Assembly: GCF_003428335.1 (NCBI RefSeq)
Contig: NZ_CP031704.1
Span: 4,216,001 to 4,280,000 of the forward strand
DNA: 64,000 nt
Direction: 5' to 3'
Source of the DNA: Solimonas sp. K1W22B-7
Lineage (GTDB): Bacteria; Pseudomonadota; Gammaproteobacteria; Nevskiales; Nevskiaceae
Of the stretch, positions 1 through 64,000 are shown one piece after another; the first letter of the stretch is position 1; every line of letters begins with the position of its first letter. The notes beneath the pieces are model-generated. The model searched no databases and was not told the origin of the DNA. It saw only the letters and a program-made list of their open reading frames with translations. A program made the position numbers and the translations under genes.

Positions 1-1065
1 CCCGCTATGGCACATGTGGCAGGTGGTCGCCAGCTTGCCGCTCCAGCGGCCGTCCGCTTCGCGAAGCTGCGTCAGCGCCGTCGGCAACTGACCCGAGCCG
101 CCATCCGTCTTGTTCGGATCCTCGCCCGGCAGGGGATAGGGATTGCGTACCGGCCCCAGCACCACGCCCCAGCGCTCGGCCACCAGCCGGTCGTATTGCT
201 CCGGACGCTGGCGCAGCCCCCAGGACCGCCACATGTTGTTGTAGGCGTCTGTCGTGAACTGGAAGCCCGGCAGAACCGTCGATCCGGGGTAGTTCCCCAT
301 GAAATTGCCGGCAGCGCCCTGTGCGCCATCGCCCTTCAACAGCAAGCCGCCGCGCTCGATGCGGCCACGCCACTCGCCGCAGGTCTTCGGCGCCGCATCT
401 TCCGGGCCGGCGTTGACGTGGCAGTCCTTGTAGTACGCGTTGAAGTACACCGCCTTGCCTTGGTTGACGCCGGGCTTCACCAGCGTCACCGGGCTCACCG
501 GCAAGATCGCCGCGTCATCCTTGCCCTCGCAATAGCGTGTCCAGGCATGGCCGCCGCGGTGGCCCTCGGACAGCAGCGGCAGCAGCGTGCCCGCATCGAC
601 GCCGCCGGCGAGCAAGGCTGCGCAGCCGGCGCCGTCCTCGAAGCACTTCAGCAGGATGTCCATGTTCTTGTACTGCGCGCTGCCGACCGGCCAGGGCATG
701 CCGCCGGTATGCGGCGTCTCCTGCCCGGAGGACATCAGCAGGATGCGCGAGGTCGGGTTGTTCTTGCCGAGCCGCTCCCAGCTCGCGCGCAGGTTCGCAA
801 GGTCCTGCGACCTCGCGGAAGAGAGCATGAAGTCATGCCCGTCCTCCACGTCGGCGACGCCGCCGGGGATATGGCAGGTGCGGCAGAAGTCGAGCTGTGG
901 CTGCACCTTGCCGCTGAAGTGCTCCTCCATGCTGCGCGCCTGCACGCCACCGCCGGAGCCTCCGCTCACACCGTCGCTGCGGCCGCCGTACTGACCGCAA
1001 GCCGACAGCAGCGCGAGCGCCGACAGCATCACGGTGACCGTTCCGACTCTTGTGTTGTTTCTCAT
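1..1065 (-). CDS. multihaem c-type cytochrome lipoprotein, C-terminus outside window
   Basis: Probable outer- or inner-membrane-anchored periplasmic cytochrome; the substrate is unknown. The frame starts at ATG 1065 (upstream GGTGAGG) with a lipoprotein signal peptide ending LLSAC (Cys23). A Gly/Ser linker follows, then CRTCH at residues 61-65 and a second haem motif CHMCH at 349-353. The frame runs off the left edge after 355 residues, so a third motif like that in its paralogues is expected outside. It is strongly similar to the products at 1144-3582 and 4822-7194 across the N-terminal domain. It lies 78 bp downstream of the next cytochrome gene on the same strand, so the two are probably co-transcribed. 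Family assignment (RoxA/MauG-like) is inferred from the complete paralogues. Confidence 0.8.
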   Translation of the reverse strand, partial: MRNNTRVGTVTVMLSALALLSACGQYGGRSDGVSGGSGGGVQARSMEEHFSGKVQPQLDFCRTCHIPGGVADVEDGHDFMLSSARSQDLANLRASWERLGKNNPTSRILLMSSGQETPHTGGMPWPVGSAQYKNMDILLKCFEDGAGCAALLAGGVDAGTLLPLLSEGHRGGHAWTRYCEGKDDAAILPVSPVTLVKPGVNQGKAVYFNAYYKDCHVNAGPEDAAPKTCGEWRGRIERGGLLLKGDGAQGAAGNFMGNYPGSTVLPGFQFTTDAYNNMWRSWGLRQRPEQYDRLVAERWGVVLGPVRNPYPLPGEDPNKTDGGSGQLPTALTQLREADGRWSGKLATTCHMCHSG

Positions 1066-1143
1066 TCCTCACCGCCTGCCCTCTCGCGGAGGGCTTTTTG
1101 CTTTCGTGGTTCGAGCCGCCCCGCAACAGGCGGGGCACTCGCC

Positions 1144-3582
1144 TTACAGGGTTTTCAGGTACTCGATGACGGCCTTGCGTTCTTGCTCGGTGAGCTCGTC
1201 CGTGAAGTCATGGCCGCCGTTGCCGTTGCCGACCTTGCGCGTGTCGTAGACGAAACGCTTGTCCTGCCCGCCCGGCGCCAGGTCCGGCAGCACCACCAGG
1301 GCCGACCAGTTGAAGCCGGAATACAGCAGGTTCATCACCGTCTGCGTGATGGACGGCTGCTCCGGCGCCACGGGGTTGCAGTTGAACAGCGGGTTGCCCG
1401 GCAGGTCGCCGCAGGCCAGCGTTTCGTACTTCCAGCCGAGGCGCTGATAGTCGTAGGCGCGCTGCAGGCTCTGGTCGAAACCGGCGACCTCGCCCACGGT
1501 CTGCAGCTGGCGCCGCCAGATCGCGGGGCGGTCGGAGGACTTCAGCACCTGCTCGATGGTGGGCACCGAGCCGTTGTGCAGGTAGGGCGCGGTGGCCCAG
1601 GTACCGTGCAGCGGCGGCGCCTGGTAGCCGATGATCCCGCGCTCCCAGCCGCAGGCGCCCTGCGGCCGCGCCGCCAGCGGCAGTCCGTCGTCGGCCAGCT
1701 CCAGCACGGCGTTCTTCACGCCCGGCGCGGTCCAGCCTTCGGCGCCCTCGGGGTAGCCCCAGAAGGTGGTGCCATAGGCTTCGCGCAGGTAGGGCGTGAG
1801 TTCGTCGGCGCGCGCCGGGTCGGTGCGGATCACGTCGAGGGGCATCAGGTGCGCGGCCATGCCGCCCAGCACCGGGTTCTCGAGGTAGGCCGGGTCGTGG
1901 ATGTAGCGCGGCGAGTAGGCGCCGTGGCAGCTGGCGCAGGAGCCGTTGCCGCCCAGCGGCCGGGGTTTGTCGGCATTGGCGTCGCCGGCCCAGAGGTCCT
2001 TGCCATGGAACAGGATGGCGCCCTGCTCCGCCAGCTGGGTGTCGATGGGGCCCGGGTAGACCGGCGATTCCAGCGACAGGAAGAAGGCGGCGAGGTCCTG
2101 GTCGAACTGCTCGATGCGCTCGCGATAGGCCTTGCCGTCGGCGGTGATCACCGAGGTCAGCTCGCCGACGCCCGCCGCCATGACGATGCGCGTGCTGTCG
2201 ATGGACTGGCCGGCGTCGAAGAACTTGCGCGCGCGGTGGCCGTAGTTCCACCAGGCCGGCGTGTCCTGCTGCTCGGAGGTGGGGTGCGGATCGGCGGAGT
2301 TCTGCGCCAGCTTCAGCGCGTTGGGGTTGAGGCCCAGGCTGTCGTAGTCCAGCAGCATGAACAGCAGCTCGAAGCCCGCCACGGCGTTGTTCTGTCCGCG
2401 CTGGTCGCCGCCGAGCGCAAAAGGATTGAGCAGCAGCGGCACGCCCAGCGATACGCCATAGGCGGAGCCGCCGTCGGCCGCCTGGATGACCGTGTCGGCG
2501 TTGTTGTTGCCCAGGCCCAGGTTCTTCATGCCGATCCTGCTGCCACCGTCGCCGGTGTCGCCGATCTGGCCGCCGTGGCAACCGAAGCAGGCCACCTCGC
2601 CGATCACGCCGGTCCATCGGCCTTGCTCGTCCTTGAGCTGGCGCTTGCCCAGCGGCAGCTGGCCATTGCCGCCGTTGCTGGCGTTGGGGTCTTCACCCGG
2701 CAGCGGATAGGGATTGCGAAAGGGTGCGTTGTTGTAGCCGTAGCGCAGGGTGTAAAGCTCGTCGAAGTTCGCCGGGCGCTCGGACAGGCCCCATTTCTTC
2801 CAGCTGTCGTTGTAGTCCTCGGCCTTCTCGGACCCCACTGCCAGCGTGTCGATGAAGGCCTCGCGACCGCGTTCGCGGCGCTCGCGGTAGGCACCGCAGG
2901 TCTTCGGCGCCTGCTCCTTCTCCGGCAGATTGGCGTGGCAGTCCTCGTACCAGGCGTTGAAGAACACCGCCTTTCCTTCGTTGATGCCGGGGCGGATCAT
3001 GGTGCGCGGATCGGTCGGCAGCGCCACGCCGTCGGCCTTGCCCTCGCAGTAGCTCTCCCACAGCGTCTTCGCATGCGTGCTGCCCAGCAGTGGCAGCAAC
3101 TCGCCTGCGTCGATGCCGCCGGCGAGCAGCGCCGTGCAGCTTGCCGGGCTTTCGAAGCACTTCAGCAGGATCTCCATGTTCCTGTACTGCGCGCTGCCGA
3201 CCGGCCAGGGCGCGCCGCCGCTGTGCGGAGTCTCCTGCCCGGAGGACATCAGCAGGATGCGCGAGGTCGGATTGTTCTTGCCGAGCCGCTCCCAGCTGGC
3301 GCGCAGGTTCGCCATATCCTGCGACTTGCTGGCGGAGAGCATGAAGTCATGCCCGTCTTCCACGTCGGCGACGCCGCCGGGGATGTGGCAGGTACGGCAG
3401 AAGTCGAGCTGCGGCTGTACCTTGCCGCTGAAGTGCTCCTCCATGCTGCGCGCCGTCGCGCCGCCGGAACCGCCGCCCGAGGCGGGGTCGCTGCGCCCGG
3501 GAGCGCAGCCCGCCGCCAGCATCGCTGTCGCAAGCACCCACACGCACAGGCTGGCTCTGCCAATGGCTCGCCCAAACTCCAT
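1144..3582 (-). CDS. three-haem cytochrome lipoprotein, RoxA/MauG-like
   Basis: 812 residues. Signal peptide with lipobox ending LAAGC (Cys26), then three CXXCH motifs: CRTCH 62-66, CFGCH 332-336, CASCH 549-553. The C-terminal part (CASCHGAYSPRY, then an APPLHGTWATAPYLHNGSVP-type stretch) resembles di-haem peroxidase/MauG and RoxA-type rubber oxygenases. Those are usually near 680 residues with two haems; the extra N-terminal haem domain is unusual. Start 3582 was chosen for its GGAGAGAGA ribosome site and signal peptide; the open frame continues upstream without either. It is divergent from the TetR gene at 3679, with a palindrome between them. A role in oxidising a hydrophobic substrate at the membrane is inference; electron transfer alone is an alternative. 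Confidence 0.85.
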   Translation of the reverse strand: MEFGRAIGRASLCVWVLATAMLAAGCAPGRSDPASGGGSGGATARSMEEHFSGKVQPQLDFCRTCHIPGGVADVEDGHDFMLSASKSQDMANLRASWERLGKNNPTSRILLMSSGQETPHSGGAPWPVGSAQYRNMEILLKCFESPASCTALLAGGIDAGELLPLLGSTHAKTLWESYCEGKADGVALPTDPRTMIRPGINEGKAVFFNAWYEDCHANLPEKEQAPKTCGAYRERRERGREAFIDTLAVGSEKAEDYNDSWKKWGLSERPANFDELYTLRYGYNNAPFRNPYPLPGEDPNASNGGNGQLPLGKRQLKDEQGRWTGVIGEVACFGCHGGQIGDTGDGGSRIGMKNLGLGNNNADTVIQAADGGSAYGVSLGVPLLLNPFALGGDQRGQNNAVAGFELLFMLLDYDSLGLNPNALKLAQNSADPHPTSEQQDTPAWWNYGHRARKFFDAGQSIDSTRIVMAAGVGELTSVITADGKAYRERIEQFDQDLAAFFLSLESPVYPGPIDTQLAEQGAILFHGKDLWAGDANADKPRPLGGNGSCASCHGAYSPRYIHDPAYLENPVLGGMAAHLMPLDVIRTDPARADELTPYLREAYGTTFWGYPEGAEGWTAPGVKNAVLELADDGLPLAARPQGACGWERGIIGYQAPPLHGTWATAPYLHNGSVPTIEQVLKSSDRPAIWRRQLQTVGEVAGFDQSLQRAYDYQRLGWKYETLACGDLPGNPLFNCNPVAPEQPSITQTVMNLLYSGFNWSALVVLPDLAPGGQDKRFVYDTRKVGNGNGGHDFTDELTEQERKAVIEYLKTL

Positions 3583-3624
3583 TCTTCTCTCTCCAGGCCG
3601 GCTGTTCTTATAAAAGGGGCATTT

Positions 3625-3646
3625 GTTGCCTTTCGAAAAAGGTAAC
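3625..3646. promoter_or_regulatory. candidate TetR operator
   Basis: Inverted repeat with arms GTTGCCTTT and AAAGGTAAC around a 4-bp centre (8 of 9 pairs match). It lies in the 96-bp gap between the divergent cytochrome gene (start 3582) and TetR gene (start 3679), the usual place for an autoregulatory TetR operator. Confidence 0.6.
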
Positions 3647-3678
3647 ATTAGTCGCCGTTTGGCGTCAAGGACGAACCG

Positions 3679-4326
3679 ATGAACGAAGCCCTGAAGAACC
3701 CGCCCAACCCCGCCTTCATCGCGCGCAAACCCCAGCAGCAGCGCGCCAAGGACCGGGTGGACGTGGTTTTGCAGGAGGCGGAGGCCCTGCTGCTGGAGTC
3801 CGGCCTGTCGGGCTTCTCGATCCCCACGCTGGCGGAGCGCCTGGAGTACCCGCGGGCGACGATCTACAAGTTCTTCCCCACGCCCTACGCGCTGCTCAAC
3901 GAGCTGGCCGAGCGCCAACTGGCGACGCTGGAGGAGCACCTGGCCGGCTATGCCGAGCAACTGGCGGTGGCCAAGGACTGGCAGGAGCTGGTGACGCGCA
4001 TGGTCTACGCCGCCAGCGATTTCTACGTGAAGCACCCGGCGGCGCAGGTGGTGCTGCTGACCGGGCCGATCTCCGACGCCAGCTTCCGCTCGCTGGAGGT
4101 GACGATCACGCGCCTGGGCGCGATGACGCGCGGCCTGCTGGCGGAACGCGGCATCGTGGTACCCGAGGATTCGCCGGACATCGCCGCGCTGGCGGTGGAG
4201 TTCGGCACCGCGAGCTTCCGCATGAGTTACTTCCTGCATGGGCGGATGACGCCGGAGTACACGCAGGCGGGGGCGGACGTGATGCTGGCGTTTCTGGCGA
4301 AGCGGTTGGGGTTGAAGCTGGGCTGA
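3679..4326 (+). CDS. TetR-family transcriptional regulator
   Basis: 215 residues, typical TetR length. The N-terminal helix-turn-helix covers roughly residues 25-75, with recognition region FSIPTLAERLEYPRATIYKF followed by FPTPYALLNEL. The C-terminal part is a variable ligand-binding domain. It is clearly paralogous to the regulator at 7286-7924; the recognition helices are nearly the same. It is divergent from the multihaem cytochrome gene with a near-perfect palindrome between, so it probably represses that gene and itself until a ligand binds. The ligand is unknown. It ends convergent with the AraC-type fragment at 4386. Confidence 0.9.
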   Translation: MNEALKNPPNPAFIARKPQQQRAKDRVDVVLQEAEALLLESGLSGFSIPTLAERLEYPRATIYKFFPTPYALLNELAERQLATLEEHLAGYAEQLAVAKDWQELVTRMVYAASDFYVKHPAAQVVLLTGPISDASFRSLEVTITRLGAMTRGLLAERGIVVPEDSPDIAALAVEFGTASFRMSYFLHGRMTPEYTQAGADVMLAFLAKRLGLKLG

Positions 4327-4385
4327 TTCGCAGGCGACAAATACCTGATCCGTTACGGTTCTGAAGTAAGTCCAGGTCCAGAACG

Positions 4386-4778
4386 CTAGGCCGCTATCGC
4401 CTGCCCCTGCTCCCGCTTGTCACTATCGACACGCAACACCGGGGCGCGGTTGCGGAAATGCCCCGGTGGCATCCCCGTCCAGCGCCGGAAGGCGCGCGAG
4501 AAGTTCGCGCTGCTGCTATAGCCCAGGCGCAGCGCGATCGCCTCCAGCGACAGGCCTGTCCGCTGCAGCAGTTCCATCGCGTGCACCAGGCGCACGGCGT
4601 CCAGCAATTGCCGGTAGCTCGATCCGATCTGCTTGAGGCGGCGCTTGAGCGTGCGCGCCGACACGCAAAGCCTGGCGGCGACCTGCTGCAGCGTCGGGTA
4701 GTCGCCCTGCTGCGCCTCCAGCGCTGTCCTGACACGGAGGGCGAGGTGCTGCCTGTCACGGGAATGAAGAGGGGTCAT
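4386..4778 (-). CDS. AraC-type DNA-binding domain, possibly a truncated remnant
   Basis: 130 residues, essentially only an AraC/XylS double helix-turn-helix: TLQQVAARLCVSARTLKRRL and the second helix region LSLEAIALRLGYSSSANFSR, then AFRRWTGMPP. Full-length relatives (for example the 357-residue protein at 26580) have an N-terminal sensing domain of about 200 residues, which is missing here. The ATG at 4778 lies three bases from the T-tract of a terminator that ends the upstream cytochrome gene, and there is no visible ribosome site. This makes a decayed 3-prime fragment likely. A functional orphan DNA-binding protein from an internal start cannot be excluded. Confidence 0.6.
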   Translation of the reverse strand: MTPLHSRDRQHLALRVRTALEAQQGDYPTLQQVAARLCVSARTLKRRLKQIGSSYRQLLDAVRLVHAMELLQRTGLSLEAIALRLGYSSSANFSRAFRRWTGMPPGHFRNRAPVLRVDSDKREQGQAIAA

Positions 4779-4780
4779 CG

Positions 4781-4803
4781 AAAAAGGGGCGCTTGCGCGC
4801 CCC
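4781..4803 (-). terminator. Rho-independent terminator of the cytochrome gene at 4822-7194
   Basis: Read on the minus strand: stem GGGGCGC/GCGCCCC with a GCAA tetraloop followed by five T. It sits 18 bases after the stop codon at 4822. Confidence 0.85.
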
Positions 4804-4821
4804 TGTCTCCCTAATAACTTT

Positions 4822-7194
4822 TCAGAGCGTCTTCAGGTACTCGATCAGGGCGCGGCGTTCCTGGTCGGTCAGCACGCTGGTGAACTCGTGGCCGCCGTTG
4901 TCCTGGCTGTAATAGTTGCTGTTATAGATCTTGCGATCCTCGATCTGGCCGGTGGTGAGGATCGGCAGGTTGAGCAGGTTCCAGGCCAGTCCGCCGTTGC
5001 CCCAGAGCAGGCCCAGCAGGTCCTGGATGGTGGCACCGCCGGAAGGATTGCAGTCGATGAATGGCAGGGTGCCGGTACCGCAGGCCAGGGCCTCGTAGTT
5101 CCAGCCGACGTGCTCGCGGTCGTAGCCGGTTTCGAGGCTGTAGTCGAAGCCGCTGATGCCGCCTTCGATCGCCGGGACCGACAGGCGGCGCCAGATCTGC
5201 TTGCGGTCGGCGGGCTGCAGCACTTCCCAGAGATTGGGCACCGCGCCGTTGTGGAAGTACGGCGCGGTGGCCCACACGCCGTACAGCGGCGGCGCGAGGT
5301 AGCCGAGCTTGCGGTCGCCGCGCAGGGCCGTGTCGTTCTGGTCGCCGCAGAGCGGGATGCCGGCCTCGTTCTTGGGGCCGTCGCTGTAGGCGAACCAGTT
5401 GCGGCGGGCGTAGTTGGAGACGACCTGGCTGTTGCCGTCGAGACGGCGGCGGTCGGTGCCGATGATCTCGATCGGAGTGATGTAGGCGGCGATGCCTTCC
5501 AGCAGCGGCGTGTCGAGATAGGCCGGGTCATTGACGTAGCGCGGCGAGTAGGCGCCATGGCAGCTGGCGCAGGAGCCGTTGCCGCCCTCGGGCCGCGGCA
5601 CGGGGTTGTTGAGCTTGGCGGCCCACAGGTCCTTGCCGTGGAACAGCACGGCGCCCTGCTCGGCCAGCGCGGTGTCGATGCTGCCCATCTTCGACTCCGG
5701 CCACGCCGGGGACTTCATCGACATGAGCCAGCTGTCGCCGTCCTGCTGATGGTCCTTGATCCACTGCTTGCCTTCGACGTTGTTCGGCGTGGCGACGTTG
5801 GGGAAGTGGAAGGACAGCTCGATGCGCTTGGAGTCCATCACCTGACCGCCGTCGAAGAACTTCGAGGGGCGGCTGCCGACGTTCCACCACACCGGCGGGT
5901 CTTCCGTGCCGGTGGAGGGCTGGGTCTGCACGGTGAGATAGCCGAGCAGGTCGTCGAACAGCGTCAGCGTGCCGAACAGCTGGAAGTTGGTGATGTTGCC
6001 GGTGCCGCGCACCTTGTTCTGCGAAATGATCGCCAGCACCGCCTGCTGCGGTGCGACGAAAGCGAGATCGGTGAACATCACGGTGATGTCGGACAGCGAG
6101 TTGGTGCCGTACATCGGCCCCAGGCCCTCGCCGTCTTCGGCCTTGCCGACCGCGCCGCCGTGGCAGATGTTGCAGGTGACGCCGACATTGCCGGTCCAGC
6201 TGCCGTCGGGGTTGCGCAGCTGCGTCAGGCCGATGGGCAGCTGGCCGCTGCCGCCGTTCTTCGCGTTGGGATCTTCGCCGGGCAGCGGATAGGGATTGGG
6301 CACTTTCGGGATCGGCATGCCCCAGCGCTCGGCCACCAGCTGGTCGTAGTTGGCCGGGCGGCTGGACATGCGCCAGATGCGCTGCCACATGGTGTTGTAG
6401 GCCTCGGCCGGGAAGGCGAAGCCCGGATCGGGCGAGTCGCCGCCGAACATGGTGCCGGCACCGATTTCGCCGTTGGCGGCGATCAGGCGGTAGCCGCGCT
6501 CGGAACGCGCGCGCAACTCGCCGCAGGTGCCCGGGTGGTTGTCTTCCTGGCAGGTCTGCCAGTAGCCGTTCATCAGCACGGCCTTGCCGGCGTTGACGCC
6601 CGGCACGACCAGTTCGCGCGGATCTTCCGGCACCGCGGTGCTGTCCGGCTTGCCTTCGCAGTAGTCGAACCAGTAGTGGCCGCCGCGGCGGCTGCCCAGC
6701 AGCGGCAGCAGCGCGCCCGGGTCGAGTCCACCCGCCAGCAGTGCCGCGCAGCCCGAGGGGCTTTCGAAGCACTTCAGCAGGATGTCCATGTTCTTGTACT
6801 GCGCGCTGCCCACCGGCCAGGGCGCGCCGCCGGTATGCGGCGTCTCCTGCCCGGAGGACATCAGCAGGATGCGCGAGGTGGGGTTGTTCCTGCCCAGGCG
6901 CTCCCAGCTGGCCTTGAGGTTGGCCAGGTCCTGCGAGCGGGCGCCGGAGAGCATGAAGTCCTTGCCGTCTTCCACGTCGGCGACGCCGCCGGGGATGTGG
7001 CAGGTGCGGCAGAAGTCGAGCTGCGGCTGGACCTTGCCGCTGAAGTGCTCTTCCATGCTGCGGGCGCTGGGGCCGCCACCGCCGGAACCCCCGTCCGTGG
7101 CGCCGTCGCTGCGGCCGCCGTAGTCACCGCAGGCGGACAGCACCAGGCTCAACAGGGTCAGGGCCGCGCCGCGCGCGAGGTACCGATTCTTCAT
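4822..7194 (-). CDS. three-haem cytochrome lipoprotein, RoxA/MauG-like
   Basis: 790 residues. Lipoprotein signal ending VLSAC (Cys22), a Gly-rich linker, then CRTCH 62-66, CNICH 341-345 and CASCH 542-546. The first 150 residues are almost identical to the two paralogues downstream, whereas the middle differs. The C-terminal core CASCHGAYSPRY...YLAPPLYGVWATAPYFHNGAVP resembles the RoxA/MauG/di-haem peroxidase superfamily. Start 7194 gives a proper signal peptide with an upstream GGGAGAG; an earlier in-frame start at 7224 would spoil it. The gene ends in its own terminator and is divergent from the TetR gene at 7286. Function as an oxygenase or peroxidase for a hydrophobic compound is inferred, not shown. 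Confidence 0.85.
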   Translation of the reverse strand: MKNRYLARGAALTLLSLVLSACGDYGGRSDGATDGGSGGGGPSARSMEEHFSGKVQPQLDFCRTCHIPGGVADVEDGKDFMLSGARSQDLANLKASWERLGRNNPTSRILLMSSGQETPHTGGAPWPVGSAQYKNMDILLKCFESPSGCAALLAGGLDPGALLPLLGSRRGGHYWFDYCEGKPDSTAVPEDPRELVVPGVNAGKAVLMNGYWQTCQEDNHPGTCGELRARSERGYRLIAANGEIGAGTMFGGDSPDPGFAFPAEAYNTMWQRIWRMSSRPANYDQLVAERWGMPIPKVPNPYPLPGEDPNAKNGGSGQLPIGLTQLRNPDGSWTGNVGVTCNICHGGAVGKAEDGEGLGPMYGTNSLSDITVMFTDLAFVAPQQAVLAIISQNKVRGTGNITNFQLFGTLTLFDDLLGYLTVQTQPSTGTEDPPVWWNVGSRPSKFFDGGQVMDSKRIELSFHFPNVATPNNVEGKQWIKDHQQDGDSWLMSMKSPAWPESKMGSIDTALAEQGAVLFHGKDLWAAKLNNPVPRPEGGNGSCASCHGAYSPRYVNDPAYLDTPLLEGIAAYITPIEIIGTDRRRLDGNSQVVSNYARRNWFAYSDGPKNEAGIPLCGDQNDTALRGDRKLGYLAPPLYGVWATAPYFHNGAVPNLWEVLQPADRKQIWRRLSVPAIEGGISGFDYSLETGYDREHVGWNYEALACGTGTLPFIDCNPSGGATIQDLLGLLWGNGGLAWNLLNLPILTTGQIEDRKIYNSNYYSQDNGGHEFTSVLTDQERRALIEYLKTL

Positions 7195-7229
7195 GCAAGG
7201 CTCTCCCGAGCACACCAATTGCAACTTAT

Positions 7230-7261
7230 GTAACTTTAGTAAAAGTTACTCTTGTAACTTT
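7230..7261. promoter_or_regulatory. candidate TetR operator cluster
   Basis: GTAACTTT (7230-7237), spacer AGTA, AAAGTTAC (7242-7249) form a perfect 8-bp inverted repeat. A third copy GTAACTTT follows at 7254-7261 and a degenerate GCAACTTA precedes at 7221. All lie between the divergent cytochrome (start 7194) and TetR (start 7286) genes. Confidence 0.7.
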
Positions 7262-7285
7262 ACCGAGTCAAGCTATCCTGTCGCC

Positions 7286-7924
7286 ATGAACATTGCCGTT
7301 GATCAGCGCGCCCTCGCCCGCCTGCCCCAGCAGCAGCGGGCCATCGACCGTTTCGAACTGGTGCTGCAGGAGGCCCAGGCCCTGCTGGCCGAGGAAGGGC
7401 TGGGCGGCTTCTCGATCCCGGCCGTGGCGGCGCGCCTGGGCTACACGCGGGCCAGCATCTACAAGTTCTTCCCCACGCCCTACGCCGTGCTCAACGAGCT
7501 GGTGCGCCGCCACTTCGCCGGCCTGGAGCAGAAGCTGGTGGCGGATGCGGTACGGCTGGTACAGCTGCCCTGGCGCGAGGTGGTGCGGACCATCGTCCAG
7601 CAGGCGGCCAGCTATCACAACGAACACCCGGGCGGGATGATGCTGGCCCTGGGCGGCGCGGTGACCGACGAGAGCTATCGCAGCTACGAGCTGACGGTGC
7701 GCCATCTGGGCTCGCTGGCGCGGCAGCTGCTGCAGGTGCGCGGCATGACGGTGCCGACCGAGCCGGTGGACGCCGCCACGCTGGCGGTGGACGTGGCCAC
7801 GACCTGCTTCCGGCAGTCCTACCTGGCCCACGGCCACATCACGCCGGCCTATGAAGAAGCGGCGGCCGAGGTGATGGTGGATTTCCTGCAGCGGCGCATC
7901 GTGGCGCCGGGCGAGAAGGCCTAG
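7286..7924 (+). CDS. TetR-family transcriptional regulator
   Basis: 212 residues. HTH region near residues 30-75 with FSIPAVAARLGYTRASIYKF and FPTPYAVLNEL, nearly the same as the regulator at 3679. The ATG at 7286 gives the standard N-terminus (MNIAVDQRALARLPQQQRA); an upstream frame to 7193 runs through the operator and is unlikely to be translated. It is divergent from the three-haem cytochrome gene, with a strong palindrome cluster between, so autorepression and control of the cytochrome are expected. Its TAG stop shares the CTAG tetramer with the stop of the convergent P450 gene (7921). Confidence 0.9.
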   Translation: MNIAVDQRALARLPQQQRAIDRFELVLQEAQALLAEEGLGGFSIPAVAARLGYTRASIYKFFPTPYAVLNELVRRHFAGLEQKLVADAVRLVQLPWREVVRTIVQQAASYHNEHPGGMMLALGGAVTDESYRSYELTVRHLGSLARQLLQVRGMTVPTEPVDAATLAVDVATTCFRQSYLAHGHITPAYEEAAAEVMVDFLQRRIVAPGEKA

Positions 7925-9252
7925 ATTCTTTCCAGCGTGACCGGCAACCGGTCCTTCGGGATCGGCAGGCTGGTGAAGTCCTGCTTCATGACGTAGCCCT
8001 CGGGCACGCTCCAGCGGAAGCGCAGCAGCATCTGGTGCAGGATCGCCTTCACTTCCATTTCGCCGAAGTGCAGGCCGATGCACTTGTGCGCGCCGCCGCC
8101 GAAGGGCACCCACTTGAAGGGATGGGCGCGGTCTTCCGCGCGTGCCTCGCTGAAGCGCTCCGGGTCGAAGCGCTGCGGTTCCTTCCAGTAGTGCGCCGAG
8201 GTGTGGGTGAACCAGGGGCTGATGCTGACGAAGGAGCCGGCCGGAATGCGGAAGCCCTTGTACTCGCAGTCGCGCACCGCCTGGCGCGGCAGGCCCGGCA
8301 CCGGCGGGCAGAGGCGCAGCGCCTCCTTCATGACCCAGCCCATGGTCTCCAGTTTCGCCAACTGCTCGAAATCCGGCGTGTGGGTGCCGAGCGCACGGCT
8401 CTCCTCGCGCAGGCGGTCCTGCCAGGCAGGCTCGCGCGCCAGCCAGTAGACCATGTTGCTGAGCGTGATCGTGCTGGTGTCGTGGGCCGCCATCAGCACG
8501 AAGATCATATGGTTGACGATGTCTTCGTCGGAGAAGGCCTCGCCGTCTTCGGTGCGGGCGCGGCACAGGCGGCTGAACAGGTCGTCGCCGCTGGACTGCC
8601 TCTTCTCCGGCAGCTCGCGGCGGAAGAAGTCTTCCAGCAAGGCACGACCGACCACGCCGGCATGCCAGCGCGTGCCCGGCAGCGGGAAGCGGATGATGCC
8701 GGTAGCGGCCTGCACGGTGGCGAGAAAGGCCTTGTTGATGCGCTCGGCCTCGGCGCCCGGGGTATGGCCGATGAAGACCTCGCTGGCCAGGTCCAGGGTC
8801 AGCGACTTGAGGTGATCGAAGATCAGGAAGCCGCTGCGCGGCTGCCAGGCGGCCAGGCCGGCGGTGATGCCCGGCGTCAGCACGCCGAGATAGCCCAGCA
8901 GCGCGTCGCGGGTGAAGGCGCCCTGCATGATGCGGCGGTGGATGCGGTGCTCGTCGAAGTCCAGCAGCATCAGGCCGCGGTGAAAGAACTTGGCGAGAAA
9001 GTGTTCCCAGGCGGAGCTGGCGAACAGGTCGCCGCGGTTCTGGAACACGAACTGGTTGGCGTCGGGGCCGAACAGGCTGATGAAGCGCATGCCGAAGGCC
9101 GCGCCCCAGGACACCTCGCCGTATTTCTCGTAGCGCTCGTGGACGAAGGTATCGAGGTCCAGCAGCAGCTTGAAGCTGTGCCCCAGCAGCGGCAGGCCGC
9201 CGTCACCGGGAACTTCGCGCAGCGGCGCCGCGCTGTCGGTCATCGTGCTCAT
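7921..9252 (-). CDS. cytochrome P450
   Basis: 443-residue haem-thiolate monooxygenase. Visible motifs: I-helix AAHDTST, K-helix EALR (MKEALRLCPP), and haem loop FGGGAHKCIG with the thiolate Cys at about residue 391. The Lys/Ile loop and the N-terminal FGAAFGMRFISLFGPDAN-like region look more like the CYP51/CYP120/CYP26 side of the family than CYP101. It needs a redox partner; the nearest ferredoxin gene is at 44272. It is divergent from the HMG-CoA-lyase-like gene with a 17-bp inverted repeat in between, and its stop overlaps the convergent TetR stop. The substrate cannot be told from sequence; a sterol- or terpenoid-like compound would fit the neighbourhood. Confidence 0.9.
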   Translation of the reverse strand: MSTMTDSAAPLREVPGDGGLPLLGHSFKLLLDLDTFVHERYEKYGEVSWGAAFGMRFISLFGPDANQFVFQNRGDLFASSAWEHFLAKFFHRGLMLLDFDEHRIHRRIMQGAFTRDALLGYLGVLTPGITAGLAAWQPRSGFLIFDHLKSLTLDLASEVFIGHTPGAEAERINKAFLATVQAATGIIRFPLPGTRWHAGVVGRALLEDFFRRELPEKRQSSGDDLFSRLCRARTEDGEAFSDEDIVNHMIFVLMAAHDTSTITLSNMVYWLAREPAWQDRLREESRALGTHTPDFEQLAKLETMGWVMKEALRLCPPVPGLPRQAVRDCEYKGFRIPAGSFVSISPWFTHTSAHYWKEPQRFDPERFSEARAEDRAHPFKWVPFGGGAHKCIGLHFGEMEVKAILHQMLLRFRWSVPEGYVMKQDFTSLPIPKDRLPVTLERI

Positions 9253-9313
9253 GCGTCATGCTCCGCATTGGGGACCGCGTACCCGGACTGAAGGACCGGC
9301 CGCCCGATGATAA

Positions 9314-9330
9314 TGTCAAGATAATTGACT
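9314..9330. promoter_or_regulatory. 17-bp inverted-repeat operator candidate (site 1)
   Basis: TGTCAAG-ATA-ATTGACT, matching the recurrent pattern TGTSAAG-N3-CTTSACA seen at four further gene starts to 18.2 kb. It lies between the divergent P450 (start 9252) and HMG-CoA-lyase-like (start 9370) genes. Confidence 0.5.
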
Positions 9331-9369
9331 GTACCATAGCCCTGACAAATGTCGCCGGAGTGACTATAC

Positions 9370-10305
9370 ATGCCCGCTTCCGCCCTTCCCCCGCCTGCCG
9401 TGCAGCTGATCGACGTGGCGCCGCGCGACGGCCTGCAGAACGAGAAGGTCGACGTGGACACCGCCACCAAGCTGGCGCTGATCCAGGCCCTGCTCGGCAC
9501 GGGCCTGCGGCGCATCGAGGTGGCAAGCTTCGTCAACCCGAAGCGCGTGCCGCAGATGGCCGACGCCGAGGCGATCTGCGCGGCATTGCCGGCGGTGGCG
9601 GATGCGCGCTATGCCGGGCTGGTGCTGAACGCCGCCGGCTATGAACGTGCGAAGGCGACGGGCCGGCTGCAGGACCTGAACATGGTGGTCTGCGCCACCG
9701 ACAGCTTCGGCCAGCGCAACCAGGGGCAGACGATCGCCCAGGGCATCGAGGTGGTGAGCGCGATGGCGCGGCAGGCACGGCGCGACGGCCTCAGCGCGGC
9801 GGTGACGGTAAGCGTGGCCTTCGGCTGCCCCTTCGAGGGCGAGGTGACGGTGGCGCGCGTGGCGGAGATCGCCGAAGCACTGGCCGCGGCGGAGCCGGAC
9901 GAGATCATCCTGGCCGACACCATCGGCGTGGCGGTGCCGACACAGGTGCGGGCGACGATCGCGGCGGTGCGCGAGCGCGTGGGCGATGCGATCCCGCTGC
10001 GCGGGCATTTCCACAACACGCGCAATACCGCGGTGGCCAATGTGCTGGCGGCCTACGAGGCGGGTGTGCGGCGCTTCGACGCCAGCGTCGGCGGCATCGG
10101 CGGCTGTCCTTTTGCGCCGGCGGCGACCGGCAACGTCGCGACCGAGGACCTGCTGTACCTGTTCCAGCGCATGGGCGTGGACTGCGGCGTGGACCTGGCG
10201 AAGCTCAATGAGGTGGCTCGGTGGATGGGGGAAAAGCTGGGGCGGCAATTGCCGGGGATGGTGAGTCGGGCGGGGGTGTTTCCGCCGCGCTTTGGCGATG
10301 CCTAA
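9370..10305 (+). CDS. hydroxymethylglutaryl-CoA lyase family protein
   Basis: 311 residues, the usual length for HMG-CoA lyase. The N-terminal LIDVAPRDGLQNEK carries the catalytic Arg-Asp of the DRE-TIM barrel family, followed by IEVASFVNPKRVPQMAD. The metal ligands appear in RGHFHNTRNTAVAN, and the glycine-rich end GGIGGCPFAPAATGNVATEDL holds the conserved Cys. It cleaves a 3-hydroxy-3-methylacyl-CoA to acetoacetate or a related product. In leucine or terpenoid breakdown this is the last step, but no MCC genes are in the window, so a role on a branched ring-derived CoA ester is equally possible. Divergent from the P450. Confidence 0.85.
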   Translation: MPASALPPPAVQLIDVAPRDGLQNEKVDVDTATKLALIQALLGTGLRRIEVASFVNPKRVPQMADAEAICAALPAVADARYAGLVLNAAGYERAKATGRLQDLNMVVCATDSFGQRNQGQTIAQGIEVVSAMARQARRDGLSAAVTVSVAFGCPFEGEVTVARVAEIAEALAAAEPDEIILADTIGVAVPTQVRATIAAVRERVGDAIPLRGHFHNTRNTAVANVLAAYEAGVRRFDASVGGIGGCPFAPAATGNVATEDLLYLFQRMGVDCGVDLAKLNEVARWMGEKLGRQLPGMVSRAGVFPPRFGDA

Positions 10306-10393
10306 ACGGCATCGCCTGCGGTGGAACGCCGGGCGGCCATGGACGGCGCCCCCTGAGGCCGAACTCCGCACGTGCTTCGACAGGCTCAGTGCG

Positions 10394-10449
10394 GTAGGGC
10401 GGATCGTTGATCCACCTTCCGCGACAGGCGGGTCAAGGACCCGCCCTAC
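10394..10449. repeat. short inverted-repeat element, copy 1
   Basis: Bounded by GTAGGGCGG and CCGCCCTAC, with the core CCTTCCGCGACAGGCGGGTC shared with copy 2 at 10848-10902. It is followed by ACGGGCTAC as in copy 2. Just upstream (10374-10391) is a CTTCGACAGGCTCAG-type dispersed motif. Confidence 0.75.
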
Positions 10450-10474
10450 GGGCTACGGGCTCTTGAAGCGATAG

Positions 10475-10840
10475 TTATGGCGCGACACTTGAAGACCTCC
10501 GCTTCTTTATAGCTTTCCAAGTACGCCAGACGGTGACTGTTATAAACACCATGCCAAAGGTGAACCCTACAAAGAACCATGCCCACGCAGCGCTATTGGT
10601 GCCGGAAAGGGTGCTTCGTGCAACGAATGGAATAGCCAGCACCAACCAAGGTGTTGGATTAATTATGACGAACACCTTTGCAGCAAATGAGGGCGGCGGC
10701 GCGGGCGTTTGTTTTTCTCCTGGGACCACTTTACCTATGGCTGCATACAGGCCGCGAACCCAACGTGACAGGAGCGAGACGAGAAACGTGCCCGCGAACA
10801 TACCGGGAAGAAAGAAAATAGCTGCGCTGAAATTACCCAT
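10475..10840 (-). CDS. small membrane protein of unknown function
   Basis: 121 residues with no family I recognise. Three hydrophobic segments are visible: about residues 5-28 (AAIFFLPGMFAGTFLVSLL), 53-74 (KVFVIINPTPWLVLAIPFVA), and 84-106 (AAWAWFFVGFTFGMVFITVTVW). It ends in a basic tail KAIKKRRSSS, suggesting a cytoplasmic C-terminus. Base composition is visibly lower in GC than the flanking catabolic genes. It is bracketed by two copies of one short repeat; copy 2 ends 8 bases upstream of the start codon, leaving no obvious ribosome site. It is probably an acquired accessory gene, possibly not expressed. Confidence 0.55.
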   Translation of the reverse strand: MGNFSAAIFFLPGMFAGTFLVSLLSRWVRGLYAAIGKVVPGEKQTPAPPPSFAAKVFVIINPTPWLVLAIPFVARSTLSGTNSAAWAWFFVGFTFGMVFITVTVWRTWKAIKKRRSSSVAP

Positions 10841-10847
10841 AGTGCAA

Positions 10848-10902
10848 GTAGAGCGGGTCCTGACCCGCCTTCCGCGACAGGCGGGTCAAGGACGCGCTCT
10901 AC
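10848..10902. repeat. short inverted-repeat element, copy 2
   Basis: Bounded by GTAGAGCG and CGCTCTAC, with the same core as copy 1. The end bases differ between copies (GGGCG versus GAGCG) but change together on both arms. The following shared bases ACGGGCTAC contain the stop codon of the GH16 gene (10906). Confidence 0.75.
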
Positions 10903-10905
10903 GGG

Positions 10906-11862
10906 CTACTGCCAGACTCGCACGTAGTCGACCTGCGTGGTGGCAGGCAGCATGCCGACGCCACTGTAGGCGTTGGCGCCGGTTCCGAGAGCCTGCGTCA
11001 GCGCGATGATGTAACGCTTGTCGAAGGCCGAATCGTTGGAGTTGTTCACCAGGCACGACTGGCCGTTGACCAGCACTTCCAGGCGGTTCGCGGTCCACTC
11101 CAGCGTGTAGGTATTCCATTCGCCACGGTTTGCCACGCAGGTCCACGCAGTGTTCACACCCGGCTGCGGCCCCAGCAGGTCGGCGGAGTAGTGCAGGAAC
11201 GGGATGGCCAGGCTCGGGTGCTGCGAGTAAGTCTCGACGATGTCGATCTCGCCGGACAGGGGCCAGAGCGCGGTGCTGTGGTAGCGCACGTCGGGCCACA
11301 GCCAGAATGCCTCCTGGAGGCCGGGCGCGCTCGCCAGCGGCACCTTGATGCGAGCCTCGAAGCGACCGTACTTCTGCGAGAACAGGTAGTAGGTCGTGAT
11401 CTGCCCTGCGGCGTACCGCGAACCGGCGCGGTTGCTGGGACACCCGGCTACCGGCTGCGGCATTTCCTTCACTGAGAGATTGAGATTGCCGCCGGACACG
11501 CTGATGACCGCCGGGTCGTCTATGTAGCAGGCGTAGACCGTGTTGCTGCCGTTCACGAAGTTCGTTTGCGGTACCCACTTCGAACGATCCAGGTTGATAC
11601 CGTCGAAGTTGTCGGAGAACGTGCACTGCCACGGGGTGCCATCGGATTTCACCACCGGCGCTCCGCAGCCCGCCGAATCGATCGGCCCCGGAGGGGGTTG
11701 CGCGGGCTGCGGTGGTCCAATCAGATTTAGATTGCAAGACAGTTCGTTTGCCAGGTTCGGCTTCCAGTCGGCACAGGTCGCTGCGCCTGCCGCTTGTGCA
11801 CATACGGCAGCCGACCCCGCGAGGATCGGAATCCATACTGTGGTTGCGAATCGAGTGGGCAC
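10906..11862 (-). CDS. secreted glycoside hydrolase family 16 enzyme
   Basis: 318 residues. It starts with GTG at 11862, preceded by AAGGAGAAG; no good ATG is available. A signal peptide covers about residues 1-28, with cleavage after AAGAA or so. A Pro-rich linker near 50-60 leads to a jelly-roll domain with the GH16 catalytic motif EIDIVE at 205-210 (nucleophile Glu205, acid/base Glu210). Such enzymes cut beta-1,3/1,4-glucans or galactans outside the cell; the exact polymer cannot be told. It has no relation to the CoA genes around it. Several cysteines suggest disulfides in the secreted form. Its stop codon lies in the repeat-associated bases of copy 2. Confidence 0.88.
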   Translation of the reverse strand: MPTRFATTVWIPILAGSAAVCAQAAGAATCADWKPNLANELSCNLNLIGPPQPAQPPPGPIDSAGCGAPVVKSDGTPWQCTFSDNFDGINLDRSKWVPQTNFVNGSNTVYACYIDDPAVISVSGGNLNLSVKEMPQPVAGCPSNRAGSRYAAGQITTYYLFSQKYGRFEARIKVPLASAPGLQEAFWLWPDVRYHSTALWPLSGEIDIVETYSQHPSLAIPFLHYSADLLGPQPGVNTAWTCVANRGEWNTYTLEWTANRLEVLVNGQSCLVNNSNDSAFDKRYIIALTQALGTGANAYSGVGMLPATTQVDYVRVWQ

Positions 11863-11965
11863 GATCTTCTCCTTGTTTTATCTCATGCAGCCTATGTACG
11901 TCGATTGGGGAATGTCTGTAGGAAAGCGCCTTCTCCATTCGTGCGCCGCAAGCGTTCGGAAAGCG

Positions 11966-12688
11966 TCAACCCGAAGGTGAGGCGCTCACCGCCCCCAGCA
12001 TGTTCGCTCCGAACAGATTCGACCACTGCTCCGGTGTCAACCGCGGCTTGCCGGCCAGCGAGGCATCGCTGACCTTCAGTTCCCCACCCTTCTTTACCGC
12101 CGGGCGCGCGTCGATCTGCTTGTACCAGCGCCTGGCATTCGGATACGCGGAAAGCTCGATCTCGATGGCGCGCGCGGCGCGGATCCAGGGCCAGCAGGCG
12201 ATGTCGGCGATGGAGTATTCGCCGGCGAGGTATTCAGCCTCGGCCAGGCGGTTGTCGAGTACCTGCAGCAGGCGCCGCGCTTCGTTGAGATAGCGCTCGC
12301 GTGCGTAGGGGATGGGCTCGGTGCAATAGCGCACGAAGTGATGCGCCTGGCCGTGCATGGGACCGAGGCCGGACATCTGCCACATCAGCCATTGCAGGCA
12401 ATGCGCGCGCCGCTGCGGATCGGCCGGGATCAGGCGCCCGGCTTTCTCGGCGAGGTAGATGAGGATCGCACCGCTTTCGGCCAGCGCCAGCGGCGCACCG
12501 CCGCCGACCGGCTCATGGTCGATGATCGCGGGCAGGCGGCAGTTGGGGTTGATACGGCGGAATTCGGGCGTCAGGTGCTCGCCCTTGAGCATGTCGTAGG
12601 GGATGACGCGGTGCGGCAGCTCCAGCTCTTCCAGCAGGATGGAGACCTTCTGGCCGTTGGGCGTGCGGACGAAGTGCAGCTCGATCAT
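11966..12688 (-). CDS. glutathione S-transferase, YfcG/YghU-like
   Basis: 240 residues. The N-terminal thioredoxin fold begins IELHFVRTPNGQKVSILLEE, with the TPNGQK signature of Nu-class disulfide-bond oxidoreductases. NPNCRLPAIID and ESGAILIYLAEK form the glutathione site, and the C-terminal all-helical domain includes YSIADIACWPWI. It probably acts in cytosolic glutathione-dependent reduction or conjugation. The start at 12688 follows family alignment; ATG 12712 is an alternative, and neither has a strong ribosome site. It is divergent from the alpha/beta hydrolase at 12791 with a 17-bp operator-like repeat between. Confidence 0.85.
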   Translation of the reverse strand: MIELHFVRTPNGQKVSILLEELELPHRVIPYDMLKGEHLTPEFRRINPNCRLPAIIDHEPVGGGAPLALAESGAILIYLAEKAGRLIPADPQRRAHCLQWLMWQMSGLGPMHGQAHHFVRYCTEPIPYARERYLNEARRLLQVLDNRLAEAEYLAGEYSIADIACWPWIRAARAIEIELSAYPNARRWYKQIDARPAVKKGGELKVSDASLAGKPRLTPEQWSNLFGANMLGAVSASPSG

Positions 12689-12742
12689 GGCGGACCCCGG
12701 GGTGGACGACATCTGGACATCGTCTCGCCCCGCGGCGAATAA

Positions 12743-12759
12743 TGTCAAGAAACTTGCGC
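12743..12759. promoter_or_regulatory. 17-bp inverted-repeat operator candidate (site 2)
   Basis: TGTCAAG-AAA-CTTGCGC, left arm perfect, right arm 5 of 7 to the pattern TGTSAAG-N3-CTTSACA. It lies between the divergent GST and alpha/beta-hydrolase genes. Confidence 0.45.
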
Positions 12760-12790
12760 ATAATACCCGGCAGGATCCAGGAGCCCGACG

Positions 12791-13951
12791 ATGAGCAGCG
12801 ACTACGAGCGCATTCCCTACCTGATCCCCTACCAGGAAAAGGCCGCCTACAAGGACACCTATGCCGGCGTGATGGGCATGGTGGTGCTGAAGGCGCACCT
12901 GCTGAAACCGGCGCAGCCGTCGAAGACGGTGATCGTCTTCATGCACCCGATCGGCGGCGGCGAGTACCTGCCGCTACCGGTGGCCCTGGCCAAGGCCGGC
13001 TATCACGTCATCTACTGCAACAGCCGCTACCCGGGCGTGGACTACGCGCTGCAGATGGAACGGGTGGCGCTGGACCTCAATGCCTGCATCCGCGACGCCA
13101 AGCAGCGCCTGGGCTACCAGCGCGTGGTGCTGGGCGGCTGGAGCGGTGGCGGATCGCTGTCGGCCTTCTACCAGGCCGAGGCGGAGTCGCCGATGGTGAC
13201 GGCGACGCCGGCGGGTGAGCCGCCGGACCTGACGCAGGTGGGCCTGGTCGCGGCCGAGGGCCTGATGCTGCTGGCGGCGCACGTCAGCCGCGCGGTGACG
13301 CTGACCGAGAGCCTGGATGCCTCGATCCTCGACGAAGCCAACCCGGACCAGCGCGACCGCGAGCTGGACCTCTACGATCCGGCCAACCCCAACCAGCCGC
13401 CCTACAGCGCGGCGTTCCTGGAGCGTTACCGCGCGGCGCAGATCGCGCGCAACCGGCGCATCAGTGCCTGGGCCAAGGACAAGCTGGCGGCACTGCGCGC
13501 GGCGGGCAAGCCGCACGAGGAATTCGCCTTCGTGGTGCACGGCACCATGGCCGATCCGCGTTTCATCGACCCGACCGTGGATCCCAACGAGCGCAAGCCG
13601 GGCTGGTGCTTCCTGGGCGAGCCGAAGCTGGTCAACAACGGCCCGGTGGGACTGGCGCGCTTCTCGACGCTGCGCAGCTGGCTGTCGCAGTGGAGCTACG
13701 ACGACAGCCATGCCGACGGCGTGCGCAGCCTGGCGCGGATCAAGGTGCCGGTGCTGGTGGTGGGCAACGGCGCCGACGACATCTGCACGCCGAGCCATAC
13801 GCAGCGGCTCTACGACGCGGTGTCGCACTCCGACAGGCAACTGGCGCAGATCGCCGGCGCGACGCATTATTACCTGGGGCAGAAAGCCCAGCTGGAGCAG
13901 GCCGTGGCACTGGTCAACCGCTGGCTGGCTGCGCATGGTTTCAAGGAGTAG
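12791..13951 (+). CDS. alpha/beta hydrolase
   Basis: 386 residues. The nucleophile elbow GWSGGG (Ser of GxSxG) appears near residue 118, after VIVFMHPIGGGEYLPLP, which forms the oxyanion region. A long insertion follows, before VPVLVVGNGADDICTPSHT (acid Asp) and GATHYYLGQ (catalytic His). It is cytoplasmic, with no signal peptide. It likely hydrolyses an ester, lactone or CoA thioester, though the substrate is unknown. Ring-lactone or side-chain ester cleavage would suit the context. The MarR gene follows within about 30 bp on the same strand and may be co-transcribed. Confidence 0.8.
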   Translation: MSSDYERIPYLIPYQEKAAYKDTYAGVMGMVVLKAHLLKPAQPSKTVIVFMHPIGGGEYLPLPVALAKAGYHVIYCNSRYPGVDYALQMERVALDLNACIRDAKQRLGYQRVVLGGWSGGGSLSAFYQAEAESPMVTATPAGEPPDLTQVGLVAAEGLMLLAAHVSRAVTLTESLDASILDEANPDQRDRELDLYDPANPNQPPYSAAFLERYRAAQIARNRRISAWAKDKLAALRAAGKPHEEFAFVVHGTMADPRFIDPTVDPNERKPGWCFLGEPKLVNNGPVGLARFSTLRSWLSQWSYDDSHADGVRSLARIKVPVLVVGNGADDICTPSHTQRLYDAVSHSDRQLAQIAGATHYYLGQKAQLEQAVALVNRWLAAHGFKE

Positions 13952-13982
13952 TGCCCTGACGAAGAAGACCAAGGCGGCCCCC

Positions 13983-14534
13983 ATGGCCGTCGCCGAGCCC
14001 TCCCGCTACTTCCTGATGAGCGGGCTGCTGCATGCCTTCTACTGGATGGACGAGGGCCTGCAGAACCACCTGGCCGCCGCTGGCCTGCCGCCGGTGTCGC
14101 GGACGCAGTCGCTGGTGATGACCAACATCGCCGACGGCGTGACGCGCCCGGCGGAACTGGCGCGCCGCCTCGACATCAGCCGCCAGGCGGTACAGCAGCT
14201 GCTCGCCGGCATGCAGGAGCGCGGCCTGATCGACCTGGTGGCAGACCCCGACGATGCCCGCGCCAAGGTCGTGCGCTACAGCGCGCAGGGCCGCGAGATC
14301 GGCAAGCTGACGATGCGCGCGCTGGAGCGGATCGACGCGGAGCTGGAGAAACGCCTGGGCGCGAAGGCGCTCAAGGAACTGCGGCGGGTGCTGGTGGAGG
14401 CCGACTGGGGCGAGCCGGTGCAGGCGACGGCGGCCGATGTGAAGAAGGGCAGCGCGCAGACGGCTAAGGCGCTGGAGGCGGTGCTGAGCAATGCGCCGAA
14501 GCGGCGGGGGTTTACGGGGCCGCGGGGGAGTTGA
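13983..14534 (+). CDS. MarR-family transcriptional regulator
   Basis: 183 residues from ATG 13983. The winged helix is clear: TRPAELARRLDISRQAVQQLLAGMQERGLIDLVADPDDARAKVVRYS, the usual MarR recognition helix plus wing. A Lys-rich tail follows. Upstream in-frame choices are ATG 13935 (inside the hydrolase gene) and a CTG at 13956 that sits seven bases after AGGAG, so the true start is uncertain. It lies in the middle of the genes carrying the 17-bp inverted repeats, whose length and symmetry suit a MarR dimer, so it is the best candidate to bind them. It ends at a strong terminator. Confidence 0.85.
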   Translation: MAVAEPSRYFLMSGLLHAFYWMDEGLQNHLAAAGLPPVSRTQSLVMTNIADGVTRPAELARRLDISRQAVQQLLAGMQERGLIDLVADPDDARAKVVRYSAQGREIGKLTMRALERIDAELEKRLGAKALKELRRVLVEADWGEPVQATAADVKKGSAQTAKALEAVLSNAPKRRGFTGPRGS

Positions 14535-14551
14535 CCCTCCGCTACGACACA

Positions 14552-14580
14552 AAGGGCCACTTCGAGTGGCCCTTCTTCTT
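14552..14580 (+). terminator. Rho-independent terminator after the MarR gene
   Basis: Perfect 10-bp stem AAGGGCCACT/AGTGGCCCTT with a TCG loop, followed by CTTCTT and more T, starting 17 bases after the MarR stop codon. Confidence 0.85.
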
Positions 14581-14584
14581 TGTC

Positions 14585-14701
14585 CCCTCTCCCGCTGGCG
14601 GGAGAGGGTTAGGGTGAGGGTGGTGCAATGGCGGTTACGCACATTGCCTCCGATTGAAGGTTCCCCCTCTCCCCTACCCCTCTCCCACGAGGGGAGAGGG
14701 G
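14585..14701. repeat. pair of CCCTCTCCC-type palindromic repeats
   Basis: First palindrome CCCTCTCCCGC (14585-14595)/GCGGGAGAGGG (14598-14608). Second CCCCTCTCCC (14677-14686)/GGGGAGAGGGG (14691-14701). They are separated by about 70 bases with GGGTTAGGGTGAGGG next to the first. This style of dispersed intergenic palindrome is common in gammaproteobacteria with high GC. Confidence 0.7.
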
Positions 14702-14709
14702 AAAAGTGT

Positions 14710-14738
14710 TTGACAGCCTCGCTCTCCGGCACTACGGT
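14710..14738 (+). promoter_or_regulatory. candidate sigma70 promoter of the VOC gene
   Basis: -35 TTGACA (14710-14715), 17-bp spacer, -10 TACGGT (14733-14738). The predicted start near 14745 falls inside the operator-like repeat at 14742-14758. Confidence 0.5.
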
Positions 14739-14741
14739 ATT

Positions 14742-14758
14742 AGTCCAGATACTTGACA
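14742..14758. promoter_or_regulatory. 17-bp inverted-repeat operator candidate (site 3)
   Basis: AGTCCAG-ATA-CTTGACA: right arm perfect, left arm 5 of 7 to TGTSAAG-N3-CTTSACA. It overlaps the predicted transcription start, a position suited to repression. Confidence 0.5.
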
Positions 14759-14780
14759 ATATTTCCGTGGGAGAAGGGCC

Positions 14781-15386
14781 ATGTCCAACGCCGCACAGCC
14801 AGCCGCATCCACGGGCGAGGCGCCGCCGCTGGTGGGGGCCAGCGGCATCCACCATGCCGCCTACCGCTGCCGCGACGCCGAGCAGACCCGCTGGTTCTAC
14901 GAGGACGTGCTGGGACTGCCGTTGAGCCTGACGCTGGTCGCCGACATCGTGCCCGGGCTGAACCGCCGTGTGCCCTACATGCACCTGTTCTTCCAGCTCG
15001 GCAACGGCGGCTTCGTGGCCTTCTTCGACCAGCCGGAGACGGCGAAGCCCGAGCACTTCGCGAAGGCCGACAGCTTCGACCGCCACCTGGCTTTCGAGGT
15101 GGCGGACGAGGCGGCGCTGCGCGCCTGGCAGAAGCGCATCAATGCCGCCGGCGTGAGCTGCCTGGGGCCGGTGGACCACGACTTCGTGAAGTCGGTCTAC
15201 ATGTACGACCCCAATGGGCTGCAGGTGGAGCTGACGATCCGCACGGCCAGGCACGATCCCATCGTGGCGGAAGAGAAGCTCCACGCGCACGAGGTGCTGC
15301 GCAACTGGAGCGCGCGCACGCGGGGGGAGAAGGAAGCAAAGTTCGGGGCCGCGGCGATCGATATGCGGAGCCGGCAGAAGAGGTAG
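14781..15386 (+). CDS. VOC-superfamily protein (glyoxalase/extradiol dioxygenase fold)
   Basis: 201 residues. Vicinal-oxygen-chelate signatures are visible: GIHHAAYRCRDAEQTRWFYEDVLGL with the first metal His, HLAFEV with a second, and YDPNGLQVELT with the terminal Glu. It could be an epimerase, lyase or ring-cleaving dioxygenase; the family cannot be narrowed from sequence. A start at ATG 14781 has GGGAGAAGG before it. It is a single-gene unit between the MarR terminator and a 31-bp inverted repeat. The C-terminal tail (about residue 160 onwards) is charged and extends beyond the fold. Confidence 0.8.
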   Translation: MSNAAQPAASTGEAPPLVGASGIHHAAYRCRDAEQTRWFYEDVLGLPLSLTLVADIVPGLNRRVPYMHLFFQLGNGGFVAFFDQPETAKPEHFAKADSFDRHLAFEVADEAALRAWQKRINAAGVSCLGPVDHDFVKSVYMYDPNGLQVELTIRTARHDPIVAEEKLHAHEVLRNWSARTRGEKEAKFGAAAIDMRSRQKR

Positions 15387-15390
15387 TTCC

Positions 15391-15472
15391 GTAGGATGTG
15401 GTGAGCGTAGCGAACCGCATCGATCTGCCCGACCCGCGCCTGATGCGGTTCGCTACGCTCACCACATCCTAC
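15391..15472. repeat. perfect 31-bp inverted repeat (REP-like)
   Basis: Arms 15391-15421 and 15442-15472 are exact complements around a 20-base loop. The left arm begins GTAGGATGTGGTGAGCG. It sits between the convergent VOC and TonB-receptor genes and could also end transcription from both sides, though no T-tract follows. Confidence 0.85.
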
Positions 15473-15500
15473 ATGTCTACGTATCGAAAGGTTCAGGGGT

Positions 15501-18056
15501 CTAGAACTTGAACTGGAACGCGGCGAACAGCTTGCGGCCGGCCTGCTGGGTCACGCCGTAGGCTCCGGGGAAGAAGGCCGTGTCCACCACCTGCGTCGCG
15601 TAGTTCTCGTCGGTCAGGTTGCTGCCGCCGATGGCGAGGCTCCAGCGGCCCTCGGGATGGCTCAGCGCGACGCGGCCGGACCAGGTGGAGTGGGCCGGGA
15701 CGAAGGTGTGCGGGTCGAGATCGATGTCGGTGTACTGGTCGCCCTGGTAGAGCCAGTCCACCGCGAACTGCATCATCAGTCCGCGCACCGGGACCGTTAT
15801 CGTCGGCGTGAGCGAGGCGGTCAGCTTCGGGGCAAAGGCCAGTTCCTTGCCGCTCAAGTCCTGGACGCTGCCGGAGGGCATGTTCACCGTCGGCTGGCCA
15901 TTGGGGTAGGAATCGTAGTGGGCATCCAGCACGCCCAGCGATCCCATCAGCGTCAGGAAGGGCAGCGGCGTGTACCACATGGCATCCACCTCGACGCCCT
16001 GCGAGATCGCGGTGGCGGCGTTGGCGACGTTGATGAAGGCGCCGTCGATGGCCAGGGTCTGCAGGTCGTCGAAGTAGCTGTAGAACACCGTGGCGTTCAG
16101 GCTCAGCGAGCGGTCGAGCAGCATGGACTTGAAGCCGGCCTCCCAGGACTCGACGTTCTCCGGCTCGAACTGCAGGTTGCGGCCGTCGAAGGAGGCGGCG
16201 TTGAAGCCGCCGCTCTTGTAGCCGCGCGTGTAGCTGGCGAACAGCGACAGGTCATCCGACGGGAAATACTGCAGCGACAGCTTGGGCGAGACGTCGTCCT
16301 CGTCGCGCGACAGGCCGGGGGCGTCGTAGTCGCGGGCATTGAGGGCGACGCGCATCAGGCACAGCGGCGGCAGGGTACAGGTGGAGACGCCGCTCATGTC
16401 GGCCTGCTTCTTCTCGCGGTTGATGCGCAGGCCCGGGGTCAGCGCCCAGTGCTCGTTCAGATGCCAGGTGGCCTGGCCGAAGAAGGCGAGCGTCTGCACC
16501 TCGGTCAGGTAGTTCACGGAGTAGGCGTCGTCGCCGACGACCGGGGCGATGACACCGCTGAGCAGTTCGGCGAGCAGGCCGAGGCCCGGCAGCGGGAAGG
16601 TGAAGGTGGTGCCGCCGATCTGACGCAGGGCGTCGCCGGTGACGGCGTAGGCGGCCAGCTGCTCGCCGGCCGAGACGCGGGCGACCTGGTCCATGTGCGA
16701 CTCCATGTAGAAGCCGCCGGCGATGAAGTCGATGCGCTCGCCCAGGCCGAACAGGCCTTGGTTGAACACGCCGTCGAGGCGCAGCTCGGCGCTCTGCTGC
16801 TTGTAGTTCCAGGTGGTGCGGATGCGGCCGATGTCGGCCGGCGAGGTATCGAGGTCGGGCGCGGCGTCGACGCCCATTTCGCTGTCGCCGAGCACCAGCG
16901 TGGCGCGCAGGTCGTCGACCGGGCCGAGCTTGCCGATGCTCCAGCGGCCGATCAGGCCGAGGGTGTCGGAGTCCTTGTCGAGGTAGCCATCGTAGTCGTG
17001 CGACAGCCGGTGGTTGTAGCCGTCGCCGTCGGCCTGCGGATCGTAGTTGCGCAGGAAGGCGAGCGTGCTGGGCTGCAGGTTGTCGAGCTGCACCGGCCAG
17101 TAGCTGGCGCTGGTCTGCGCATGCTGCGCGCTCAGTTCCAGCTCCAGTGCCTCGGTGGGCTTGAGCAGCAGCTTGAGGCGCTGGGCCTGCTGGCGGGCGC
17201 GGTCCTCGGGGCGGTCGCGGGTGGTGTTGTAGAGCTCGCCGCCGGGGTGATCGATGTCAAGCAGGGCCAGGCGGATGCCGCCCCAGGAGGCGAACATGCC
17301 GCCGACACCGGCCTCGATGCGGCGCTCGTCCGGATCGGAGACGCTGAGGCGCAGGTCGGCGCCGAATTCCTCGGTGGGACCCTTGGTCAGGACGTTGAAG
17401 ACGCCGGCGGTGGTGTTCTTGCCGAACAGGGTGCCCTGCGGGCCGCGCAGGACCTCGACGCGTTCGATGTCGAACATGCCGTCGGTGATGTAGGGCGCGC
17501 GGCCGAGGAAGAGTTCGTCCTGCACGTAGCCGACCGAGCTTTCGAAGCCGGAGTTGAGCGGGCTGGTGCCGAAGCCGCGGATGCTGATCTGGGTCAGCGC
17601 CGGGTCGTTGTCGGAGGAGAACTTGAGGTTGGGGATGTAGGCGGCGACATCGGCGATGGAAACGGCGCCGACCTCGTTCATGAAGTCGCCGTTGACCGCG
17701 GTGATCGACACCGGCACGTCCTGGATCGATTGCTCGGTCTTCTGCGCGGTGACGATGATCTCTTCGATCTGGCGCTGCGCGCGGCGCGGCCTGGCGGCCG
17801 GCACCGGCGTGGGCTGGGTGGCCACCGGGATGGTCGGCAGGGTTTCCGGCGCGGGGCTCGCGGCGGCGGGCGGGGCCGGCGCGGGCTCGGCAGGAGCGGA
17901 AGCGGCGGGCGCTGGTTCGGCCGGCACCGGCGAGGCCTCGGCATCGCCCAGCAGGAAATCGAGTTCGTCGTCGGCCGGCGCATCGGCCGCCGCGGCGGCA
18001 TTGCCACCCAGCGCACCCGCCAGCAGTAATGTCCACAGCATGATGCTGTTGCGCAT
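15501..18056 (-). CDS. TonB-dependent outer-membrane receptor
   Basis: 851 residues. Start 18056 is set by GGAGGAG nine bases upstream and a signal peptide of about 25 residues. An unusual Pro/Ala-rich stretch follows (about residues 40-95). The plug domain begins IEEIIVTAQKTEQSIQDVPVSI and continues to VEVLRGPQGTLFGKNTTAGVFNVLTK. A 22-strand barrel region ends in FQFKF with terminal Phe. Receptors of this FecA/CirA-like subgroup with VTAQK plugs often import hydrophobic carbon sources in environmental Proteobacteria. It is divergent from the acyl-CoA ligase operon, with two operator-like repeats between, so uptake and activation of one substrate is a likely pairing. Confidence 0.92.
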   Translation of the reverse strand: MRNSIMLWTLLLAGALGGNAAAAADAPADDELDFLLGDAEASPVPAEPAPAASAPAEPAPAPPAAASPAPETLPTIPVATQPTPVPAARPRRAQRQIEEIIVTAQKTEQSIQDVPVSITAVNGDFMNEVGAVSIADVAAYIPNLKFSSDNDPALTQISIRGFGTSPLNSGFESSVGYVQDELFLGRAPYITDGMFDIERVEVLRGPQGTLFGKNTTAGVFNVLTKGPTEEFGADLRLSVSDPDERRIEAGVGGMFASWGGIRLALLDIDHPGGELYNTTRDRPEDRARQQAQRLKLLLKPTEALELELSAQHAQTSASYWPVQLDNLQPSTLAFLRNYDPQADGDGYNHRLSHDYDGYLDKDSDTLGLIGRWSIGKLGPVDDLRATLVLGDSEMGVDAAPDLDTSPADIGRIRTTWNYKQQSAELRLDGVFNQGLFGLGERIDFIAGGFYMESHMDQVARVSAGEQLAAYAVTGDALRQIGGTTFTFPLPGLGLLAELLSGVIAPVVGDDAYSVNYLTEVQTLAFFGQATWHLNEHWALTPGLRINREKKQADMSGVSTCTLPPLCLMRVALNARDYDAPGLSRDEDDVSPKLSLQYFPSDDLSLFASYTRGYKSGGFNAASFDGRNLQFEPENVESWEAGFKSMLLDRSLSLNATVFYSYFDDLQTLAIDGAFINVANAATAISQGVEVDAMWYTPLPFLTLMGSLGVLDAHYDSYPNGQPTVNMPSGSVQDLSGKELAFAPKLTASLTPTITVPVRGLMMQFAVDWLYQGDQYTDIDLDPHTFVPAHSTWSGRVALSHPEGRWSLAIGGSNLTDENYATQVVDTAFFPGAYGVTQQAGRKLFAAFQFKF

Positions 18057-18147
18057 TGCCAACGTCTCCTCCGGATCCGTGCGCGCTTGTGCCATGGTGG
18101 CCGGGCGCATCGCCGATCACAGGACTATCCCGCGCGCCCGGCATGAT

Positions 18148-18164
18148 TGTCAATGAACTTCACA
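18148..18164. promoter_or_regulatory. 17-bp inverted-repeat operator candidate (site 4)
   Basis: TGTCAAT-GAA-CTTCACA, with outer flanks AT on both sides (ATTGT...ACAAT). It lies 92 bases upstream of the TonB-receptor start. Confidence 0.5.
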
Positions 18165-18217
18165 ATATTACGGGATCGTTGCGCGCTGCGGCACGCCGCA
18201 GGGGCCAGCTTTTAAAT

Positions 18218-18234
18218 TGTGAAGATTCTTGACA
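18218..18234. promoter_or_regulatory. 17-bp inverted-repeat operator candidate (site 5)
   Basis: TGTGAAG-ATT-CTTGACA, the best match to the shared pattern (6 of 7 arm pairs). It lies 55 bases upstream of the acyl-CoA ligase start. Confidence 0.6.
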
Positions 18235-18288
18235 TAAAAGAGAGCCCCCGGCGATAGTCCGGCGGCGCGGCCAGCCGAGGAGAACGGC

Positions 18289-19965
18289 ATGAACCTGGTG
18301 GAGCGACTGCTGGACTGGGAGCGGCGCGAGCCGCAGCGGCCGTGGCTGTTCCAGCCGGTCGATGGCGTCGAACGGGCATATACCTTCGGCGAGGTGGCCG
18401 CCGAGGTGCGCCGCGCCGCCGGCGCGATCCGCGCGCTGGGCCTGCCGCCCGGCAGCCGCCTGGGGATCACCGGCCGCAACACCGCGCACTGGATCATCGC
18501 CGACCTCGCCTGCGCGATGGCCGGCCATATCGCGGTGGGCCTCTACCCACGCCAGGGCAAGGCAACGCTGGGCTACGTGCTGGACCATGCCGAGGTGCGC
18601 CATGTCTTCATCGGCCCCTCGCTGATGCCGGGCGATGCCGAGGAGATGGTGGCCAACCTGCCGGCCGGCGTGCGGAGCATCGCCCTGCCCTATGCCGGCC
18701 TGCCGCGCAGCGACCTGGGCTGGACGGAATTCCTCGGCGACCACGCGCCGCTGAGCGACTACACGCCGCCGCCGGCCGATGCACTGGCAATGCTGATCTA
18801 CACCTCGGGCACCTCGGGGCAACCCAAGGGCGTGATGCTGTCGAACGCCAACATCAGCTTCGCGATCGACAACATCCTGAAGAACACCATGGCGCCGCTG
18901 CCGCGCGAGGTGCTGTTCTCCTACCTGCCGCTGGCGCATTTGATGGAGCGCGTGTTCGGTGAGGCGATGGGCCTGGCGGTGGGCGCGGAGCTGCACTTCC
19001 TGGAAAAGCCCGAGGCGCTAGCGGAAACGCTGGCGCGCGTGGTACCGACGCGCTTCTCCGGCGTGCCGCTGGTGTACACGCGCGTACAGGCCGGCATCCT
19101 CGGCAAGCTGCCGCAGCACAAGCTCGACCGCCTGCTGCGCATCCCGCTGGTGAACCGCTGGTTCCGCAAGACCCTGCGCCGCAAGATGGGCCTGCAGAAT
19201 GTGGAGTCCCTGGGCTGCGGCGCCGCCGCCGCGCCGCTGCCGATGATCGAGTGGTTCGAAAAGCTGGGCCTGCAGATCAACCAGGGCTACGGCATGACCG
19301 AGACCTGCGCCTATGCGGCGGTGGAACTGCCGGAGCTACGCCGCCTGGGCTCGGTGGGCAAGCCCCTGCCCGATTCCGGGTTCCGGCTCGCCGCGGACGG
19401 CGAAATCCAGTTCCGCCACGGCGGCGTGATGATGGGCTACTTCAAGGACCCGGCGCAGACCGCCGCTGCCTTCACCGAGGATGGCTGGCTGCGCACCGGG
19501 GACCGCGGCCGCGTCGACGCCGACGGCTTCCTCTACGTGACCGGGCGCATCAAGGACGAGTTCAAGACCGGCAAGGGCAAGTACGTGGTGCCGGTGCCGA
19601 TCGAAGGCGCGATGGCACGCAACACCGACCTGGAGCAGCTCTGCCTCTGCGGCGCGGGCCTGAACCAGCCGATCCTGCTGGCGACGCTGAGCCCCAATGG
19701 CAAGACCCGCGTGCACGCCGGTCTCGAGGCTGCACTGCGCGACGATATCGCGGCGGTCAATGCCACGCTGGCCGAACATGAGCGCATCGCGCAGTGCCTG
19801 ATCGTGGAAGGCGCCTGGACGCCGGACAACGGCCTGGTCACGCCCACCGGCAAGATCCGCCGCCCGGTGATCGAGGCGCACTACGCCGATCTGTTGGCGT
19901 GCTGCGTGCAGCACCGCGAGCAGGTCGTCTGCTGGCAGAAGGATCTGGAGGCGGCAACGGCATGA
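18289..19965 (+). CDS. AMP-forming acyl-CoA synthetase
   Basis: 558 residues of the ANL superfamily; activates a carboxylic acid to its CoA ester with ATP. The P-loop [11 protein letters not shown] is at about 171-181, with [13 protein letters not shown] (A5), GWLRTGDRG (A7) and [15 protein letters not shown] (hinge and the catalytic-Lys region). It resembles long-chain synthetases (FadD15-like) rather than acetate enzymes. It is the first gene of a three-gene operon with a GMC oxidoreductase (ATGA overlap) and a CoA-transferase. It is divergent from the TonB receptor, so activation of the imported compound is inferred. Confidence 0.9.
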
Positions 19966-21584
19966 GCGAGGCGACGGAGTACGACTACCTCATCGTCGGC
20001 GGCGGCTCGGCCGGCTGCGTGCTGGCCAACCGCCTCAGCGCGAGTGGCCAGTACCGCGTGGCACTGCTGGAGGCCGGCCCGGCCGACAGGAATTTCAACA
20101 TCAAGTTTCCCGGCGGCATCGCGGCGCTGGCCCAGGATGCGAAGCACAACTGGCAGTTCTGGACGACGCCGCAGGCGCATCTGCAGGGGCGGCGCCTGTA
20201 TTGCCCGCGCGGCAAGGTGCTGGGCGGCAGCAGCGCGATCAACGCGATGTGCTACGTCCGCGGCAATCCACAGGACTACGACGACTGGGCCGCCGCCGGC
20301 TGCGAGGGCTGGTCGTATGCCGAAGTGCTGCCCTATTTCAGGCAATCCGAATGCTTCGCCGCGGACCCGGGCGATGCCAGCCATGGCCATGAGGGACCGC
20401 TGCACGTGAGCCGTCGGGTGCATCCGGACAACCCTTTGTCGCTGGCCTTCCTCGGTGCCGCCCAGCAGGCAGGCTATGCAAGCCTTCACGACAACCACCT
20501 GAGCGGCAGCGAGGGCGTGGGCGAGTACCGCGTGTTCCAGAAGAACGGCGAGCGCCACAGCAATGCCGAGGCCTACCTGCGGCCGGCCGAGGGGCGCGGC
20601 AATCTGCGCGTGCTCACCGGCGCGAGCGTGACGCGGGTGCTGCTCGAAGGACGCCGGGCGGTCGGCATCAGCGTCCTGCAGGGCGGCCATGAGCGGCAGC
20701 TGAGCGCGCGGCGCGAGGTGATCCTCGCCGCCGGCGCGATCCAGTCGCCGCAGCTGCTGATGCTGTCGGGCATCGGCCCGCGCGCGGAGCTGCAGGCGCA
20801 GGGGGTCGATGTGCTGCACGAGCTGCCCGGCGTCGGCGCCAACCTGCAGGACCATCTCGATGTCTTCGTGTCCTGGCGCTCCAGGTCGAAGGCGGGCTTC
20901 TCGTTCCACCCCAGCTACTGGTGGCGCATGATCCGCGGCCTGTTCCAGTACCTGCTGCGCCGCCGCGGCGAGTTGACCACCAACATCGCCGAGGTGGGCG
21001 GCTTCATCCGCAGCGAGCCGCAGGCCGCGCGCCCGGACATCCAGTGGCATTTCCTGCCGTCGGTGAACACGGTCCATGCTTTCGAGCTGAAGCGCGCGTT
21101 CCGCTACGGCTACTCGGTGATGAGCTATTTCCTGCGGCCCTACTCGCGCGGCCGCGTCGGCCTGGGCAGCCCGGACCCGCTGGCACCGCCGCTGGTCGAC
21201 TTCAACTACGGCGCCGACCCGCGCGACCTGCAGGCGCTGGTCCGCGGCATCCGCAAGACCCGCGAGGTGCTGGCACAGCCGGCTTTCGACGCGCATCGTC
21301 TCGAGGAAGTGGAGCCGGGTGCGGGGCTGCAGTCCGACGCCGAGTTGCTGGACTGGGTGCGCGGCCATGCCGAGACCGCCTACCATCCGGTGGGCAGCTG
21401 CAGGATGGGCACGGACGATCGGGCCGTGGTCGATCCGCAGCTGCGGGTGCGCGGACTGCAGGGACTGCGGGTGGTCGATGCCTCGATCATGCCCAGCCTG
21501 GTCAGCGGCAATACCAATGCGGCGGCGACGATGATCGGCGAGAAGGGCGCGGCGATGATCCTGGCCGATGCCAAAGGGAGATAG
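19962..21584 (+). CDS. GMC-family FAD oxidoreductase (choline dehydrogenase-like)
   Basis: 540 residues. The N-terminal Rossmann motif is [20 protein letters not shown], then [22 protein letters not shown] and [20 protein letters not shown] (the two GMC signatures). The C-terminal [10 protein letters not shown] has the catalytic His, with the second His/Asn in [17 protein letters not shown]. It oxidises an alcohol to an aldehyde or ketone. The start at 19962 overlaps the ligase stop (ATGA), showing translational coupling; the frame is open upstream but that part is within the ligase gene. Substrate unknown; a terpene or alkyl alcohol is plausible. Confidence 0.92.
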
Positions 21585-21591
21585 GAAGAGC

Positions 21592-22806
21592 ATGAGCAGT
21601 ACCGGAACCGCTTTCGCACATGGCCCGCTGACCGGGCTGCGGGTGATCGAACTGGGCACGCTGATCGCCGGGCCCTTCTGCGGCCAGCTGATGGCGGACT
21701 TCGGCGCCGAGGTGATCAAGGTGGAGCCGCCCGGCAGCGGCGACCCGATGCGCCAGTGGGGCAAGCGCACGGAAGACGGCAAGCCGCTGTGGTGGCCGGT
21801 GATCGCGCGCAACAAGAAGTCGGTGACGCTGGACCTGCGCCAGGCGGAGGGACAGGCCATGCTGCGCCGGCTGGTGGAGCAGGCCGACATCCTGATCGAG
21901 AATTTCCGCCCCGGCACACTGGAGAAGTGGAACCTGGGCTGGGATGCGCTGAGCGCCGCCAACCCGAAGCTGATCATGGTGCGGGTGTCGGGCTACGGCC
22001 AGGACGGCCCCTACGCGGAGCAGCCGTCCTTCGGCGTGATCGGCGAGGCGATGGGCGGCCTGCGCTACATCGTCGGCGATCCTTCCGCCCCGCCCTCGCG
22101 GGTCGGCATCTCGATCGGCGATACGCTGGCGGCGACCTTCGGCTGCCTGGGCGCGCTGGCGGCACTCAACGTGCGCCACGCCACCGGCCGCGGCCAGATG
22201 GTGGATTCGGCGCTGTACGAGGCCGTGCTCAACGTCATGGAATCGCTGATCCCGGAGTACGACAAGACCGGCTTCATCCGCGAGCGCAACGGCGCGATCC
22301 TGCCCGGCATCGCGCCTTCGAACGTCTACGCGACGGCCGACGGCATGGTGCTGATCGGCGCCAACCAGGACGGGGTGTTCGCGCGGCTGTGCAAAGCCAT
22401 GGGCGAGGAAGCCATGGGCACCTGTCCGGAATACGGCAGCCACGACGCGCGGGGTCAGCGCCAGGCGGAACTGGACGAGCGCATCGAGCGCTGGACGCGG
22501 GCGCGGCCGACGAAGGAGGTGCTGGCCCTGATGCGCGAGCACGGCGTGCCGGCCGGCCTGATCTACCGCGCTCCCGACATGCTCGCCGACCCGCATTTCC
22601 AGGCGCGCCAGGCGGTGGTCAGCGTCGCCCACCCGGATTTCGGCGAATTGCGTATGCAGAACGTGGCGCCGAAGCTGTCGGAGACCCCCGGCCGCATCCG
22701 CCAGCCCAGCCCGGCGCTGGGCCAGCACAACGGCGAAATCTATGGCGGCCTGCTGGGCCTGGACGCGGCGGCGCTGGAGGGACTGCGGCAGCAGGGGATC
22801 GTTTGA
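21592..22806 (+). CDS. family III CoA-transferase (CaiB/BaiF)
   Basis: 404 residues. Typical start LTGLRVIELGTLIAGPFCGQLMADFGAEVIKVEPPGSGDPMR, with the active-site Asp expected further in, and GMVLIGANQDGVFARLCKAMG in the middle domain. Moves CoA between carboxylic acids without ATP. ATG 21592 follows GGAAGAG and comes seven bases after the GMC gene stop, so it is the third gene of the ligase operon. It may recycle CoA from a product acyl-CoA to the incoming acid, as in bile-acid and carnitine pathways. No terminator is obvious before the tRNA gene. Confidence 0.9.
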   Translation: MSSTGTAFAHGPLTGLRVIELGTLIAGPFCGQLMADFGAEVIKVEPPGSGDPMRQWGKRTEDGKPLWWPVIARNKKSVTLDLRQAEGQAMLRRLVEQADILIENFRPGTLEKWNLGWDALSAANPKLIMVRVSGYGQDGPYAEQPSFGVIGEAMGGLRYIVGDPSAPPSRVGISIGDTLAATFGCLGALAALNVRHATGRGQMVDSALYEAVLNVMESLIPEYDKTGFIRERNGAILPGIAPSNVYATADGMVLIGANQDGVFARLCKAMGEEAMGTCPEYGSHDARGQRQAELDERIERWTRARPTKEVLALMREHGVPAGLIYRAPDMLADPHFQARQAVVSVAHPDFGELRMQNVAPKLSETPGRIRQPSPALGQHNGEIYGGLLGLDAAALEGLRQQGIV

Positions 22807-22843
22807 CGATCCTGGGGTCTTCCCCCTATCATTCGCCCCCCTC

Positions 22844-22918
22844 GGACAGTTAGCTCAGCGGTAGAGCATCGCTTTCACACGGCGGGGGTCACAGGTTCAA
22901 GCCCTGTACTGTCCACCA
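22844..22918 (+). tRNA. tRNA-Val (anticodon CAC)
   Basis: 75 nt cloverleaf: acceptor GGACAGT/ACTGTCC, D-stem GCTC/GAGC, anticodon loop TTCACAC with anticodon CAC, T-arm ACAGG/CCTGT with TTCAAGC loop, and encoded CCA end. Confidence 0.95.
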
Positions 22919-22926
22919 AACGAGAC

Positions 22927-22965
22927 AAGGAGATAGCTGCCAGCCAGCTATCTCCTTTTTTGTTT
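22927..22965 (+). terminator. Rho-independent terminator of tRNA-Val
   Basis: 13-bp perfect stem AAGGAGATAGCTG/CAGCTATCTCCTT with a 5-base loop, then TTTTTGTTTT, starting 8 bases after the tRNA 3-prime end. Confidence 0.95.
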
Positions 22966-23001
22966 TCCGGGGTCCCCGCTGCTGCGCGCCGACACCCGCC
23001 C

Positions 23002-23271
23002 TTAGGGCCTGTCATCCCTTCCCTGGTCGCTGCGATGCCCCCGTATTTGCCGCCAGGCAAGGCGCGAGGAGGTCGCTTATCGGGAATAAGGGACTGACGA
23101 GCAACACAGCATGGCGGCAAAGACGGGGGCACCCGAAGGGCGGGGCCGCCTGGGCGCAGGGCTATGCCCCGAGTCGCTGATGTACATCAAGTACACGGCG
23201 CGCCTCGGGGCATAGCCCTGCACCCAGGCGGCCTCCGTCGCAGCGATCAGGGAAGGGATGACAGGCCCTAA
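23002..23271. repeat. 270-bp structured repeat element, copy 1
   Basis: Terminal inverted repeats of 34 bp (23002-23035 and 23238-23271, one mismatch) enclose two inner hairpins. Hairpin 1 is 23036-23055 with 23112-23131 (19 of 20). Hairpin 2 is 23144-23173 with 23204-23233 (29 of 30), topped by TGTAC-ATCAA-GTACA. The whole folds as a three-way junction. Copy 2 at 24134 has the same length and layout. No transposase or plausible protein is inside. The right end supplies the TAG stop of the adjacent minus-strand gene at 23268. The family is unknown to me. Confidence 0.85.
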
Positions 23272-23561
23272 AGCGAAGCGCGCTCCGCCGAAACCGCGGC
23301 CGCCGATGCCACCGGCGGCTTCATGCGCGCACGGTAGCTCTCGACTGCCCGCTGGCGGGTGTCCACGCCGAGCTTCAGGTAGGCATTCTTGAGGTGGTGC
23401 TTCACGGTATTGACCGATATGCCATGCACATCCGCGATCTGCCGGATCCGCAGGGGTTGCGACAGGGAATCCAGCATCAGGCATTCTTTCCTTGTCAGCT
23501 CATCGATAGACCGACGTATAGCCACGAATCTTTCTCCCGCCAGCGACACCATTGGGGTCAA
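23268..23561 (-). CDS. small LuxR-type helix-turn-helix protein
   Basis: 97 residues holding only a LuxR/FixJ-type HTH: ELTRKECLMLDSLSQPLR, IRQIADVHGISVNTVKHHLK, then NAYLKLGVDTRQRAV. No receiver or autoinducer domain precedes it. The last residues (SAAAVSAERASL) are low-complexity, and the TAG stop lies within the terminal repeat of the 270-bp element, so the original C-terminus may have been changed by that element. It could be an orphan regulator; its target may include the neighbouring 65-residue gene. No other gene is in the 200 bases upstream. Confidence 0.75.
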   Translation of the reverse strand: MTPMVSLAGERFVAIRRSIDELTRKECLMLDSLSQPLRIRQIADVHGISVNTVKHHLKNAYLKLGVDTRQRAVESYRARMKPPVASAAAVSAERASL

Positions 23562-23660
23562 TTCTGCGGCAGCGTTCTCTATTAATCAACACTGATGTCT
23601 TATTGATTGCCGGCGGAGGCGCCAGCACAGTGCCGGGTCAGGCAAAAACAGCCGGGCAAA

Positions 23661-23687
23661 AAGAAAGGGCCACGGAGACCGTGGCCC
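23661..23687 (-). terminator. Rho-independent terminator of the 65-residue gene
   Basis: On the minus strand a perfect 9-bp stem GGGCCACGG/CCGTGGCCC with a TCT loop is followed by TTTCTTTTT. It lies about 75 bases after the stop codon at 23761. Confidence 0.85.
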
Positions 23688-23760
23688 AAAGTAGATCCTG
23701 TGCGGATCTGGAGGAGACTGTAGACCGGCGGCCCTGGGGCCACCGATGTGATGCGGGCCT

Positions 23761-23958
23761 TCAGGCGGCCTGGCGCATCGGTTCCGGTGTTTCCATGACC
23801 ACCTTGCGGGAGGCCTGGATGGAAGTGCGGGCCAGCTGGATGCCCGGCGCCGTCACGCGGCTGAGCCGGCGGTGATCGGTGATGGCATCGGCCAGTTCCA
23901 GAGCGGCCGTGGCGGCCAGGAAGGCAGCGGTGCTGCCGACAACGATGATTTCGAACAT
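23761..23958 (-). CDS. small hypothetical protein
   Basis: 65 residues, not recognised. It begins with a hydrophobic helix MFEIIVVGSTAAFLAATAALELADAI (about residues 2-25), followed by a charged DHRRLSR and an amphipathic tail. It may be a single-pass or peripheral membrane peptide. A G-rich ribosome site (GGGGGGTAA) precedes ATG 23958, and a clear terminator follows the gene. Upstream is an AT-rich promoter-like region with a 15-bp palindrome at 24016. These flanking signals, rather than homology, are the reason to accept it as real. Confidence 0.6.
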   Translation of the reverse strand: MFEIIVVGSTAAFLAATAALELADAITDHRRLSRVTAPGIQLARTSIQASRKVVMETPEPMRQAA

Positions 23959-24015
23959 TTTGCTTACCCCCCGATTTCTCGAGCACTTGTTTAGGTAGGC
24001 ATACGATACCGACGG

Positions 24016-24030
24016 TGTTGCACTGCAACA
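24016..24030. promoter_or_regulatory. 15-bp palindrome upstream of the 65-residue gene
   Basis: TGTTGCA-C-TGCAACA, perfect, in an AT-rich stretch 58 bases upstream of the start codon at 23958. A regulator binding site is likely; the small LuxR-type protein is one candidate. Confidence 0.5.
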
Positions 24031-24073
24031 ATTGATATTTACTTAGCTAACGATTTAGAAAAACTAAACAAAA

Positions 24074-24095
24074 AAAGGCCTTTTGCGAGGCTTTT
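24074..24095 (-). terminator. possible terminator after the aldo/keto reductase operon
   Basis: Minus strand: AAAAGCCT, loop CGCAAA, AGGCCTTTT with one bulge, then a run of T. It lies beyond repeat copy 2. The rest of 23959-24133 is AT-rich and shows no gene. Confidence 0.4.
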
Positions 24096-24133
24096 CCTTA
24101 ACAATCCCAGGGTAGGCGCGGCGAGGGCCTGTC

Positions 24134-24403
24134 CTAGGGCCTGTTAACCCTACGGCAGTCGCTGCGATGCCCCCGTATTTGCCGCCAGGCAAGGCGCGAG
24201 GAGGGCGCTTATCGGGAATAAGTGACCGACGAGCAACACAGCATGGCGGCAAATACGGGGGCACCCGGAGGGCGGGACCGTTTTGGCGCAGGGCGTCGTC
24301 CCGCCCCGCTTATGTACGTTTAGTACACCGCGCGTGCCGGGACATAGCCCTGCGCCAAAACGGCCTCCGTCGCAGCGACTGCCGTAGGGTTAACAGGCCC
24401 TAG
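24134..24403. repeat. 270-bp structured repeat element, copy 2
   Basis: 34-bp perfect terminal inverted repeats (24134-24167, 24370-24403). The first 12 or so bases are shared with copy 1 but the inner arm differs (AACCCTACGGCAG here, CATCCCTTCCCTG there) and still pairs fully. The left inner hairpin is 20 of 20. The right hairpin has TTTT/AAAA where copy 1 has CCTG/CAGG, and its tip TGTAC-GTTTA-GTACA is kept. Same orientation as copy 1. Its right end supplies the TAG stop of the aldo/keto reductase gene. A further AGGGCCTGT just outside (24124) may be a remnant of another copy. Confidence 0.85.
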
Positions 24404-25434
24404 ATCACCGGCGGATTGAGGCGCCGAAAGGCCTTGTCGATGCGGTAGGAGTAGTGCGGATAGGCCGGCATGAAGGCGCTGGCCTCGTCGAGCTGGCGGA
24501 CCTGTTCCGGCGCGAGCGTCCAGCCCACCGCCCCGAGGTTGTCGCGCAGCTGCGCCTCGTTGCGGGCGCCCACGATCAGGGACGACACCGTGGGCCGGCC
24601 CAGCAGCCAGGCCAGTGCGATCTGCGGGATGGTCCTGCCGGTCTGGGCGGCGACGGCGTCGAGGGCGTCGACCACGCGGTGCAGGCGCTCCTCCTCCACC
24701 GGCAGGCCCCAGTGGGCCACTTCCTTCAGGCGGCCACCCTCGGGGAAGCCCTGCCCGCGCCGGATCTTGCCGGTGAGGCGGCCCCAGCCCAGCGGGCTCC
24801 AGACCAGGGCGCCGACGCGCTGGTCCCGCGCCAGGGGCATCAGCTCGGCCTCGTAGTCGCGGCCGACCAGCGAGTAGTGCACCTGGTGGGCGACGTAGCG
24901 CGGCCAGCCGCGCCGGTCGGCGATGGCCAGGGACTTCATCAACTCCCAGGCGGCGAAGTTGGAAGCGCCGATGTAGCGCAGCTTGCCGGCGCGCACCAGG
25001 GTGTCGAGCGTGTACAGCACTTCCTCGACCGGCGTGGAGGCGTCGAAACCGTGCAGCTGCAGCAGGTCGATGTAGTCGGTGCCGAGGCGCTTCAGGGCGG
25101 CGTCGACGGCGGGGACCAGGCGATGGCGCGAGGAGCCGATGTCGTTGGGGCCGCGGCCGGTCGGCAGGCTGATCTTGGTGGAGATCAGGGCCTGCTGGCG
25201 CCGGCCCTTGAGTGCGGCGCCGAGGATTTCCTCGGAGGCGCCGCTGGAATAGACGTCGGCCGTGTCGAACAGGTTGACGCCGGCCTCCAGGCAGACGTCC
25301 ACCAGGCGCCGCGCCTCGTCGGCGTCGCTGCTGCCCCAGGCCGAGAAGAACGGCGCCTGCCCGCCGAAGGTGGCGGCGCCGAACCCGAGCACGGAAACCT
25401 TGAGGCCGGAGGCCCCGAGACTGCGGTATTCCAT
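24400..25434 (-). CDS. aldo/keto reductase
   Basis: 344 residues, YajO/Gfo-type aldo-keto reductase with an (alpha/beta)8 barrel. The catalytic tetrad is visible: Asp and Tyr in NLFDTADVYSSGASEE, Lys in LISTKISLP, His in DLLQLHGFD. The NADPH site is at the end (SSLIVGARNEAQLRDNLGAVGW). It reduces a carbonyl to an alcohol or the reverse. It is second gene after the enoyl-CoA hydratase (22-bp gap), so co-transcribed under the AraC-type regulator at 26580. Its stop codon TAG is the end of the 270-bp repeat. Confidence 0.9.
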   Translation of the reverse strand: MEYRSLGASGLKVSVLGFGAATFGGQAPFFSAWGSSDADEARRLVDVCLEAGVNLFDTADVYSSGASEEILGAALKGRRQQALISTKISLPTGRGPNDIGSSRHRLVPAVDAALKRLGTDYIDLLQLHGFDASTPVEEVLYTLDTLVRAGKLRYIGASNFAAWELMKSLAIADRRGWPRYVAHQVHYSLVGRDYEAELMPLARDQRVGALVWSPLGWGRLTGKIRRGQGFPEGGRLKEVAHWGLPVEEERLHRVVDALDAVAAQTGRTIPQIALAWLLGRPTVSSLIVGARNEAQLRDNLGAVGWTLAPEQVRQLDEASAFMPAYPHYSYRIDKAFRRLNPPVI

Positions 25435-25456
25435 GGCGCGGCGGGCCTCTGCGCGA

Positions 25457-26428
25457 TCAGGGCTTGCGGCGGTTGGAGCGGCTCAGGCGCCACTCGGGCG
25501 GGTATTCCATGTCGAGGTCCTTCACGACGTTGTTGAGGCCCTTCTCGAAAACTTCGGCGCCCAACTGCACGTCGCTGGCCTTGTCGTTCTTCATCATCGG
25601 CAGCATGCCTTCGACGAAGCCGGTGAGCACGCTGCCCATGTATTCGCCGCGGTACTGCTTGTAGAGCTCGAGGAAGGTCTTCTGCACGGCGATCACGTCG
25701 GTGGGACGCGAGCGAGCGCAGGCCATGGCGTACTTCTTCGTTTCCGCGTCCAGCTGCTCACGCGGCACGACGCTGTTGATGAAATTGCAGTCGGCCATTT
25801 CCCTGGCGGTGAAGGGCCGGCCGGTGAACAGCATCTCCTGGAATTTGCGCAGGCCGATGGTTTCCACCCAGGTCCAGAGACGCGGGCCCCAGCCGGCGTA
25901 GCGGAACGAGGGGTGTCCGAACAGGGCCTCGTCGGAGGACACCAGCAGGTCGGCGTCGGCGGCCTGGTAGAAGTGCCAGCCGTAGCAGTAGCCCTTGGCC
26001 TCGACGATGCTGATCTTCTTGAATTCCTGCAGCGGACGATTGCCCGCGCGGGCCTTGGCGTAGTGATCGGTGAGGCCGTGCAGGAAGCGGAAGGAATCCT
26101 TGGGCGGGTACTTCACGTCGGGATCGTTGATGCCGAACTCGTGCAGCAGGGACACGTCCTCCCTGCCCTCGGAGAGCATTTCGGCCTGCTCGGGCAGGTC
26201 GCCGCCGCCGCCGAAATGGTCGCCGGCACCGCGGATGACCAGCACCTTGACCTCGTCGTCGATGTTGGCCTTGTGCACCAGGTCGGCATAGATCTGGCGC
26301 ATGCCGACCGAGGTGGCGTTGAGCGCGTCGGGACGGTCAAAAGTGAGGTAAGCGATTCTATTTTCTACATCTTTTTCATAACGGATGTACTTTTTCGCTA
26401 TCTCTTTAAGATCATCAATGTTGATCAT
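25457..26428 (-). CDS. enoyl-CoA hydratase/isomerase family protein
   Basis: 323 residues, crotonase fold, longer than the common 260. The N-terminus IAYLTFDRPDALNATSVGM is typical; the oxyanion-hole stretches are VIRGAGDHFGGGGDLPEQ and EAKGYCYGWHFYQAADADLLV. The usual catalytic Glu region (FGHPSFRYAGWGP) deviates from the canonical pattern, so the reaction could be hydration, isomerisation or ring C-C hydrolysis. The first 20 codons are unusually AT-rich. It is divergent from an AraC-type regulator (start 26580) across 151 bases, and heads the operon with the aldo/keto reductase. Confidence 0.85.
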   Translation of the reverse strand: MINIDDLKEIAKKYIRYEKDVENRIAYLTFDRPDALNATSVGMRQIYADLVHKANIDDEVKVLVIRGAGDHFGGGGDLPEQAEMLSEGREDVSLLHEFGINDPDVKYPPKDSFRFLHGLTDHYAKARAGNRPLQEFKKISIVEAKGYCYGWHFYQAADADLLVSSDEALFGHPSFRYAGWGPRLWTWVETIGLRKFQEMLFTGRPFTAREMADCNFINSVVPREQLDAETKKYAMACARSRPTDVIAVQKTFLELYKQYRGEYMGSVLTGFVEGMLPMMKNDKASDVQLGAEVFEKGLNNVVKDLDMEYPPEWRLSRSNRRKP

Positions 26429-26579
26429 TTTTGCTCGCGCCGGTGCTATGCTTGGTTCTCACCGTTTTATGGCACGGAACGCTGTCTGCTTCCCTACACT
26501 TCGTGTTCCGGGATCGACATTCAGTGCAAGCTGCCCCACGGGCTGCGCGCCGCCGCCGCAGGTCGTAGAGGAGGAGAGG

Positions 26580-27653
26580 ATGGCGATGCGCGAAGGGTTT
26601 TTTTACAGCCTGGAAGGGCCGCTCGACTCGATGCCGGTCGAACGGCAGATGCGTGCCGCCAATCTCACCGGCTTCGCCGATCTGGTACGCAATCTCGGCG
26701 CCGATCCGCGCCACATCCTCGAGCGCCATGGCATCGACATGCGTGCGATGCGCGACCCCGACTGCTACATCGACACCAAGTCGCTGGTCGACGTGCTGGA
26801 GTACTGCAGCACGGCCTTCAACGATTCCCTGTTCGGCCTGAAGCTGGCGCAGGCGCAGGAGCCGGACGTGTTCGGCTCGGTCGCCGCGCTGTGCCGCTCG
26901 GCCTCGACCTTTCGCGAGGCACTGACCAGCTTCATCGACTACATCCCGGTGGTGCATTCGCCGGTGGCGGTGCTGGAGCTGGCCGAGGGCAAGGAAACCA
27001 GCGAGCTGCAGTGGCATGTGCAGGGCGACCTGGGGCAGAACAACCAGGCCAACTACAAGGCGACGCTGCTGATCCTGAAGCTGCTGCGCCAGATCGGCGG
27101 CCCCAACTTCCGCCCGAGCTACGTCAACCTCGCGGTGGATGCGCGGCAGAAGGACATTCCCGAGATCGTGAACCGCTACGGCTGCTCGTTCCGCAGCGGC
27201 GCGTCGTCCAACGCCATCGCCTTCCCCACGACGTTCCTGGACCACACGGTGGGCAGTTCCAACCGCCTGCTGTTCCGGCTGCTGGGTGGCTATCTCGGCC
27301 GCGTGCGCGCGGCGTCGCGCACCACGCTGCTGGAGCGGGTGGAGGACTTCGTGCGCGGCTCGCTGCCCTCGGGCAACTGCACGATCCAGCATTGCGCCAA
27401 GAAGCTCGGCACCTCGATCCGCACCCTGCAGGCCAACCTCAGCGAATCGGGGCTGCGCTTCTCGGACATCCTCGAGAAGCAGCGCATCGACCTGGCCAGG
27501 GTGCACCTGGACCGCGACGAACTGTCGCTGGACGACGTGGCGGCGATGCTCGGCTACTCCGAGCAGTCCAGCTTCGGCCGCGCCTTCAAGCGCTGGACCG
27601 GGTCGACGCCGCAGCAGTACCGCCGCCATCTCGAGATCGCCAGGGCTGCATAG
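26580..27653 (+). CDS. AraC-family regulator with N-terminal sensing domain
   Basis: 357 residues from ATG 26580, directly after GAGGAGGAGAG. The N-terminal domain (about 20-200) is the Arabinose_bd/OruR-type region seen in regulators of lipid breakdown: LTGFADLVRNLGADPRHILERHGI. The C-terminal AraC DNA-binding domain is about 255-350: CTIQHCAKKLGTSIRTLQANL and LDDVAAMLGYSEQSSFGRAFKRWTG. It is divergent from the hydratase/aldo-keto reductase genes and likely activates them and itself in response to an acyl or CoA-derived ligand. The frame is open further upstream, but without a ribosome site. Confidence 0.9.
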   Translation: MAMREGFFYSLEGPLDSMPVERQMRAANLTGFADLVRNLGADPRHILERHGIDMRAMRDPDCYIDTKSLVDVLEYCSTAFNDSLFGLKLAQAQEPDVFGSVAALCRSASTFREALTSFIDYIPVVHSPVAVLELAEGKETSELQWHVQGDLGQNNQANYKATLLILKLLRQIGGPNFRPSYVNLAVDARQKDIPEIVNRYGCSFRSGASSNAIAFPTTFLDHTVGSSNRLLFRLLGGYLGRVRAASRTTLLERVEDFVRGSLPSGNCTIQHCAKKLGTSIRTLQANLSESGLRFSDILEKQRIDLARVHLDRDELSLDDVAAMLGYSEQSSFGRAFKRWTGSTPQQYRRHLEIARAA

Positions 27654-27897
27654 CGCTCACCTCCGGGACCAGGGCCCGGGCGGGCTGGTCTGACGATGAT
27701 CGGCGACATGTCCTTGGATGCAATGGCCCTGCGTCCCCCGTCCCCAGCCGATACGATTTGCCCAGCCTGATCGAAAAGCCGGGGACTCGTCGTTGCGGAA
27801 AGCAGGGAACGGTCCGGGCCCATAAGAAGCGTGGCATGGGGCTTGTGCGCGACCGGGTGTCGCGCGGGCGCCCGCACTGCCGCCAACGGAGAACGAC

Positions 27898-28695
27898 ATG
27901 AAGCAAGATTCTGCCCAGAAGCCCGTGGTCCTCATCACCGGCGCGAGCGCCGGCATCGGCGAAGCGATCGCGCGCCGCTTTGCGGCGGGCGGCTTCCGCA
28001 TCGTCGCGGTGGCCCGGCGGCAGGATCGCCTGGACCAGCTTGCCAAAAGCCTGTCCGCCACCACCGAGGTCGTTACCCTGGCCATGGACGTGACCGCCAC
28101 CGATGCGCCGCAGCGCGCCGTGGACCTGGCGATCAAGTCCTTCGGCCGGCTCGACTGCCTGGTGAACAACGCCGGCTCCGGCCGCTGGGCACCGGTGCAC
28201 GAGACCGACGACGGCATGCTCAACGAAGTGATCGAGATCAGCCTGAAGGCGCCGTTCCGCTTCGCCCGCGTCGCCCTCGGGGTGATGAAGGCGGATGCGT
28301 CGATCATCAGCGTCGGCTCGGTGTTCGGCACGCTCGGCGGCCTCAACGGCGGCATCTACTGCGCGGTCAAGGCCGGCCTGGTCGGGCTGACGCAGACGCT
28401 GGCGGCGCAGTACGGCGCGACCGGCATCCGCGCGAACCTGGTGGCGCCGGGCGTGATCAAGACCGACATGACCAGGGACTTCTGGGACGCACCCGCCTTC
28501 CAGCGCATCAACCAGGAGATGACGCCCTTCAACCGCGATGGCACCGTGGAGGACGTGGCCAACACGATCCACTTCCTCGCCTCGAAGGAAGGCAGCTACA
28601 TCAACGGCCAGACCATCGCCCTGGACGGCGGCTGGTCCACCACCAAGTACCTGTCCTACGATGCGCTCGTCTGCGAGCGAGTGGTGGCATCCTGA
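27898..28695 (+). CDS. short-chain dehydrogenase/reductase
   Basis: 265 residues, classical SDR. Cofactor motif TGASAGIG at 14-21, NNAG at 90-93, catalytic Tyr154 and Lys158 (YCAVK), with Ser in the ISVGS region. NADP preference is suggested by ARRQ after beta-2. It oxidises a hydroxyl, or reduces a keto group, of a ring or 3-hydroxyacyl compound. GGAGAACGAC precedes the ATG. It is the first gene of a run with two acyl-CoA dehydrogenase subunits (37-bp gap), a thioesterase and a transporter. The 244 bases upstream of it (27654-27897) hold no gene and no evident palindrome. Confidence 0.92.
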   Translation: MKQDSAQKPVVLITGASAGIGEAIARRFAAGGFRIVAVARRQDRLDQLAKSLSATTEVVTLAMDVTATDAPQRAVDLAIKSFGRLDCLVNNAGSGRWAPVHETDDGMLNEVIEISLKAPFRFARVALGVMKADASIISVGSVFGTLGGLNGGIYCAVKAGLVGLTQTLAAQYGATGIRANLVAPGVIKTDMTRDFWDAPAFQRINQEMTPFNRDGTVEDVANTIHFLASKEGSYINGQTIALDGGWSTTKYLSYDALVCERVVAS

Positions 28696-28732
28696 ACCCG
28701 CAACGGCGTCCTTCGAGCGGGGATCGAAACTG

Positions 28733-29869
28733 ATGGACTTCAACTGGGACCCTGAACAAAGGGCATTCCGCGCAACGGTGCGCGACTTCCTCGCGGCCCA
28801 CCTTCCCGCGGACTGGGAGGACCTGGCCCACGGGCCGGGCTCCGAGGCGCAGAGCCGCTTCTCCACGAAGTTCTGCGCGGAGCTGGCCAAGGCCGGCCTG
28901 CTGGTGCCGCACTGGCCGAAGCGCTGGGGCGGACGCGAGGCGGACCCCTGGACCTCGTTCATCCTCGCCGAGGAGATGTGGGCCGCGGGCGAACCGCGCG
29001 GCGGCCAGTACATGAACGTGAACTGGATCGGGCCGACGCTGATGCGTTTCGGCACCGAGGCGCAGCAGGAACGCTACATCCCGCCGATGGCGCGGGGCGA
29101 GACGATCTGGTGCCAGGGCTTCTCCGAGCCCGAGGCCGGCTCCGACCTGGCCTCGCTGCGCACGCGCGCGGAGAAGGACGGCGATCACTACATCATCAAC
29201 GGCCAGAAGATCTGGACGTCCTACGCCGGCCACGCCGACACCTGCTTCCTGCTGGCGCGCACCTCGCCCGGCAAGACGGGCCTGTCGGTGTTCCTGCTGC
29301 CGATGGACACGCCGGGCATCACGGTGCGCCAGATTCCCAGCGTGATCGGCGAAGGCGACATCCACGAGGTGTTCTTCGACGACGTGCGCCTGCCCGCCAG
29401 CGCCCTGCTGGGCACCGAGGGCCAGGCCTGGGAGATCGCGCGCACTTCGCTGTCGCTGGAGCGCGTGGGCATTCCGCGCTTCGCGCTGGCATCCAAGATG
29501 CTGCGCCGCGCGGTGTCGAAGCTGCAGAAGGCCGGCCGCTTCGGCGGCGGGGCCGTCGAGCAGGCGGCACGCGCACAGGCCGCCTGCGAGGCGGCGAGGC
29601 TTTACAGCTACCAGATCGTCGACCAGCGCCGCCACGGCGCGCCCACGGGCCCGGAAGCCAGCGCCGCGCGCTACGCCACGGTGATGGCGGAACGGCTGGT
29701 GGGCGAGTTCGTGGTGGAGCAGGTCCCCGAGGCCCTGGCGGGCGGCGACCCGTTGCTACTGGCCCATCACCAGCGCGCCATCGTTGCCGGCATCGCCTCC
29801 GGCGCGGCCGAGATCCAGCTCAACCTCATTGCCACCGAACTGCTGCGCCTGCCGCGGGAGCCCCGCTGA
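28733..29869 (+). CDS. acyl-CoA dehydrogenase, larger subunit
   Basis: 378 residues, flavin-dependent desaturation of an acyl-CoA. Key stretches: QGFSEPEAGSDLASLRTRAEKDGDHYIINGQKIWTS-type FAD site (residues about 120-165, split here by motif), and VGIPRFALASKMLRR plus LNLIATELLRLPREPR at the end. The C-terminus is short compared with a complete ACAD. The next gene starts within its stop codon (TGATG). Such pairs form alpha2beta2 enzymes in steroid and bile-acid side-chain degradation (ChsE1/ChsE2 type). ATG 28733 was taken by homology. Substrate not known. Confidence 0.9.
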   Translation: MDFNWDPEQRAFRATVRDFLAAHLPADWEDLAHGPGSEAQSRFSTKFCAELAKAGLLVPHWPKRWGGREADPWTSFILAEEMWAAGEPRGGQYMNVNWIGPTLMRFGTEAQQERYIPPMARGETIWCQGFSEPEAGSDLASLRTRAEKDGDHYIINGQKIWTSYAGHADTCFLLARTSPGKTGLSVFLLPMDTPGITVRQIPSVIGEGDIHEVFFDDVRLPASALLGTEGQAWEIARTSLSLERVGIPRFALASKMLRRAVSKLQKAGRFGGGAVEQAARAQAACEAARLYSYQIVDQRRHGAPTGPEASAARYATVMAERLVGEFVVEQVPEALAGGDPLLLAHHQRAIVAGIASGAAEIQLNLIATELLRLPREPR

Positions 29870-30780
29870 TGGACTTCACGCTGACAAGCGACCAGTCTGC
29901 CCTGGTCAGTGCGCTGGACCGCATGGCCACGCAGTTCGAGAGCAAGCCGACCGATTTCCATGGCTTCGCGCTGGTGGGCGCGGCGCTGGAGCGGGAGCTC
30001 GAGGAAGGCGGCTACTTCGACATCGCCGCGGTACCGGAACTGGGGCCGCTGAGCGCAGCGATGGCGGTGGAACGCCTCGCCTGGCTGCCCTGTACCGCGG
30101 AGATCGCGCTGTCGATGCTGGTACGGCCGCAGCTGCCCGGCGACTGGCCGCGCTCGCTCGCGGTGGTGGAGAACGGCCGGCCGGGCCGTTTCGTCGCGAC
30201 GGCGAAGACCCTGATCATCATCGACGGCGACAGCATCGGCCTCGCGCTGGCCAAGGCCGGCACGGTGGAGCCGGTGGAGTCGCTGTTCGCCTACCCGATG
30301 GGCCGGCTCACGGGGCAGCTCGACGTGACCCCGCTACCCGCCAGCGATGCGGCGAACCTGCGCAAGTGGCTGCGCGTGGCGCTGGCGGCGGAGACCAGCG
30401 GCCTGCTGCAGGCCGCCATCGCCTCGACGGTGGAACACCTGAGCGTGCGCAAGCAGTTCGGGCGTCCGCTGGGCAGCTTCCAGGCCCTGCGGCATCGCCT
30501 GGCCGAATGCGCGGTGCTCGCCGGCGGCGTGCGCTGGCTGGCGCTGAAGGCGGCCGCGACGGCCGACGACGGCGATGCGGCGCTGGCGGCCCTGCACGCG
30601 CAGGACAGCGCCACCCGCGTGATCTACGACCTGCACCAGATGCTCGGCGCGATGGGCATGACGCTGGAGCACCCGCTGCACCTGTGGACCTACCGCATGA
30701 AGGCCCTGCTCTCGGAGCTGGGCGGGCGCGGCGGCCAGGCCGGCGCGGTCGCGCGGCACTGCTTCGACACGGCAGCCTGA
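29869..30780 (+). CDS. acyl-CoA dehydrogenase, smaller subunit
   Basis: 303 residues, shorter than the usual 380. The N-terminal domain is reduced (DFTLTSDQSALVSALDRMA...); the C-terminal helical domain is good: SVRKQFGRPLGSFQALRHRLAE at about 200, then HQMLGAMGMTLEHPLHLWTYRMK. It lacks most FAD-loop motifs found in the partner, as expected for the non-canonical half of a heteromeric FadE. The start codon shares one base with the stop of the larger subunit, so coupling and equal amounts are likely. Confidence 0.88.
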   Translation: MDFTLTSDQSALVSALDRMATQFESKPTDFHGFALVGAALERELEEGGYFDIAAVPELGPLSAAMAVERLAWLPCTAEIALSMLVRPQLPGDWPRSLAVVENGRPGRFVATAKTLIIIDGDSIGLALAKAGTVEPVESLFAYPMGRLTGQLDVTPLPASDAANLRKWLRVALAAETSGLLQAAIASTVEHLSVRKQFGRPLGSFQALRHRLAECAVLAGGVRWLALKAAATADDGDAALAALHAQDSATRVIYDLHQMLGAMGMTLEHPLHLWTYRMKALLSELGGRGGQAGAVARHCFDTAA

Positions 30781-30786
30781 GCCGCC

Positions 30787-31230
30787 ATGCAGAACGTCGA
30801 GGCCATGGACGCCGAAACGCTGCTGGCCGCAGGCTGGAAGCGCCTGGATGCCGGCGGCTTCACCGGCACGCTCAGCCCGCTCTGGCTGTACGGCACCGAC
30901 CCGGAGCGCACGCTCGGCTTCATCGTCGACGAGCGGCACAGCAACAATCACCAGGGCTCCCTGCACGGCGGCGCGCTGATGACCTTCGCCGACATCGCGC
31001 TGGGTTACCGGGCGGCGCGGGCGACCGGCCACAGCTCCCTGGTCACCGCCCAGCTGCAGATCCAGTTCGTCGCCAGCGCCAAGGTCGGCAACTTCGTCAG
31101 CTGCCGGCCGGAACTGATCCGCAGCAGCTCGCAGCTGGCCTTCGTGCGCGGCCTGATCTGCGTGGGGAACAAGACTGTCGGCAGCGCCGACGGCATCTGG
31201 AAAGTACTGGAGCAGAAACCGAAGCCGTAG
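30787..31230 (+). CDS. PaaI-like thioesterase (hotdog fold)
   Basis: 147 residues. The hotdog core is NHQGSLHGGALMTFADIALG with the HGG and catalytic Asp of the PaaI group, then LVTAQLQIQFVASAKVGNFVSCRPE. It hydrolyses a CoA thioester, presumably to free CoA from dead-end intermediates. It starts 6 bases after the ACAD stop and shares the operon. The C-terminus is short and basic (QKPKP). Confidence 0.88.
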   Translation: MQNVEAMDAETLLAAGWKRLDAGGFTGTLSPLWLYGTDPERTLGFIVDERHSNNHQGSLHGGALMTFADIALGYRAARATGHSSLVTAQLQIQFVASAKVGNFVSCRPELIRSSSQLAFVRGLICVGNKTVGSADGIWKVLEQKPKP

Positions 31231-31331
31231 GCGCGTACGGCAGCGGAGCCGTTTCGCAGCTTTCGAGCAACCCGAGGTCTTCGTCGAGGAGTTGCGCAAA
31301 TGCTTCCGCCTGATCCGCCGAGAGAATTGCG

Positions 31332-32543
31332 ATGAGCTATGTGACGGAACTGCGCGTCAACTGGCGCGCGCTGGCCGCCAGCACGATCGGCCATGGCGCG
31401 GGGCTGGCGGCCAGTGCCTACATCATCGGCAGCTTCGCACCGCATCTGCTCAAGGAGTTCGGCTGGTCCAAGTCCGACTTCGCGCTGCTGGGCACGGCCA
31501 CGCTGCTGACCCTGGTCTGCCTGCCGCTGATCGGGCGGCTGACGGATCTGTTCGGCGTGCGCCGCGTGGCACTGATTGGCGTGCTGTTCCTGCCGCTGTC
31601 CTACCTGGCGCTCAGCGTCTTCAACGGCGAGCTGCGGGTGTTCATCGCGATCACGATGCTGCAGGTGGTGCTGGGCACCACCACCACTTCGACGGTCTAC
31701 AGCCGCCTGGTGGCGGAGCGCTTCCTGCAGGCGCGCGGCCTGGGCCTGGCGATCATGGCCAGCGGACCGGCGATCGTCGGCGCCATCGGCGCACCGCTGC
31801 TCAGCGACTACATCGACGAGAACGGCTGGCGCGCGGCCTACCGGGTGCTGGCGGTGTTCAGCGCCTGCTTCGGCCTGCTGGCGCTGCTGATGATCCCGGC
31901 ACAGAGCCAGCCTCCCCCCGAGGCCCGCCGCGAGCGCCGTGCCGGGCGCGACTACCCCGCGATCCTGCGCAGCCCGGCGTTCTGGGTGATCGCCGGCGGC
32001 ATCTTCCTGTGCAACATCCCGCAGCCGCTGCATGGCCTGCAGCTGAAGATGATGCTGCTGGAGAACGGCGCCAATGCCGCGGCGGCATCGATGATGATCT
32101 CGCTCTACGCCACTGGCGTGATCATCGGCCGCTTCGTTTGCGGGCTGGCACTGGACCGCCTGCCGGCGCATGCGGTGGCCGCGGTCGGCATGGGCCTGCC
32201 CGCCATCGGCATGTTCCTGATCGCCTCGTCGCTGAATGTGCAGTGGGCGCTGGTCAGCGCCGTGCTGCTGATGGGCCTGTCGCAGGGTGCCGAGGGCGAT
32301 ATCGCCGGCTACCTGGTGCTGCGCCATTTCGGCGTCGGCATCTACAGCAGCGTGCTGGGCCTGGTGATCGCGGCACTGGGCATCGCTTCCGCCCTGGGCG
32401 CGGTGCTGCTGAGCGTGACGCTCAAACTCACCGACGGCTATGACCTGTTTCTGTGGACCACCGCGATCGGCGTGCTGGCCGGCAGCGCCCTGTTCATGCT
32501 GCTGGGACGCGCGGCGATCGGCGGCCGCCCGATAGTGGAATGA
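31332..32543 (+). CDS. MFS transporter
   Basis: 403 residues with about 12 hydrophobic helices. A typical loop 2-3 motif occurs as GRLTDLFGVRRVALIG; the second half repeats with GRFVCGLALDRLPAHAVAAVG. The fold is that of the monocarboxylate/oxalate-formate antiporter-like group. It likely moves the pathway substrate or a product across the inner membrane. It follows the thioesterase after about 100 bp, so it may be part of the same transcript. Confidence 0.9.
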   Translation: MSYVTELRVNWRALAASTIGHGAGLAASAYIIGSFAPHLLKEFGWSKSDFALLGTATLLTLVCLPLIGRLTDLFGVRRVALIGVLFLPLSYLALSVFNGELRVFIAITMLQVVLGTTTTSTVYSRLVAERFLQARGLGLAIMASGPAIVGAIGAPLLSDYIDENGWRAAYRVLAVFSACFGLLALLMIPAQSQPPPEARRERRAGRDYPAILRSPAFWVIAGGIFLCNIPQPLHGLQLKMMLLENGANAAAASMMISLYATGVIIGRFVCGLALDRLPAHAVAAVGMGLPAIGMFLIASSLNVQWALVSAVLLMGLSQGAEGDIAGYLVLRHFGVGIYSSVLGLVIAALGIASALGAVLLSVTLKLTDGYDLFLWTTAIGVLAGSALFMLLGRAAIGGRPIVE

Positions 32544-32607
32544 GCGGCGTGCGCACAAGGACGGATACAGACTCGGGCGTGCGCGTCATGGTGTCGGCCG
32601 GGTGCCG

Positions 32608-33321
32608 TCAGCGCGGCGGGTCGAGCGGTTGCGCCGTACCGGCGCTGAAGTCGCGGATCACGCCGACGCGACGGGCTTCGACCGCCTTTGCGGGCTGGAA
32701 GGTATAGCAGTTGGGCGGCATGCGGCTGGCGTCGGACTGCCGCTCCATCGGGATCGTGCGCCCGTGCGCCAGCAGCGCACCCCAGCGCAGCAGGCGGATC
32801 GCTTCCTTCTGACTGGCAACCAGGCCCGCGGTGCCGGGGCGCAGCTGCTCGGGCGTCAGGCCCGCCAGTTCTGCCGGCTCAACGATCTTTCCGCCAGCCT
32901 CGGTCCAGGCGAGCATGGCGCGGCCATTGAGGCGCAGCTCCACGCGGCGGCGCCCTTCGACGGGGTCTGATACCAGGATGTCGTAGACCAGCGCCGCTGC
33001 ATCGGCGGCGTGCGCGGCGGCCAGCAGCGCGAGGTCATGCAGGTGAGTGCAGTTGGACGGCTTGTCGCCGCGCGCCGCGAAGGCATCCAGCGCGATTCCC
33101 GTGAAGGTCTGGCGGACCTGCTCCACCGCTCCCGGGCAGGTGGTCCAGGGCGCGCGCTGCATCACCGCCTCGATGTCCGTCGCCATCGTTCCATCGTGAC
33201 GGACGGTGACGCGCATGCAGTGGTAGTCGTCTTCCAGTTCGCTGCAGACCTGGCCGGCGGCGGGTGTGATGCGGATGCGCCGCCGGAACCCCGGCAGGCC
33301 ATCGACCCCTGGCGGGTTCAT
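32608..33321 (-). CDS. DUF2889 family protein
   Basis: 237 residues. It matches the DUF2889 layout as I remember it: FRRRIRITPAAGQVCSELEDDYHCMRVTVRHDG at 12-44, then APWTTCPGA, and THLHDLALLAAAHA. No enzyme function is established for this family; it turns up near hydroxylating or steroid-type gene sets. Convergent with the MFS gene (64-base gap holding nothing obvious). The start at 33321 lies beside a GC-rich hairpin, and the ribosome site is poor. Confidence 0.75.
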   Translation of the reverse strand: MNPPGVDGLPGFRRRIRITPAAGQVCSELEDDYHCMRVTVRHDGTMATDIEAVMQRAPWTTCPGAVEQVRQTFTGIALDAFAARGDKPSNCTHLHDLALLAAAHAADAAALVYDILVSDPVEGRRRVELRLNGRAMLAWTEAGGKIVEPAELAGLTPEQLRPGTAGLVASQKEAIRLLRWGALLAHGRTIPMERQSDASRMPPNCYTFQPAKAVEARRVGVIRDFSAGTAQPLDPPR

Positions 33322-33368
33322 GCCGACCCCGCCGCCGCCCTTCCCCTTCGGGAAAGGCGGCGGTCGGC
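33322..33368 (-). terminator. GC-rich hairpin after the CYP101-like gene
   Basis: Arms near GCCGACC (33322-33328) and GGTCGGC (33362-33368), extended by GCCGCC/GGCGGC with a two-base bulge and a smaller inner hairpin. No T-tract, so termination is uncertain. Confidence 0.4.
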
Positions 33369-33403
33369 GTCTGCCCCCGGCATGGCGCAGGGGGCTCGCA
33401 CGA

Positions 33404-34660
33404 TCATGCGGCCCAGCTCAGCCAGAGCGATTCGGGACCCACGACGTGGCCGCCGTGGTAGGCGACCGGCTTGGCCGGATCGAGCTTGAACGCGGGCAGG
33501 CGTGCCAGCAGCTCTTCGTAGATCACCTGCAGCTCGAGGCGCGCCAGATGCGAGCCGAGGCAGCGGTGCGGCCCCATGCCGAAGGCCACATGCACGGTTT
33601 CGCGGTTGAGGTCGTACTTGCCGGCTTCCGGGTACTCGGCGGAATCGAGGTCGGCGGCAGGCAGGAACAGCATGGCACGCTCGCCCGACTTCATGTCCAC
33701 GCCCTGGAAGTTCATGTCCTTGGCGACGCGGCGGATCGGCACGGTGAAGGTGTAGCGGCGCAGCAGTTCCTCGGCGGCCTTCGGAATCAGTTCCGGGCTC
33801 TGCCGCAGCTTCGCCTGCAGCTCGGCGTCCCTGGCCAGGTGCAGCACGCCCAGGCCGATGCCGTTGACCACCGTGTCGAGGCCGGCGGTGAACAGGACGA
33901 CGCAGTAGTTCTCCATGTCTTCCAGCGTCGTCGGCTTGCCGCCGATATCGGCCTGCCAGAGCATGCTGATGAGGTCGTCCCTGGGGTTTTCCTTACGCTC
34001 CAGCACGGTCTCGCGCATGATCGAGGTGAGCTTGAGCATGCGCCGGACGATGGCGCGCGGATCGGGATTCTTGATCCCTTCCATGTGCTCCTTCACCAGC
34101 ACACGGTATTCCTGCTGGCGCTCCAGCGGCAGGCCGAACATCTTCAGGAACACCTGCACCGGCAGCGGCTCGGCCACCTCCGTCAGGAAGTCGGCGCCGC
34201 CCTTGGCCTTGATCTTCTCGATCAGGTCCACGGCGAGATCGCGGATGCTGTCCTTGAGGGCCAGCATCGCCTTGGGCGAGAAGGCGCGCTGCAGCGGCAT
34301 GCGGTAGGCGGTGTGCGCCGGCGGATCGATGGTGATCGGCAGCGGCTGCGGGATGTGCGGGGAGCCCGGCGGCAGCTGCGCCATCATCGCCTTGAACTGC
34401 GCCTGCGGCACGATCTCGCTGGAGAAGCTTTCGGTGTCGCGCGAGGCATTGAAGTTCGCCGAGTGGCTCAGCAGCATCCAGTGGCCGCCGTTGCGCGGCG
34501 TCCAGAAGATCGGCGGCGCGTTCTTCAGCAGGTCCAGGATGCGCGCATGCGGATCGGCGACGTAGGCCGGGTCGGCGAACATGTCGAAGTCGTACATCAC
34601 CGCGTCGGTGATGTGCGCAGGCCTGGGGGCTGCGGGGCTCAGGTTGGGGGCATTGCTCAT
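33404..34660 (-). CDS. cytochrome P450, CYP101-like
   Basis: 418 residues, length and motifs of bacterial class I P450s. I-helix FTAGLDTVVNG (as in P450cam), EELLRRYTFTVPIRR (ExxR), haem loop FGMGPHRCLGSHLAR with Cys at about 367. CYP101-clade enzymes hydroxylate terpenoids or aromatic-ketone odorants with a putidaredoxin-type ferredoxin; a fitting ferredoxin gene is at 44272. GGAGTG precedes the ATG. It is divergent from the EthD-like/SDR pair, which suggests hydroxylation followed by alcohol oxidation. The substrate itself is not evident. Confidence 0.92.
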   Translation of the reverse strand: MSNAPNLSPAAPRPAHITDAVMYDFDMFADPAYVADPHARILDLLKNAPPIFWTPRNGGHWMLLSHSANFNASRDTESFSSEIVPQAQFKAMMAQLPPGSPHIPQPLPITIDPPAHTAYRMPLQRAFSPKAMLALKDSIRDLAVDLIEKIKAKGGADFLTEVAEPLPVQVFLKMFGLPLERQQEYRVLVKEHMEGIKNPDPRAIVRRMLKLTSIMRETVLERKENPRDDLISMLWQADIGGKPTTLEDMENYCVVLFTAGLDTVVNGIGLGVLHLARDAELQAKLRQSPELIPKAAEELLRRYTFTVPIRRVAKDMNFQGVDMKSGERAMLFLPAADLDSAEYPEAGKYDLNRETVHVAFGMGPHRCLGSHLARLELQVIYEELLARLPAFKLDPAKPVAYHGGHVVGPESLWLSWAA

Positions 34661-35031
34661 GTGACACTCCGCGAAGGAATACTGCGTTCTGGATCAGGGG
34701 ATTCGGAGACGCTCAGGCCGGGGCGGTCCGGGGCATGCCGGCCCGGTCTCGCCGCAAGGCGATCTTTTCGATCTGGATTTTCATGCTCTCCTCGCCTGGC
34801 ACGCGCCACGCGCACCGGTCCCCGGTTTATCGCACAAAGCTGAATTTCACACAACAGTGGTGTTTATTAAAGCACCAGCCATTTCAGCCAGACACTTGAC
34901 CTTATAGTCACCGTTGTTGATTATAATAGGAAGCCGCCAGGCCTGCATCGCAGCCCGCGGCGGGCACCGGGCAGGACAACCATCAGCCCGCCGGCAGCGG
35001 GCACCTCGGGGAGGCGCAAGCGCGCGATTTC
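34661..35031. promoter_or_regulatory. 371-bp divergent promoter region
   Basis: Lies between the P450 and the EthD-like gene. It is AT-rich at 34830-34930, with a perfect -10 TATAAT (34922-34927) on the plus strand and TTGACC (34896-34901), 20 bases away, too wide to be certain. A weak match to the 17-bp repeat pattern occurs at 34885-34901 (CAGCCAG-ACA-CTTGACC). ATAATCAACA (minus strand, about 34914-34925) resembles part of the palindrome at 43287. No ORF of note. Confidence 0.45.
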
Positions 35032-35796
35032 ATGGCCCTTTACACCAGCATTCACCTGCACAACGTGCCCGCGGGCCGCGAGGCGGGGTACGCCGCCTGG
35101 TTCGACGGCCCGCACCGCGAGGCCCTGGCGCGCCTGCGGGGCTTCATCACGACGGACCGCTACGAGGTGACGCCGGAGCAGATCATGCCGGACATCCCGC
35201 AGCCCTGGCGCTACCTCAGCGTCTACGACTTCGACCTGCCCCGCCCGGAAATCGACCTGCCCGCCCTCGGCCCGCTGCTGGCCGAAGCCCGCGACGCCGG
35301 CCTGGTGGCGGACGACGAAACCGAGAAGATTTACAGCTACCGTCTCTTCAGCGACTGGAAGTACAGCCCCAACTGGCGCCCGTCGGAACCGCTGTCGGGC
35401 GTGAGCATCATCCTGGCCAACTACGTCCCCGGACGCCGGCAGGAATACCAGACCTGGTACGAGGACGTGCACAGCGTCGAGGTGATCAACGTGCCGGGCC
35501 ACGTGGCGATGAAGCGCGGCGAGCTGTCGCCCATCCAGATCGAACCGCGCCACTACTGCCCCGGCGACCAGCTGGTGCTCTGCGCCCAGCAGACCGACGA
35601 CCTGCTCTTCACCCTCAAGGATTTCAGCGCGCGCGCCGGCGGCCGGAGCCCCAGCGGCATCGCCATGCAGCCGCGCTCGGCCTCGGGCTCGGTGGCGCGC
35701 ACGGTCCACTACTTCCGCAAGGTCAGCGGCACGCGCTTCTGGCCGGGCGGCATCGCCTACGGCGGCGACCTGTCCGTCTACCCCGGGAAGGGCTGA
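35032..35796 (+). CDS. tandem EthD-like / dimeric alpha-beta barrel protein
   Basis: 254 residues, apparently two copies of one domain. The first half has VPAGREAGYAAWFDGPHREALARLRGF; the second has YVPGRRQEYQTWYEDVHSVEVINVPG. Both align with the single-domain protein at 60538-60870. These ferredoxin-like domains (EthD/DUF4286 type) usually act as small monooxygenase-like or binding proteins; catalysis is not established. Start codon 35032, with GGGGAGG 16 bases upstream, which is far. The SDR gene follows after 3 bases, so the two form an operon divergent from the P450. Confidence 0.7.
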   Translation: MALYTSIHLHNVPAGREAGYAAWFDGPHREALARLRGFITTDRYEVTPEQIMPDIPQPWRYLSVYDFDLPRPEIDLPALGPLLAEARDAGLVADDETEKIYSYRLFSDWKYSPNWRPSEPLSGVSIILANYVPGRRQEYQTWYEDVHSVEVINVPGHVAMKRGELSPIQIEPRHYCPGDQLVLCAQQTDDLLFTLKDFSARAGGRSPSGIAMQPRSASGSVARTVHYFRKVSGTRFWPGGIAYGGDLSVYPGKG

Positions 35797-35799
35797 GCC

Positions 35800-36555
35800 A
35801 TGTCCAAGCTCATCGTGATCACCGGCGCCGGCGTCGGCCTGGGCCGCGCGCTGGCGCGGCGCTTCGTGGCCGACGGCGACAGCGTCGTGCTGCTGGGCCG
35901 CACAGCGGCGAAGGTCGAGGCCGTGGCCGCCGAGCTCGGCGCGCGCGCCATGGCGGTCGCCTGCGACGTGGCCTCGCCGGAGTCGGTGAAGGCCGCTTTC
36001 GCCGCGATCGCCGGGCGCCATCCGCGCATCGACGTGCTGATCAACAACGCGGCGGTGTTCGAGCCCTTCCTGATCGCCGAGGCCAGCGACGAGCAGATCA
36101 TGCAGACGGTGACCACCAACCTGGCCGGGCCGATGCTCTGCGCCCGCTCGGCGATACCGCTGATGGGCCGCGGCAGCCACATCATCAACATCAGCAGCGA
36201 ATCGGTGGGCATGCGCTTCCCTCACCTGGTGGCCTACCAGTGCTCCAAGGCCGGGCTCGAGCGTTTCTCCGAAGGCCTGCACCACGAACTCGAAGCCGAC
36301 GGCATCCGCGTCACCAACGTGCGCGCCGGGCAGATGTTCGAGGAGGGCAAGACCTGGGACGTATCGCCGGAGGCGCGCATGCGCTTCGGCAAGGCGGCGA
36401 TGGAAGCCGGGCTGAACCTGCGCGAGCGTCCGATCTCGCAGTTCACCTCGGTGACCCATGCCTTCCGCTCGCTGATCGACCTGCCGCCCGACCTGCACGC
36501 GATCAGCATCTCGCTCGGTGCCCGCAGGCCCGGAGACGCAACACCGGCCGCCTGA
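35800..36555 (+). CDS. short-chain dehydrogenase/reductase
   Basis: 251 residues. TGAGVGLG at 8-15, NNAAV at 82-86, catalytic Tyr146/Lys150 (YQCSK), Ser in IINISSES. The LGRTAAK stretch suggests NADP. It probably oxidises the hydroxyl left by the divergent P450, but that is inference. It starts 3 bases after the EthD-like gene and ends convergent with the enoyl-CoA hydratase gene (25 bases apart). Confidence 0.9.
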   Translation: MSKLIVITGAGVGLGRALARRFVADGDSVVLLGRTAAKVEAVAAELGARAMAVACDVASPESVKAAFAAIAGRHPRIDVLINNAAVFEPFLIAEASDEQIMQTVTTNLAGPMLCARSAIPLMGRGSHIINISSESVGMRFPHLVAYQCSKAGLERFSEGLHHELEADGIRVTNVRAGQMFEEGKTWDVSPEARMRFGKAAMEAGLNLRERPISQFTSVTHAFRSLIDLPPDLHAISISLGARRPGDATPAA

Positions 36556-36580
36556 GGCGGCTCCAGCGCGACGACTGCCC

Positions 36581-37393
36581 TCAGTCGCCGCTCTTCTTGC
36601 CGCCGATACCCTGGATGTAGCGCTTCATTCCCTCGATGTAGGCGGGGTTCAGCATCAGCGCACTGTTGGCCATGCGCTCGACATTGCGCGCCTGCGCCAG
36701 GCCGACGTCATGCGCCAGTTCGATGGCGAGCTTGGCCATGCCCATCTGCTCGCCGTTCTGCTCGGCCAGGTGGCGGCAGAAGCGCATCGTGTCCTCGCCG
36801 AAGCTTTCGTCCGGGAAGACCTCGTGGACCAAGCCCATGATCAGCGCGCGGTCGGCATCGACCGGCAGGTTGGCCATGATCAGGTAACGCGTCCAGTGCG
36901 TGCCGATCATGCGCGACAGGCGGCTGACGCCATTGGAAGCGGGAATGACGCCGAACTTGCCCTCGGGGAAGGCATAGCGCGCACTCTTGGCGGCCAGGCG
37001 GAAATCGCAGGACAGCGACAGCTCCAGGCCGCCGCCCATGCACATGGCGTGATGCGCGACGACGATCGGCTTCTCGATCGCCTCCATCTCGTCGTAGATG
37101 CGGTGCATGCCGTGCAGCTTCAGGCGATGGCTCTCGCGGATCGACGAGGCCGAGGGAGCCGCCTGGACGCGCGGCTCGCTGCCGCCGCGCAGGTCCGCGC
37201 CGGAGCAGAAATAGCGGCCGGTCGCGCGGATCAGCATGACCTTGAGTTCCGGCGTATCGCGGAAGCGATGCAGGCCCTGCTCGAACAGCGCCATCAGTTC
37301 GCCGGTGAGGGCATTGAGCTTGTCGGGGCGATTGAGCGTGACGACCAGGATCGCGCCGTCGTCCTCGGTCAGCAGATGCGGGGCTTCTGACAC
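36581..37393 (-). CDS. enoyl-CoA hydratase/isomerase
   Basis: 270 residues from GTG 37393, chosen because GAGGAGAG stands seven bases before it and it gives the family N-terminus (SEAPHLLTEDDGAILVVTLNRPDKLNAL); the frame is open 54 bases further without support. Oxyanion region ATGRYFCSGADLRGG; second site HHAMCMGGGLELSLSCDFRLA; FGVIPASNGVSRL follows, lacking a Glu where ECH1 has its acid. Sixth gene of the E1/lipoyl/Rieske operon, 13 bases after the fused ACAD. Confidence 0.88.
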   Translation of the reverse strand: MSEAPHLLTEDDGAILVVTLNRPDKLNALTGELMALFEQGLHRFRDTPELKVMLIRATGRYFCSGADLRGGSEPRVQAAPSASSIRESHRLKLHGMHRIYDEMEAIEKPIVVAHHAMCMGGGLELSLSCDFRLAAKSARYAFPEGKFGVIPASNGVSRLSRMIGTHWTRYLIMANLPVDADRALIMGLVHEVFPDESFGEDTMRFCRHLAEQNGEQMGMAKLAIELAHDVGLAQARNVERMANSALMLNPAYIEGMKRYIQGIGGKKSGD

Positions 37394-37406
37394 TGTTTTT
37401 CTCTCC

Positions 37407-39605
37407 TCAGGCGCGCGTGCGCGGCATCCCCAGCGCACGCTCGGCAATCATGCTGCGGTGGACTTCGCTGGTGCCACCGTAAATCGTCGTACCCTGCGCA
37501 TGACGATAGCACTGATTCAGCAGGCCGGCCGCACCGGCGCGCTTGGACAGCGAGTACGGCGCCGTGAGGTCGAGCAGGTCGCGGGCGTCGGTCAGGAATT
37601 TCTCCGAGGAGAACAGCTTGGCCATCGGCCCGTAGGCCAGGTTCGGCTTCTTCTCCGCGATGGTCCACTGCGCGCGGAAGGCCAGCATGTCCGACACCCA
37701 GAGGTGGGCCTTGCTGCGGGCCAAGCGGGCCTGGGCGGAGCGGTCCTCCAGCAGCGGCCTGCCCTCTTCCTGTATCTCGCGGCACAGATCTTCAGCGGCC
37801 TTGAGCATCGCGCGCATCACCTTGGAGAAACCGCCGCCATGCTCGAGTTCCAGGCTCGCGCTCATGGTGCGCACGCCGCCATCGACATCGCCCAGACGGT
37901 AGCTGTCGGGGATGCGCACGCCGTCGTAGAAGGTGATGTTGGTGCGCTCGTCCTGGAAGGTGTAGACCGGCTGGATGGTCACGCCATCGGCCTTCAGCGG
38001 GACGATGAACATGGTCAGGCCCTTGTGCTTGGCCACCTCGGTATTGGTGCGGCAGAGCATCAGCACGTAGCTGGCCAGGTTCGCGCCGCTGGTGAACATC
38101 TTGGTGCCGTCGATGCGCCAGCCGTCGCCATCGGGTGTCGCGCGGCATTGAGCCGCGAACACGTCGGAGCCGGAGCCGGGCTCGGAATAGCCCAGGCTGC
38201 AGATCACCTCGCCCGACATGACCTTGCTCAGCACGTCGCGCTTGAGTTCGTCGCTGCCGAAGCGATACATGATCAGCGACACCATCTGAGCCACGTTCGC
38301 CGCCGGGTTGTTGTAGCCCTGGTGCTCGAAGGCATCCATGGCCGCGATCTTGGCGTAGGGCGACAGGCCGCGCCCCCCCATCTCACGCTTCAGGCCCGGG
38401 AACAGCAGGTTGGCCTCGGCGAGCTTGCGGTTGATCTCGGGGTTGTAGCCTTCCCAGCTGTAGTGGAACTTCTCGCGCATCGCCGGGGTGACGTGCTTGT
38501 CGAAGAACGCGTCGATCTCCGCGGTGATGGCGCGGGCATCGTCACCCAGGTCGAAGTCGATGGGGCAGTCACCGGCCTCCGGCAGGGCCGCCTTCTCGCC
38601 CGCGTAGAGGCGCCGTCCGGCTTCCTCGAGCAGGCGCTGCGGGTCACCCAGCACCAGCGGCCAGGCCTTGGCGCGCAGGTTGAACAGGAAGATGTCGTAC
38701 TCGGTGGTGAGGCCGTAGCCGCCGAAGGTGTGCAGGGCCTGCGCAACGGCGCGGGCCGCGGCCTGCGTGTTCCACCAGGCGGCGATGGAAACCCCGGCGG
38801 CCGCTTCCGCGCTGCCATCGGCGATGTCGCGGATGGCGCGCCAGACCAGGAACTTGCCGCCGTCCACCTCGCAGAGCAGGTCGGCGAGCGGATGCGAGAT
38901 CGCCTGGAACTGGCCGATGAACTGCCCGAACTGCTTGCGCTCGCTGGCATAGGCCGCGGCCAGCCGCAGCGATTCGCGCCCGAGCCCGGCGAGGGCCGCC
39001 GCAATCAGCAGCTTCCATTCCTCCTGGGCCTGCGCCAAAGCCCTGAGCGCCTCGGTGCCGTGCGCCAGCGTGCTGCGCGGCAATGCCGCCAGGCGCAGTT
39101 CGGCGATGGCGGTCGAGGCCAGGTTCTCCTCGGCCTGCGCCGCGCCGGCGGCATTGACCAGCACGATCTCGTCGCCATGGCGGGCGATCACCGCGACCGC
39201 CACATTGCCGCCGGCCACCCATTGCAGCGGTCGGCTCGCGATGTCGTGGAAGGCGATGCCGACCACCGCGGCGCCGCTCATGACACGCTCCAGCAGTTCC
39301 GCTTGCCCGCCCAGCAGCGCCAGCAGACGCGCGGCGACCAGCGTTTCGGCAACCGGACCGGAGGCCAGCGTACGTCCCGCCTCCTCCATCAGCAGCACGG
39401 CATCCAGCAGGCCCAGGCCCAGGCCACCCGCGTCCTCAGGCACGCGGATCGAGAACGCCCCGAGTTCGGCCAGGCCGCGCCACAGCGCCGCGTCGAAGCC
39501 GGAAGGCAGGGCGGCGCGGACGCGCAGCGTGCTGCTCTGCTCACTGAGAAAGCGCGAGAAGGACTCGCGCATCATCTGCTGTTCTTCGGACAACTCGAAA
39601 TTCAT
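37407..39605 (-). CDS. fused double acyl-CoA dehydrogenase (FadE34-like)
   Basis: 732 residues, twice the usual size. The N-terminal half (1-370) is a degenerate ACAD ending in SERKQFGQFIGQFQAISHPLADLLCEV and LHTFGGYGLTTEYDIFLFNLR. The C-terminal half has the FAD and substrate motifs: LGYSEPGSGSDVFAAQCRA, MFTSGANLASYVLMLCRTN, and the final IYGGTSEVHRSMIAERALG. This matches FadE34/ChsE3, which in mycobacteria dehydrogenates steroid side-chain CoA esters. The start overlaps the Rieske stop by 4 bp (ATGA). Substrate presumably a bulky branched acyl-CoA. Confidence 0.92.
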   Translation of the reverse strand: MNFELSEEQQMMRESFSRFLSEQSSTLRVRAALPSGFDAALWRGLAELGAFSIRVPEDAGGLGLGLLDAVLLMEEAGRTLASGPVAETLVAARLLALLGGQAELLERVMSGAAVVGIAFHDIASRPLQWVAGGNVAVAVIARHGDEIVLVNAAGAAQAEENLASTAIAELRLAALPRSTLAHGTEALRALAQAQEEWKLLIAAALAGLGRESLRLAAAYASERKQFGQFIGQFQAISHPLADLLCEVDGGKFLVWRAIRDIADGSAEAAAGVSIAAWWNTQAAARAVAQALHTFGGYGLTTEYDIFLFNLRAKAWPLVLGDPQRLLEEAGRRLYAGEKAALPEAGDCPIDFDLGDDARAITAEIDAFFDKHVTPAMREKFHYSWEGYNPEINRKLAEANLLFPGLKREMGGRGLSPYAKIAAMDAFEHQGYNNPAANVAQMVSLIMYRFGSDELKRDVLSKVMSGEVICSLGYSEPGSGSDVFAAQCRATPDGDGWRIDGTKMFTSGANLASYVLMLCRTNTEVAKHKGLTMFIVPLKADGVTIQPVYTFQDERTNITFYDGVRIPDSYRLGDVDGGVRTMSASLELEHGGGFSKVMRAMLKAAEDLCREIQEEGRPLLEDRSAQARLARSKAHLWVSDMLAFRAQWTIAEKKPNLAYGPMAKLFSSEKFLTDARDLLDLTAPYSLSKRAGAAGLLNQCYRHAQGTTIYGGTSEVHRSMIAERALGMPRTRA

Positions 39606-41011
39606 GCGACGGATACTCCAGCGACCGGCGTGTCAACGGCGGTGCCCTTCAGATAGCGATCCAGTTCCTGGTGCATGTTGAGGATCATCTTCTCGTGCTC
39701 AACGGCCAGCCAGATCTGCTTGCAGCCGCGGGAGTGCAGACCCTTCTGCATGCGCGGGATGTTGTGGAAGTCCTGGCGCGGGATCAGCAGCACCTGCTCC
39801 GGGTCCATGATGTCGGTGATCTTCCGGACCTCGGCCCGCGGCGGTTTCACTGCGGCCGGGTAGGTCCTGGTGGAGAAGATCTCGAAGATGCAGCGGTCCG
39901 GGTCGTTCCCATCGGGCCGGATGCGGTAGATCATGGCGTTGCCGGCCTGCGGCAGGATCAAGAGGTTGGGGAAGACGAAGATCTCGCCGCCCCACATGCC
40001 CAGGATCTCGGGGACGGGCCTGGGCATGGGCCGCTGCTGCTGTGCGGCGGTGGTGTACAGGGCCTTGACGTACTCGGCGCCCAGGCTGGAGCCCTCGGGG
40101 ATGGGCTTGTCCTTCAGGGAGCGGACGATCTCGACGTCTTCCTTCAGGACCATGGCGTCCATGCCTTCGACCAGGAGATTCAGGCGGGCGGCCATCATTT
40201 CGATGGGGTCGCCGGCCTGGCGGACGTGGCCCTGCATGGGGGTCTTCTTGCCGGCAAAGAAGCGGCCGTGGCCGTGGGGGTATTTCTCGGTGTGGACGTT
40301 GCGGTGGGCGAAGTGGGCTTCGGCTTCGGCGCTGGGAGTGCCGTTCATGACGATGTCGGCGGAGTCCGGTTCCAGCTGGGGGTGGGTGGCCGGGACGTGG
40401 TAGCCCTCGAAGAAGGCTTCCTGGGCGACTTTCCAGTTGGCGGCGACCGGCAGGGCTTTCCACCAGTAGTGGTGCATCTGGCCGATGGCCAGGCCTTCGA
40501 TGAGCTCCCGGACCGGGGCGATGAAGTCGTCGAAGGGCTGGGGGTTGCGGTCGAAGTTGATGAAGACGAAGCCGGCGAAGACGACGTGGTGGACTGCACG
40601 CAGGGCGACGTCGCTGTCCTGCAGCTGGCCGCCGCGGAATTCGCCCCGTTCCAGGACGTATTCGTTCTGGCCCTGCAAGTTCCAGCGCCAGCCGTGGAAG
40701 GGGCAGATGATCTTGCAGTGGGGGAAGTGGCCGTTGCCGCCGCCGGACAGGGCGGTGCCGCGGTGCGGGCAGACGTTGTGGTAGGTCTTGACGCTGCCGT
40801 CTTCGGCGCGCACGACGATGACGGACTGGTCGCCAATGTCGTAGGTGGCGTAGTCGCCCACTTCGGGGATTTCGTCCAGGCGCGCGGCGGCCTGCCAGAC
40901 AGTGCTCCAGAGCTTGTCGTATTCCAGACGCGCGAACGCAGGGTCGGTGTAGCGCCCGCTGCGGATGCCGTGGTCAAGGACGCGCCAGCTTTCGGGCCAG
41001 GCGCTGCTCAC
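39602..41011 (-). CDS. Rieske non-haem iron oxygenase, alpha subunit
   Basis: 469 residues. Rieske ligands Cys81, His83, Cys103, His106 (CPHRGTALS and CPFHGWRW). Mononuclear iron ligands His205 and His210 in FFEGYHVPATHPQ, with an acidic ligand expected near the C-terminal third. Family: aromatic-ring-hydroxylating dioxygenase, size as in BphA-type alpha subunits, but no beta subunit, ferredoxin or reductase lies in the operon. It overlaps the lipoyl-domain gene before it and the fused ACAD gene after it by 4 bp each. Oxygenation of a CoA ester or its acid is possible. Confidence 0.9.
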   Translation of the reverse strand: MSSAWPESWRVLDHGIRSGRYTDPAFARLEYDKLWSTVWQAAARLDEIPEVGDYATYDIGDQSVIVVRAEDGSVKTYHNVCPHRGTALSGGGNGHFPHCKIICPFHGWRWNLQGQNEYVLERGEFRGGQLQDSDVALRAVHHVVFAGFVFINFDRNPQPFDDFIAPVRELIEGLAIGQMHHYWWKALPVAANWKVAQEAFFEGYHVPATHPQLEPDSADIVMNGTPSAEAEAHFAHRNVHTEKYPHGHGRFFAGKKTPMQGHVRQAGDPIEMMAARLNLLVEGMDAMVLKEDVEIVRSLKDKPIPEGSSLGAEYVKALYTTAAQQQRPMPRPVPEILGMWGGEIFVFPNLLILPQAGNAMIYRIRPDGNDPDRCIFEIFSTRTYPAAVKPPRAEVRKITDIMDPEQVLLIPRQDFHNIPRMQKGLHSRGCKQIWLAVEHEKMILNMHQELDRYLKGTAVDTPVAGVSVA

Positions 41012-41238
41012 AGGATCTCCGCGATCAATGCCCCGATGGGATAGACCTCACCGGTAGCCGCATGGACCTTGAGCATGCCCGAGGCCGGCGCCTCGACCTC
41101 CTGCACCGACTTGTCCAGCTCCAGGGTGTAGAGCGGCTTGCCCGCCTCCACCTGGCCGCCGTCGGGCACCAGCCATTCGGTCAAGGTGCCTTCCTGGGCG
41201 GAGAACCCGATCTGCGGGATGCGGACTTCGGTGCTCAT
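41008..41238 (-). CDS. free-standing lipoyl/biotinyl-carrier domain
   Basis: 76 residues forming exactly one lipoyl domain: VRIPQIGFSAQEGTLTEWLV, then the attachment hairpin LELDKSVQEVEAPASG with Lys43 as the expected modified residue, DKSV being closer to lipoyl (DKA/DKV) than to biotin (MKM). No E2 catalytic or subunit-binding domain and no E3 follows. The stop overlaps the Rieske start, and the start overlaps the E1-beta stop, each by ATGA. It may shuttle an acyl group or electrons from E1. Being on its own between E1 and a Rieske oxygenase is odd. Confidence 0.88.
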   Translation of the reverse strand: MSTEVRIPQIGFSAQEGTLTEWLVPDGGQVEAGKPLYTLELDKSVQEVEAPASGMLKVHAATGEVYPIGALIAEIL

Positions 41239-42257
41239 CGGCGGCCCTTCCCGTTCAGGGTCTGGCGGATCGAAGCCTCGATCGCGCTGGGTTTGTAGAG
41301 GTATTCCTGCTCCAGCACCTTGGCGAAGGGCACGGTGACGTCGCGCGAGGCCACGCGCAGCACCGGGGCCTTGAGTTCGCTGTACAGGTGCTCCTGGATG
41401 CGGGCGGCGACTTCGGCACCGGCGCCGAAGCTGCGGGGAGCTTCGTGGACCACGACCGCTCTTTGGGTCTTGGCCACCGATTTGAGGATGCTGTCGGTGT
41501 CCAGCGGCGAGACGGTGCGCAGGTCCAGGACTTCGACGGAGATGCCTTCGGCGGCGAGCTTCTCTGCGATGACCAGGGTGTCGCGCAGGGGGCGGCCGTA
41601 GCCGATGACGGTGACATCCGTTCCCTCTCTTGCGACGTTGGCCTGGCCCAAGGGGATGATCTTGCCCTTCTCCGGCTCGGGACCGGTCTGGGTGCGGGTC
41701 ATGGCGTCTTCGATGAACAGGCAGGGATCCTCGTCGAAGATGCAGCCCAGCAGCAGGCCGTAGGCGTCCGCGGGGCTGGAGGGGATGACGACCTTCATGC
41801 CGGCGACGTGGGCGAACCAGGCTTCCAGCATGTCGGAGTGCTGGCCGGCGGTGCCGGCCCCGGCGCCGGTACGGGTGCGGATGGTGATCGGGACGTGGGT
41901 CTGGCCGCCGGACATGAAGCGCAGCTTGGCGGCGTGGTTGACGATCTGGTCCATCGGTACGGTGATGAAGTTCATCAGCATGATCTCGGCCACGGGACGC
42001 AGGCCGGCCAGGGCGGCGCCGACGGCGGCGCCGACGATGGCCTGTTCGGAGATCGGGGTGGTGCGGACTCTGGATCCAAACTTGGTGGACAGGCCCTTGG
42101 TGACCTTGAACACGCCGCCGCCCTCTTCGTCGGCGATGTCTTCGCCCAGCATGATGACGCGGGGGTCCATCTCCATGGCGTCATGCAGGGCGCGGGAGTA
42201 GGCCTCGGTGAAGCTGATGGTTTTCGTGGCGGTGGTGGCGGCAGTGGGGGCGTTCAT
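41235..42257 (-). CDS. 2-oxoacid dehydrogenase E1 component, beta subunit
   Basis: 340 residues. Transketolase-like pyrimidine domain: FTEAYSRALHDAMEMDPRVIMLGEDIADEEGG (TPP-binding Glu in the AEIMLMNFI region), then TRTGAGAGTAGQHSDMLEAWF and the C-terminal domain VLDLRTVSPLDTDSILKSVAKTQRAVVVHEA. Closest in look to acetoin/pyruvate dehydrogenase beta chains (AcoB/PdhB). Start 42257 (ATGA with the alpha-subunit stop). It pairs with the alpha subunit to decarboxylate a 2-oxoacid. Confidence 0.9.
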   Translation of the reverse strand: MNAPTAATTATKTISFTEAYSRALHDAMEMDPRVIMLGEDIADEEGGGVFKVTKGLSTKFGSRVRTTPISEQAIVGAAVGAALAGLRPVAEIMLMNFITVPMDQIVNHAAKLRFMSGGQTHVPITIRTRTGAGAGTAGQHSDMLEAWFAHVAGMKVVIPSSPADAYGLLLGCIFDEDPCLFIEDAMTRTQTGPEPEKGKIIPLGQANVAREGTDVTVIGYGRPLRDTLVIAEKLAAEGISVEVLDLRTVSPLDTDSILKSVAKTQRAVVVHEAPRSFGAGAEVAARIQEHLYSELKAPVLRVASRDVTVPFAKVLEQEYLYKPSAIEASIRQTLNGKGRR

Positions 42258-43249
42258 GCCGGGGCTCCCGTGGGGTCTGCGTAGATGTCGCGGTTGATTT
42301 CGTCGAGGTCCGGCACGGGGCTGTCGAGGGCGAACTGCAGGGCGTCGTCGATGTCGGCTTCGATCTGCTTTTTCAGGTCTTCCAGCTCGGCTTCGCTGAT
42401 GCCGCTGGCCAGGACGGCGGCGCGGGTGGCGGGCATGGGGTCCTTGGCCAGGGCGGCGTCGTATTCGGCCTTGGGGATGTAGGCGCCGGGGTCGCCGAAG
42501 TAGTGGCCCATGAAGCGGAAGGTCTTGGCTTCCAGGAGCGTGGGGCCTTCGCCGGACCTTGCGCGGGCGACGGCGGCGGCAGAGGCGGTCCACATGGCTT
42601 CTGGGTCGTTGCCGTCGACGGTGACGCCCAACATGTTGGGGCCGTAGGCGGCGGCACGATCGGAGATGCGGGCGGAGGCGGTGGCCTTGCCGTACGGGGT
42701 GCATTCGCCGTAGCCGTTGTTCTGGCACAGGAAGATCACCGGCAGTTTCCACAGGGCGGCCAGGTTGAGGGCTTCGTGGAAGGCGCCGATGTTGGAGGCG
42801 CCATCACCGAAGCAGCACAGGGTGACCCGGTCCTCGCCCTTGAGCTGGCTGGCCCAGGCCAGGCCGTTGGCGATCGGCAGGCCGCTGCCCACGACACCCG
42901 TCGTGACCATCACGCCGGAGGCGGGGTGGGTGATGTGCATGGCGCCGCCCTTGCCCTTGCAGGCGCCGGTGGCCTTGCCGTAGTACTCGGCGAACAGGGA
43001 CCGTAGCGGGATCCCCTTGGCCAGCTGGTCGTGGATGCCGCGGTAGGTGGTCACCAGGTAGTCGCGGGCATTCAGGTGTACGCCCATCGCCGCCGCCAGG
43101 ATCTCCTGGCCGCGCGGGGAGTAGTACACCGCCGCCAGGCGGCCCGACCGCAGAAGACCGCGGAAGCGCTCGTCCACCAGGTGGATGCGCAGGGCGAGGG
43201 TGTAGACGGCCAGCAGTGCCGCTGGAGAGAGGGATTCGGTGGTAGGCAT
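42254..43249 (-). CDS. 2-oxoacid dehydrogenase E1 component, alpha subunit
   Basis: 331 residues. TPP motif GDG at 148-150 to NN at 177-178 (FGDGASNIGAFHEALNLAALWKLPV). The RGIHDQLAKGIPL and CKGKGGAMHI stretches are standard. It resembles AcoA/PdhA. Start 43249 has GAGGAGACGC before it; the frame extends upstream but into the AT-rich promoter. First gene of the minus-strand operon of six; the TetR at 43575 is divergent. The acid it decarboxylates is unknown; acetoin cleavage is unlikely in this context. Confidence 0.9.
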   Translation of the reverse strand: MPTTESLSPAALLAVYTLALRIHLVDERFRGLLRSGRLAAVYYSPRGQEILAAAMGVHLNARDYLVTTYRGIHDQLAKGIPLRSLFAEYYGKATGACKGKGGAMHITHPASGVMVTTGVVGSGLPIANGLAWASQLKGEDRVTLCCFGDGASNIGAFHEALNLAALWKLPVIFLCQNNGYGECTPYGKATASARISDRAAAYGPNMLGVTVDGNDPEAMWTASAAAVARARSGEGPTLLEAKTFRFMGHYFGDPGAYIPKAEYDAALAKDPMPATRAAVLASGISEAELEDLKKQIEADIDDALQFALDSPVPDLDEINRDIYADPTGAPA

Positions 43250-43286
43250 GCGTCTCCTCAGGGCCTGTTCATCTTTGTTATTTAGA

Positions 43287-43300
43287 CAACAATGATGTTG
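43287..43300. promoter_or_regulatory. palindrome in the E1-alpha/TetR divergent region
   Basis: CAACA-ATGA-TGTTG, 38 bases upstream of the E1-alpha start at 43249. The divergent region 43250-43574 (325 bp) is AT-rich here; the remainder towards the TetR gene shows no ORF and no other strong repeat. Likely operator for the TetR at 43575. Confidence 0.55.
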
Positions 43301-43574
43301 ATTATCTACAGGCTCCCGACCGCTGTAAAGGCAAGACTGCATCTGCGGAAAACTTCGCCGCGCGCCGGGTCAAATCCACGGACCGCGCCGCGCCAAACCC
43401 GCGAAAAGGCAGGAAACCCCGCGGCGGCCGCCCGCATGGTGACGCCCTGCACTTGCCTGTAATATTTGAAAAAGGACGACAACAGGTCCGGCACCGGCTT
43501 TTTTTGCAGAAGCCGACGGCTCCTGGCACTCCCGCGCGCTGCCGACAAGCCCACGACACGCAAACAGGCTCCCG

Positions 43575-44219
43575 ATGAGGCAACCCCCGAAAGCAGGCAA
43601 GACGACCGTCAAGAAGGCCGGCAAGGCTGCGAGCCCGCGCCGGCAGTACGACAGCCCCTTGCGGCGGCAGCAGGCCGCGGAGACCCGCGAGCGCATCATC
43701 GCCGCCGGTGCCGAGATCGCGCACCGGCTGCCGGCCTGGGACTGGAGCCAGATGACCTTCAAGGCAGTGGGAGAGCTGGCCGGCGTCAGCGAGCGCACCG
43801 TGCATCGCTACATCGCCACCGAGCGCCAGCTGCGCGACGCCGTGCTGCAGCGCCTGTTCCAAGAGTCCGGCATCAGCCTCGACGGCCTTACCCTGGGCGA
43901 CTTCGCCGGCATCGCCACGCGCGCCTACCGCTACATCTCCTCGTTCACGGTCTCGCACTACCCGGTGACGGACCCGACCTTCGCCGCGATGGACCAGCAC
44001 CGGCGCGCGGCACTGATCGGCGCGGTGGTGCAGTCCACCCCGGGCTGGTCGCAGGAACAGCGGGAGATCGTGGCGTCGATGCTCGACATGTTCTGGCACC
44101 CGGCGCTCAACGAGCGCCTGACCACCAGCTGGCAGTTCGACGCCGACCGCGCCAGCCAGGCGATGACCTGGATGATCGGCCTGATCAACAAGGCGATCCA
44201 GCAGGGCCACAAGCCCTGA
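43575..44219 (+). CDS. TetR-family transcriptional regulator
   Basis: 214 residues. A Lys/Ala-rich N-terminal extension (about 25 residues) precedes the helix-turn-helix AAETRERIIAAGAEIAH...MTFKAVGELAGVSERTVHRYIATE. The ligand-binding part contains DMFWHPALNERLTTSW. It is not close to the pair at 3679 and 7286. Divergent from the E1/lipoyl/Rieske operon, so its likely target is that operon, via the palindrome at 43287. Ligand unknown; a CoA ester, as for KstR2-type regulators, is possible. Confidence 0.9.
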   Translation: MRQPPKAGKTTVKKAGKAASPRRQYDSPLRRQQAAETRERIIAAGAEIAHRLPAWDWSQMTFKAVGELAGVSERTVHRYIATERQLRDAVLQRLFQESGISLDGLTLGDFAGIATRAYRYISSFTVSHYPVTDPTFAAMDQHRRAALIGAVVQSTPGWSQEQREIVASMLDMFWHPALNERLTTSWQFDADRASQAMTWMIGLINKAIQQGHKP

Positions 44220-44271
44220 CCGGGCATGATGACCCTGGCTCGTTTGCGCTCGAGCGGGCGCGGAAACAGGC

Positions 44272-44592
44272 TCAGAACTGGCTGGCGGGCAGCCGCACGA
44301 CCAGGCCGTCCAACTCCTGCCTGACGATGATCTGGCAGGTCAGGCGGCTGTTTTCTTCCACGTGCAGCGCGCCATCCAGCATCATGGCTTCCTCCTCGGA
44401 CTGCGGCGCCAGCTTGTCCTTCCAGGCGGGATCGACATAGCCATGGCAGGTGGCGCAGGTGCAGCAGCCCCCGCAGTCGCCGACGATGCCCGGCAGCATG
44501 TTGTCGACCGCGGCCTGCATGACGCTCTTGCCCTCCTCGGCCTCGATGAGGTGCTGGGTACCGTTGTGCTGGATGAACAGAATCTTGGGCAT
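44272..44592 (-). CDS. 2Fe-2S ferredoxin, adrenodoxin/putidaredoxin type
   Basis: 106 residues, with cluster ligands Cys40, Cys46, Cys49 (CGGCCTCATC region) and Cys86 (RLTCQI). Size and spacing fit the vertebrate-type ferredoxins that pass electrons to bacterial class I P450s. No reductase gene is in the window. It may serve the P450s at 33404 or 7921 or, less likely, a Rieske oxygenase. Divergent from the XdhC-like gene; convergent with the TetR gene. Confidence 0.92.
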   Translation of the reverse strand: MPKILFIQHNGTQHLIEAEEGKSVMQAAVDNMLPGIVGDCGGCCTCATCHGYVDPAWKDKLAPQSEEEAMMLDGALHVEENSRLTCQIIVRQELDGLVVRLPASQF

Positions 44593-44763
44593 GTGAAACT
44601 CAGGCGAATAGTCGGTTTGCGGCGAAAGCTACGGGAAGCTGACGGGAACAAGGCAATGATCCGCAGCTGCAGGCCAAAGCAAGTCCGTGGCCAGGCTGTG
44701 GCAACACATGATCTCAACCCTCATCATTGGCCGCCAGTGATGTCTGACCGGAGTATATGGCCC

Positions 44764-44791
44764 AATCAGTGTCTCTGTACTGACACTGATT
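44764..44791. promoter_or_regulatory. perfect 10-bp-arm inverted repeat before the XdhC-like gene
   Basis: AATCAGTGTC (44764-44773), 8-bp spacer TCTGTACT, GACACTGATT (44782-44791). It ends 17 bases before the start codon at 44809, where a repressor would cover the promoter. Confidence 0.65.
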
Positions 44792-44808
44792 TGTTTACCA
44801 TAGGGACA

Positions 44809-45900
44809 ATGACCCCCCACGAATTCGCCGATCTGTACTCGGGCCTGCAGCAGCTGCAGGAGAGCGGCTTTTCCGGCGGCGCGGCGCTGGCCACGCTGGT
44901 GCACACCCGTGGCCCGGTATTCCGGCGCCCGGGCGCGCGCATGCTGGTGTTCGGCGACGGCCGCGTCGTGCGCGGGCTCTCCGCGGGCTGCCCGGAAGCC
45001 GACATCATCGAACGCTCGCGCGACGTCATCGCCACCGGCCAGGCGCGGCTGCTGCGCTACGACCGCGAGCATGGCTACGACGCGCTGATGGAACTCGGCT
45101 GCGGCGGCGAGATGGAAGTGTTGCTGGAGCCGCTGCGAGCGGCCGGGCAGTTGCGCTTCGCCGAAGTGGTCACACAGTCCCTGCGGCAGCGCAGCCAGGG
45201 CCTGCTGATGACGGTTTTCAGCCAGGATGGCCAATGCCTGCCGCAGCCGCGACGCCTGGTCTGGGGCGGCAGCGTGCTGCTCGACGAACTCGACGATCCG
45301 CAACTCAGCGATACCCTGCTCTCCGGCGTCGCTCCTGAGGACAGCCTGCCCGCGACACGCCTGGAAAGGGTCGCCACGCCCGGTGGAGAGTTCCAGGTGC
45401 TGGTCGAGCGCCTGCGCCCGCCCCTGCGCCTGGTGCTGGTCGGCATCAACACCACCGCCCTGGCGCTCGCCCGGCTCGCCCGCGGCCTGGGCTGGCAGGT
45501 CTGCCTGGTGGATCATCGGGAAGACTCCGTGCTGTCCGGATTGCCTGCAGGCGTGGACCTGCTGCATGCGCAGCCGCAGAACCTCGCGCAGCAGATCGCC
45601 CCGGACACCCGCACCGCGGTCGTCGTGATGACCCACAACCTCGAGCGCGACCTCGCCTGCCTGCAGGCACTGCGCGCGGTGCGCCTGGCGTACCTGGGCG
45701 CACTGGGATCCCGCAGCCGCGCGGCGAAGATGCGCGAAGCGGCCGGTGTCACGACCGCGCCGCTGCACGCGCCCGCGGGACTCGACATCGGTTCGGAAAC
45801 GCCGGAGGAAATCGCGCTGGCCATCGCCGCGGAAATCCAGGCGGCGGCTAGCGGACACGGCGGCGGTCGCCTCAGTGCCGGCGACGGTCCGATCCACTGA
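44809..45900 (+). CDS. XdhC/CoxF family protein
   Basis: 363 residues. N-terminal XdhC_CoxI region: GGAALATLVHTRGPVFRRPGARMLVFGDGRVVRGLSAGCPEADI, then GCGGEMEVLLEPL. C-terminal Rossmann-like half with RLVLVGINTTALALARLARGLGWQVCLVD and AYLGALGSRSRAAKM. XdhC helps insert and sulfurate the molybdenum cofactor of xanthine-dehydrogenase-type hydroxylases. No such hydroxylase gene is in this window. Start 44809 follows a strong inverted repeat; an upstream open frame is not supported. Convergent with the acyl-CoA ligase gene. Confidence 0.85.
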   Translation: MTPHEFADLYSGLQQLQESGFSGGAALATLVHTRGPVFRRPGARMLVFGDGRVVRGLSAGCPEADIIERSRDVIATGQARLLRYDREHGYDALMELGCGGEMEVLLEPLRAAGQLRFAEVVTQSLRQRSQGLLMTVFSQDGQCLPQPRRLVWGGSVLLDELDDPQLSDTLLSGVAPEDSLPATRLERVATPGGEFQVLVERLRPPLRLVLVGINTTALALARLARGLGWQVCLVDHREDSVLSGLPAGVDLLHAQPQNLAQQIAPDTRTAVVVMTHNLERDLACLQALRAVRLAYLGALGSRSRAAKMREAAGVTTAPLHAPAGLDIGSETPEEIALAIAAEIQAAASGHGGGRLSAGDGPIH

Positions 45901-45921
45901 ATCCCTGGCGAAGAGCGGGGC

Positions 45922-47655
45922 TCAGGCCGCCGGTGCGGCTGCGAGCACGACGCCAAGGCGCTGCGCGGCCAGCTGGCGCAGTTCACCGGACTTGACCTTG
46001 CCGTTGCCGGTCACTGCCATGTCCTCTTCATGGAGGAACAGGAAGCGGCGCGGCACCTTGAAGCTGGCCAGGCGCTCCTTCAGGAAGGCACGCATCTCGT
46101 CTTCCACAAGCTGCACGCCCTCATGCGGGATGACGCAGGCCACCGCGATCTCGCCCAGCGTCTCATGCGGCACGCCGACGGTCTGCGCGCGGCGCACGCC
46201 CGGGCACAGCGCGAGCACGGCATCGATCTCCAGCGGCGAGACATTGGCGCCGCCGGTCTTGATGATCTCCGTAAGCCGCCCTTCCCAGTACAGGCGGCCG
46301 ATCCCGTCGACATAGCCGCCGTCGCCGGTGCGGTAGTAGCCCTCGTCGTCCAGGCTGTCTTCCACGGCCTTGCCGATGTAGCCCAGCATCAGTGTCGGGC
46401 CCTTGATGCAGATTTCACCGCGCGCACCGCGCGGAACCACCGCGCCGGTCAGCGGATCGATGACCTTCAGGATGTTGCCCGGCAGCGGCACGCCGGCGCT
46501 GCCCGCGTACTGCTCGACCGGGGTATCGGCGGAGTACGAGGTGTTGATCGTCATCGTCTCGGTGGCGCCGAAGGACATCGGCAGGCGCCAGTCCGTCTTC
46601 ACCGTCGGGTGCTGCTGCATCAGCGCGGAGTTGGTGATGTAGCGCAGGCTGGAGAGATCGGTGCTGCTCCAGTTGTCCGCTTCCTGCAGCCGCGCCCACT
46701 GGTGCGGCCGGCCCGACAGGAAGCTGACGCGCTCGTCCTGCATGAGCCTGAGCGCCCTCTCCGGCTCGAAGTAGGGCTGCAGCACGACGGCGCCGCCGGT
46801 CGACAGTGCCACGCCCACCACCATCGTGATGTTGCCGGACCAGAAGAAGCCGTTGCCGGTCCAGCTGCGCACGGCGCCTTCGACGCTCATCACGCGCGGC
46901 CAGCGCCACCACTGGATGGCGAAGGCACGCTGCGCGTGCAGGATGCCCTTGGGCAGGCTGGTGGTGCCCGAGGAGAAGAACAGGCCGCCGGCGTCCGCGG
47001 GCGTCACCGTCGCGGCGCGCGCATCGACCACGGCATCCGGTATCGCCCGCCCCTGCGCGAGAAACCCGTCCCAGGATTCGAAGCAGGCGGCAGTGACGTC
47101 GCCCTGCGCCGTGGTTCCGGTGACCGGCTCCAGGCGCACCAGGTGGCGCAGGAACGGGAATTTCGCGGACTGCAGCTGCCCCGGCGCCGCCGAGCGGATC
47201 TGCGGCTCCAGTTCCGTGAGCAGGCCGCCAAAGTCCTTCTTCAGCACGCGGCCGTCGAACAGCAGCACCGACACCCCGGACACCGCGACCAGGTGCTCCA
47301 GTTCGGTAGCGGTGGAGAACGAACTCAGGCCCACGGAAACGCCGCCCGCGAGCCCGGTGCCGAACACGGCGGACAGGTACTCCGGACGATTGGTCATCAG
47401 GATGCCGACGCGGCTGTCCTTGCCGACGCCGCAGGCGATCAGCGCCTTGGCGACCTCGACCGACTTCTGCCACAGCGTGCGGTAGGACCAGCGCTCCACA
47501 CCGTCCGGCGTGTGCATCACCAGCGCCTCGGCCTCGGCATGGCGCGTGGTCACCTCGCGCAGATAGCCCGGGATCGTCAGCGAGCCGATGCCGGGCTCTT
47601 CGGCGAGCGGAATGCCGTGGACGACCGACGGCGAAGGAGGAACGGTAGCTTGCAT
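45922..47655 (-). CDS. AMP-forming acyl-CoA synthetase
   Basis: 577 residues. P-loop FSSGTTSLPKG; adenine region FGATETMTINTSY (in place of the typical YGxTE); GYYRTGDGG and EGRLTEIIKTGG; C-terminal GNGKVKSGEL with the Lys. It resembles benzoate/cyclohexanecarboxylate-type or bile-acid ligases more than acetyl-CoA synthetase. It follows the MaoC-like gene (2-bp gap) in the long minus-strand run. Probably activates the acid that the downstream dehydrogenases and hydratase then process. Confidence 0.9.
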   Translation of the reverse strand: MQATVPPSPSVVHGIPLAEEPGIGSLTIPGYLREVTTRHAEAEALVMHTPDGVERWSYRTLWQKSVEVAKALIACGVGKDSRVGILMTNRPEYLSAVFGTGLAGGVSVGLSSFSTATELEHLVAVSGVSVLLFDGRVLKKDFGGLLTELEPQIRSAAPGQLQSAKFPFLRHLVRLEPVTGTTAQGDVTAACFESWDGFLAQGRAIPDAVVDARAATVTPADAGGLFFSSGTTSLPKGILHAQRAFAIQWWRWPRVMSVEGAVRSWTGNGFFWSGNITMVVGVALSTGGAVVLQPYFEPERALRLMQDERVSFLSGRPHQWARLQEADNWSSTDLSSLRYITNSALMQQHPTVKTDWRLPMSFGATETMTINTSYSADTPVEQYAGSAGVPLPGNILKVIDPLTGAVVPRGARGEICIKGPTLMLGYIGKAVEDSLDDEGYYRTGDGGYVDGIGRLYWEGRLTEIIKTGGANVSPLEIDAVLALCPGVRRAQTVGVPHETLGEIAVACVIPHEGVQLVEDEMRAFLKERLASFKVPRRFLFLHEEDMAVTGNGKVKSGELRQLAAQRLGVVLAAAPAA

Positions 47656-47657
47656 GC

Positions 47658-48848
47658 TCAGTACGGCAGCTGCACTTCGGCCGTGCCCTTCAGCATCTGG
47701 TCGCCGCGCTGCGTGGTCATCCTGACCTCGACCACCGCCACCGGGCAGCCGTAGGGCGAGTTCTGCTGCTTGTCCACCACCTCGCCGTCGATGAAGGTCA
47801 CGTCGCCCTCGAAGGCCGGGCTGCGGAACTGCGTCCTGGAATGCCAGACGAAGCCGTTGTGGCCCGCCCAGTAGGAGACGTAGTCGATCTGCCAGGCATT
47901 TGTGGAAGCGCCGTAACCGTACATGCCGCCCATGCCGATGTTCGAGGCCTTCTCCAGGTTCACGTGACCGCTGGAGGGACCGTAGTACAGGCCGTCACCC
48001 TGGCGCGGATCGATCTTGCGCGCCTCGTGGTCGTAGCTCATGTCCTTGGCGAAGCCGGCATCCTCCCGGGCGGGGTCCTTCTCGCCCTCCGGCACGTTCC
48101 AGCGCCAGGTGCCCCAGATGTTCTGGCGGAAGGCGCGGTACTCGGTGACGAAAGTGGCGATGGAGTGCGGGCCGATGACGCGGCGCGGCAGCTTGTCGCC
48201 GACCTTCACCTGGCTGAACTGCGGCGAGCGGCCCTCGCGGTTCGACAGGATCCAGTCGTAGCGGATCTTGTGGATCTCGGCGAGCTCTTCCTTGTCCCAG
48301 CGCTTGGGCGAGGCCTTCTCCTTGCCGTAGACGCCGCGCTTGTTGGCTTCCTCGATCAGGTAGCGGATCGCGGTGGCCCGCTCTCGCGCCACCAGGACAC
48401 CGTCCTGGTTGCGGTGCTCGGTGTCGCCGCGCGAGAACACGGTGGGGCCGCCGAAACCGGTGTCCTTGACGTCATAGCCATCGAAGCGGCGCTTCTGGAA
48501 CAGCTTGTCGCCCGGACGCACCGGCGCACCGAAGAACCACCATTCCTCGCCTCCGAAGATCAGGTGGCTGCCGGGAATCTTGCCGACGCCGGCGGGATGG
48601 CAGCCATGGCCATAGTCCATCGCCACGGCGAAGGACTGCGGCGCGACGATGCCGCCGAACTTCGACTGCTGCGCGAACTCCTGGTCCCAGTGGATCGGGT
48701 TGGGATAGTCCATCGCCATGACCCAGCGACGGATGTCGGTGGCATTGCAGGGATCCCACAGCTCCGCGAACACCACCGGCTTGCCGACCCAGCGGTCGAG
48801 ATCGCTGAGATCCAGCACCGCGCTTTGCTTGACGTTGTCCGCAGTCAT
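47658..48848 (-). CDS. MaoC-like dehydratase, double hotdog (FAS1-like domain)
   Basis: 396 residues. First hotdog domain LWDPCNATDIRRWVMAMDYPNPIHWDQEF..FGGIVAPQSF is the N-terminal MaoC/FAS1-like dehydratase (UPF0336 look); the second half has DYVSYWAGHNGFVWHSRTQFRSPAFEGDV. The classical hydratase Asp-His pair is suggested by DYPNPIHWD in the first half. It likely hydrates an enoyl-CoA ester in the bulky-substrate version of beta-oxidation, as ChsH1/ChsH2 do. Between the AcuI-like and ligase genes on the same strand. Confidence 0.8.
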   Translation of the reverse strand: MTADNVKQSAVLDLSDLDRWVGKPVVFAELWDPCNATDIRRWVMAMDYPNPIHWDQEFAQQSKFGGIVAPQSFAVAMDYGHGCHPAGVGKIPGSHLIFGGEEWWFFGAPVRPGDKLFQKRRFDGYDVKDTGFGGPTVFSRGDTEHRNQDGVLVARERATAIRYLIEEANKRGVYGKEKASPKRWDKEELAEIHKIRYDWILSNREGRSPQFSQVKVGDKLPRRVIGPHSIATFVTEYRAFRQNIWGTWRWNVPEGEKDPAREDAGFAKDMSYDHEARKIDPRQGDGLYYGPSSGHVNLEKASNIGMGGMYGYGASTNAWQIDYVSYWAGHNGFVWHSRTQFRSPAFEGDVTFIDGEVVDKQQNSPYGCPVAVVEVRMTTQRGDQMLKGTAEVQLPY

Positions 48849-48891
48849 CTCGAGATCACCTTTGAAAAAAACGCCCGGGGCGCTGTCGCGC

Positions 48892-49875
<984 letters not shown>

Positions 49876-49975
49876 GGGAGAACCTGTCGAGAGTAAGGAG
49901 ACGATGAACGAATTCTAGGCCGCGGTCTGCGGGGCATCCCGGCATCTCCTGCGGCGCCTTGGACATTTGACGCAT

Positions 49976-49995
49976 CCGGGCTGGCGCCAGCCCGG
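49976..49995. other. perfect 20-bp palindrome after the ACAD genes
   Basis: CCGGGCTGGC/GCCAGCCCGG, located 4 bases beyond the ACAD stop at 50000 on the minus strand. It could form a strong hairpin but has no T-tract, so it may protect RNA ends or separate transcripts. Confidence 0.6.
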
Positions 49996-49999
49996 AACA

Positions 50000-51052
50000 C
50001 TATGAAAACCGGGCCAGGAAGCGCTCCGCGATCTCCAGCTCGTCCCTGCCCCTGGGCCGGCCGAGCTGCTCGTTGAGCAGGGCCCGCTTGAGGAACAGGT
50101 GGCAGGCGTGTTCGGAGGTCATGCCGATGCCACCATGCAGCTGCAGGGCTTCCTCGGCCACCCGGGCGTAGACCGAGCAGGCATGGACCTTCGCGATACG
50201 GGCCAGGCCTTCAGCCTCGGCATCGTCGACGCGGCCTTCGACCCGGCCCAGGCTGTCGGCCAGCAGCGCCTGTGCCCCGGCCGTGAGCGCCTTGAGATCG
50301 GCGCAGCGATGCTTGAGGGCCTGGAACAGGGCCAGCGGACGGCCGAACTGCCGGCGCGTCTTCAGGTACTCCACCGTCATCTCGAGCAGGGCCTCGGCGC
50401 CGCCCACCGAGTCCGCCGTCAGCGCGAAATCGCGCAGCGTGGACAGGCGGCGGGTCAGGGCGCGGGCGGCGCTGCCGCCGGCGATCAGCAGCGGCTCTTC
50501 CAGGGCCACGTCGCTGAAACGGACGTCGAACAGGCGCCGCGTCGCGTCCCAGGTCGGGCGCGCGGTGAGCTCCACGCCCGCCTGGCGCAGCGGCACCAGC
50601 GCCACGCGATCCTCGTCCGCCGTGCAGACCAGGAGATGGGTCGCCCGGTCGGCGGAGGGCACGGCCGAGGCCAGGCCGCTGAGCCTGCCCTTGCCGGCCC
50701 CGGCGCGTGCAATGCGCAGCGCGGAGTCCACCCAGGGCGTGGCCACGTACTCGGCGCCGGTGAGGCGCTCCACCCAGCGCTGCTGGTCGGCAAGGCCCGG
50801 CTGGCAGACCGCATCGATCGCCAGCGTGGCAGCAGCATAGGGCGCGCCCGCGAGGTTGCGGCCCATTTCCGTGTGGAAGGCACAGGCACCCGCCAGCCCC
50901 TGCCCCAGCCCGCCCAGTTCTTCGGGCACGGCGACCAGCAGCCAGCCCAGTTCGAGCGTGAGCGGCCAGGTCCTGGCCTCGTCCGCCGCCAGCCCCTGCT
51001 CGCCCAGCACCCGCCGGGCGGATTCCTGCAGTTCCCTCAGCTCGGTACTCAT
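50000..51052 (-). CDS. acyl-CoA dehydrogenase, smaller subunit
   Basis: 350 residues from ATG 51052 (ATGA with the previous stop). The N-terminal part is degenerate; the C-terminal helical domain is standard: YLKTRRQFGRPLALFQALKHRCADLKAL and EALQLHGGIGMTSEHACHLFLKRALL. The frame is open upstream over the partner gene, but that part is antisense-like noise. It pairs with the 401-residue subunit at 51049-52254 as a heteromeric FadE. Confidence 0.88.
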   Translation of the reverse strand: MSTELRELQESARRVLGEQGLAADEARTWPLTLELGWLLVAVPEELGGLGQGLAGACAFHTEMGRNLAGAPYAAATLAIDAVCQPGLADQQRWVERLTGAEYVATPWVDSALRIARAGAGKGRLSGLASAVPSADRATHLLVCTADEDRVALVPLRQAGVELTARPTWDATRRLFDVRFSDVALEEPLLIAGGSAARALTRRLSTLRDFALTADSVGGAEALLEMTVEYLKTRRQFGRPLALFQALKHRCADLKALTAGAQALLADSLGRVEGRVDDAEAEGLARIAKVHACSVYARVAEEALQLHGGIGMTSEHACHLFLKRALLNEQLGRPRGRDELEIAERFLARFS

Positions 51053-52254
51053 GAGCGCTCCACCGGCAGCTGCCAGGTCCTGGGCTCGCGCGGCATGCCC
51101 AGCAGGCGCTCGGCGATGATGTTGCGCTGGATCTCGTCGCTGCCGCCGGCGATCGACCAGTTGTAGGAGTTCATGAAATCCACGGCCCAGTTGCCGGTCT
51201 CCTGGCTGCCGCCGCGCGTGAAGCCCTCGCGGTATTGCGACTCCAGGCCGCCGATGCGCAGGCCCAGCAGGGTGAATTCGCGCAGCGTGCGCGCGTAGTT
51301 CAGCTTGACCAGCGAGGCATCGCCTGCCGCCTCTTCGCCGGAGATCCGCTTCAGCAGATAGCGGTCGGCCAGCGCGCAGACCGCGTCGACCCGGGCGATG
51401 AGCCCACCGAGTTCCCGGCGCAGGATGGGATCGTCGAAACGCCCGCGCTCGCGCATCAGCGTGGGGAAGCGCGCCAGCGAGTAGCGCATGCGCTGCGTCA
51501 GCTCCACCAGCGTCAGGCCGCGCTCCGACGACAGCGTCGACTGCGCCACCGCCCAGCCCTGGCCCTCTTCGCCGACGCGATCCTCGACCGGCACTTCGAC
51601 ATCGTCGAAGAAGATTTCGGAGAACTCGTCGTCGCCGGTGATCTGGGCGATGGGACGCACGGAGACACCTTTGCTGCGCATGTCGAGCAGCAGGTAGGTC
51701 AGCCCGCCTTGCGGCGGCTCCGACTTGCCGGTACGTACCAGCAGCAGGCAGCGGTCCGCATGCTGCGCCAGCGTCGACCAGGTCTTCTGGCCGTTGATCA
51801 CGTAGCGGTCGCCGCGCAGTTCGGCGCGCGTGCGCACCGCGGCGAGGTCGGAACCGGCGTTGGGCTCGGAGAAGCCCTGGCACCAGACCTGGCCCTTGAG
51901 GATGCCCGGAAGATACTTTTCCTTCTGCGCGGCGGTGCCCCATTCGATCAGCGTGCAGGCGGAGTGATAGAGCGCGACGAAGAACAGGATCAGCCGCGGC
52001 GCATCGGCGCGCGCCACCTCCTCGTAGATCACCTTCTGCTCGGCCAGCGAGCGGCCGCCACCGGGCCAGCCCTCAGGCCAGTGCGGCGTCGCATAGCCGG
52101 CCTCGACCAGCCGGGAAAACCAGTCGCGCTGCTGGCGCACGAAGAAGTCCTGGTCGGCACCGGTCACGGTCTGGCGCCAGTCGCGCGGGACATTGCGCTC
52201 CAGCCAGGACCGGACCTGCGCCCGCAACCGATCAGAATCATCAGTGTTGTTCAT
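51049..52254 (-). CDS. acyl-CoA dehydrogenase, larger subunit
   Basis: 401 residues. FAD/substrate stretch QGFSEPNAGSDLAAVRTRAE, then YVINGQKTWSTLAQHADRCLL, and the end NWSIAGGSDEIQRNIIAERLLGMPREPRTW with the terminal Arg signature. Oxidises an acyl-CoA to the enoyl-CoA. No ribosome site is seen; the start codon is inside a perfect inverted repeat (52243-52263). It overlaps the smaller subunit by 4 bp and follows the Rieske ferredoxin by 9 bases. Confidence 0.92.
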   Translation of the reverse strand: MNNTDDSDRLRAQVRSWLERNVPRDWRQTVTGADQDFFVRQQRDWFSRLVEAGYATPHWPEGWPGGGRSLAEQKVIYEEVARADAPRLILFFVALYHSACTLIEWGTAAQKEKYLPGILKGQVWCQGFSEPNAGSDLAAVRTRAELRGDRYVINGQKTWSTLAQHADRCLLLVRTGKSEPPQGGLTYLLLDMRSKGVSVRPIAQITGDDEFSEIFFDDVEVPVEDRVGEEGQGWAVAQSTLSSERGLTLVELTQRMRYSLARFPTLMRERGRFDDPILRRELGGLIARVDAVCALADRYLLKRISGEEAAGDASLVKLNYARTLREFTLLGLRIGGLESQYREGFTRGGSQETGNWAVDFMNSYNWSIAGGSDEIQRNIIAERLLGMPREPRTWQLPVERS

Positions 52255-52263
52255 TACAACACT
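52243..52263 (-). promoter_or_regulatory. inverted repeat with the ACAD start codon in its loop
   Basis: Minus strand: AGTGTTGT, loop AATGA, ACAACACT. All 8 arm positions pair and the ATG (52252-52254) lies in the five-base loop. The repeat fills the intercistronic gap after the ferredoxin stop. Confidence 0.55.
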
Positions 52264-52599
52264 TTACACCAGGACTTCGATCCATTCACCCACGGTCCGC
52301 ACCTCGAATGTAGCGATGGGGTTCTTGGCCGGCAGGTTCATGGCCGCTCCGGTAGCCAGGTCGAAGCGCGCCCCGTGTACCGGACAGGCGATCCAGCCAT
52401 TGCCCATGCGGCCACGCTCCAGCGGCTTCTCGTTATGGGAGCAGACGTTCGAGATGGCGTAAAGCCTGTCGCCCTGGTTGCAGACCAGTACGCATCGGCT
52501 GCCCAGGGTTACCGCCTTCTTGGTGTTGGGCGGCAGGTCGGCGAGCCTGATGACGGGGGTGAACGCGCCGGATACGGCGGCATTGCCTTCTGTGCTCAC
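52264..52599 (-). CDS. Rieske-type ferredoxin
   Basis: 111 residues. Rieske ligands Cys53, His55, Cys72, His75 (CSHNEKPL, CPVHGARFDL). Small soluble Rieske ferredoxin that carries electrons to the terminal oxygenase (alpha subunit at 52609). It lies just after it on the same strand (9 bases). No NAD(P)H reductase is found next to the pair, so one must be supplied from elsewhere. Confidence 0.9.
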   Translation of the reverse strand: MSTEGNAAVSGAFTPVIRLADLPPNTKKAVTLGSRCVLVCNQGDRLYAISNVCSHNEKPLERGRMGNGWIACPVHGARFDLATGAAMNLPAKNPIATFEVRTVGEWIEVLV

Positions 52600-52608
52600 G
52601 CGCCCGCC

Positions 52609-54021
52609 TCAGGCCTTCTTGCCGACATAGCGGTCCACCGCCTGTTCGAAGTGGCGCAGGCGGATCTCCTGGTAGTTGCCCAGGGTCAGGCCGCGCTTGG
52701 CGCTGGCCTCCAGGCCCTCCTGCTGCAGGCCGACGTTGTCAGTGTCCTGGTCCAGGATCGCGCCGAAGCCCGGGTCCATGCCCTCGGCCTCGGTGAAGGA
52801 CTGATCGTCGCGCAGGTGGATCGGCTCGGCCGGCATCGGACGCGTGCCGTCCAGCGGTACCGGCCGCAGGAACAGCACCTCGTAGAGGCACTTGCGGTGG
52901 TCGTTCTTGTCCGGGCGGAAGCGGTAGACCATCGGCAGCGAGATGCCGGGGAACAGGAAGGTGTTGGGGAACACCGTGTACGAGAAGCAGTCCAGCAGCT
53001 CGGAATCCGAAACCTTCGACAGGTCGGTGTTGGTGGCCTTCTCGAACATGCCGCGGAACATCTCGGCCATCACCGCACGCGCGGTGCTGCCTTCCTTGAG
53101 CGAGAACTTCGTGTCACCCAGCGCGCTGCTGTCGCCCAGCGTGAACTGGTTGAGGATGTCCTGCTCGCTGACCTGGCCGTAGAGGTGCGGGCTGACCACG
53201 CCCAGCGTCGAGATGAAGCGGTCGACATGCTCGCCGTAAACGTCGTACTGCGAATTGGCGTCGCCGTTGGACGGGGCGACCTGCGGGTGCGTCTCGATGA
53301 CGTGATAGGCCTCCTGGAAGGCCTCGATCGCCAGCTTCCAGTTGCAGGGCAGGCGCTTGGTCACGTGCAGGTAGACGTAGCGGTTTTCCAGCTTCCAGGC
53401 GTCGATGTGCGCCTTGGCCTCGGGGCCGAGGTACTCGGCCAGTGCCGGGGCCTGCGGGTCCATGTTGATGAACACGAAGCCGCCGATGCGCTCGACGCGC
53501 GCCTGCGGCAGCGTGAAATTCTTCGACTGGACGTGCGGGAAGTCCCAGTGGCAGACGGTTTGCTTGTGCGTGCCGTCGATGTTCCAGCTCCAGCCGTGGA
53601 AACTGCACTTGAACTCCTCGGCATTGCCCTCGGTACCGGAGGCGCGCAGCTTGGTGCCGCGGTGGAGGCAGGCGTTGTAGTAGGCGCGGATTTCGTTTTC
53701 TGCCACGCGCGTGATGATGAAGGAGTAGTGCGCGAGGTCGTAGACGTGGTAGTCGCCGACCTGCGGGATGTGTTCCTCGCGGCAGACGAACTGCCAGGTC
53801 TTCTTCCACAGCGTGTCGAGCTCGAGCCTGGCAAAGGCGGGATCGATGTAGCGGTCGGTGGGAATATCCTCGTCGCCGAGGAACTGGTAGGACTCCGAGC
53901 GCACCCAGCCGGGCGCGGCCACCTTGTCGGCGGCGATGATGTCCTGGGTGCTCGGCGCGCCCGGGCAGCGGGCCTCGCCTTTCTTCAGGTCCGCCAGCTT
54001 GATCGTGGCTTGGTCGCTCAT
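52609..54021 (-). CDS. Rieske non-haem iron oxygenase, alpha subunit
   Basis: 470 residues from ATG 54021. Rieske ligands Cys118, His120, Cys139, His142 (CLHRGTKLRAS, CSFHGWSWN); iron ligands His240 and His245 in EAYHVIETHPQ. It differs from the alpha subunit at 39602 in the N-terminal 60 residues (extra ADLKKGEARCPGAPST). Oxygenates an aromatic or alicyclic ring; the ferredoxin gene follows it. It is second in the run starting with the amidohydrolase. The upstream open frame is a shadow of that gene. Confidence 0.92.
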   Translation of the reverse strand: MSDQATIKLADLKKGEARCPGAPSTQDIIAADKVAAPGWVRSESYQFLGDEDIPTDRYIDPAFARLELDTLWKKTWQFVCREEHIPQVGDYHVYDLAHYSFIITRVAENEIRAYYNACLHRGTKLRASGTEGNAEEFKCSFHGWSWNIDGTHKQTVCHWDFPHVQSKNFTLPQARVERIGGFVFINMDPQAPALAEYLGPEAKAHIDAWKLENRYVYLHVTKRLPCNWKLAIEAFQEAYHVIETHPQVAPSNGDANSQYDVYGEHVDRFISTLGVVSPHLYGQVSEQDILNQFTLGDSSALGDTKFSLKEGSTARAVMAEMFRGMFEKATNTDLSKVSDSELLDCFSYTVFPNTFLFPGISLPMVYRFRPDKNDHRKCLYEVLFLRPVPLDGTRPMPAEPIHLRDDQSFTEAEGMDPGFGAILDQDTDNVGLQQEGLEASAKRGLTLGNYQEIRLRHFEQAVDRYVGKKA

Positions 54022-54041
54022 GGTGTTTCTCTCGTGTGTGC

Positions 54042-55322
54042 TCAGGCCGCCGCGCGGCGTTCGACCGCGTTGCTGCTGTTCTTGTGGATCTGCCCGTCCT
54101 TCATGATCACGACGAGGCGCCCGGCATCCAGCAGCACCGACAGGTCCGCCAGCGGATCGCCGTCGACCAGCAGCAGGTCGGCGAGATAGCCCTCGCGGAC
54201 CTCGCCCAGCTTGTCGCCGCTGTCCACCGTCATCGCGGCACCGCCGTTGGCGGTGGCGCAGCGCAGGGCTTCGGCGGGGCTGTAGCCGTAGTACTTCACG
54301 AAGAAGCCCAGGTCGCGGGCATTGGTGCCGTTGCGGCTCCAGGCAAAACCGTAGTCGCCGCCGATGAGGTGGCGGATGCCGCGCTTGCGCAGCTCGGCGT
54401 GGGTCTTCACCGACGCCTCCAGCAGGCCGGGGATGCCCATGTAGCCACCGATCTCCGCGCTCAGGCCGTTGGGCGCCGCCTCGTTGCTGACGATGCTGTG
54501 GAACAGGCTGACCGTCGGCGCCACGAACACGCGGTCCTTCGCGGCCTCGAACAGGTCGAGCAGCTCCGGGTCGGAGTACTCGCAGTGGTAGAGCATGTCC
54601 ACGCCGGCGCGCAGGCAGGCCTTGGTGCCGGCCGCCGAACGGGTGTGGGCGTTGACCCTGCGACCGTAGGCATGCGCGGTTTCCACCGCCACGCGGATTT
54701 CGTCGAAGGACATCGGCGTGGTGTGCGCCGGGGTGTTCGGGTAGAAGGGATCGCCCGAGACGTCGAGCTTGATGTTGTCGCAGCCCTCGCGGCAGCACAG
54801 GCGCACGGCCTTGCGCATCTCCTCGACGCCGTCCACGACGATCGAAGGACCGTTGCGCGGATTGTGCAGCCTGCTCTCGTCGCCCATGCCGCCGGTGACG
54901 GTGATTTCCAGCGAGCCGGCGCGGATGCGCGGGCCCTGCAGCCGGCCGGCGTCGACCTCGTTGCGCACCGCGACACCCAGCCGCAGCTTCGCCTCCGAGG
55001 CGCCCCAGGCACTGGTAAAGCCGTGATCCAGCAGAACTTTGGCCACGCGTGCCGTGAGCAGGGTGTGCTCCTCGGGCGGCGGCGAGATGAGGTCCTCGGT
55101 GGCGGTGACCGCTTCGAAGGACAGATGCGCATGGCCTTCGGTCATGCCGGGCATCAGGAACAGGCCCTTGGCGTCGATCACCTGGCCGCCGGCGCTGGCG
55201 AGCTGGCCGGGCGTACGGGACACCGCGCGGATGCGATTGCCCTCGACCAGCACGTCGCCCTCGAAGGGCGCGGCGCCGCTGGCGTCCCAGACCCTCGCAC
55301 CCGCGAATATCGTCTTGTTCAT
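54042..55322 (-). CDS. amidohydrolase-superfamily enzyme
   Basis: 426 residues. The metal site has HAH in TEGHAHLSF near 65, a likely carbamylated Lys in NIKLDVSGD, and later NAHTRSA, YHCEYSD and GGDYGFAWS (final Asp). Close to the imidazolonepropionase/prolidase-like group. It probably hydrolyses an amide, lactone or ring C-N/C-O bond. Start 55322 is divergent from the VOC gene at 55515. First gene of the minus-strand run leading into the Rieske oxygenase (20 bases). Confidence 0.88.
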   Translation of the reverse strand: MNKTIFAGARVWDASGAAPFEGDVLVEGNRIRAVSRTPGQLASAGGQVIDAKGLFLMPGMTEGHAHLSFEAVTATEDLISPPPEEHTLLTARVAKVLLDHGFTSAWGASEAKLRLGVAVRNEVDAGRLQGPRIRAGSLEITVTGGMGDESRLHNPRNGPSIVVDGVEEMRKAVRLCCREGCDNIKLDVSGDPFYPNTPAHTTPMSFDEIRVAVETAHAYGRRVNAHTRSAAGTKACLRAGVDMLYHCEYSDPELLDLFEAAKDRVFVAPTVSLFHSIVSNEAAPNGLSAEIGGYMGIPGLLEASVKTHAELRKRGIRHLIGGDYGFAWSRNGTNARDLGFFVKYYGYSPAEALRCATANGGAAMTVDSGDKLGEVREGYLADLLLVDGDPLADLSVLLDAGRLVVIMKDGQIHKNSSNAVERRAAA

Positions 55323-55404
55323 CGGCCTGCTCTCCTCCCGGCCCTGTCGAGCCGCCTCCGGACGATTATGGGGGCCGCCCCCATGGCGCCGAATGACCGG
55401 GGAC

Positions 55405-55422
55405 GCAGGCAAACTTGCCTGC
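55405..55422. promoter_or_regulatory. 18-bp palindrome between amidohydrolase and VOC genes
   Basis: GCAGGCAA-AC-TTGCCTGC, all 8 arm pairs match. Its position in the divergent gap suits a shared operator, though no regulator gene is adjacent. Confidence 0.5.
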
Positions 55423-55514
55423 CGCTGCCAGCGTCCCCATGGCGGCGGCAGGGCCTCGCTAGACTCGTCCGGCCCCTTTGCGAGGGCCTCGACACGAAAG
55501 GGGAGAAAAGCCGG

Positions 55515-55997
55515 ATGATCAGGGGCATACACCATGTGGCGGTCCATGTCCGCGATCTCGACCGGATGATCCGGTTCTACAAGGACGCCTTCGGCTTCGA
55601 GCTGGTCGGGGAGCCCTTCGGCTGGGAGAAGAACGAGTTCATCGACCGCATCGTCGACGTGCCCGATTCGGCCGCCCGCGGCGCCATGCTGCGCTGCGGT
55701 ACCTGCTACATGGAGCTGTTCCAGTACAGCGCCCCTGCCCCGGTCTCCGACCGCCCGCTGCAGCCCTACGACAAGGGCTACACGCATTTCTGCGTCGACG
55801 TCACGGAGATCGAGCAGGAATACGAGCGCCTGCGCGGCCTGGGCATGACTTTCAGCCAGCCCGCCCCGATCGACGTCGGCCATGTGAAGACCATCTACGG
55901 CCGTGACCCCGAGGGCAACCTCATCGAGATCCAGCAGACCGCGCCGCACTGCGACTTCCCGCTGGACAAGCTGGCGCCCCTGAGTCCCCTGGCCTGA
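55515..55997 (+). CDS. VOC-superfamily protein
   Basis: 160 residues. Glyoxalase-like fold: IRGIHHVAVHVRDLDRMIRFYKDAFGFELVGE with the first His, TCYMELFQY, YTHFCVDV, and YGRDPEGNLIEIQQ with the final Glu. Could be an epimerase, lactoylglutathione lyase-like enzyme or dioxygenase. Start 55515 has GGGGAG before it. Its stop overlaps the start of the ferredoxin oxidoreductase gene (TGATG), so the pair is coupled. Confidence 0.88.
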   Translation: MIRGIHHVAVHVRDLDRMIRFYKDAFGFELVGEPFGWEKNEFIDRIVDVPDSAARGAMLRCGTCYMELFQYSAPAPVSDRPLQPYDKGYTHFCVDVTEIEQEYERLRGLGMTFSQPAPIDVGHVKTIYGRDPEGNLIEIQQTAPHCDFPLDKLAPLSPLA

Positions 55998-58900
55998 TGA
56001 CGAAGTCCGTAACCACCCTCGACGACAAGTACCTGCAGACCGGCGGACGCGTCTTCATCTCGTCGAACCAGGCGCTGGTGCGCCTGCCGCTGGACCAGGC
56101 GCGACGCGACCGCGCGGCCGGCTTGAAGACCGCCGGCTACATCTCCGGCTACCGCGGCTCGCCGCTGGGCGTCTACGACTCGGCCCTGTGGGGCGCGCAG
56201 AAGCTGCTCGACGCGCACGACATCCGCTTTGTCCCCGGCCTCAACGAGGAACTGGCGGTCAGTGCCATCCGCGGCACGCAGCAGCTCGAATGGTTCGGCA
56301 AATCCGCGTTCGAAGGCATCTATGGCATCTGGTACGGCAAGGGCATCGGCGTGGACCGCGCCTGCGAGTCGCTCAAGCTCGGCAACCTCGAGGGCGCCGC
56401 GGCCAAGGGCGGGTTCCTGGCGATTGCCGGCGACGACCACGGCGGCAAGTCCTCCGACAGCGCGCACCAGTCCGAGCACACGCTGATCGCCGCGCTGCTG
56501 CCGATCCTGTATCCCGCCACCATCGGCGAGGTCATGGAATACGGCCTGTTCGGACTGGCGATGTCGCGCTACAGCGGCTGCTACGTCGGCCTCAAGTGCA
56601 TCACCGACACGCTGGACCTCTCGGCCTCCGCCGAGCTGCCGGACCCGCACCGACCGCTCCTCCTTCCCGCGGACTATGCGCTGCCTCCGGGCGGACTGAA
56701 CCTGCGTCAGAACCAGCCGGCACTGGTCGAAGAGGACAGCCTGGTCAACAAGCGCCTGCCGGCCGCCACCGCCTTCGCCCGCGCCAACGGCATCGACCGC
56801 GTGGTGATCGGCGGCGAGCGCCGCAGCCTGGCCATCGTCACCGCCGGCAAGGCCTATCTCGACGTGCGCCAGGCGCTGTCGGACCTCGGCCTTGACGAAG
56901 AGACCTGCCGCCGCCTCGGTGTGCGGGTCTACAAGCCGGGCCTGGTCTGGCCGATGGATCGCGAGCGCCTGGTCGATTTCGCCCAGGGCAGCAGCGCGGT
57001 GCTGGTGGTCGAGGAAAAGCGGCCGGTGATGGAAGACCAGGTGGCGCGCCACCTGTACGCCGTGCGCGCGGACCAGCGCCCCGCCATCGCCGGCAAGCAG
57101 GACCTGCAGGGCGCGCCGCTGCTGCCCGCCTCCGGCGAACTGTCGGTGCCGCAGGTGCGCCAGGCGATCACCACGCTGCTCGGGCAGATCGGCATCCGCG
57201 ACGAACGGGCGCAGACACAGTTCGACTCGTTCCGCAGCCTGGAAGCCCGCGCGCAGAACGCCGGCGGCGGCAGCAGCCGCCCGGCCTACTTCTGCTCGGG
57301 CTGCCCGCACAACACCAGCACCAAGACCCCGGACGGCGCGCTGGCGCTGGGCGGCATCGGCTGCCATGGCCTGGCCGCCGTGGTCATGGACCGCAACACC
57401 ATGCAGTTCGTGCCGATGGGTCACGAGGGCTCGCCCTGGGTCTCGGTGGGTCAGTACGTCGAGCTGCCGCATGTCTTCCAGAACATGGGCGACGGCACCT
57501 ACTCGCATTCCGGCATCCTCGCAATCCGCGCCGCCGTGGCGTCGAAGGCGAACATGACCTACAAGGTCCTGTACAACGACGCCGTCGCCATGACCGGCGG
57601 CCAGCCGGTGGAATCGGGCATCACGCCGGTGGGCATGGTCAACCAGTTGATCGCCGAGGGCGTGCGCCCGGTGCGCCTGGTGTCCGACAACCCCGAGCAG
57701 TACGCAGGCGTCGCCCTGCCGGCGAACGTCAGTGTGCATCACCGCGACGAACTCGACGCCGTGCAGCGCGAGCTGCAGCAGCTCAAGGGTGTTTCCGGCA
57801 TCGTCTACGAGCAGACCTGCGCCGCCGAGAAGCGCCGCCGCCGCAAGCGCGGCCTGCTCCCGGACCCGGACCAGCGCCTGTTCATCAACCCCGCGGTCTG
57901 CGAGGGCTGCGGCGACTGCTCGGTGCAGTCCAACTGCATCAGCATCCTGCCGCTGGAAACCGAGTTCGGCCGCAAGCGCAAGATCGACCAGTCCACCTGC
58001 AACAAGGACTACAGCTGCGTGAAGGGCTTCTGCCCGTCCTTCGTCACCGTCACCGGCGCGAAGATCGCGGTGCGCTCCAGCGGCGATCCCAAGCGCCTGC
58101 AGCAGCTCATCGCGCAGCTGCCGCTGCCGCCGGTTGCGGCGCTGGACCGGCGCGGCTGCAGCATCCTGGTCGGCGGCATCGGCGGCACCGGTGTGCTGAC
58201 CATCGGCGCGCTGCTGGGCATGGCCGCGCACCTGGACCGGAAGGGCTGCACGATCCTGGACCTGACCGGCATGGCGCAGAAGGGCGGCGCCGTCACCAGC
58301 CACATCCGCATCGGCCCCGATCCGGCGGGCATCTACACCTCGCGCCTCAGCGAGGGCATGAGCGACCTGCTGATCGGCTGCGACATGATCGTCGCCTCCG
58401 GCCAGCCGGTGCTGAGGACCGTGCGCCCCGGCCATACGGTCGCCATCCTCAACACCGACGTCGCCCCCACCGGCGACTTCCAGAGCAACAGGAACATCGA
58501 TCTCGGCGAAGAGCGCATGCGCCGCGCCATCATCGATGCGATCGACGGCGGGCCGCTGTTCGAACTGCCCGCCAGCCGCTTCGCCACCGAACTGACCGGC
58601 GACAGCATCGGCACCAACATCCTGATGCTGGGCTACGCCGCGCAGAAGGGCCTGCTGCCGCTGTCCATCGCCTCGATCGAACAGGCCATCCGCCTCAACG
58701 GCACCTTCATCGAGGGCAACCTGCGTACCTTCGCGCTGGGACGCCTGGCGGCGCAGGATCCCAAGTCCCTGGCCGAGGAGATCGGCGGCAAGAAGGAACT
58801 CGCTCCGCTGGTCACCGTCGATGACGTGCTTGCCAGCCGCACGCGCCTGCTGACGGCCTACCAGGACGAGCGCTATGCCGCGCGTTATGCCAACTTCGTC

Positions 58901-59476
58901 GATGGCGTGCGCGAGCGCGTCGCCGATCTGGGCCTGAAGAACGGCGATGGCTTCGTGCGCGAGGTGGCGCTGACGCTGGCACGCCTGATGGCCTACAAGG
59001 ACGAGTACGAGGTCGGCCGCCTGTATTCCGACCCGGCGTTCATGCAGCGCCTGCGAGAGCAGTTTTCCGGCGACTTCAGGCTGCAGTTCAACCTGGCACC
59101 GCCGATGCTGCCCGGCAGCGATTCCTCGGGCCGTCCGAAAAAGCGTGTGTTCGGCGCCTGGATGCTGCGCGCCTTCGGCATCCTGGCACGCCTTAAGCGC
59201 CTGCGCGGCACGCCCTTCGATCCTTTCGGCTACTTCCCGGAGCGACGCCTGGAACGGCGCCTGATCGAGGAGTACCGCAGGCTCATCGGCGACCTCCTCG
59301 GCCGGCTCGACCAGGCGCGGCTGCCGGTGGCCATCGAGTTGGCGCGCGCCGCCGGCGAGATCGGCGGCTACGGCCCGGTGAAGGAGGCCGCCGTGGAGAG
59401 GTATCACGCGCAGCTGCCGGCGCTGCTGGAAAAATTCGAACGATCCGCCGCGCCGCCCAGCGTTCGCGCGGCCTGA
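55997..59476 (+). CDS. indolepyruvate ferredoxin oxidoreductase, fused alpha/gamma
   Basis: 1159 residues, the fused bacterial form. The pyrimidine-binding part is N-terminal (ISGYRGSPLGVYD); TPP region YFCSGCPHNTSTK and IGCHGLAAVVMD; an iron-sulfur stretch near 630-680 with CEGCGDCSVQSNC and CNKDYSCVKGFC; and a C-terminal gamma domain GGIGGTGVLTIGALLGMAAHLDRKGC. It decarboxylates a 2-oxoacid and passes electrons to a ferredoxin. The sequence alone does not fix aryl-pyruvates as substrate; ring-derived 2-oxoacids are possible. Coupled to the VOC gene. Confidence 0.93.
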   Translation: MTKSVTTLDDKYLQTGGRVFISSNQALVRLPLDQARRDRAAGLKTAGYISGYRGSPLGVYDSALWGAQKLLDAHDIRFVPGLNEELAVSAIRGTQQLEWFGKSAFEGIYGIWYGKGIGVDRACESLKLGNLEGAAAKGGFLAIAGDDHGGKSSDSAHQSEHTLIAALLPILYPATIGEVMEYGLFGLAMSRYSGCYVGLKCITDTLDLSASAELPDPHRPLLLPADYALPPGGLNLRQNQPALVEEDSLVNKRLPAATAFARANGIDRVVIGGERRSLAIVTAGKAYLDVRQALSDLGLDEETCRRLGVRVYKPGLVWPMDRERLVDFAQGSSAVLVVEEKRPVMEDQVARHLYAVRADQRPAIAGKQDLQGAPLLPASGELSVPQVRQAITTLLGQIGIRDERAQTQFDSFRSLEARAQNAGGGSSRPAYFCSGCPHNTSTKTPDGALALGGIGCHGLAAVVMDRNTMQFVPMGHEGSPWVSVGQYVELPHVFQNMGDGTYSHSGILAIRAAVASKANMTYKVLYNDAVAMTGGQPVESGITPVGMVNQLIAEGVRPVRLVSDNPEQYAGVALPANVSVHHRDELDAVQRELQQLKGVSGIVYEQTCAAEKRRRRKRGLLPDPDQRLFINPAVCEGCGDCSVQSNCISILPLETEFGRKRKIDQSTCNKDYSCVKGFCPSFVTVTGAKIAVRSSGDPKRLQQLIAQLPLPPVAALDRRGCSILVGGIGGTGVLTIGALLGMAAHLDRKGCTILDLTGMAQKGGAVTSHIRIGPDPAGIYTSRLSEGMSDLLIGCDMIVASGQPVLRTVRPGHTVAILNTDVAPTGDFQSNRNIDLGEERMRRAIIDAIDGGPLFELPASRFATELTGDSIGTNILMLGYAAQKGLLPLSIASIEQAIRLNGTFIEGNLRTFALGRLAAQDPKSLAEEIGGKKELAPLVTVDDVLASRTRLLTAYQDERYAARYANFVDGVRERVADLGLKNGDGFVREVALTLARLMAYKDEYEVGRLYSDPAFMQRLREQFSGDFRLQFNLAPPMLPGSDSSGRPKKRVFGAWMLRAFGILARLKRLRGTPFDPFGYFPERRLERRLIEEYRRLIGDLLGRLDQARLPVAIELARAAGEIGGYGPVKEAAVERYHAQLPALLEKFERSAAPPSVRAA

Positions 59477-60517
<1,041 letters not shown>

Positions 60518-60537
60518 GTCGCCGCTCCAGCCGCGCG

Positions 60538-60870
60538 TTACTTCGTCACGGCGGAGCCATGCTCCTCGTAGATCGTGGCATAGGCCCGCGACGTTGCTAG
60601 CGACTCCGACATCGTCAGGCCACCCGAACCCGCGGCATCGCGCAGTTGCTGCAGCACGGCGTCGATATCCTCGGTCTCGATCTCGTAGATCGCCGCATAA
60701 GGCCAGGTCTCGCGCTCGGTGAGACTGCGCGCCAGGCGGAAGCGCTGCGCCGACCTGAACCCCGGCAGCGCCACCACCTCGGCAAGGTGGACGTTCTGGT
60801 ACCAGTCGTTGTACTCCGCCTCGCGGCCCTCGACCGGGTTGCTCATCACCACCATCCTGTAGCGTGGCAT
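60538..60870 (-). CDS. EthD-like small protein
   Basis: 110 residues, a single dimeric alpha/beta barrel domain: MVVMSNPVEGREAEYNDWYQNVHLAEVVALPG and ERETWPYAAIYEIETEDIDAVLQQL. It aligns with each half of the 254-residue protein at 35032. GGAGATCACG precedes the ATG. Role unknown; relatives are found in degradation gene sets (EthD-type). It ends the minus-strand run from the right edge, 20 bases after the phosphotransferase. Confidence 0.75.
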   Translation of the reverse strand: MPRYRMVVMSNPVEGREAEYNDWYQNVHLAEVVALPGFRSAQRFRLARSLTERETWPYAAIYEIETEDIDAVLQQLRDAAGSGGLTMSESLATSRAYATIYEEHGSAVTK

Positions 60871-60890
60871 CGTGATCTCCTGCTGCGTCC

Positions 60891-62186
60891 CTAGGCGGCG
60901 CAGGTCAGGTGCTCGTCGAGCACAAACCCGAAGTCCTGCCGGTCCCAGAGGTTGAGGAAGGTGGTCAGCATCTGCAGCTGGCTGCGAGCGGCTTCGTTGC
61001 CGCGAATGCGTGGATCGAAGCGGCTTTTCAGCTCCGCCAGATCCGGCACCAGCGAGCGCAGATAGGGCGGCGCGTCCAGCAGCCAGGTCAGCCCCATGAT
61101 CGCGATGTAGAGCATGAGCATGCGCCGGAGGACCTGCGGGTCCAGCGACGGGCCGCCGCCGGCCCGGAGCTCCGCGACGAACAGCGACAGCAGTGCATCC
61201 AGGTGCCGGTCCCAGAGTTCCGTCCCCGCCCCGCTCATGGCGCCCCAGATCGCCATCGCCAGGTTCATCTGGCTGACGCAGCCCCAGTCCATCAGGCCGC
61301 ACTCGATCACGCCCGCCGGGCTGCGCCAGAACCAGGCGTTGTCGATGTTGGCGTTCCAGTGGCACAGCGCAATGAACTCGGGCCGGCTGCCCAGGTAATC
61401 CTTGATCGCCGCTTCCTGCCCGGGAAAGCGCACGACGTCTTCGCGCAGCCGCGCGATGAAGGCCGGCGCGCGGATGTTCTGCGGCAGCAGCGCCGGATGC
61501 CCGGCCGCGAACTGGGCGTAGCGGTCCACGCGGTTCTGCAACTGGCGCGCCGTGTAGGGTGTCCGCTCGCCGACCGAGAGCTGGGAGATGTCGAAGGGGA
61601 ACTGCCGGGTGAACGCCTCGGACAGCCGCCCGGCCTTCTGCGCAGCTGCCAGCCGCGCGACCGAGCGCAGCAGGGCCTCGGAGTGCGCCAGCGCTTCGGG
61701 CAGTTCCTCGTCCATGCACTTTTCGTAGTGCGGCTCGATCGCGCCCTTGCCGTAGGCAATGCACTGGGTGACCAGGATGCCGGTGCCCGACTCGCGGTGG
61801 AAGTCCGCGAACAGGCAGGCCGGCACGGCGATCGGAAAGCCGGGCTCCCGCGCCAGCAGGGCGAAGCGCACCTCCCGCTCCATCTGCGAGCGGCCGCGGT
61901 CGCGGATGGGATCGTCGAAGTCACGCGAGAACTTCACGAACAGGTCAGAGTGCAGCCCCGCTTGCGACCGTTGGTACGCCACCGACAGCAGCAGCTTGCG
62001 GCCGGTGCTGCCACCCGGGCATTCCTCGAAGCGGGTGATGCCCACGACGCGGTTGTCCGCGGCCAGCGCGCCACAGGCGCGGAAGGCGGTGGTCAGGAAA
62101 TCGATGCCGCCTTCGCGCAGCGCCGCGGCATGCGCGGGAATCTCCAGGCCCAGGGCATCGCCCGCCACCCAGCCGCGGTCGTTCAC
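60891..62186 (-). CDS. ecdysteroid-kinase/APH-like phosphotransferase
   Basis: 431 residues. Kinase-like fold: N-lobe Lys in DLFVKFSRDFDDP, ATP/phosphate region; catalytic loop ALCHWNANIDNAWFWR (HxN..N in place of HGD..N) and GLMDWGC (metal Asp). This pattern fits the EcKinase/DUF1679 and aminoglycoside phosphotransferase group. Because Asp of the HGD motif is replaced by Asn, catalysis may be weaker or differ. Substrate perhaps a hydroxylated steroid-like compound, but this is only by context. Confidence 0.75.
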   Translation of the reverse strand: MNDRGWVAGDALGLEIPAHAAALREGGIDFLTTAFRACGALAADNRVVGITRFEECPGGSTGRKLLLSVAYQRSQAGLHSDLFVKFSRDFDDPIRDRGRSQMEREVRFALLAREPGFPIAVPACLFADFHRESGTGILVTQCIAYGKGAIEPHYEKCMDEELPEALAHSEALLRSVARLAAAQKAGRLSEAFTRQFPFDISQLSVGERTPYTARQLQNRVDRYAQFAAGHPALLPQNIRAPAFIARLREDVVRFPGQEAAIKDYLGSRPEFIALCHWNANIDNAWFWRSPAGVIECGLMDWGCVSQMNLAMAIWGAMSGAGTELWDRHLDALLSLFVAELRAGGGPSLDPQVLRRMLMLYIAIMGLTWLLDAPPYLRSLVPDLAELKSRFDPRIRGNEAARSQLQMLTTFLNLWDRQDFGFVLDEHLTCAA

Positions 62187-62192
62187 TGCAGC

Positions 62193-62987
62193 CTAGTCCT
62201 TGCCGAACACCGGCTTGCGCTTCTCCACCAGGGCCTGAATGCCCTCGCGGTGATCCGGAGAGCGCTGCGCCACCGCCTCGTAGGCGATGCCGGCGTCCAT
62301 CACGGCGGTGGCGATGCGCTTGAGTTCCAGGTTGAGCAGCACCTTGGTCCAGCGGATCGCGTTGCGCGAGCCCGCCAGCAGGCGGTCGCAGAAGGCCTGC
62401 ACCGCGGCATCCAGTTCGGCGGCCGGCAGGCAGTGGTTGATCAGGCCGATCTCCTCGGCCTTCTTCGCCGGAATCAGCTCGCCGGTCAGCAGGTATTCCT
62501 TGGCGCGGCACAGGCCGACACGCTGCGGCCAGATGACGGCACCGCCGTCGCCGGCGACCAGGCCGATGGCCACGTGGGGGTCGCCGATCTTCGCCGTGTC
62601 CGCGGCAAAGATGATGTCGGACAGCAGGGCCAGCGAGGCGCCGAGGCCGACCGCATGGCCGTTGAGGCGGCAGACCAGCGGCTTGTCCAGGTCCAGCATG
62701 GCGAAGACGATGCGCTTGGCCAGCCGCACCTCGTTGTCGAAGAGATGCGGGTTGGCCGCGTTGTGGGCGACATGATCCAGGTCGCCCCCCGCCGAGAAGG
62801 CGCGCCCGGCGCCGGTCAGCACGACCACGTCGGACTCCGGATCGGAGGCGGCGAAGACGAAGACCTCCGCCAGTTCCTCGTGCATCGCCAGGTTCACGGC
62901 ATTGAGCGCCTCGGGACGGTTCAGCGTGATCGTCAGCAGTCGGCCCTGGCGCGACAGCGCGATGGTCTTGTAGTCGGGCAGCGGCAT
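62193..62987 (-). CDS. enoyl-CoA hydratase/isomerase
   Basis: 264 residues from ATG 62987 (PLPDYKTIALSRQGRLLTITLNRPEALNAV). Oxyanion stretch TGAGRAFSAGGDL; second site CRLNGHAVGLGASLALLSDIIFA; catalytic part KIGDPHVAIGLVAGDGG, with Asp/His where many have Glu. Canonical size. It precedes the phosphotransferase gene by 6 bases on the same strand. It hydrates or isomerises an enoyl-CoA. Confidence 0.9.
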   Translation of the reverse strand: MPLPDYKTIALSRQGRLLTITLNRPEALNAVNLAMHEELAEVFVFAASDPESDVVVLTGAGRAFSAGGDLDHVAHNAANPHLFDNEVRLAKRIVFAMLDLDKPLVCRLNGHAVGLGASLALLSDIIFAADTAKIGDPHVAIGLVAGDGGAVIWPQRVGLCRAKEYLLTGELIPAKKAEEIGLINHCLPAAELDAAVQAFCDRLLAGSRNAIRWTKVLLNLELKRIATAVMDAGIAYEAVAQRSPDHREGIQALVEKRKPVFGKD

Positions 62988-62991
62988 GGTC

Positions 62992-63198
62992 TCAGGTCCT
63001 TGGCAATTCGGAGGGCGGAACCCTTTCCCCCTCCCAGAGGGCCGCGCGGTCGCGGAAGGCCTCAATCATACGGTCCCAGGAATTTTCGTCCTCACCCCTG
63101 AGTGCGATATTGCAGTGGGTGGCGTTGCGGAACGCCAGCACGTCCACCCCTTCGGGTCCCGCCCTGCGGGCATATCCACTGCCGGCGCGAATGAACAT
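62992..63198 (-). CDS. short hypothetical protein
   Basis: 68 residues, not recognised. The stretch ALRGEDENSWDRMIEAFRDRAALWEGERVPPSEL is helical and charged. The stop codon lies 4 bases before the hydratase start, which suggests real coupling, and the start is 27 bases after the flavoprotein stop. But the ribosome site is weak and there is no homology, so it may be a spurious frame. Confidence 0.4.
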   Translation of the reverse strand: MFIRAGSGYARRAGPEGVDVLAFRNATHCNIALRGEDENSWDRMIEAFRDRAALWEGERVPPSELPRT

Positions 63199-63225
63199 GC
63201 CGTCGCCCCGGCGGCGGGCTGCCGC

Positions 63226-64000
63226 TCAGCCCGCCTTCGCGCGGGCGGCGATGTCGCTGGCCGCCACGTAGCCGAAGGTCATGGCCGGGCCGATGGTGCC
63301 GCCGGCACCCGGGTAACAGTTGCCGAAGGGGCTGCCGGCGTTGTTGCCTGCCGCGTAGAGCCCCGGGATGACCTGGCCCTGCCTGTCCAGCACCCGTGCG
63401 CGGGCGTCGGCCTTGAGGCCGCCCTTGGTACCGAGGTCGCCGAGATTGATCGCCACGGCGTAGTACGGCGCCTGGTCGATCGGGCCCAGGCAGGGATTCG
63501 GCTTGACGTTGGCGTCGCCGAACATCTGGTCGTAGATGTTGCTGCCGCGACCGAACTCCGGATCCACACCGCTGACGGCGTACTGGTTCATGTTCGCGAC
63601 GGTCTTCTTCAGCGTATCGGCCGGCACGTGGATCTTCGCGGCCAAGGCCTCGATCGAGTCGGCACGGAAGAGGGTGTGATCCCACCAGTCCGGCGGAATC
63701 TTCGAGTCGGGCATCAGCAGCTTCGGCATGATGCCGCCGGCCGAGAACTTGACGCGAAAGCTCGCGTCGAACACCAGCCAGCAGGGCGTGTTGGCGCCGG
63801 TCTTGAGCTGGTCGGCGACCATGGCCTTGCCGAAGTCATCGTAGCCCGAAGCCTCGTCGACGAAACGCAGGCCCTTGCGGTTGACGGCGACGCTGTGCGG
63901 GCGGCCCACGTCGAAGGCGGCCTGGTGGATTTCCTCGAAGTTCGAGGCCTTCTGCATCGGCATCTGCATCGTCGGAATCCACCAGCCGGACTCCGTGTGC
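63226..64000 (-). CDS. KstD-like FAD dehydrogenase, N-terminus outside window
   Basis: 258 C-terminal residues visible, running off the right edge. The substrate domain and C-terminal FAD motif ARVLDRQGQVIPGLYAAGNNAGSPFGNCYPGAGGTIGPAMTFGYVAASDIAA closely follow 3-ketosteroid dehydrogenases and related fumarate-reductase-like flavoproteins (written here as two parts: YAAGNN, and GGTIGPAMTFGY). The N-terminal GxGxxG motif would lie outside. It would introduce or reduce a ring double bond. First visible gene of the minus-strand run down to 60538. Confidence 0.85.
   Translation of the reverse strand, partial: HTESGWWIPTMQMPMQKASNFEEIHQAAFDVGRPHSVAVNRKGLRFVDEASGYDDFGKAMVADQLKTGANTPCWLVFDASFRVKFSAGGIMPKLLMPDSKIPPDWWDHTLFRADSIEALAAKIHVPADTLKKTVANMNQYAVSGVDPEFGRGSNIYDQMFGDANVKPNPCLGPIDQAPYYAVAINLGDLGTKGGLKADARARVLDRQGQVIPGLYAAGNNAGSPFGNCYPGAGGTIGPAMTFGYVAASDIAARAKAG

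Follow-up and report, generated by a model that had tools for sequence, protein, structure and literature searches.

We consider it likely that the first three genes of a six-gene operon in Solimonas sp. K1W22B-7 encode the E1 and the free lipoyl carrier of an untethered 2-oxoacid or acyloin dehydrogenase with a split E2 and a shared E3, and that the Rieske oxygenase encoded next to them serves another step of steroid- or terpenoid-like catabolism. The operon occupies positions 36581-43249 of the window, i.e. the whole stretch of 64,000 nt that was analyzed (NZ_CP031704.1, 4,216,001-4,280,000; assembly GCF_003428335.1). The initial annotation had proposed one coupled complex, in which the lone lipoyl protein (LIP) takes up an acyl group or electrons from E1 and passes them straight to the Rieske oxygenase or to the fused acyl-CoA dehydrogenase (ACAD). 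The catalytic half of an E2 is encoded elsewhere in the genome; therefore, a split version of a known machine is favoured over a lipoyl arm feeding an oxygenase.

Table. Genes of the operon and its neighbours (positions in the window)
Feature	Position	Strand	Evidence
E1-alpha, 331 aa, 2-oxoacid/acyloin-dehydrogenase-type ThDP enzyme	42254..43249	-	PF00676 (E1_dh), 242 bits
E1-beta, 340 aa	41235..42257	-	PF02779 (Transket_pyr), 123 bits; PF02780 (Transketolase_C), 134 bits; NF006667, 328 bits (cut-off 321)
LIP, free-standing lipoyl carrier, 76 aa, Lys43	41008..41238	-	PF00364 (Biotin_lipoyl), 52 bits
Rieske non-heme iron oxygenase large subunit, 469 aa, GTG start	39602..41011	-	PF00355 (Rieske), 60 bits; PF00848 (Ring_hydroxyl_A), 85 bits
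Fused double ACAD, 732 aa	37407..39605	-	Two ACAD halves (Pfam)
Enoyl-CoA hydratase/isomerase family protein, 270 aa, GTG start	36581..37393	-	PF00378 (ECH_1), 138 bits
2Fe-2S ferredoxin-like protein that may donate electrons to the Rieske enzyme	44272..44592	-	fdx_isc (NCBIfam), 54 bits (below cut-off 132); no Pfam match at 0.001
Divergent regulator, TetR-like by eye	43575..44219	+	Translation; no Pfam match at 0.001
Cytochrome P450, candidate pathway enzyme	33404..34660	-	PF00067, 73 bits

All six genes were found open where the initial annotation had placed them, each with Pfam backing, and the hydratase gene does begin 13 bases past the ACAD stop. Of the four exact ATGA overlaps described there, three were confirmed (42254-42257, 41235-41238 and 39602-39605); the LIP and Rieske genes share GTGA (41008-41011). 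Overlaps of 4 bases are common in bacteria; it is the conservation of the gene order in relatives that makes it more than chance. In four relatives, with gene starts assigned by script, we saw overlaps of 4 bases between the E1-beta and LIP genes in three and between the Rieske and ACAD genes in three; the LIP and Rieske genes did not overlap and were separated by 31, 31, 14 and 69 bases.

The ThDP motif GDGASN...QNNGY in E1-alpha, with TPISE and GQHSD in E1-beta, is that of a 2-oxoacid dehydrogenase E1. One could suppose a plain variant of pyruvate dehydrogenase (PDH) that makes acetyl-CoA and lies among catabolic genes by chance: E1-beta passes the broad PRK09212 model (NF006667; Table), and the free E2 catalytic domain described below is AceF-type (TIGR01348, 301 bits, below the cut-off of 552). 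We hold this to be distinctly unlikely, as E1-alpha scores far under both NCBIfam cut-offs for PDH E1-alpha (TIGR03182, 274 versus 394 bits; TIGR03181, 219 versus 411 bits), the E1 pairs branch apart as a clade whose active-site loop is changed, and genes for Rieske, KSTD-like, ACAD and FadD proteins are repeatedly linked to them in unrelated bacteria. In a quick tree, one branch (SH-aLRT 99) divided 40 E1 pairs with a lone LIP from 8 pairs with a full-length E2; the loop YRG(I/V/L)HD in E1-alpha is specific to the lone-LIP clade, which stands on a branch separate from the acetoin type (SH-aLRT 99). Comparison of the E1 sequences yielded a clade signature and gave no indication of substrate. 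The tree was made without near copies (L062, L112) and without pairs lacking an E1-alpha match within 1.8 kb (L125, L149); L152 and L154 were included, and L160 and L131 (which has a lipoyl-bearing frame of 468 aa) were left out of the groups.

LIP is a lone lipoyl domain, as initially described: all 18 aligned rows have Lys43, and the predicted structure has the lipoyl/biotinyl fold (mean pLDDT 87). The lipoyl and catalytic domains are not joined in one E2 chain here; the latter is found in a separate protein of 247 aa (E2cat; C1:4311936-4312676), which matches PF00198 alone, covers nearly all of the excised E2 cores 4n72 and 1eaa, and is encoded ∼53 kb from the operon. The statement that neither E2 nor E3 is present holds for the 64-kb window, where no E3 gene was found; it does not hold for the genome, which has five PF00198 matches, a single one of them (E2cat) free-standing, and two E3 genes above the curated cut-off (Solimonas fluminis has one). 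We also found a second E1-alpha/E1-beta/LIP copy in the genome, 98.8% identical; the E2cat gene lies 3.3 kb from it, and the 20 kb read there contain no Rieske gene. An E2 acyltransferase domain is thus encoded in this genome and linked to E1 and lipoyl genes.

These genes suggest the following route. Cleavage of a substrate by E1 on ThDP would be followed by reductive acylation of the lipoyl group that LIP bears at Lys43; the acylated LIP would meet the separate E2cat protein, which would transfer the acyl group to CoA, and a shared E3 would re-oxidise the dihydrolipoyl group. The Rieske oxygenase, the fused ACAD and the hydratase may perform further steps of the same catabolic pathway, with a ferredoxin supplying the Rieske enzyme with electrons.

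The initial annotation suggested a search of other genomes for the order E1-alpha/E1-beta/lipoyl/Rieske. We found that it recurs in other genera, so it is not peculiar to this genome: in 12 of 79 Rieske loci (Gammaproteobacteria and Parafrankia) the Rieske gene comes directly after the LIP gene on the same strand, and linkage between E1/LIP and Rieske genes is frequent. The placement of a Rieske protein where an E2 would belong was not borne out; in many relatives LIP directly precedes the E2cat gene. Contiguous E1-alpha, E1-beta, LIP and E2cat genes were seen in 12 loci of other Proteobacteria (in one of them E1-alpha is cut at the locus edge). Among 61 genomes LIP occurred in 12, E2cat in 10 and both in 9 (Fisher p 1.2e-7; 5.5e-7 when K1W22B-7 is left out; kinship is ignored in both values). 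Exceptions are three genomes with LIP and no E2cat, whose LIP genes have no E1 or E2 match nearby, and one genome with E2cat and no LIP.

A split E2 is thus favoured by the position of E2cat near the second E1/LIP copy, by the contiguity in relatives, the co-occurrence, the E1 clade and the E3 genes. Against it stand these exceptions, the location of E2cat outside the operon, the fact that no peripheral-subunit-binding domain was seen that could hold a split complex together, and 10 of the 24 genomes examined, Nocardia and Parafrankia among them, where a free E2cat (at least 51%) was not found. Several candidates from such genomes were rejected. Short-frame matches occurred in four Nocardia genomes; of the three fetched, two were cut by contig ends and the third was part of a long frame that also has two lipoyl matches. 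A match in a Sphingomonadales MAG was at a contig start, with an E3-like gene after it, and the Parafrankia matches (one fetched from each of two genomes) were parts of full-length E2s. The E2 tree was made without the cut Nocardia rows L167, L168 and L169 and without L112.

Genomes with LIP and without free E2cat would also fit a LIP that acts as an additional lipoyl carrier for a full-length E2, such as AceF, in a different complex, leaving free E2cat with a different task, e.g. acetyl transfer independent of LIP. Full-length E2s were present in 8 of 8 genomes searched with PF00198, and E2cat has the motif DHRxxNG, which the full-length E2 rows do not. However, the E2p of Azotobacter, which we take to be active, presumably has Asn at the same place; this, the contiguous genes in many genomes and the joint presence in 9 of 61 make a borrowed E2 unlikely in our estimate.

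As for the coupled complex of the initial annotation, which was staked on the order occurring elsewhere and on there being no E2/E3 pair in the same complex, the first is so, yet the E2 half exists in trans. The direct LIP-Rieske neighbourhood in 12 of 79 loci would agree with such a complex, as would the 3 of 11 genomes with the direct order in which no free E2cat was found, and two loci where E1/LIP genes of a distant type adjoin Rieske genes of the window's type (L099 and, divergently, L094). However, 51 of the 79 Rieske loci had no E1-beta plus LIP match within the stretch, and the Rieske gene is duplicated on its own in the K1W22B-7 genome. Delivery from LIP to the Rieske enzyme was set aside as the main reading because E2cat lies beside LIP elsewhere, E1/LIP copies occur without Rieske genes (seven loci, 14-24 kb read each) and ferredoxin genes lie beside Rieske genes in relatives; we regard it as highly improbable. 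At one of these seven loci (L148) a Rieske gene is present ∼24 kb off on the same contig.

The Rieske enzyme itself has the features of a ring-hydroxylating oxygenase alpha subunit, with the CxH...CxxH motif and a PF00848 domain; Cys81/His83/Cys103/His106 and His205/His210 are invariant in five rows. Glu202 presumably occupies the position of the bridging Asp of most members, which we take to be Glu in CntA; the score for glycine betaine monooxygenase GbcA (NCBIfam) is 113 bits, below the cut-off of 670. In Streptomyces (annotated) and in two Nocardia loci (by eye), the gene after the Rieske gene encodes a 2Fe-2S ferredoxin.

The split dehydrogenase resembles the pyruvate, branched-chain 2-oxoacid and acetoin dehydrogenase complexes in having an alpha/beta ThDP E1, a lipoyl domain and an E2 catalytic domain; it differs from them in its separate lipoyl and catalytic domains without binding domain or linker, in its own E1 clade and in the active-site loop. 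Stand-alone E2-type acetyltransferases with a free-standing 2-oxoacid_dh catalytic domain are also known from tetronate biosynthesis, and to our knowledge act without E1 or lipoyl partners, unlike E2cat, whose gene is linked to those of E1 and LIP. As a small stand-alone carrier predicted to work in trans, LIP is comparable with GcvH and with LbpA of Hdr-like sulfur oxidation; however, it is of the E2 lipoyl-domain type, has no Cys and lies with E1 and E2cat rather than hdr genes. Most LbpA proteins are GcvH-like with two conserved cysteines, and a shared E3 is known in E. coli (both according to the available part of PMC6067878, the latter as cited there). Our literature search found no description of such a split-lipoyl system. 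That 2-oxoacid dehydrogenases form giant complexes is usually put down to the attachment of their lipoyl domains to the E2 core; with a natural system that recurs and keeps both carrier and catalytic domain free, this rule can be put to the test.

The cluster probably serves to break down a polycyclic compound resembling a steroid or terpenoid. Clusters for bacterial steroid catabolism contain KstD and side-chain ACADs. Likewise, a KSTD-like gene adjoins the Rieske gene in relatives (that of L109 is above the NCBIfam cut-off, 864 versus 789 bits), and the best PDB relatives of the fused ACAD are Tcur3483, 4x28 and Tcur3481, which we take to be steroid ACADs. Unlike in such clusters, the Rieske enzyme matched no KshA model in Pfam or NCBIfam, and we know of no E1/lipoyl step in steroid pathways; an E1 clade with a changed loop in clusters of this appearance suggests that a C-C bond is cleaved, a step of which we found no description. 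The best NCBIfam model for the hydratase is EchA19 (139 bits, below the cut-off of 400).

One could speculate, though we think it rather doubtful, that ring opening is the task of this ThDP subfamily and its diffusible, H-protein-like lipoyl carrier. An alpha-hydroxyketone or 1,2-diketone would be produced within a polycyclic terpenoid or steroid by Rieske, P450 and KSTD-like enzymes, E1 would cleave the C-C bond at that place, and the acyl end would pass via free LIP to CoA (with free E2cat in Proteobacteria, another acceptor in Actinobacteria). If true, an untethered complex would be cleaving rings in a lipoyl-dependent manner.

Homologues of the P450 were seen beside the second Rieske copy (64.7%) and behind the hydratase gene of one relative (61.6%). 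Related genes are also present on plasmids of tomato-root Sphingobium strains, and steroidal glycoalkaloid catabolism is reported in tomato-root Sphingobium in the available part of PMC10653915.

The operon comprises six genes on the minus strand (see the table), with successive overlaps ATGA, ATGA, GTGA and ATGA in the sequence of the window; of the four ATGA overlaps in the initial annotation three stand, and that between the lipoyl protein (LIP) and the Rieske oxygenase (RIE) reads GTGA. The hydratase gene does start 13 bases beyond that of the fused acyl-CoA dehydrogenase (ACAD). The absence of an E2, also claimed initially, holds for the window but not for the genome (5.37 Mb, single contig), which encodes a free-standing E2 catalytic domain (E2cat) ~53 kb from the operon; PF00198 is its sole Pfam match, and it aligns across nearly all of the excised E2 cores 4n72 and 1eaa. 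A second copy of the E1-alpha, E1-beta and LIP genes (E1a-E1b-LIP; 98.83% identity over 2223 bases, gapless) lies 3.3 kb from E2cat, the 20 kb read there containing no RIE match, and a second RIE copy (97.64% over 1358 bases) has KSTD-like (3-ketosteroid-delta-1-dehydrogenase-like) and P450 genes nearby. The duplicated pieces end 3 bases apart, at window positions 41003 and 41006. Since relatives keep the joined order, the copies presumably reflect separate recent duplication or gene conversion.

Coordinates of the features discussed (C1, genome contig; L037 and L039, loci in the window's own genome; other L-handles, further loci fetched)
Feature	Location	Strand	Length
E1-alpha	window, operon 43249-36581	-	331 aa
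E1-beta	window, operon 43249-36581	-	340 aa
LIP, lipoyl protein	window, operon 43249-36581	-	76 aa
RIE, Rieske oxygenase	window, operon 43249-36581	-	469 aa
Fused double acyl-CoA dehydrogenase	window, operon 43249-36581	-	732 aa
Enoyl-CoA hydratase family protein	window, operon 43249-36581	-	270 aa
Ferredoxin-like gene	window 44272-44592		
Second Rieske oxygenase	window ~52264-53895	-	
Small Rieske-type ferredoxin gene	window 52264-52599		
Fused 2-oxoacid:acceptor oxidoreductase-like protein	window 55997-59476		1159 aa
Frame related to the preceding	L037:933-2354		
E2cat	C1:4311936-4312676		247 aa
Second E1a-E1b-LIP copy	L039:9993-12215, ~C1:4315992-4318214		
Second RIE copy	L037:10243-11600, ~C1:1570242-1571599		
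Orphan lipoyl-domain genes	L140:6523-6753, L141:7326-7556, L142:2015-2245		76 aa
EthD-like proteins	window 35032-35796, L174:338-658, L105:15630-16055		
LIP, KSTD-like and E1a/E1b genes of a Sphingobium RAC03 plasmid	L157:12001-22321		

We conclude that the system is a real, conserved split-E2 variant of the 2-oxoacid dehydrogenases; no description of it was found in one open-access library, which lacks most subscription journals. Contiguous E1a-E1b-LIP-E2cat occurs in Pseudomonas (L109, L110), Zhongshania marina (L117), BRH_c0 (L108), a Vitreoscilla MAG (L134), the related genomes G021, G026 and G024 (L144-L146), two Paraburkholderia and a Diaphorobacter plasmid (L153-L155) and G230 (L174). 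A Polaromonas MAG (L125) has E1b-LIP-E2cat at a contig start, the order at L148 is E2cat-E1a-E1b-LIP, and in Azospirillum B510 it is RIE-E1a-E1b-LIP, a further LIP lying with E2cat elsewhere on the plasmid. In P. sprentiae the order is etfB-etfA-like, RIE, KSTD-like, E1a, E1b, LIP, E2cat, FadD, two hydratases and two ACADs. A PF00198 search of eight genomes gave a short-frame match in each (254-355 aa; 689 aa in G001, of the same genus as the window's genome), along with longer E2 frames in each.

Among 61 genomes (the window's own and 60 related), LIP (at least 72 bits, next at most 47) was present in 12, E2cat (at least 259 bits, next 245) in 10 and both in 9, the cut-offs being chosen post hoc from the scores; the Fisher test, which ignores kinship, gave p 1.2e-7, or 5.5e-7 minus the own genome. 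E2cat occurred without LIP in G045, and LIP without E2cat in G010, G029 and G033, with no E1 match near those LIPs. The orphan lipoyl-domain genes of the table have no E1/E2 match nearby; G033 holds two such copies with identical scores. An E2cat match of at least 51% (frames 252-364 aa; two of 418 and 689) was present in 14 of the 24 genomes to which the loci led; the ten without one were ZJ7.bin44 (MAG), two Parafrankia, a Sphingomonadales MAG, four Nocardia, Mycolicibacter and the L131 genome. The searched genomes of Nocardia and Parafrankia thus include none with a free E2cat. Actinobacterial clusters of E1, LIP and RIE with no E2cat match in the stretch are L105, L106, L107, L111 and L118 (Nocardia), L101, L121 and L122 (Parafrankia) and L156 (Streptomyces plasmid).

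In a quick tree one branch (SH-aLRT 99) separated 40 E1 pairs of the system from 8 with full-length E2 (by annotation three acetoin, two pyruvate, one branched-chain, two without assignment). A LIP match exceeded the threshold for 37 of the 40 pairs, with LIP ending at most 7 residues past the matched domain in 37/37; the match was below threshold at L122, none was found at L123, and the L035 stretch stops short of the LIP position. The E1-alpha clade carries the mark YRG(I/V/L)HD (His 39/40, Asp 40/40; other residues in the eight references) and Thr117 in 40/40 rows, where 6/8 references have Asn; these marks may play a role in substrate choice. For E2cat, 19 of 20 free-standing rows shared a branch with 8 full-length AceF-type rows (support 100/99), L150 standing apart on a long branch; a single clade was not rejected for those 19 (p-AU 0.80) or for all 20 (p-AU 0.09). 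DHRxxNG was present in 19 of the 21 free rows, of which L112 is a repeat of L108 and L146 and L150 have Asp, versus 0 of 33 others. The open frame above the PF00198 match measured 7-82 aa in free rows (L115: 164) and at least 136 aa in other E2 rows, save L167, L168 and L170 at contig edges.

The initial annotation had LIP delivering an acyl group or electrons to RIE or ACAD; most likely, the Rieske enzyme is a pathway neighbour. The order E1a-E1b-LIP-RIE does recur beyond the window, as a genome search confirmed. E1a-E1b-LIP-RIE-ACAD-hydratase is kept in G001, G002 and G014; in G048 E1a-E1b-LIP-RIE is intact, with ACAD ~2 kb further on, cut by the contig end (identities in these four 64-86%). 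Overlaps of 4 are retained in 3/4 relatives for E1b/LIP and for RIE/ACAD; that of LIP/RIE is absent in 4/4, with gaps of 31, 31, 14 and 69. The RIE alignment gave 295 relatives among 84,980 genomes, and 79 distinct loci were retained; chosen via RIE, they yield counts that concern RIE-bearing loci. E1b and LIP matches were both in the stretch at 28/79 (at L131 the lipoyl match sits in a longer frame) and were not seen together at 51/79. RIE came immediately after LIP, on the same strand, at 12/79 loci (L061-L065, L067, L072, L079, L099, L101, L121, L122) in 11 genomes: Solimonas, Stenotrophobium, Sinimarinibacterium, Nevskia, Zhongshania, Aestuariicella, Parafrankia and MAGs. E2cat is present in 8 of these 11 and was not found in ZJ7.bin44 and the two Parafrankia. 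One gene separates LIP and RIE at L104, the two are divergent at L094, and RIE lies upstream of E1a-E1b-LIP at 10/79 loci, 9 of them with an intervening KSTD-like match.

Lys43 of LIP is invariant (18/18 rows) and, in the AlphaFold2 model (mean pLDDT 87), lies in a turn between two strands. Lipoyl domains give the top fold matches, closely followed by biotinyl domains, and the top PDB matches by sequence profile are E2 lipoyl domains. At E 1e-13, a cut-off that would miss divergent LIPs, LIP was found in 2/397 other genomes of a phylum sample and 0/368 of a class sample; the trait is patchy.

Two E3 genes exceeded the cut-off in the window's genome and one in S. fluminis, where E3 would therefore have to be shared. 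Rieske oxygenases usually take electrons from ferredoxins. A 2Fe-2S gene follows RIE in Streptomyces and, by eye, follows it in two Nocardia loci; the ferredoxin-like gene of the window scored 54 bits with fdx_isc, below its cut-off. The window's second Rieske oxygenase (38% to RIE over the N-terminal part) comes with a small Rieske-type ferredoxin gene.

The best solved relatives of ACAD are Tcur3483, 4x28 and Tcur3481, which we take to be steroid ACADs. The top model of the hydratase was EchA19, at 139 bits (cut-off 400). The KSTD-like protein of L109 scored 864 bits, above the 3-ketosteroid-delta-1-dehydrogenase cut-off of 789, and that of L037 593, below it. Ten tomato-root Sphingobium Tom strains carry LIP (60.5%) on plasmids; one of them, TomMM15, has genes for LIP, a Rieske protein and a free PF00198 protein together with E1a, E1b and KSTD-like genes, all inside 41 kb. 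Sphingobium is described as degrading steroidal glycoalkaloid and sapogenin in a report whose main text lacks the words 'Rieske', 'lipoyl' and 'acyl-CoA' (PMC10653915).

On a Sphingobium RAC03 plasmid (L157), LIP, a KSTD-like gene and E1a/E1b adjoin genes for homogentisate dioxygenase, fumarylacetoacetase and maleylacetoacetate isomerase, which hints that this pathway may include aromatisation of a ring. Small proteins that look EthD-like by eye are found repeatedly close to LIP, directly after it in L105; that of L174 has 40.5% identity to the window's over 37 residues, and those of the window and L105 had no Pfam match at 0.001. The window also encodes a fused 2-oxoacid:acceptor oxidoreductase-like protein (POR domain and DUF6537), and a related frame lies at the second RIE copy.
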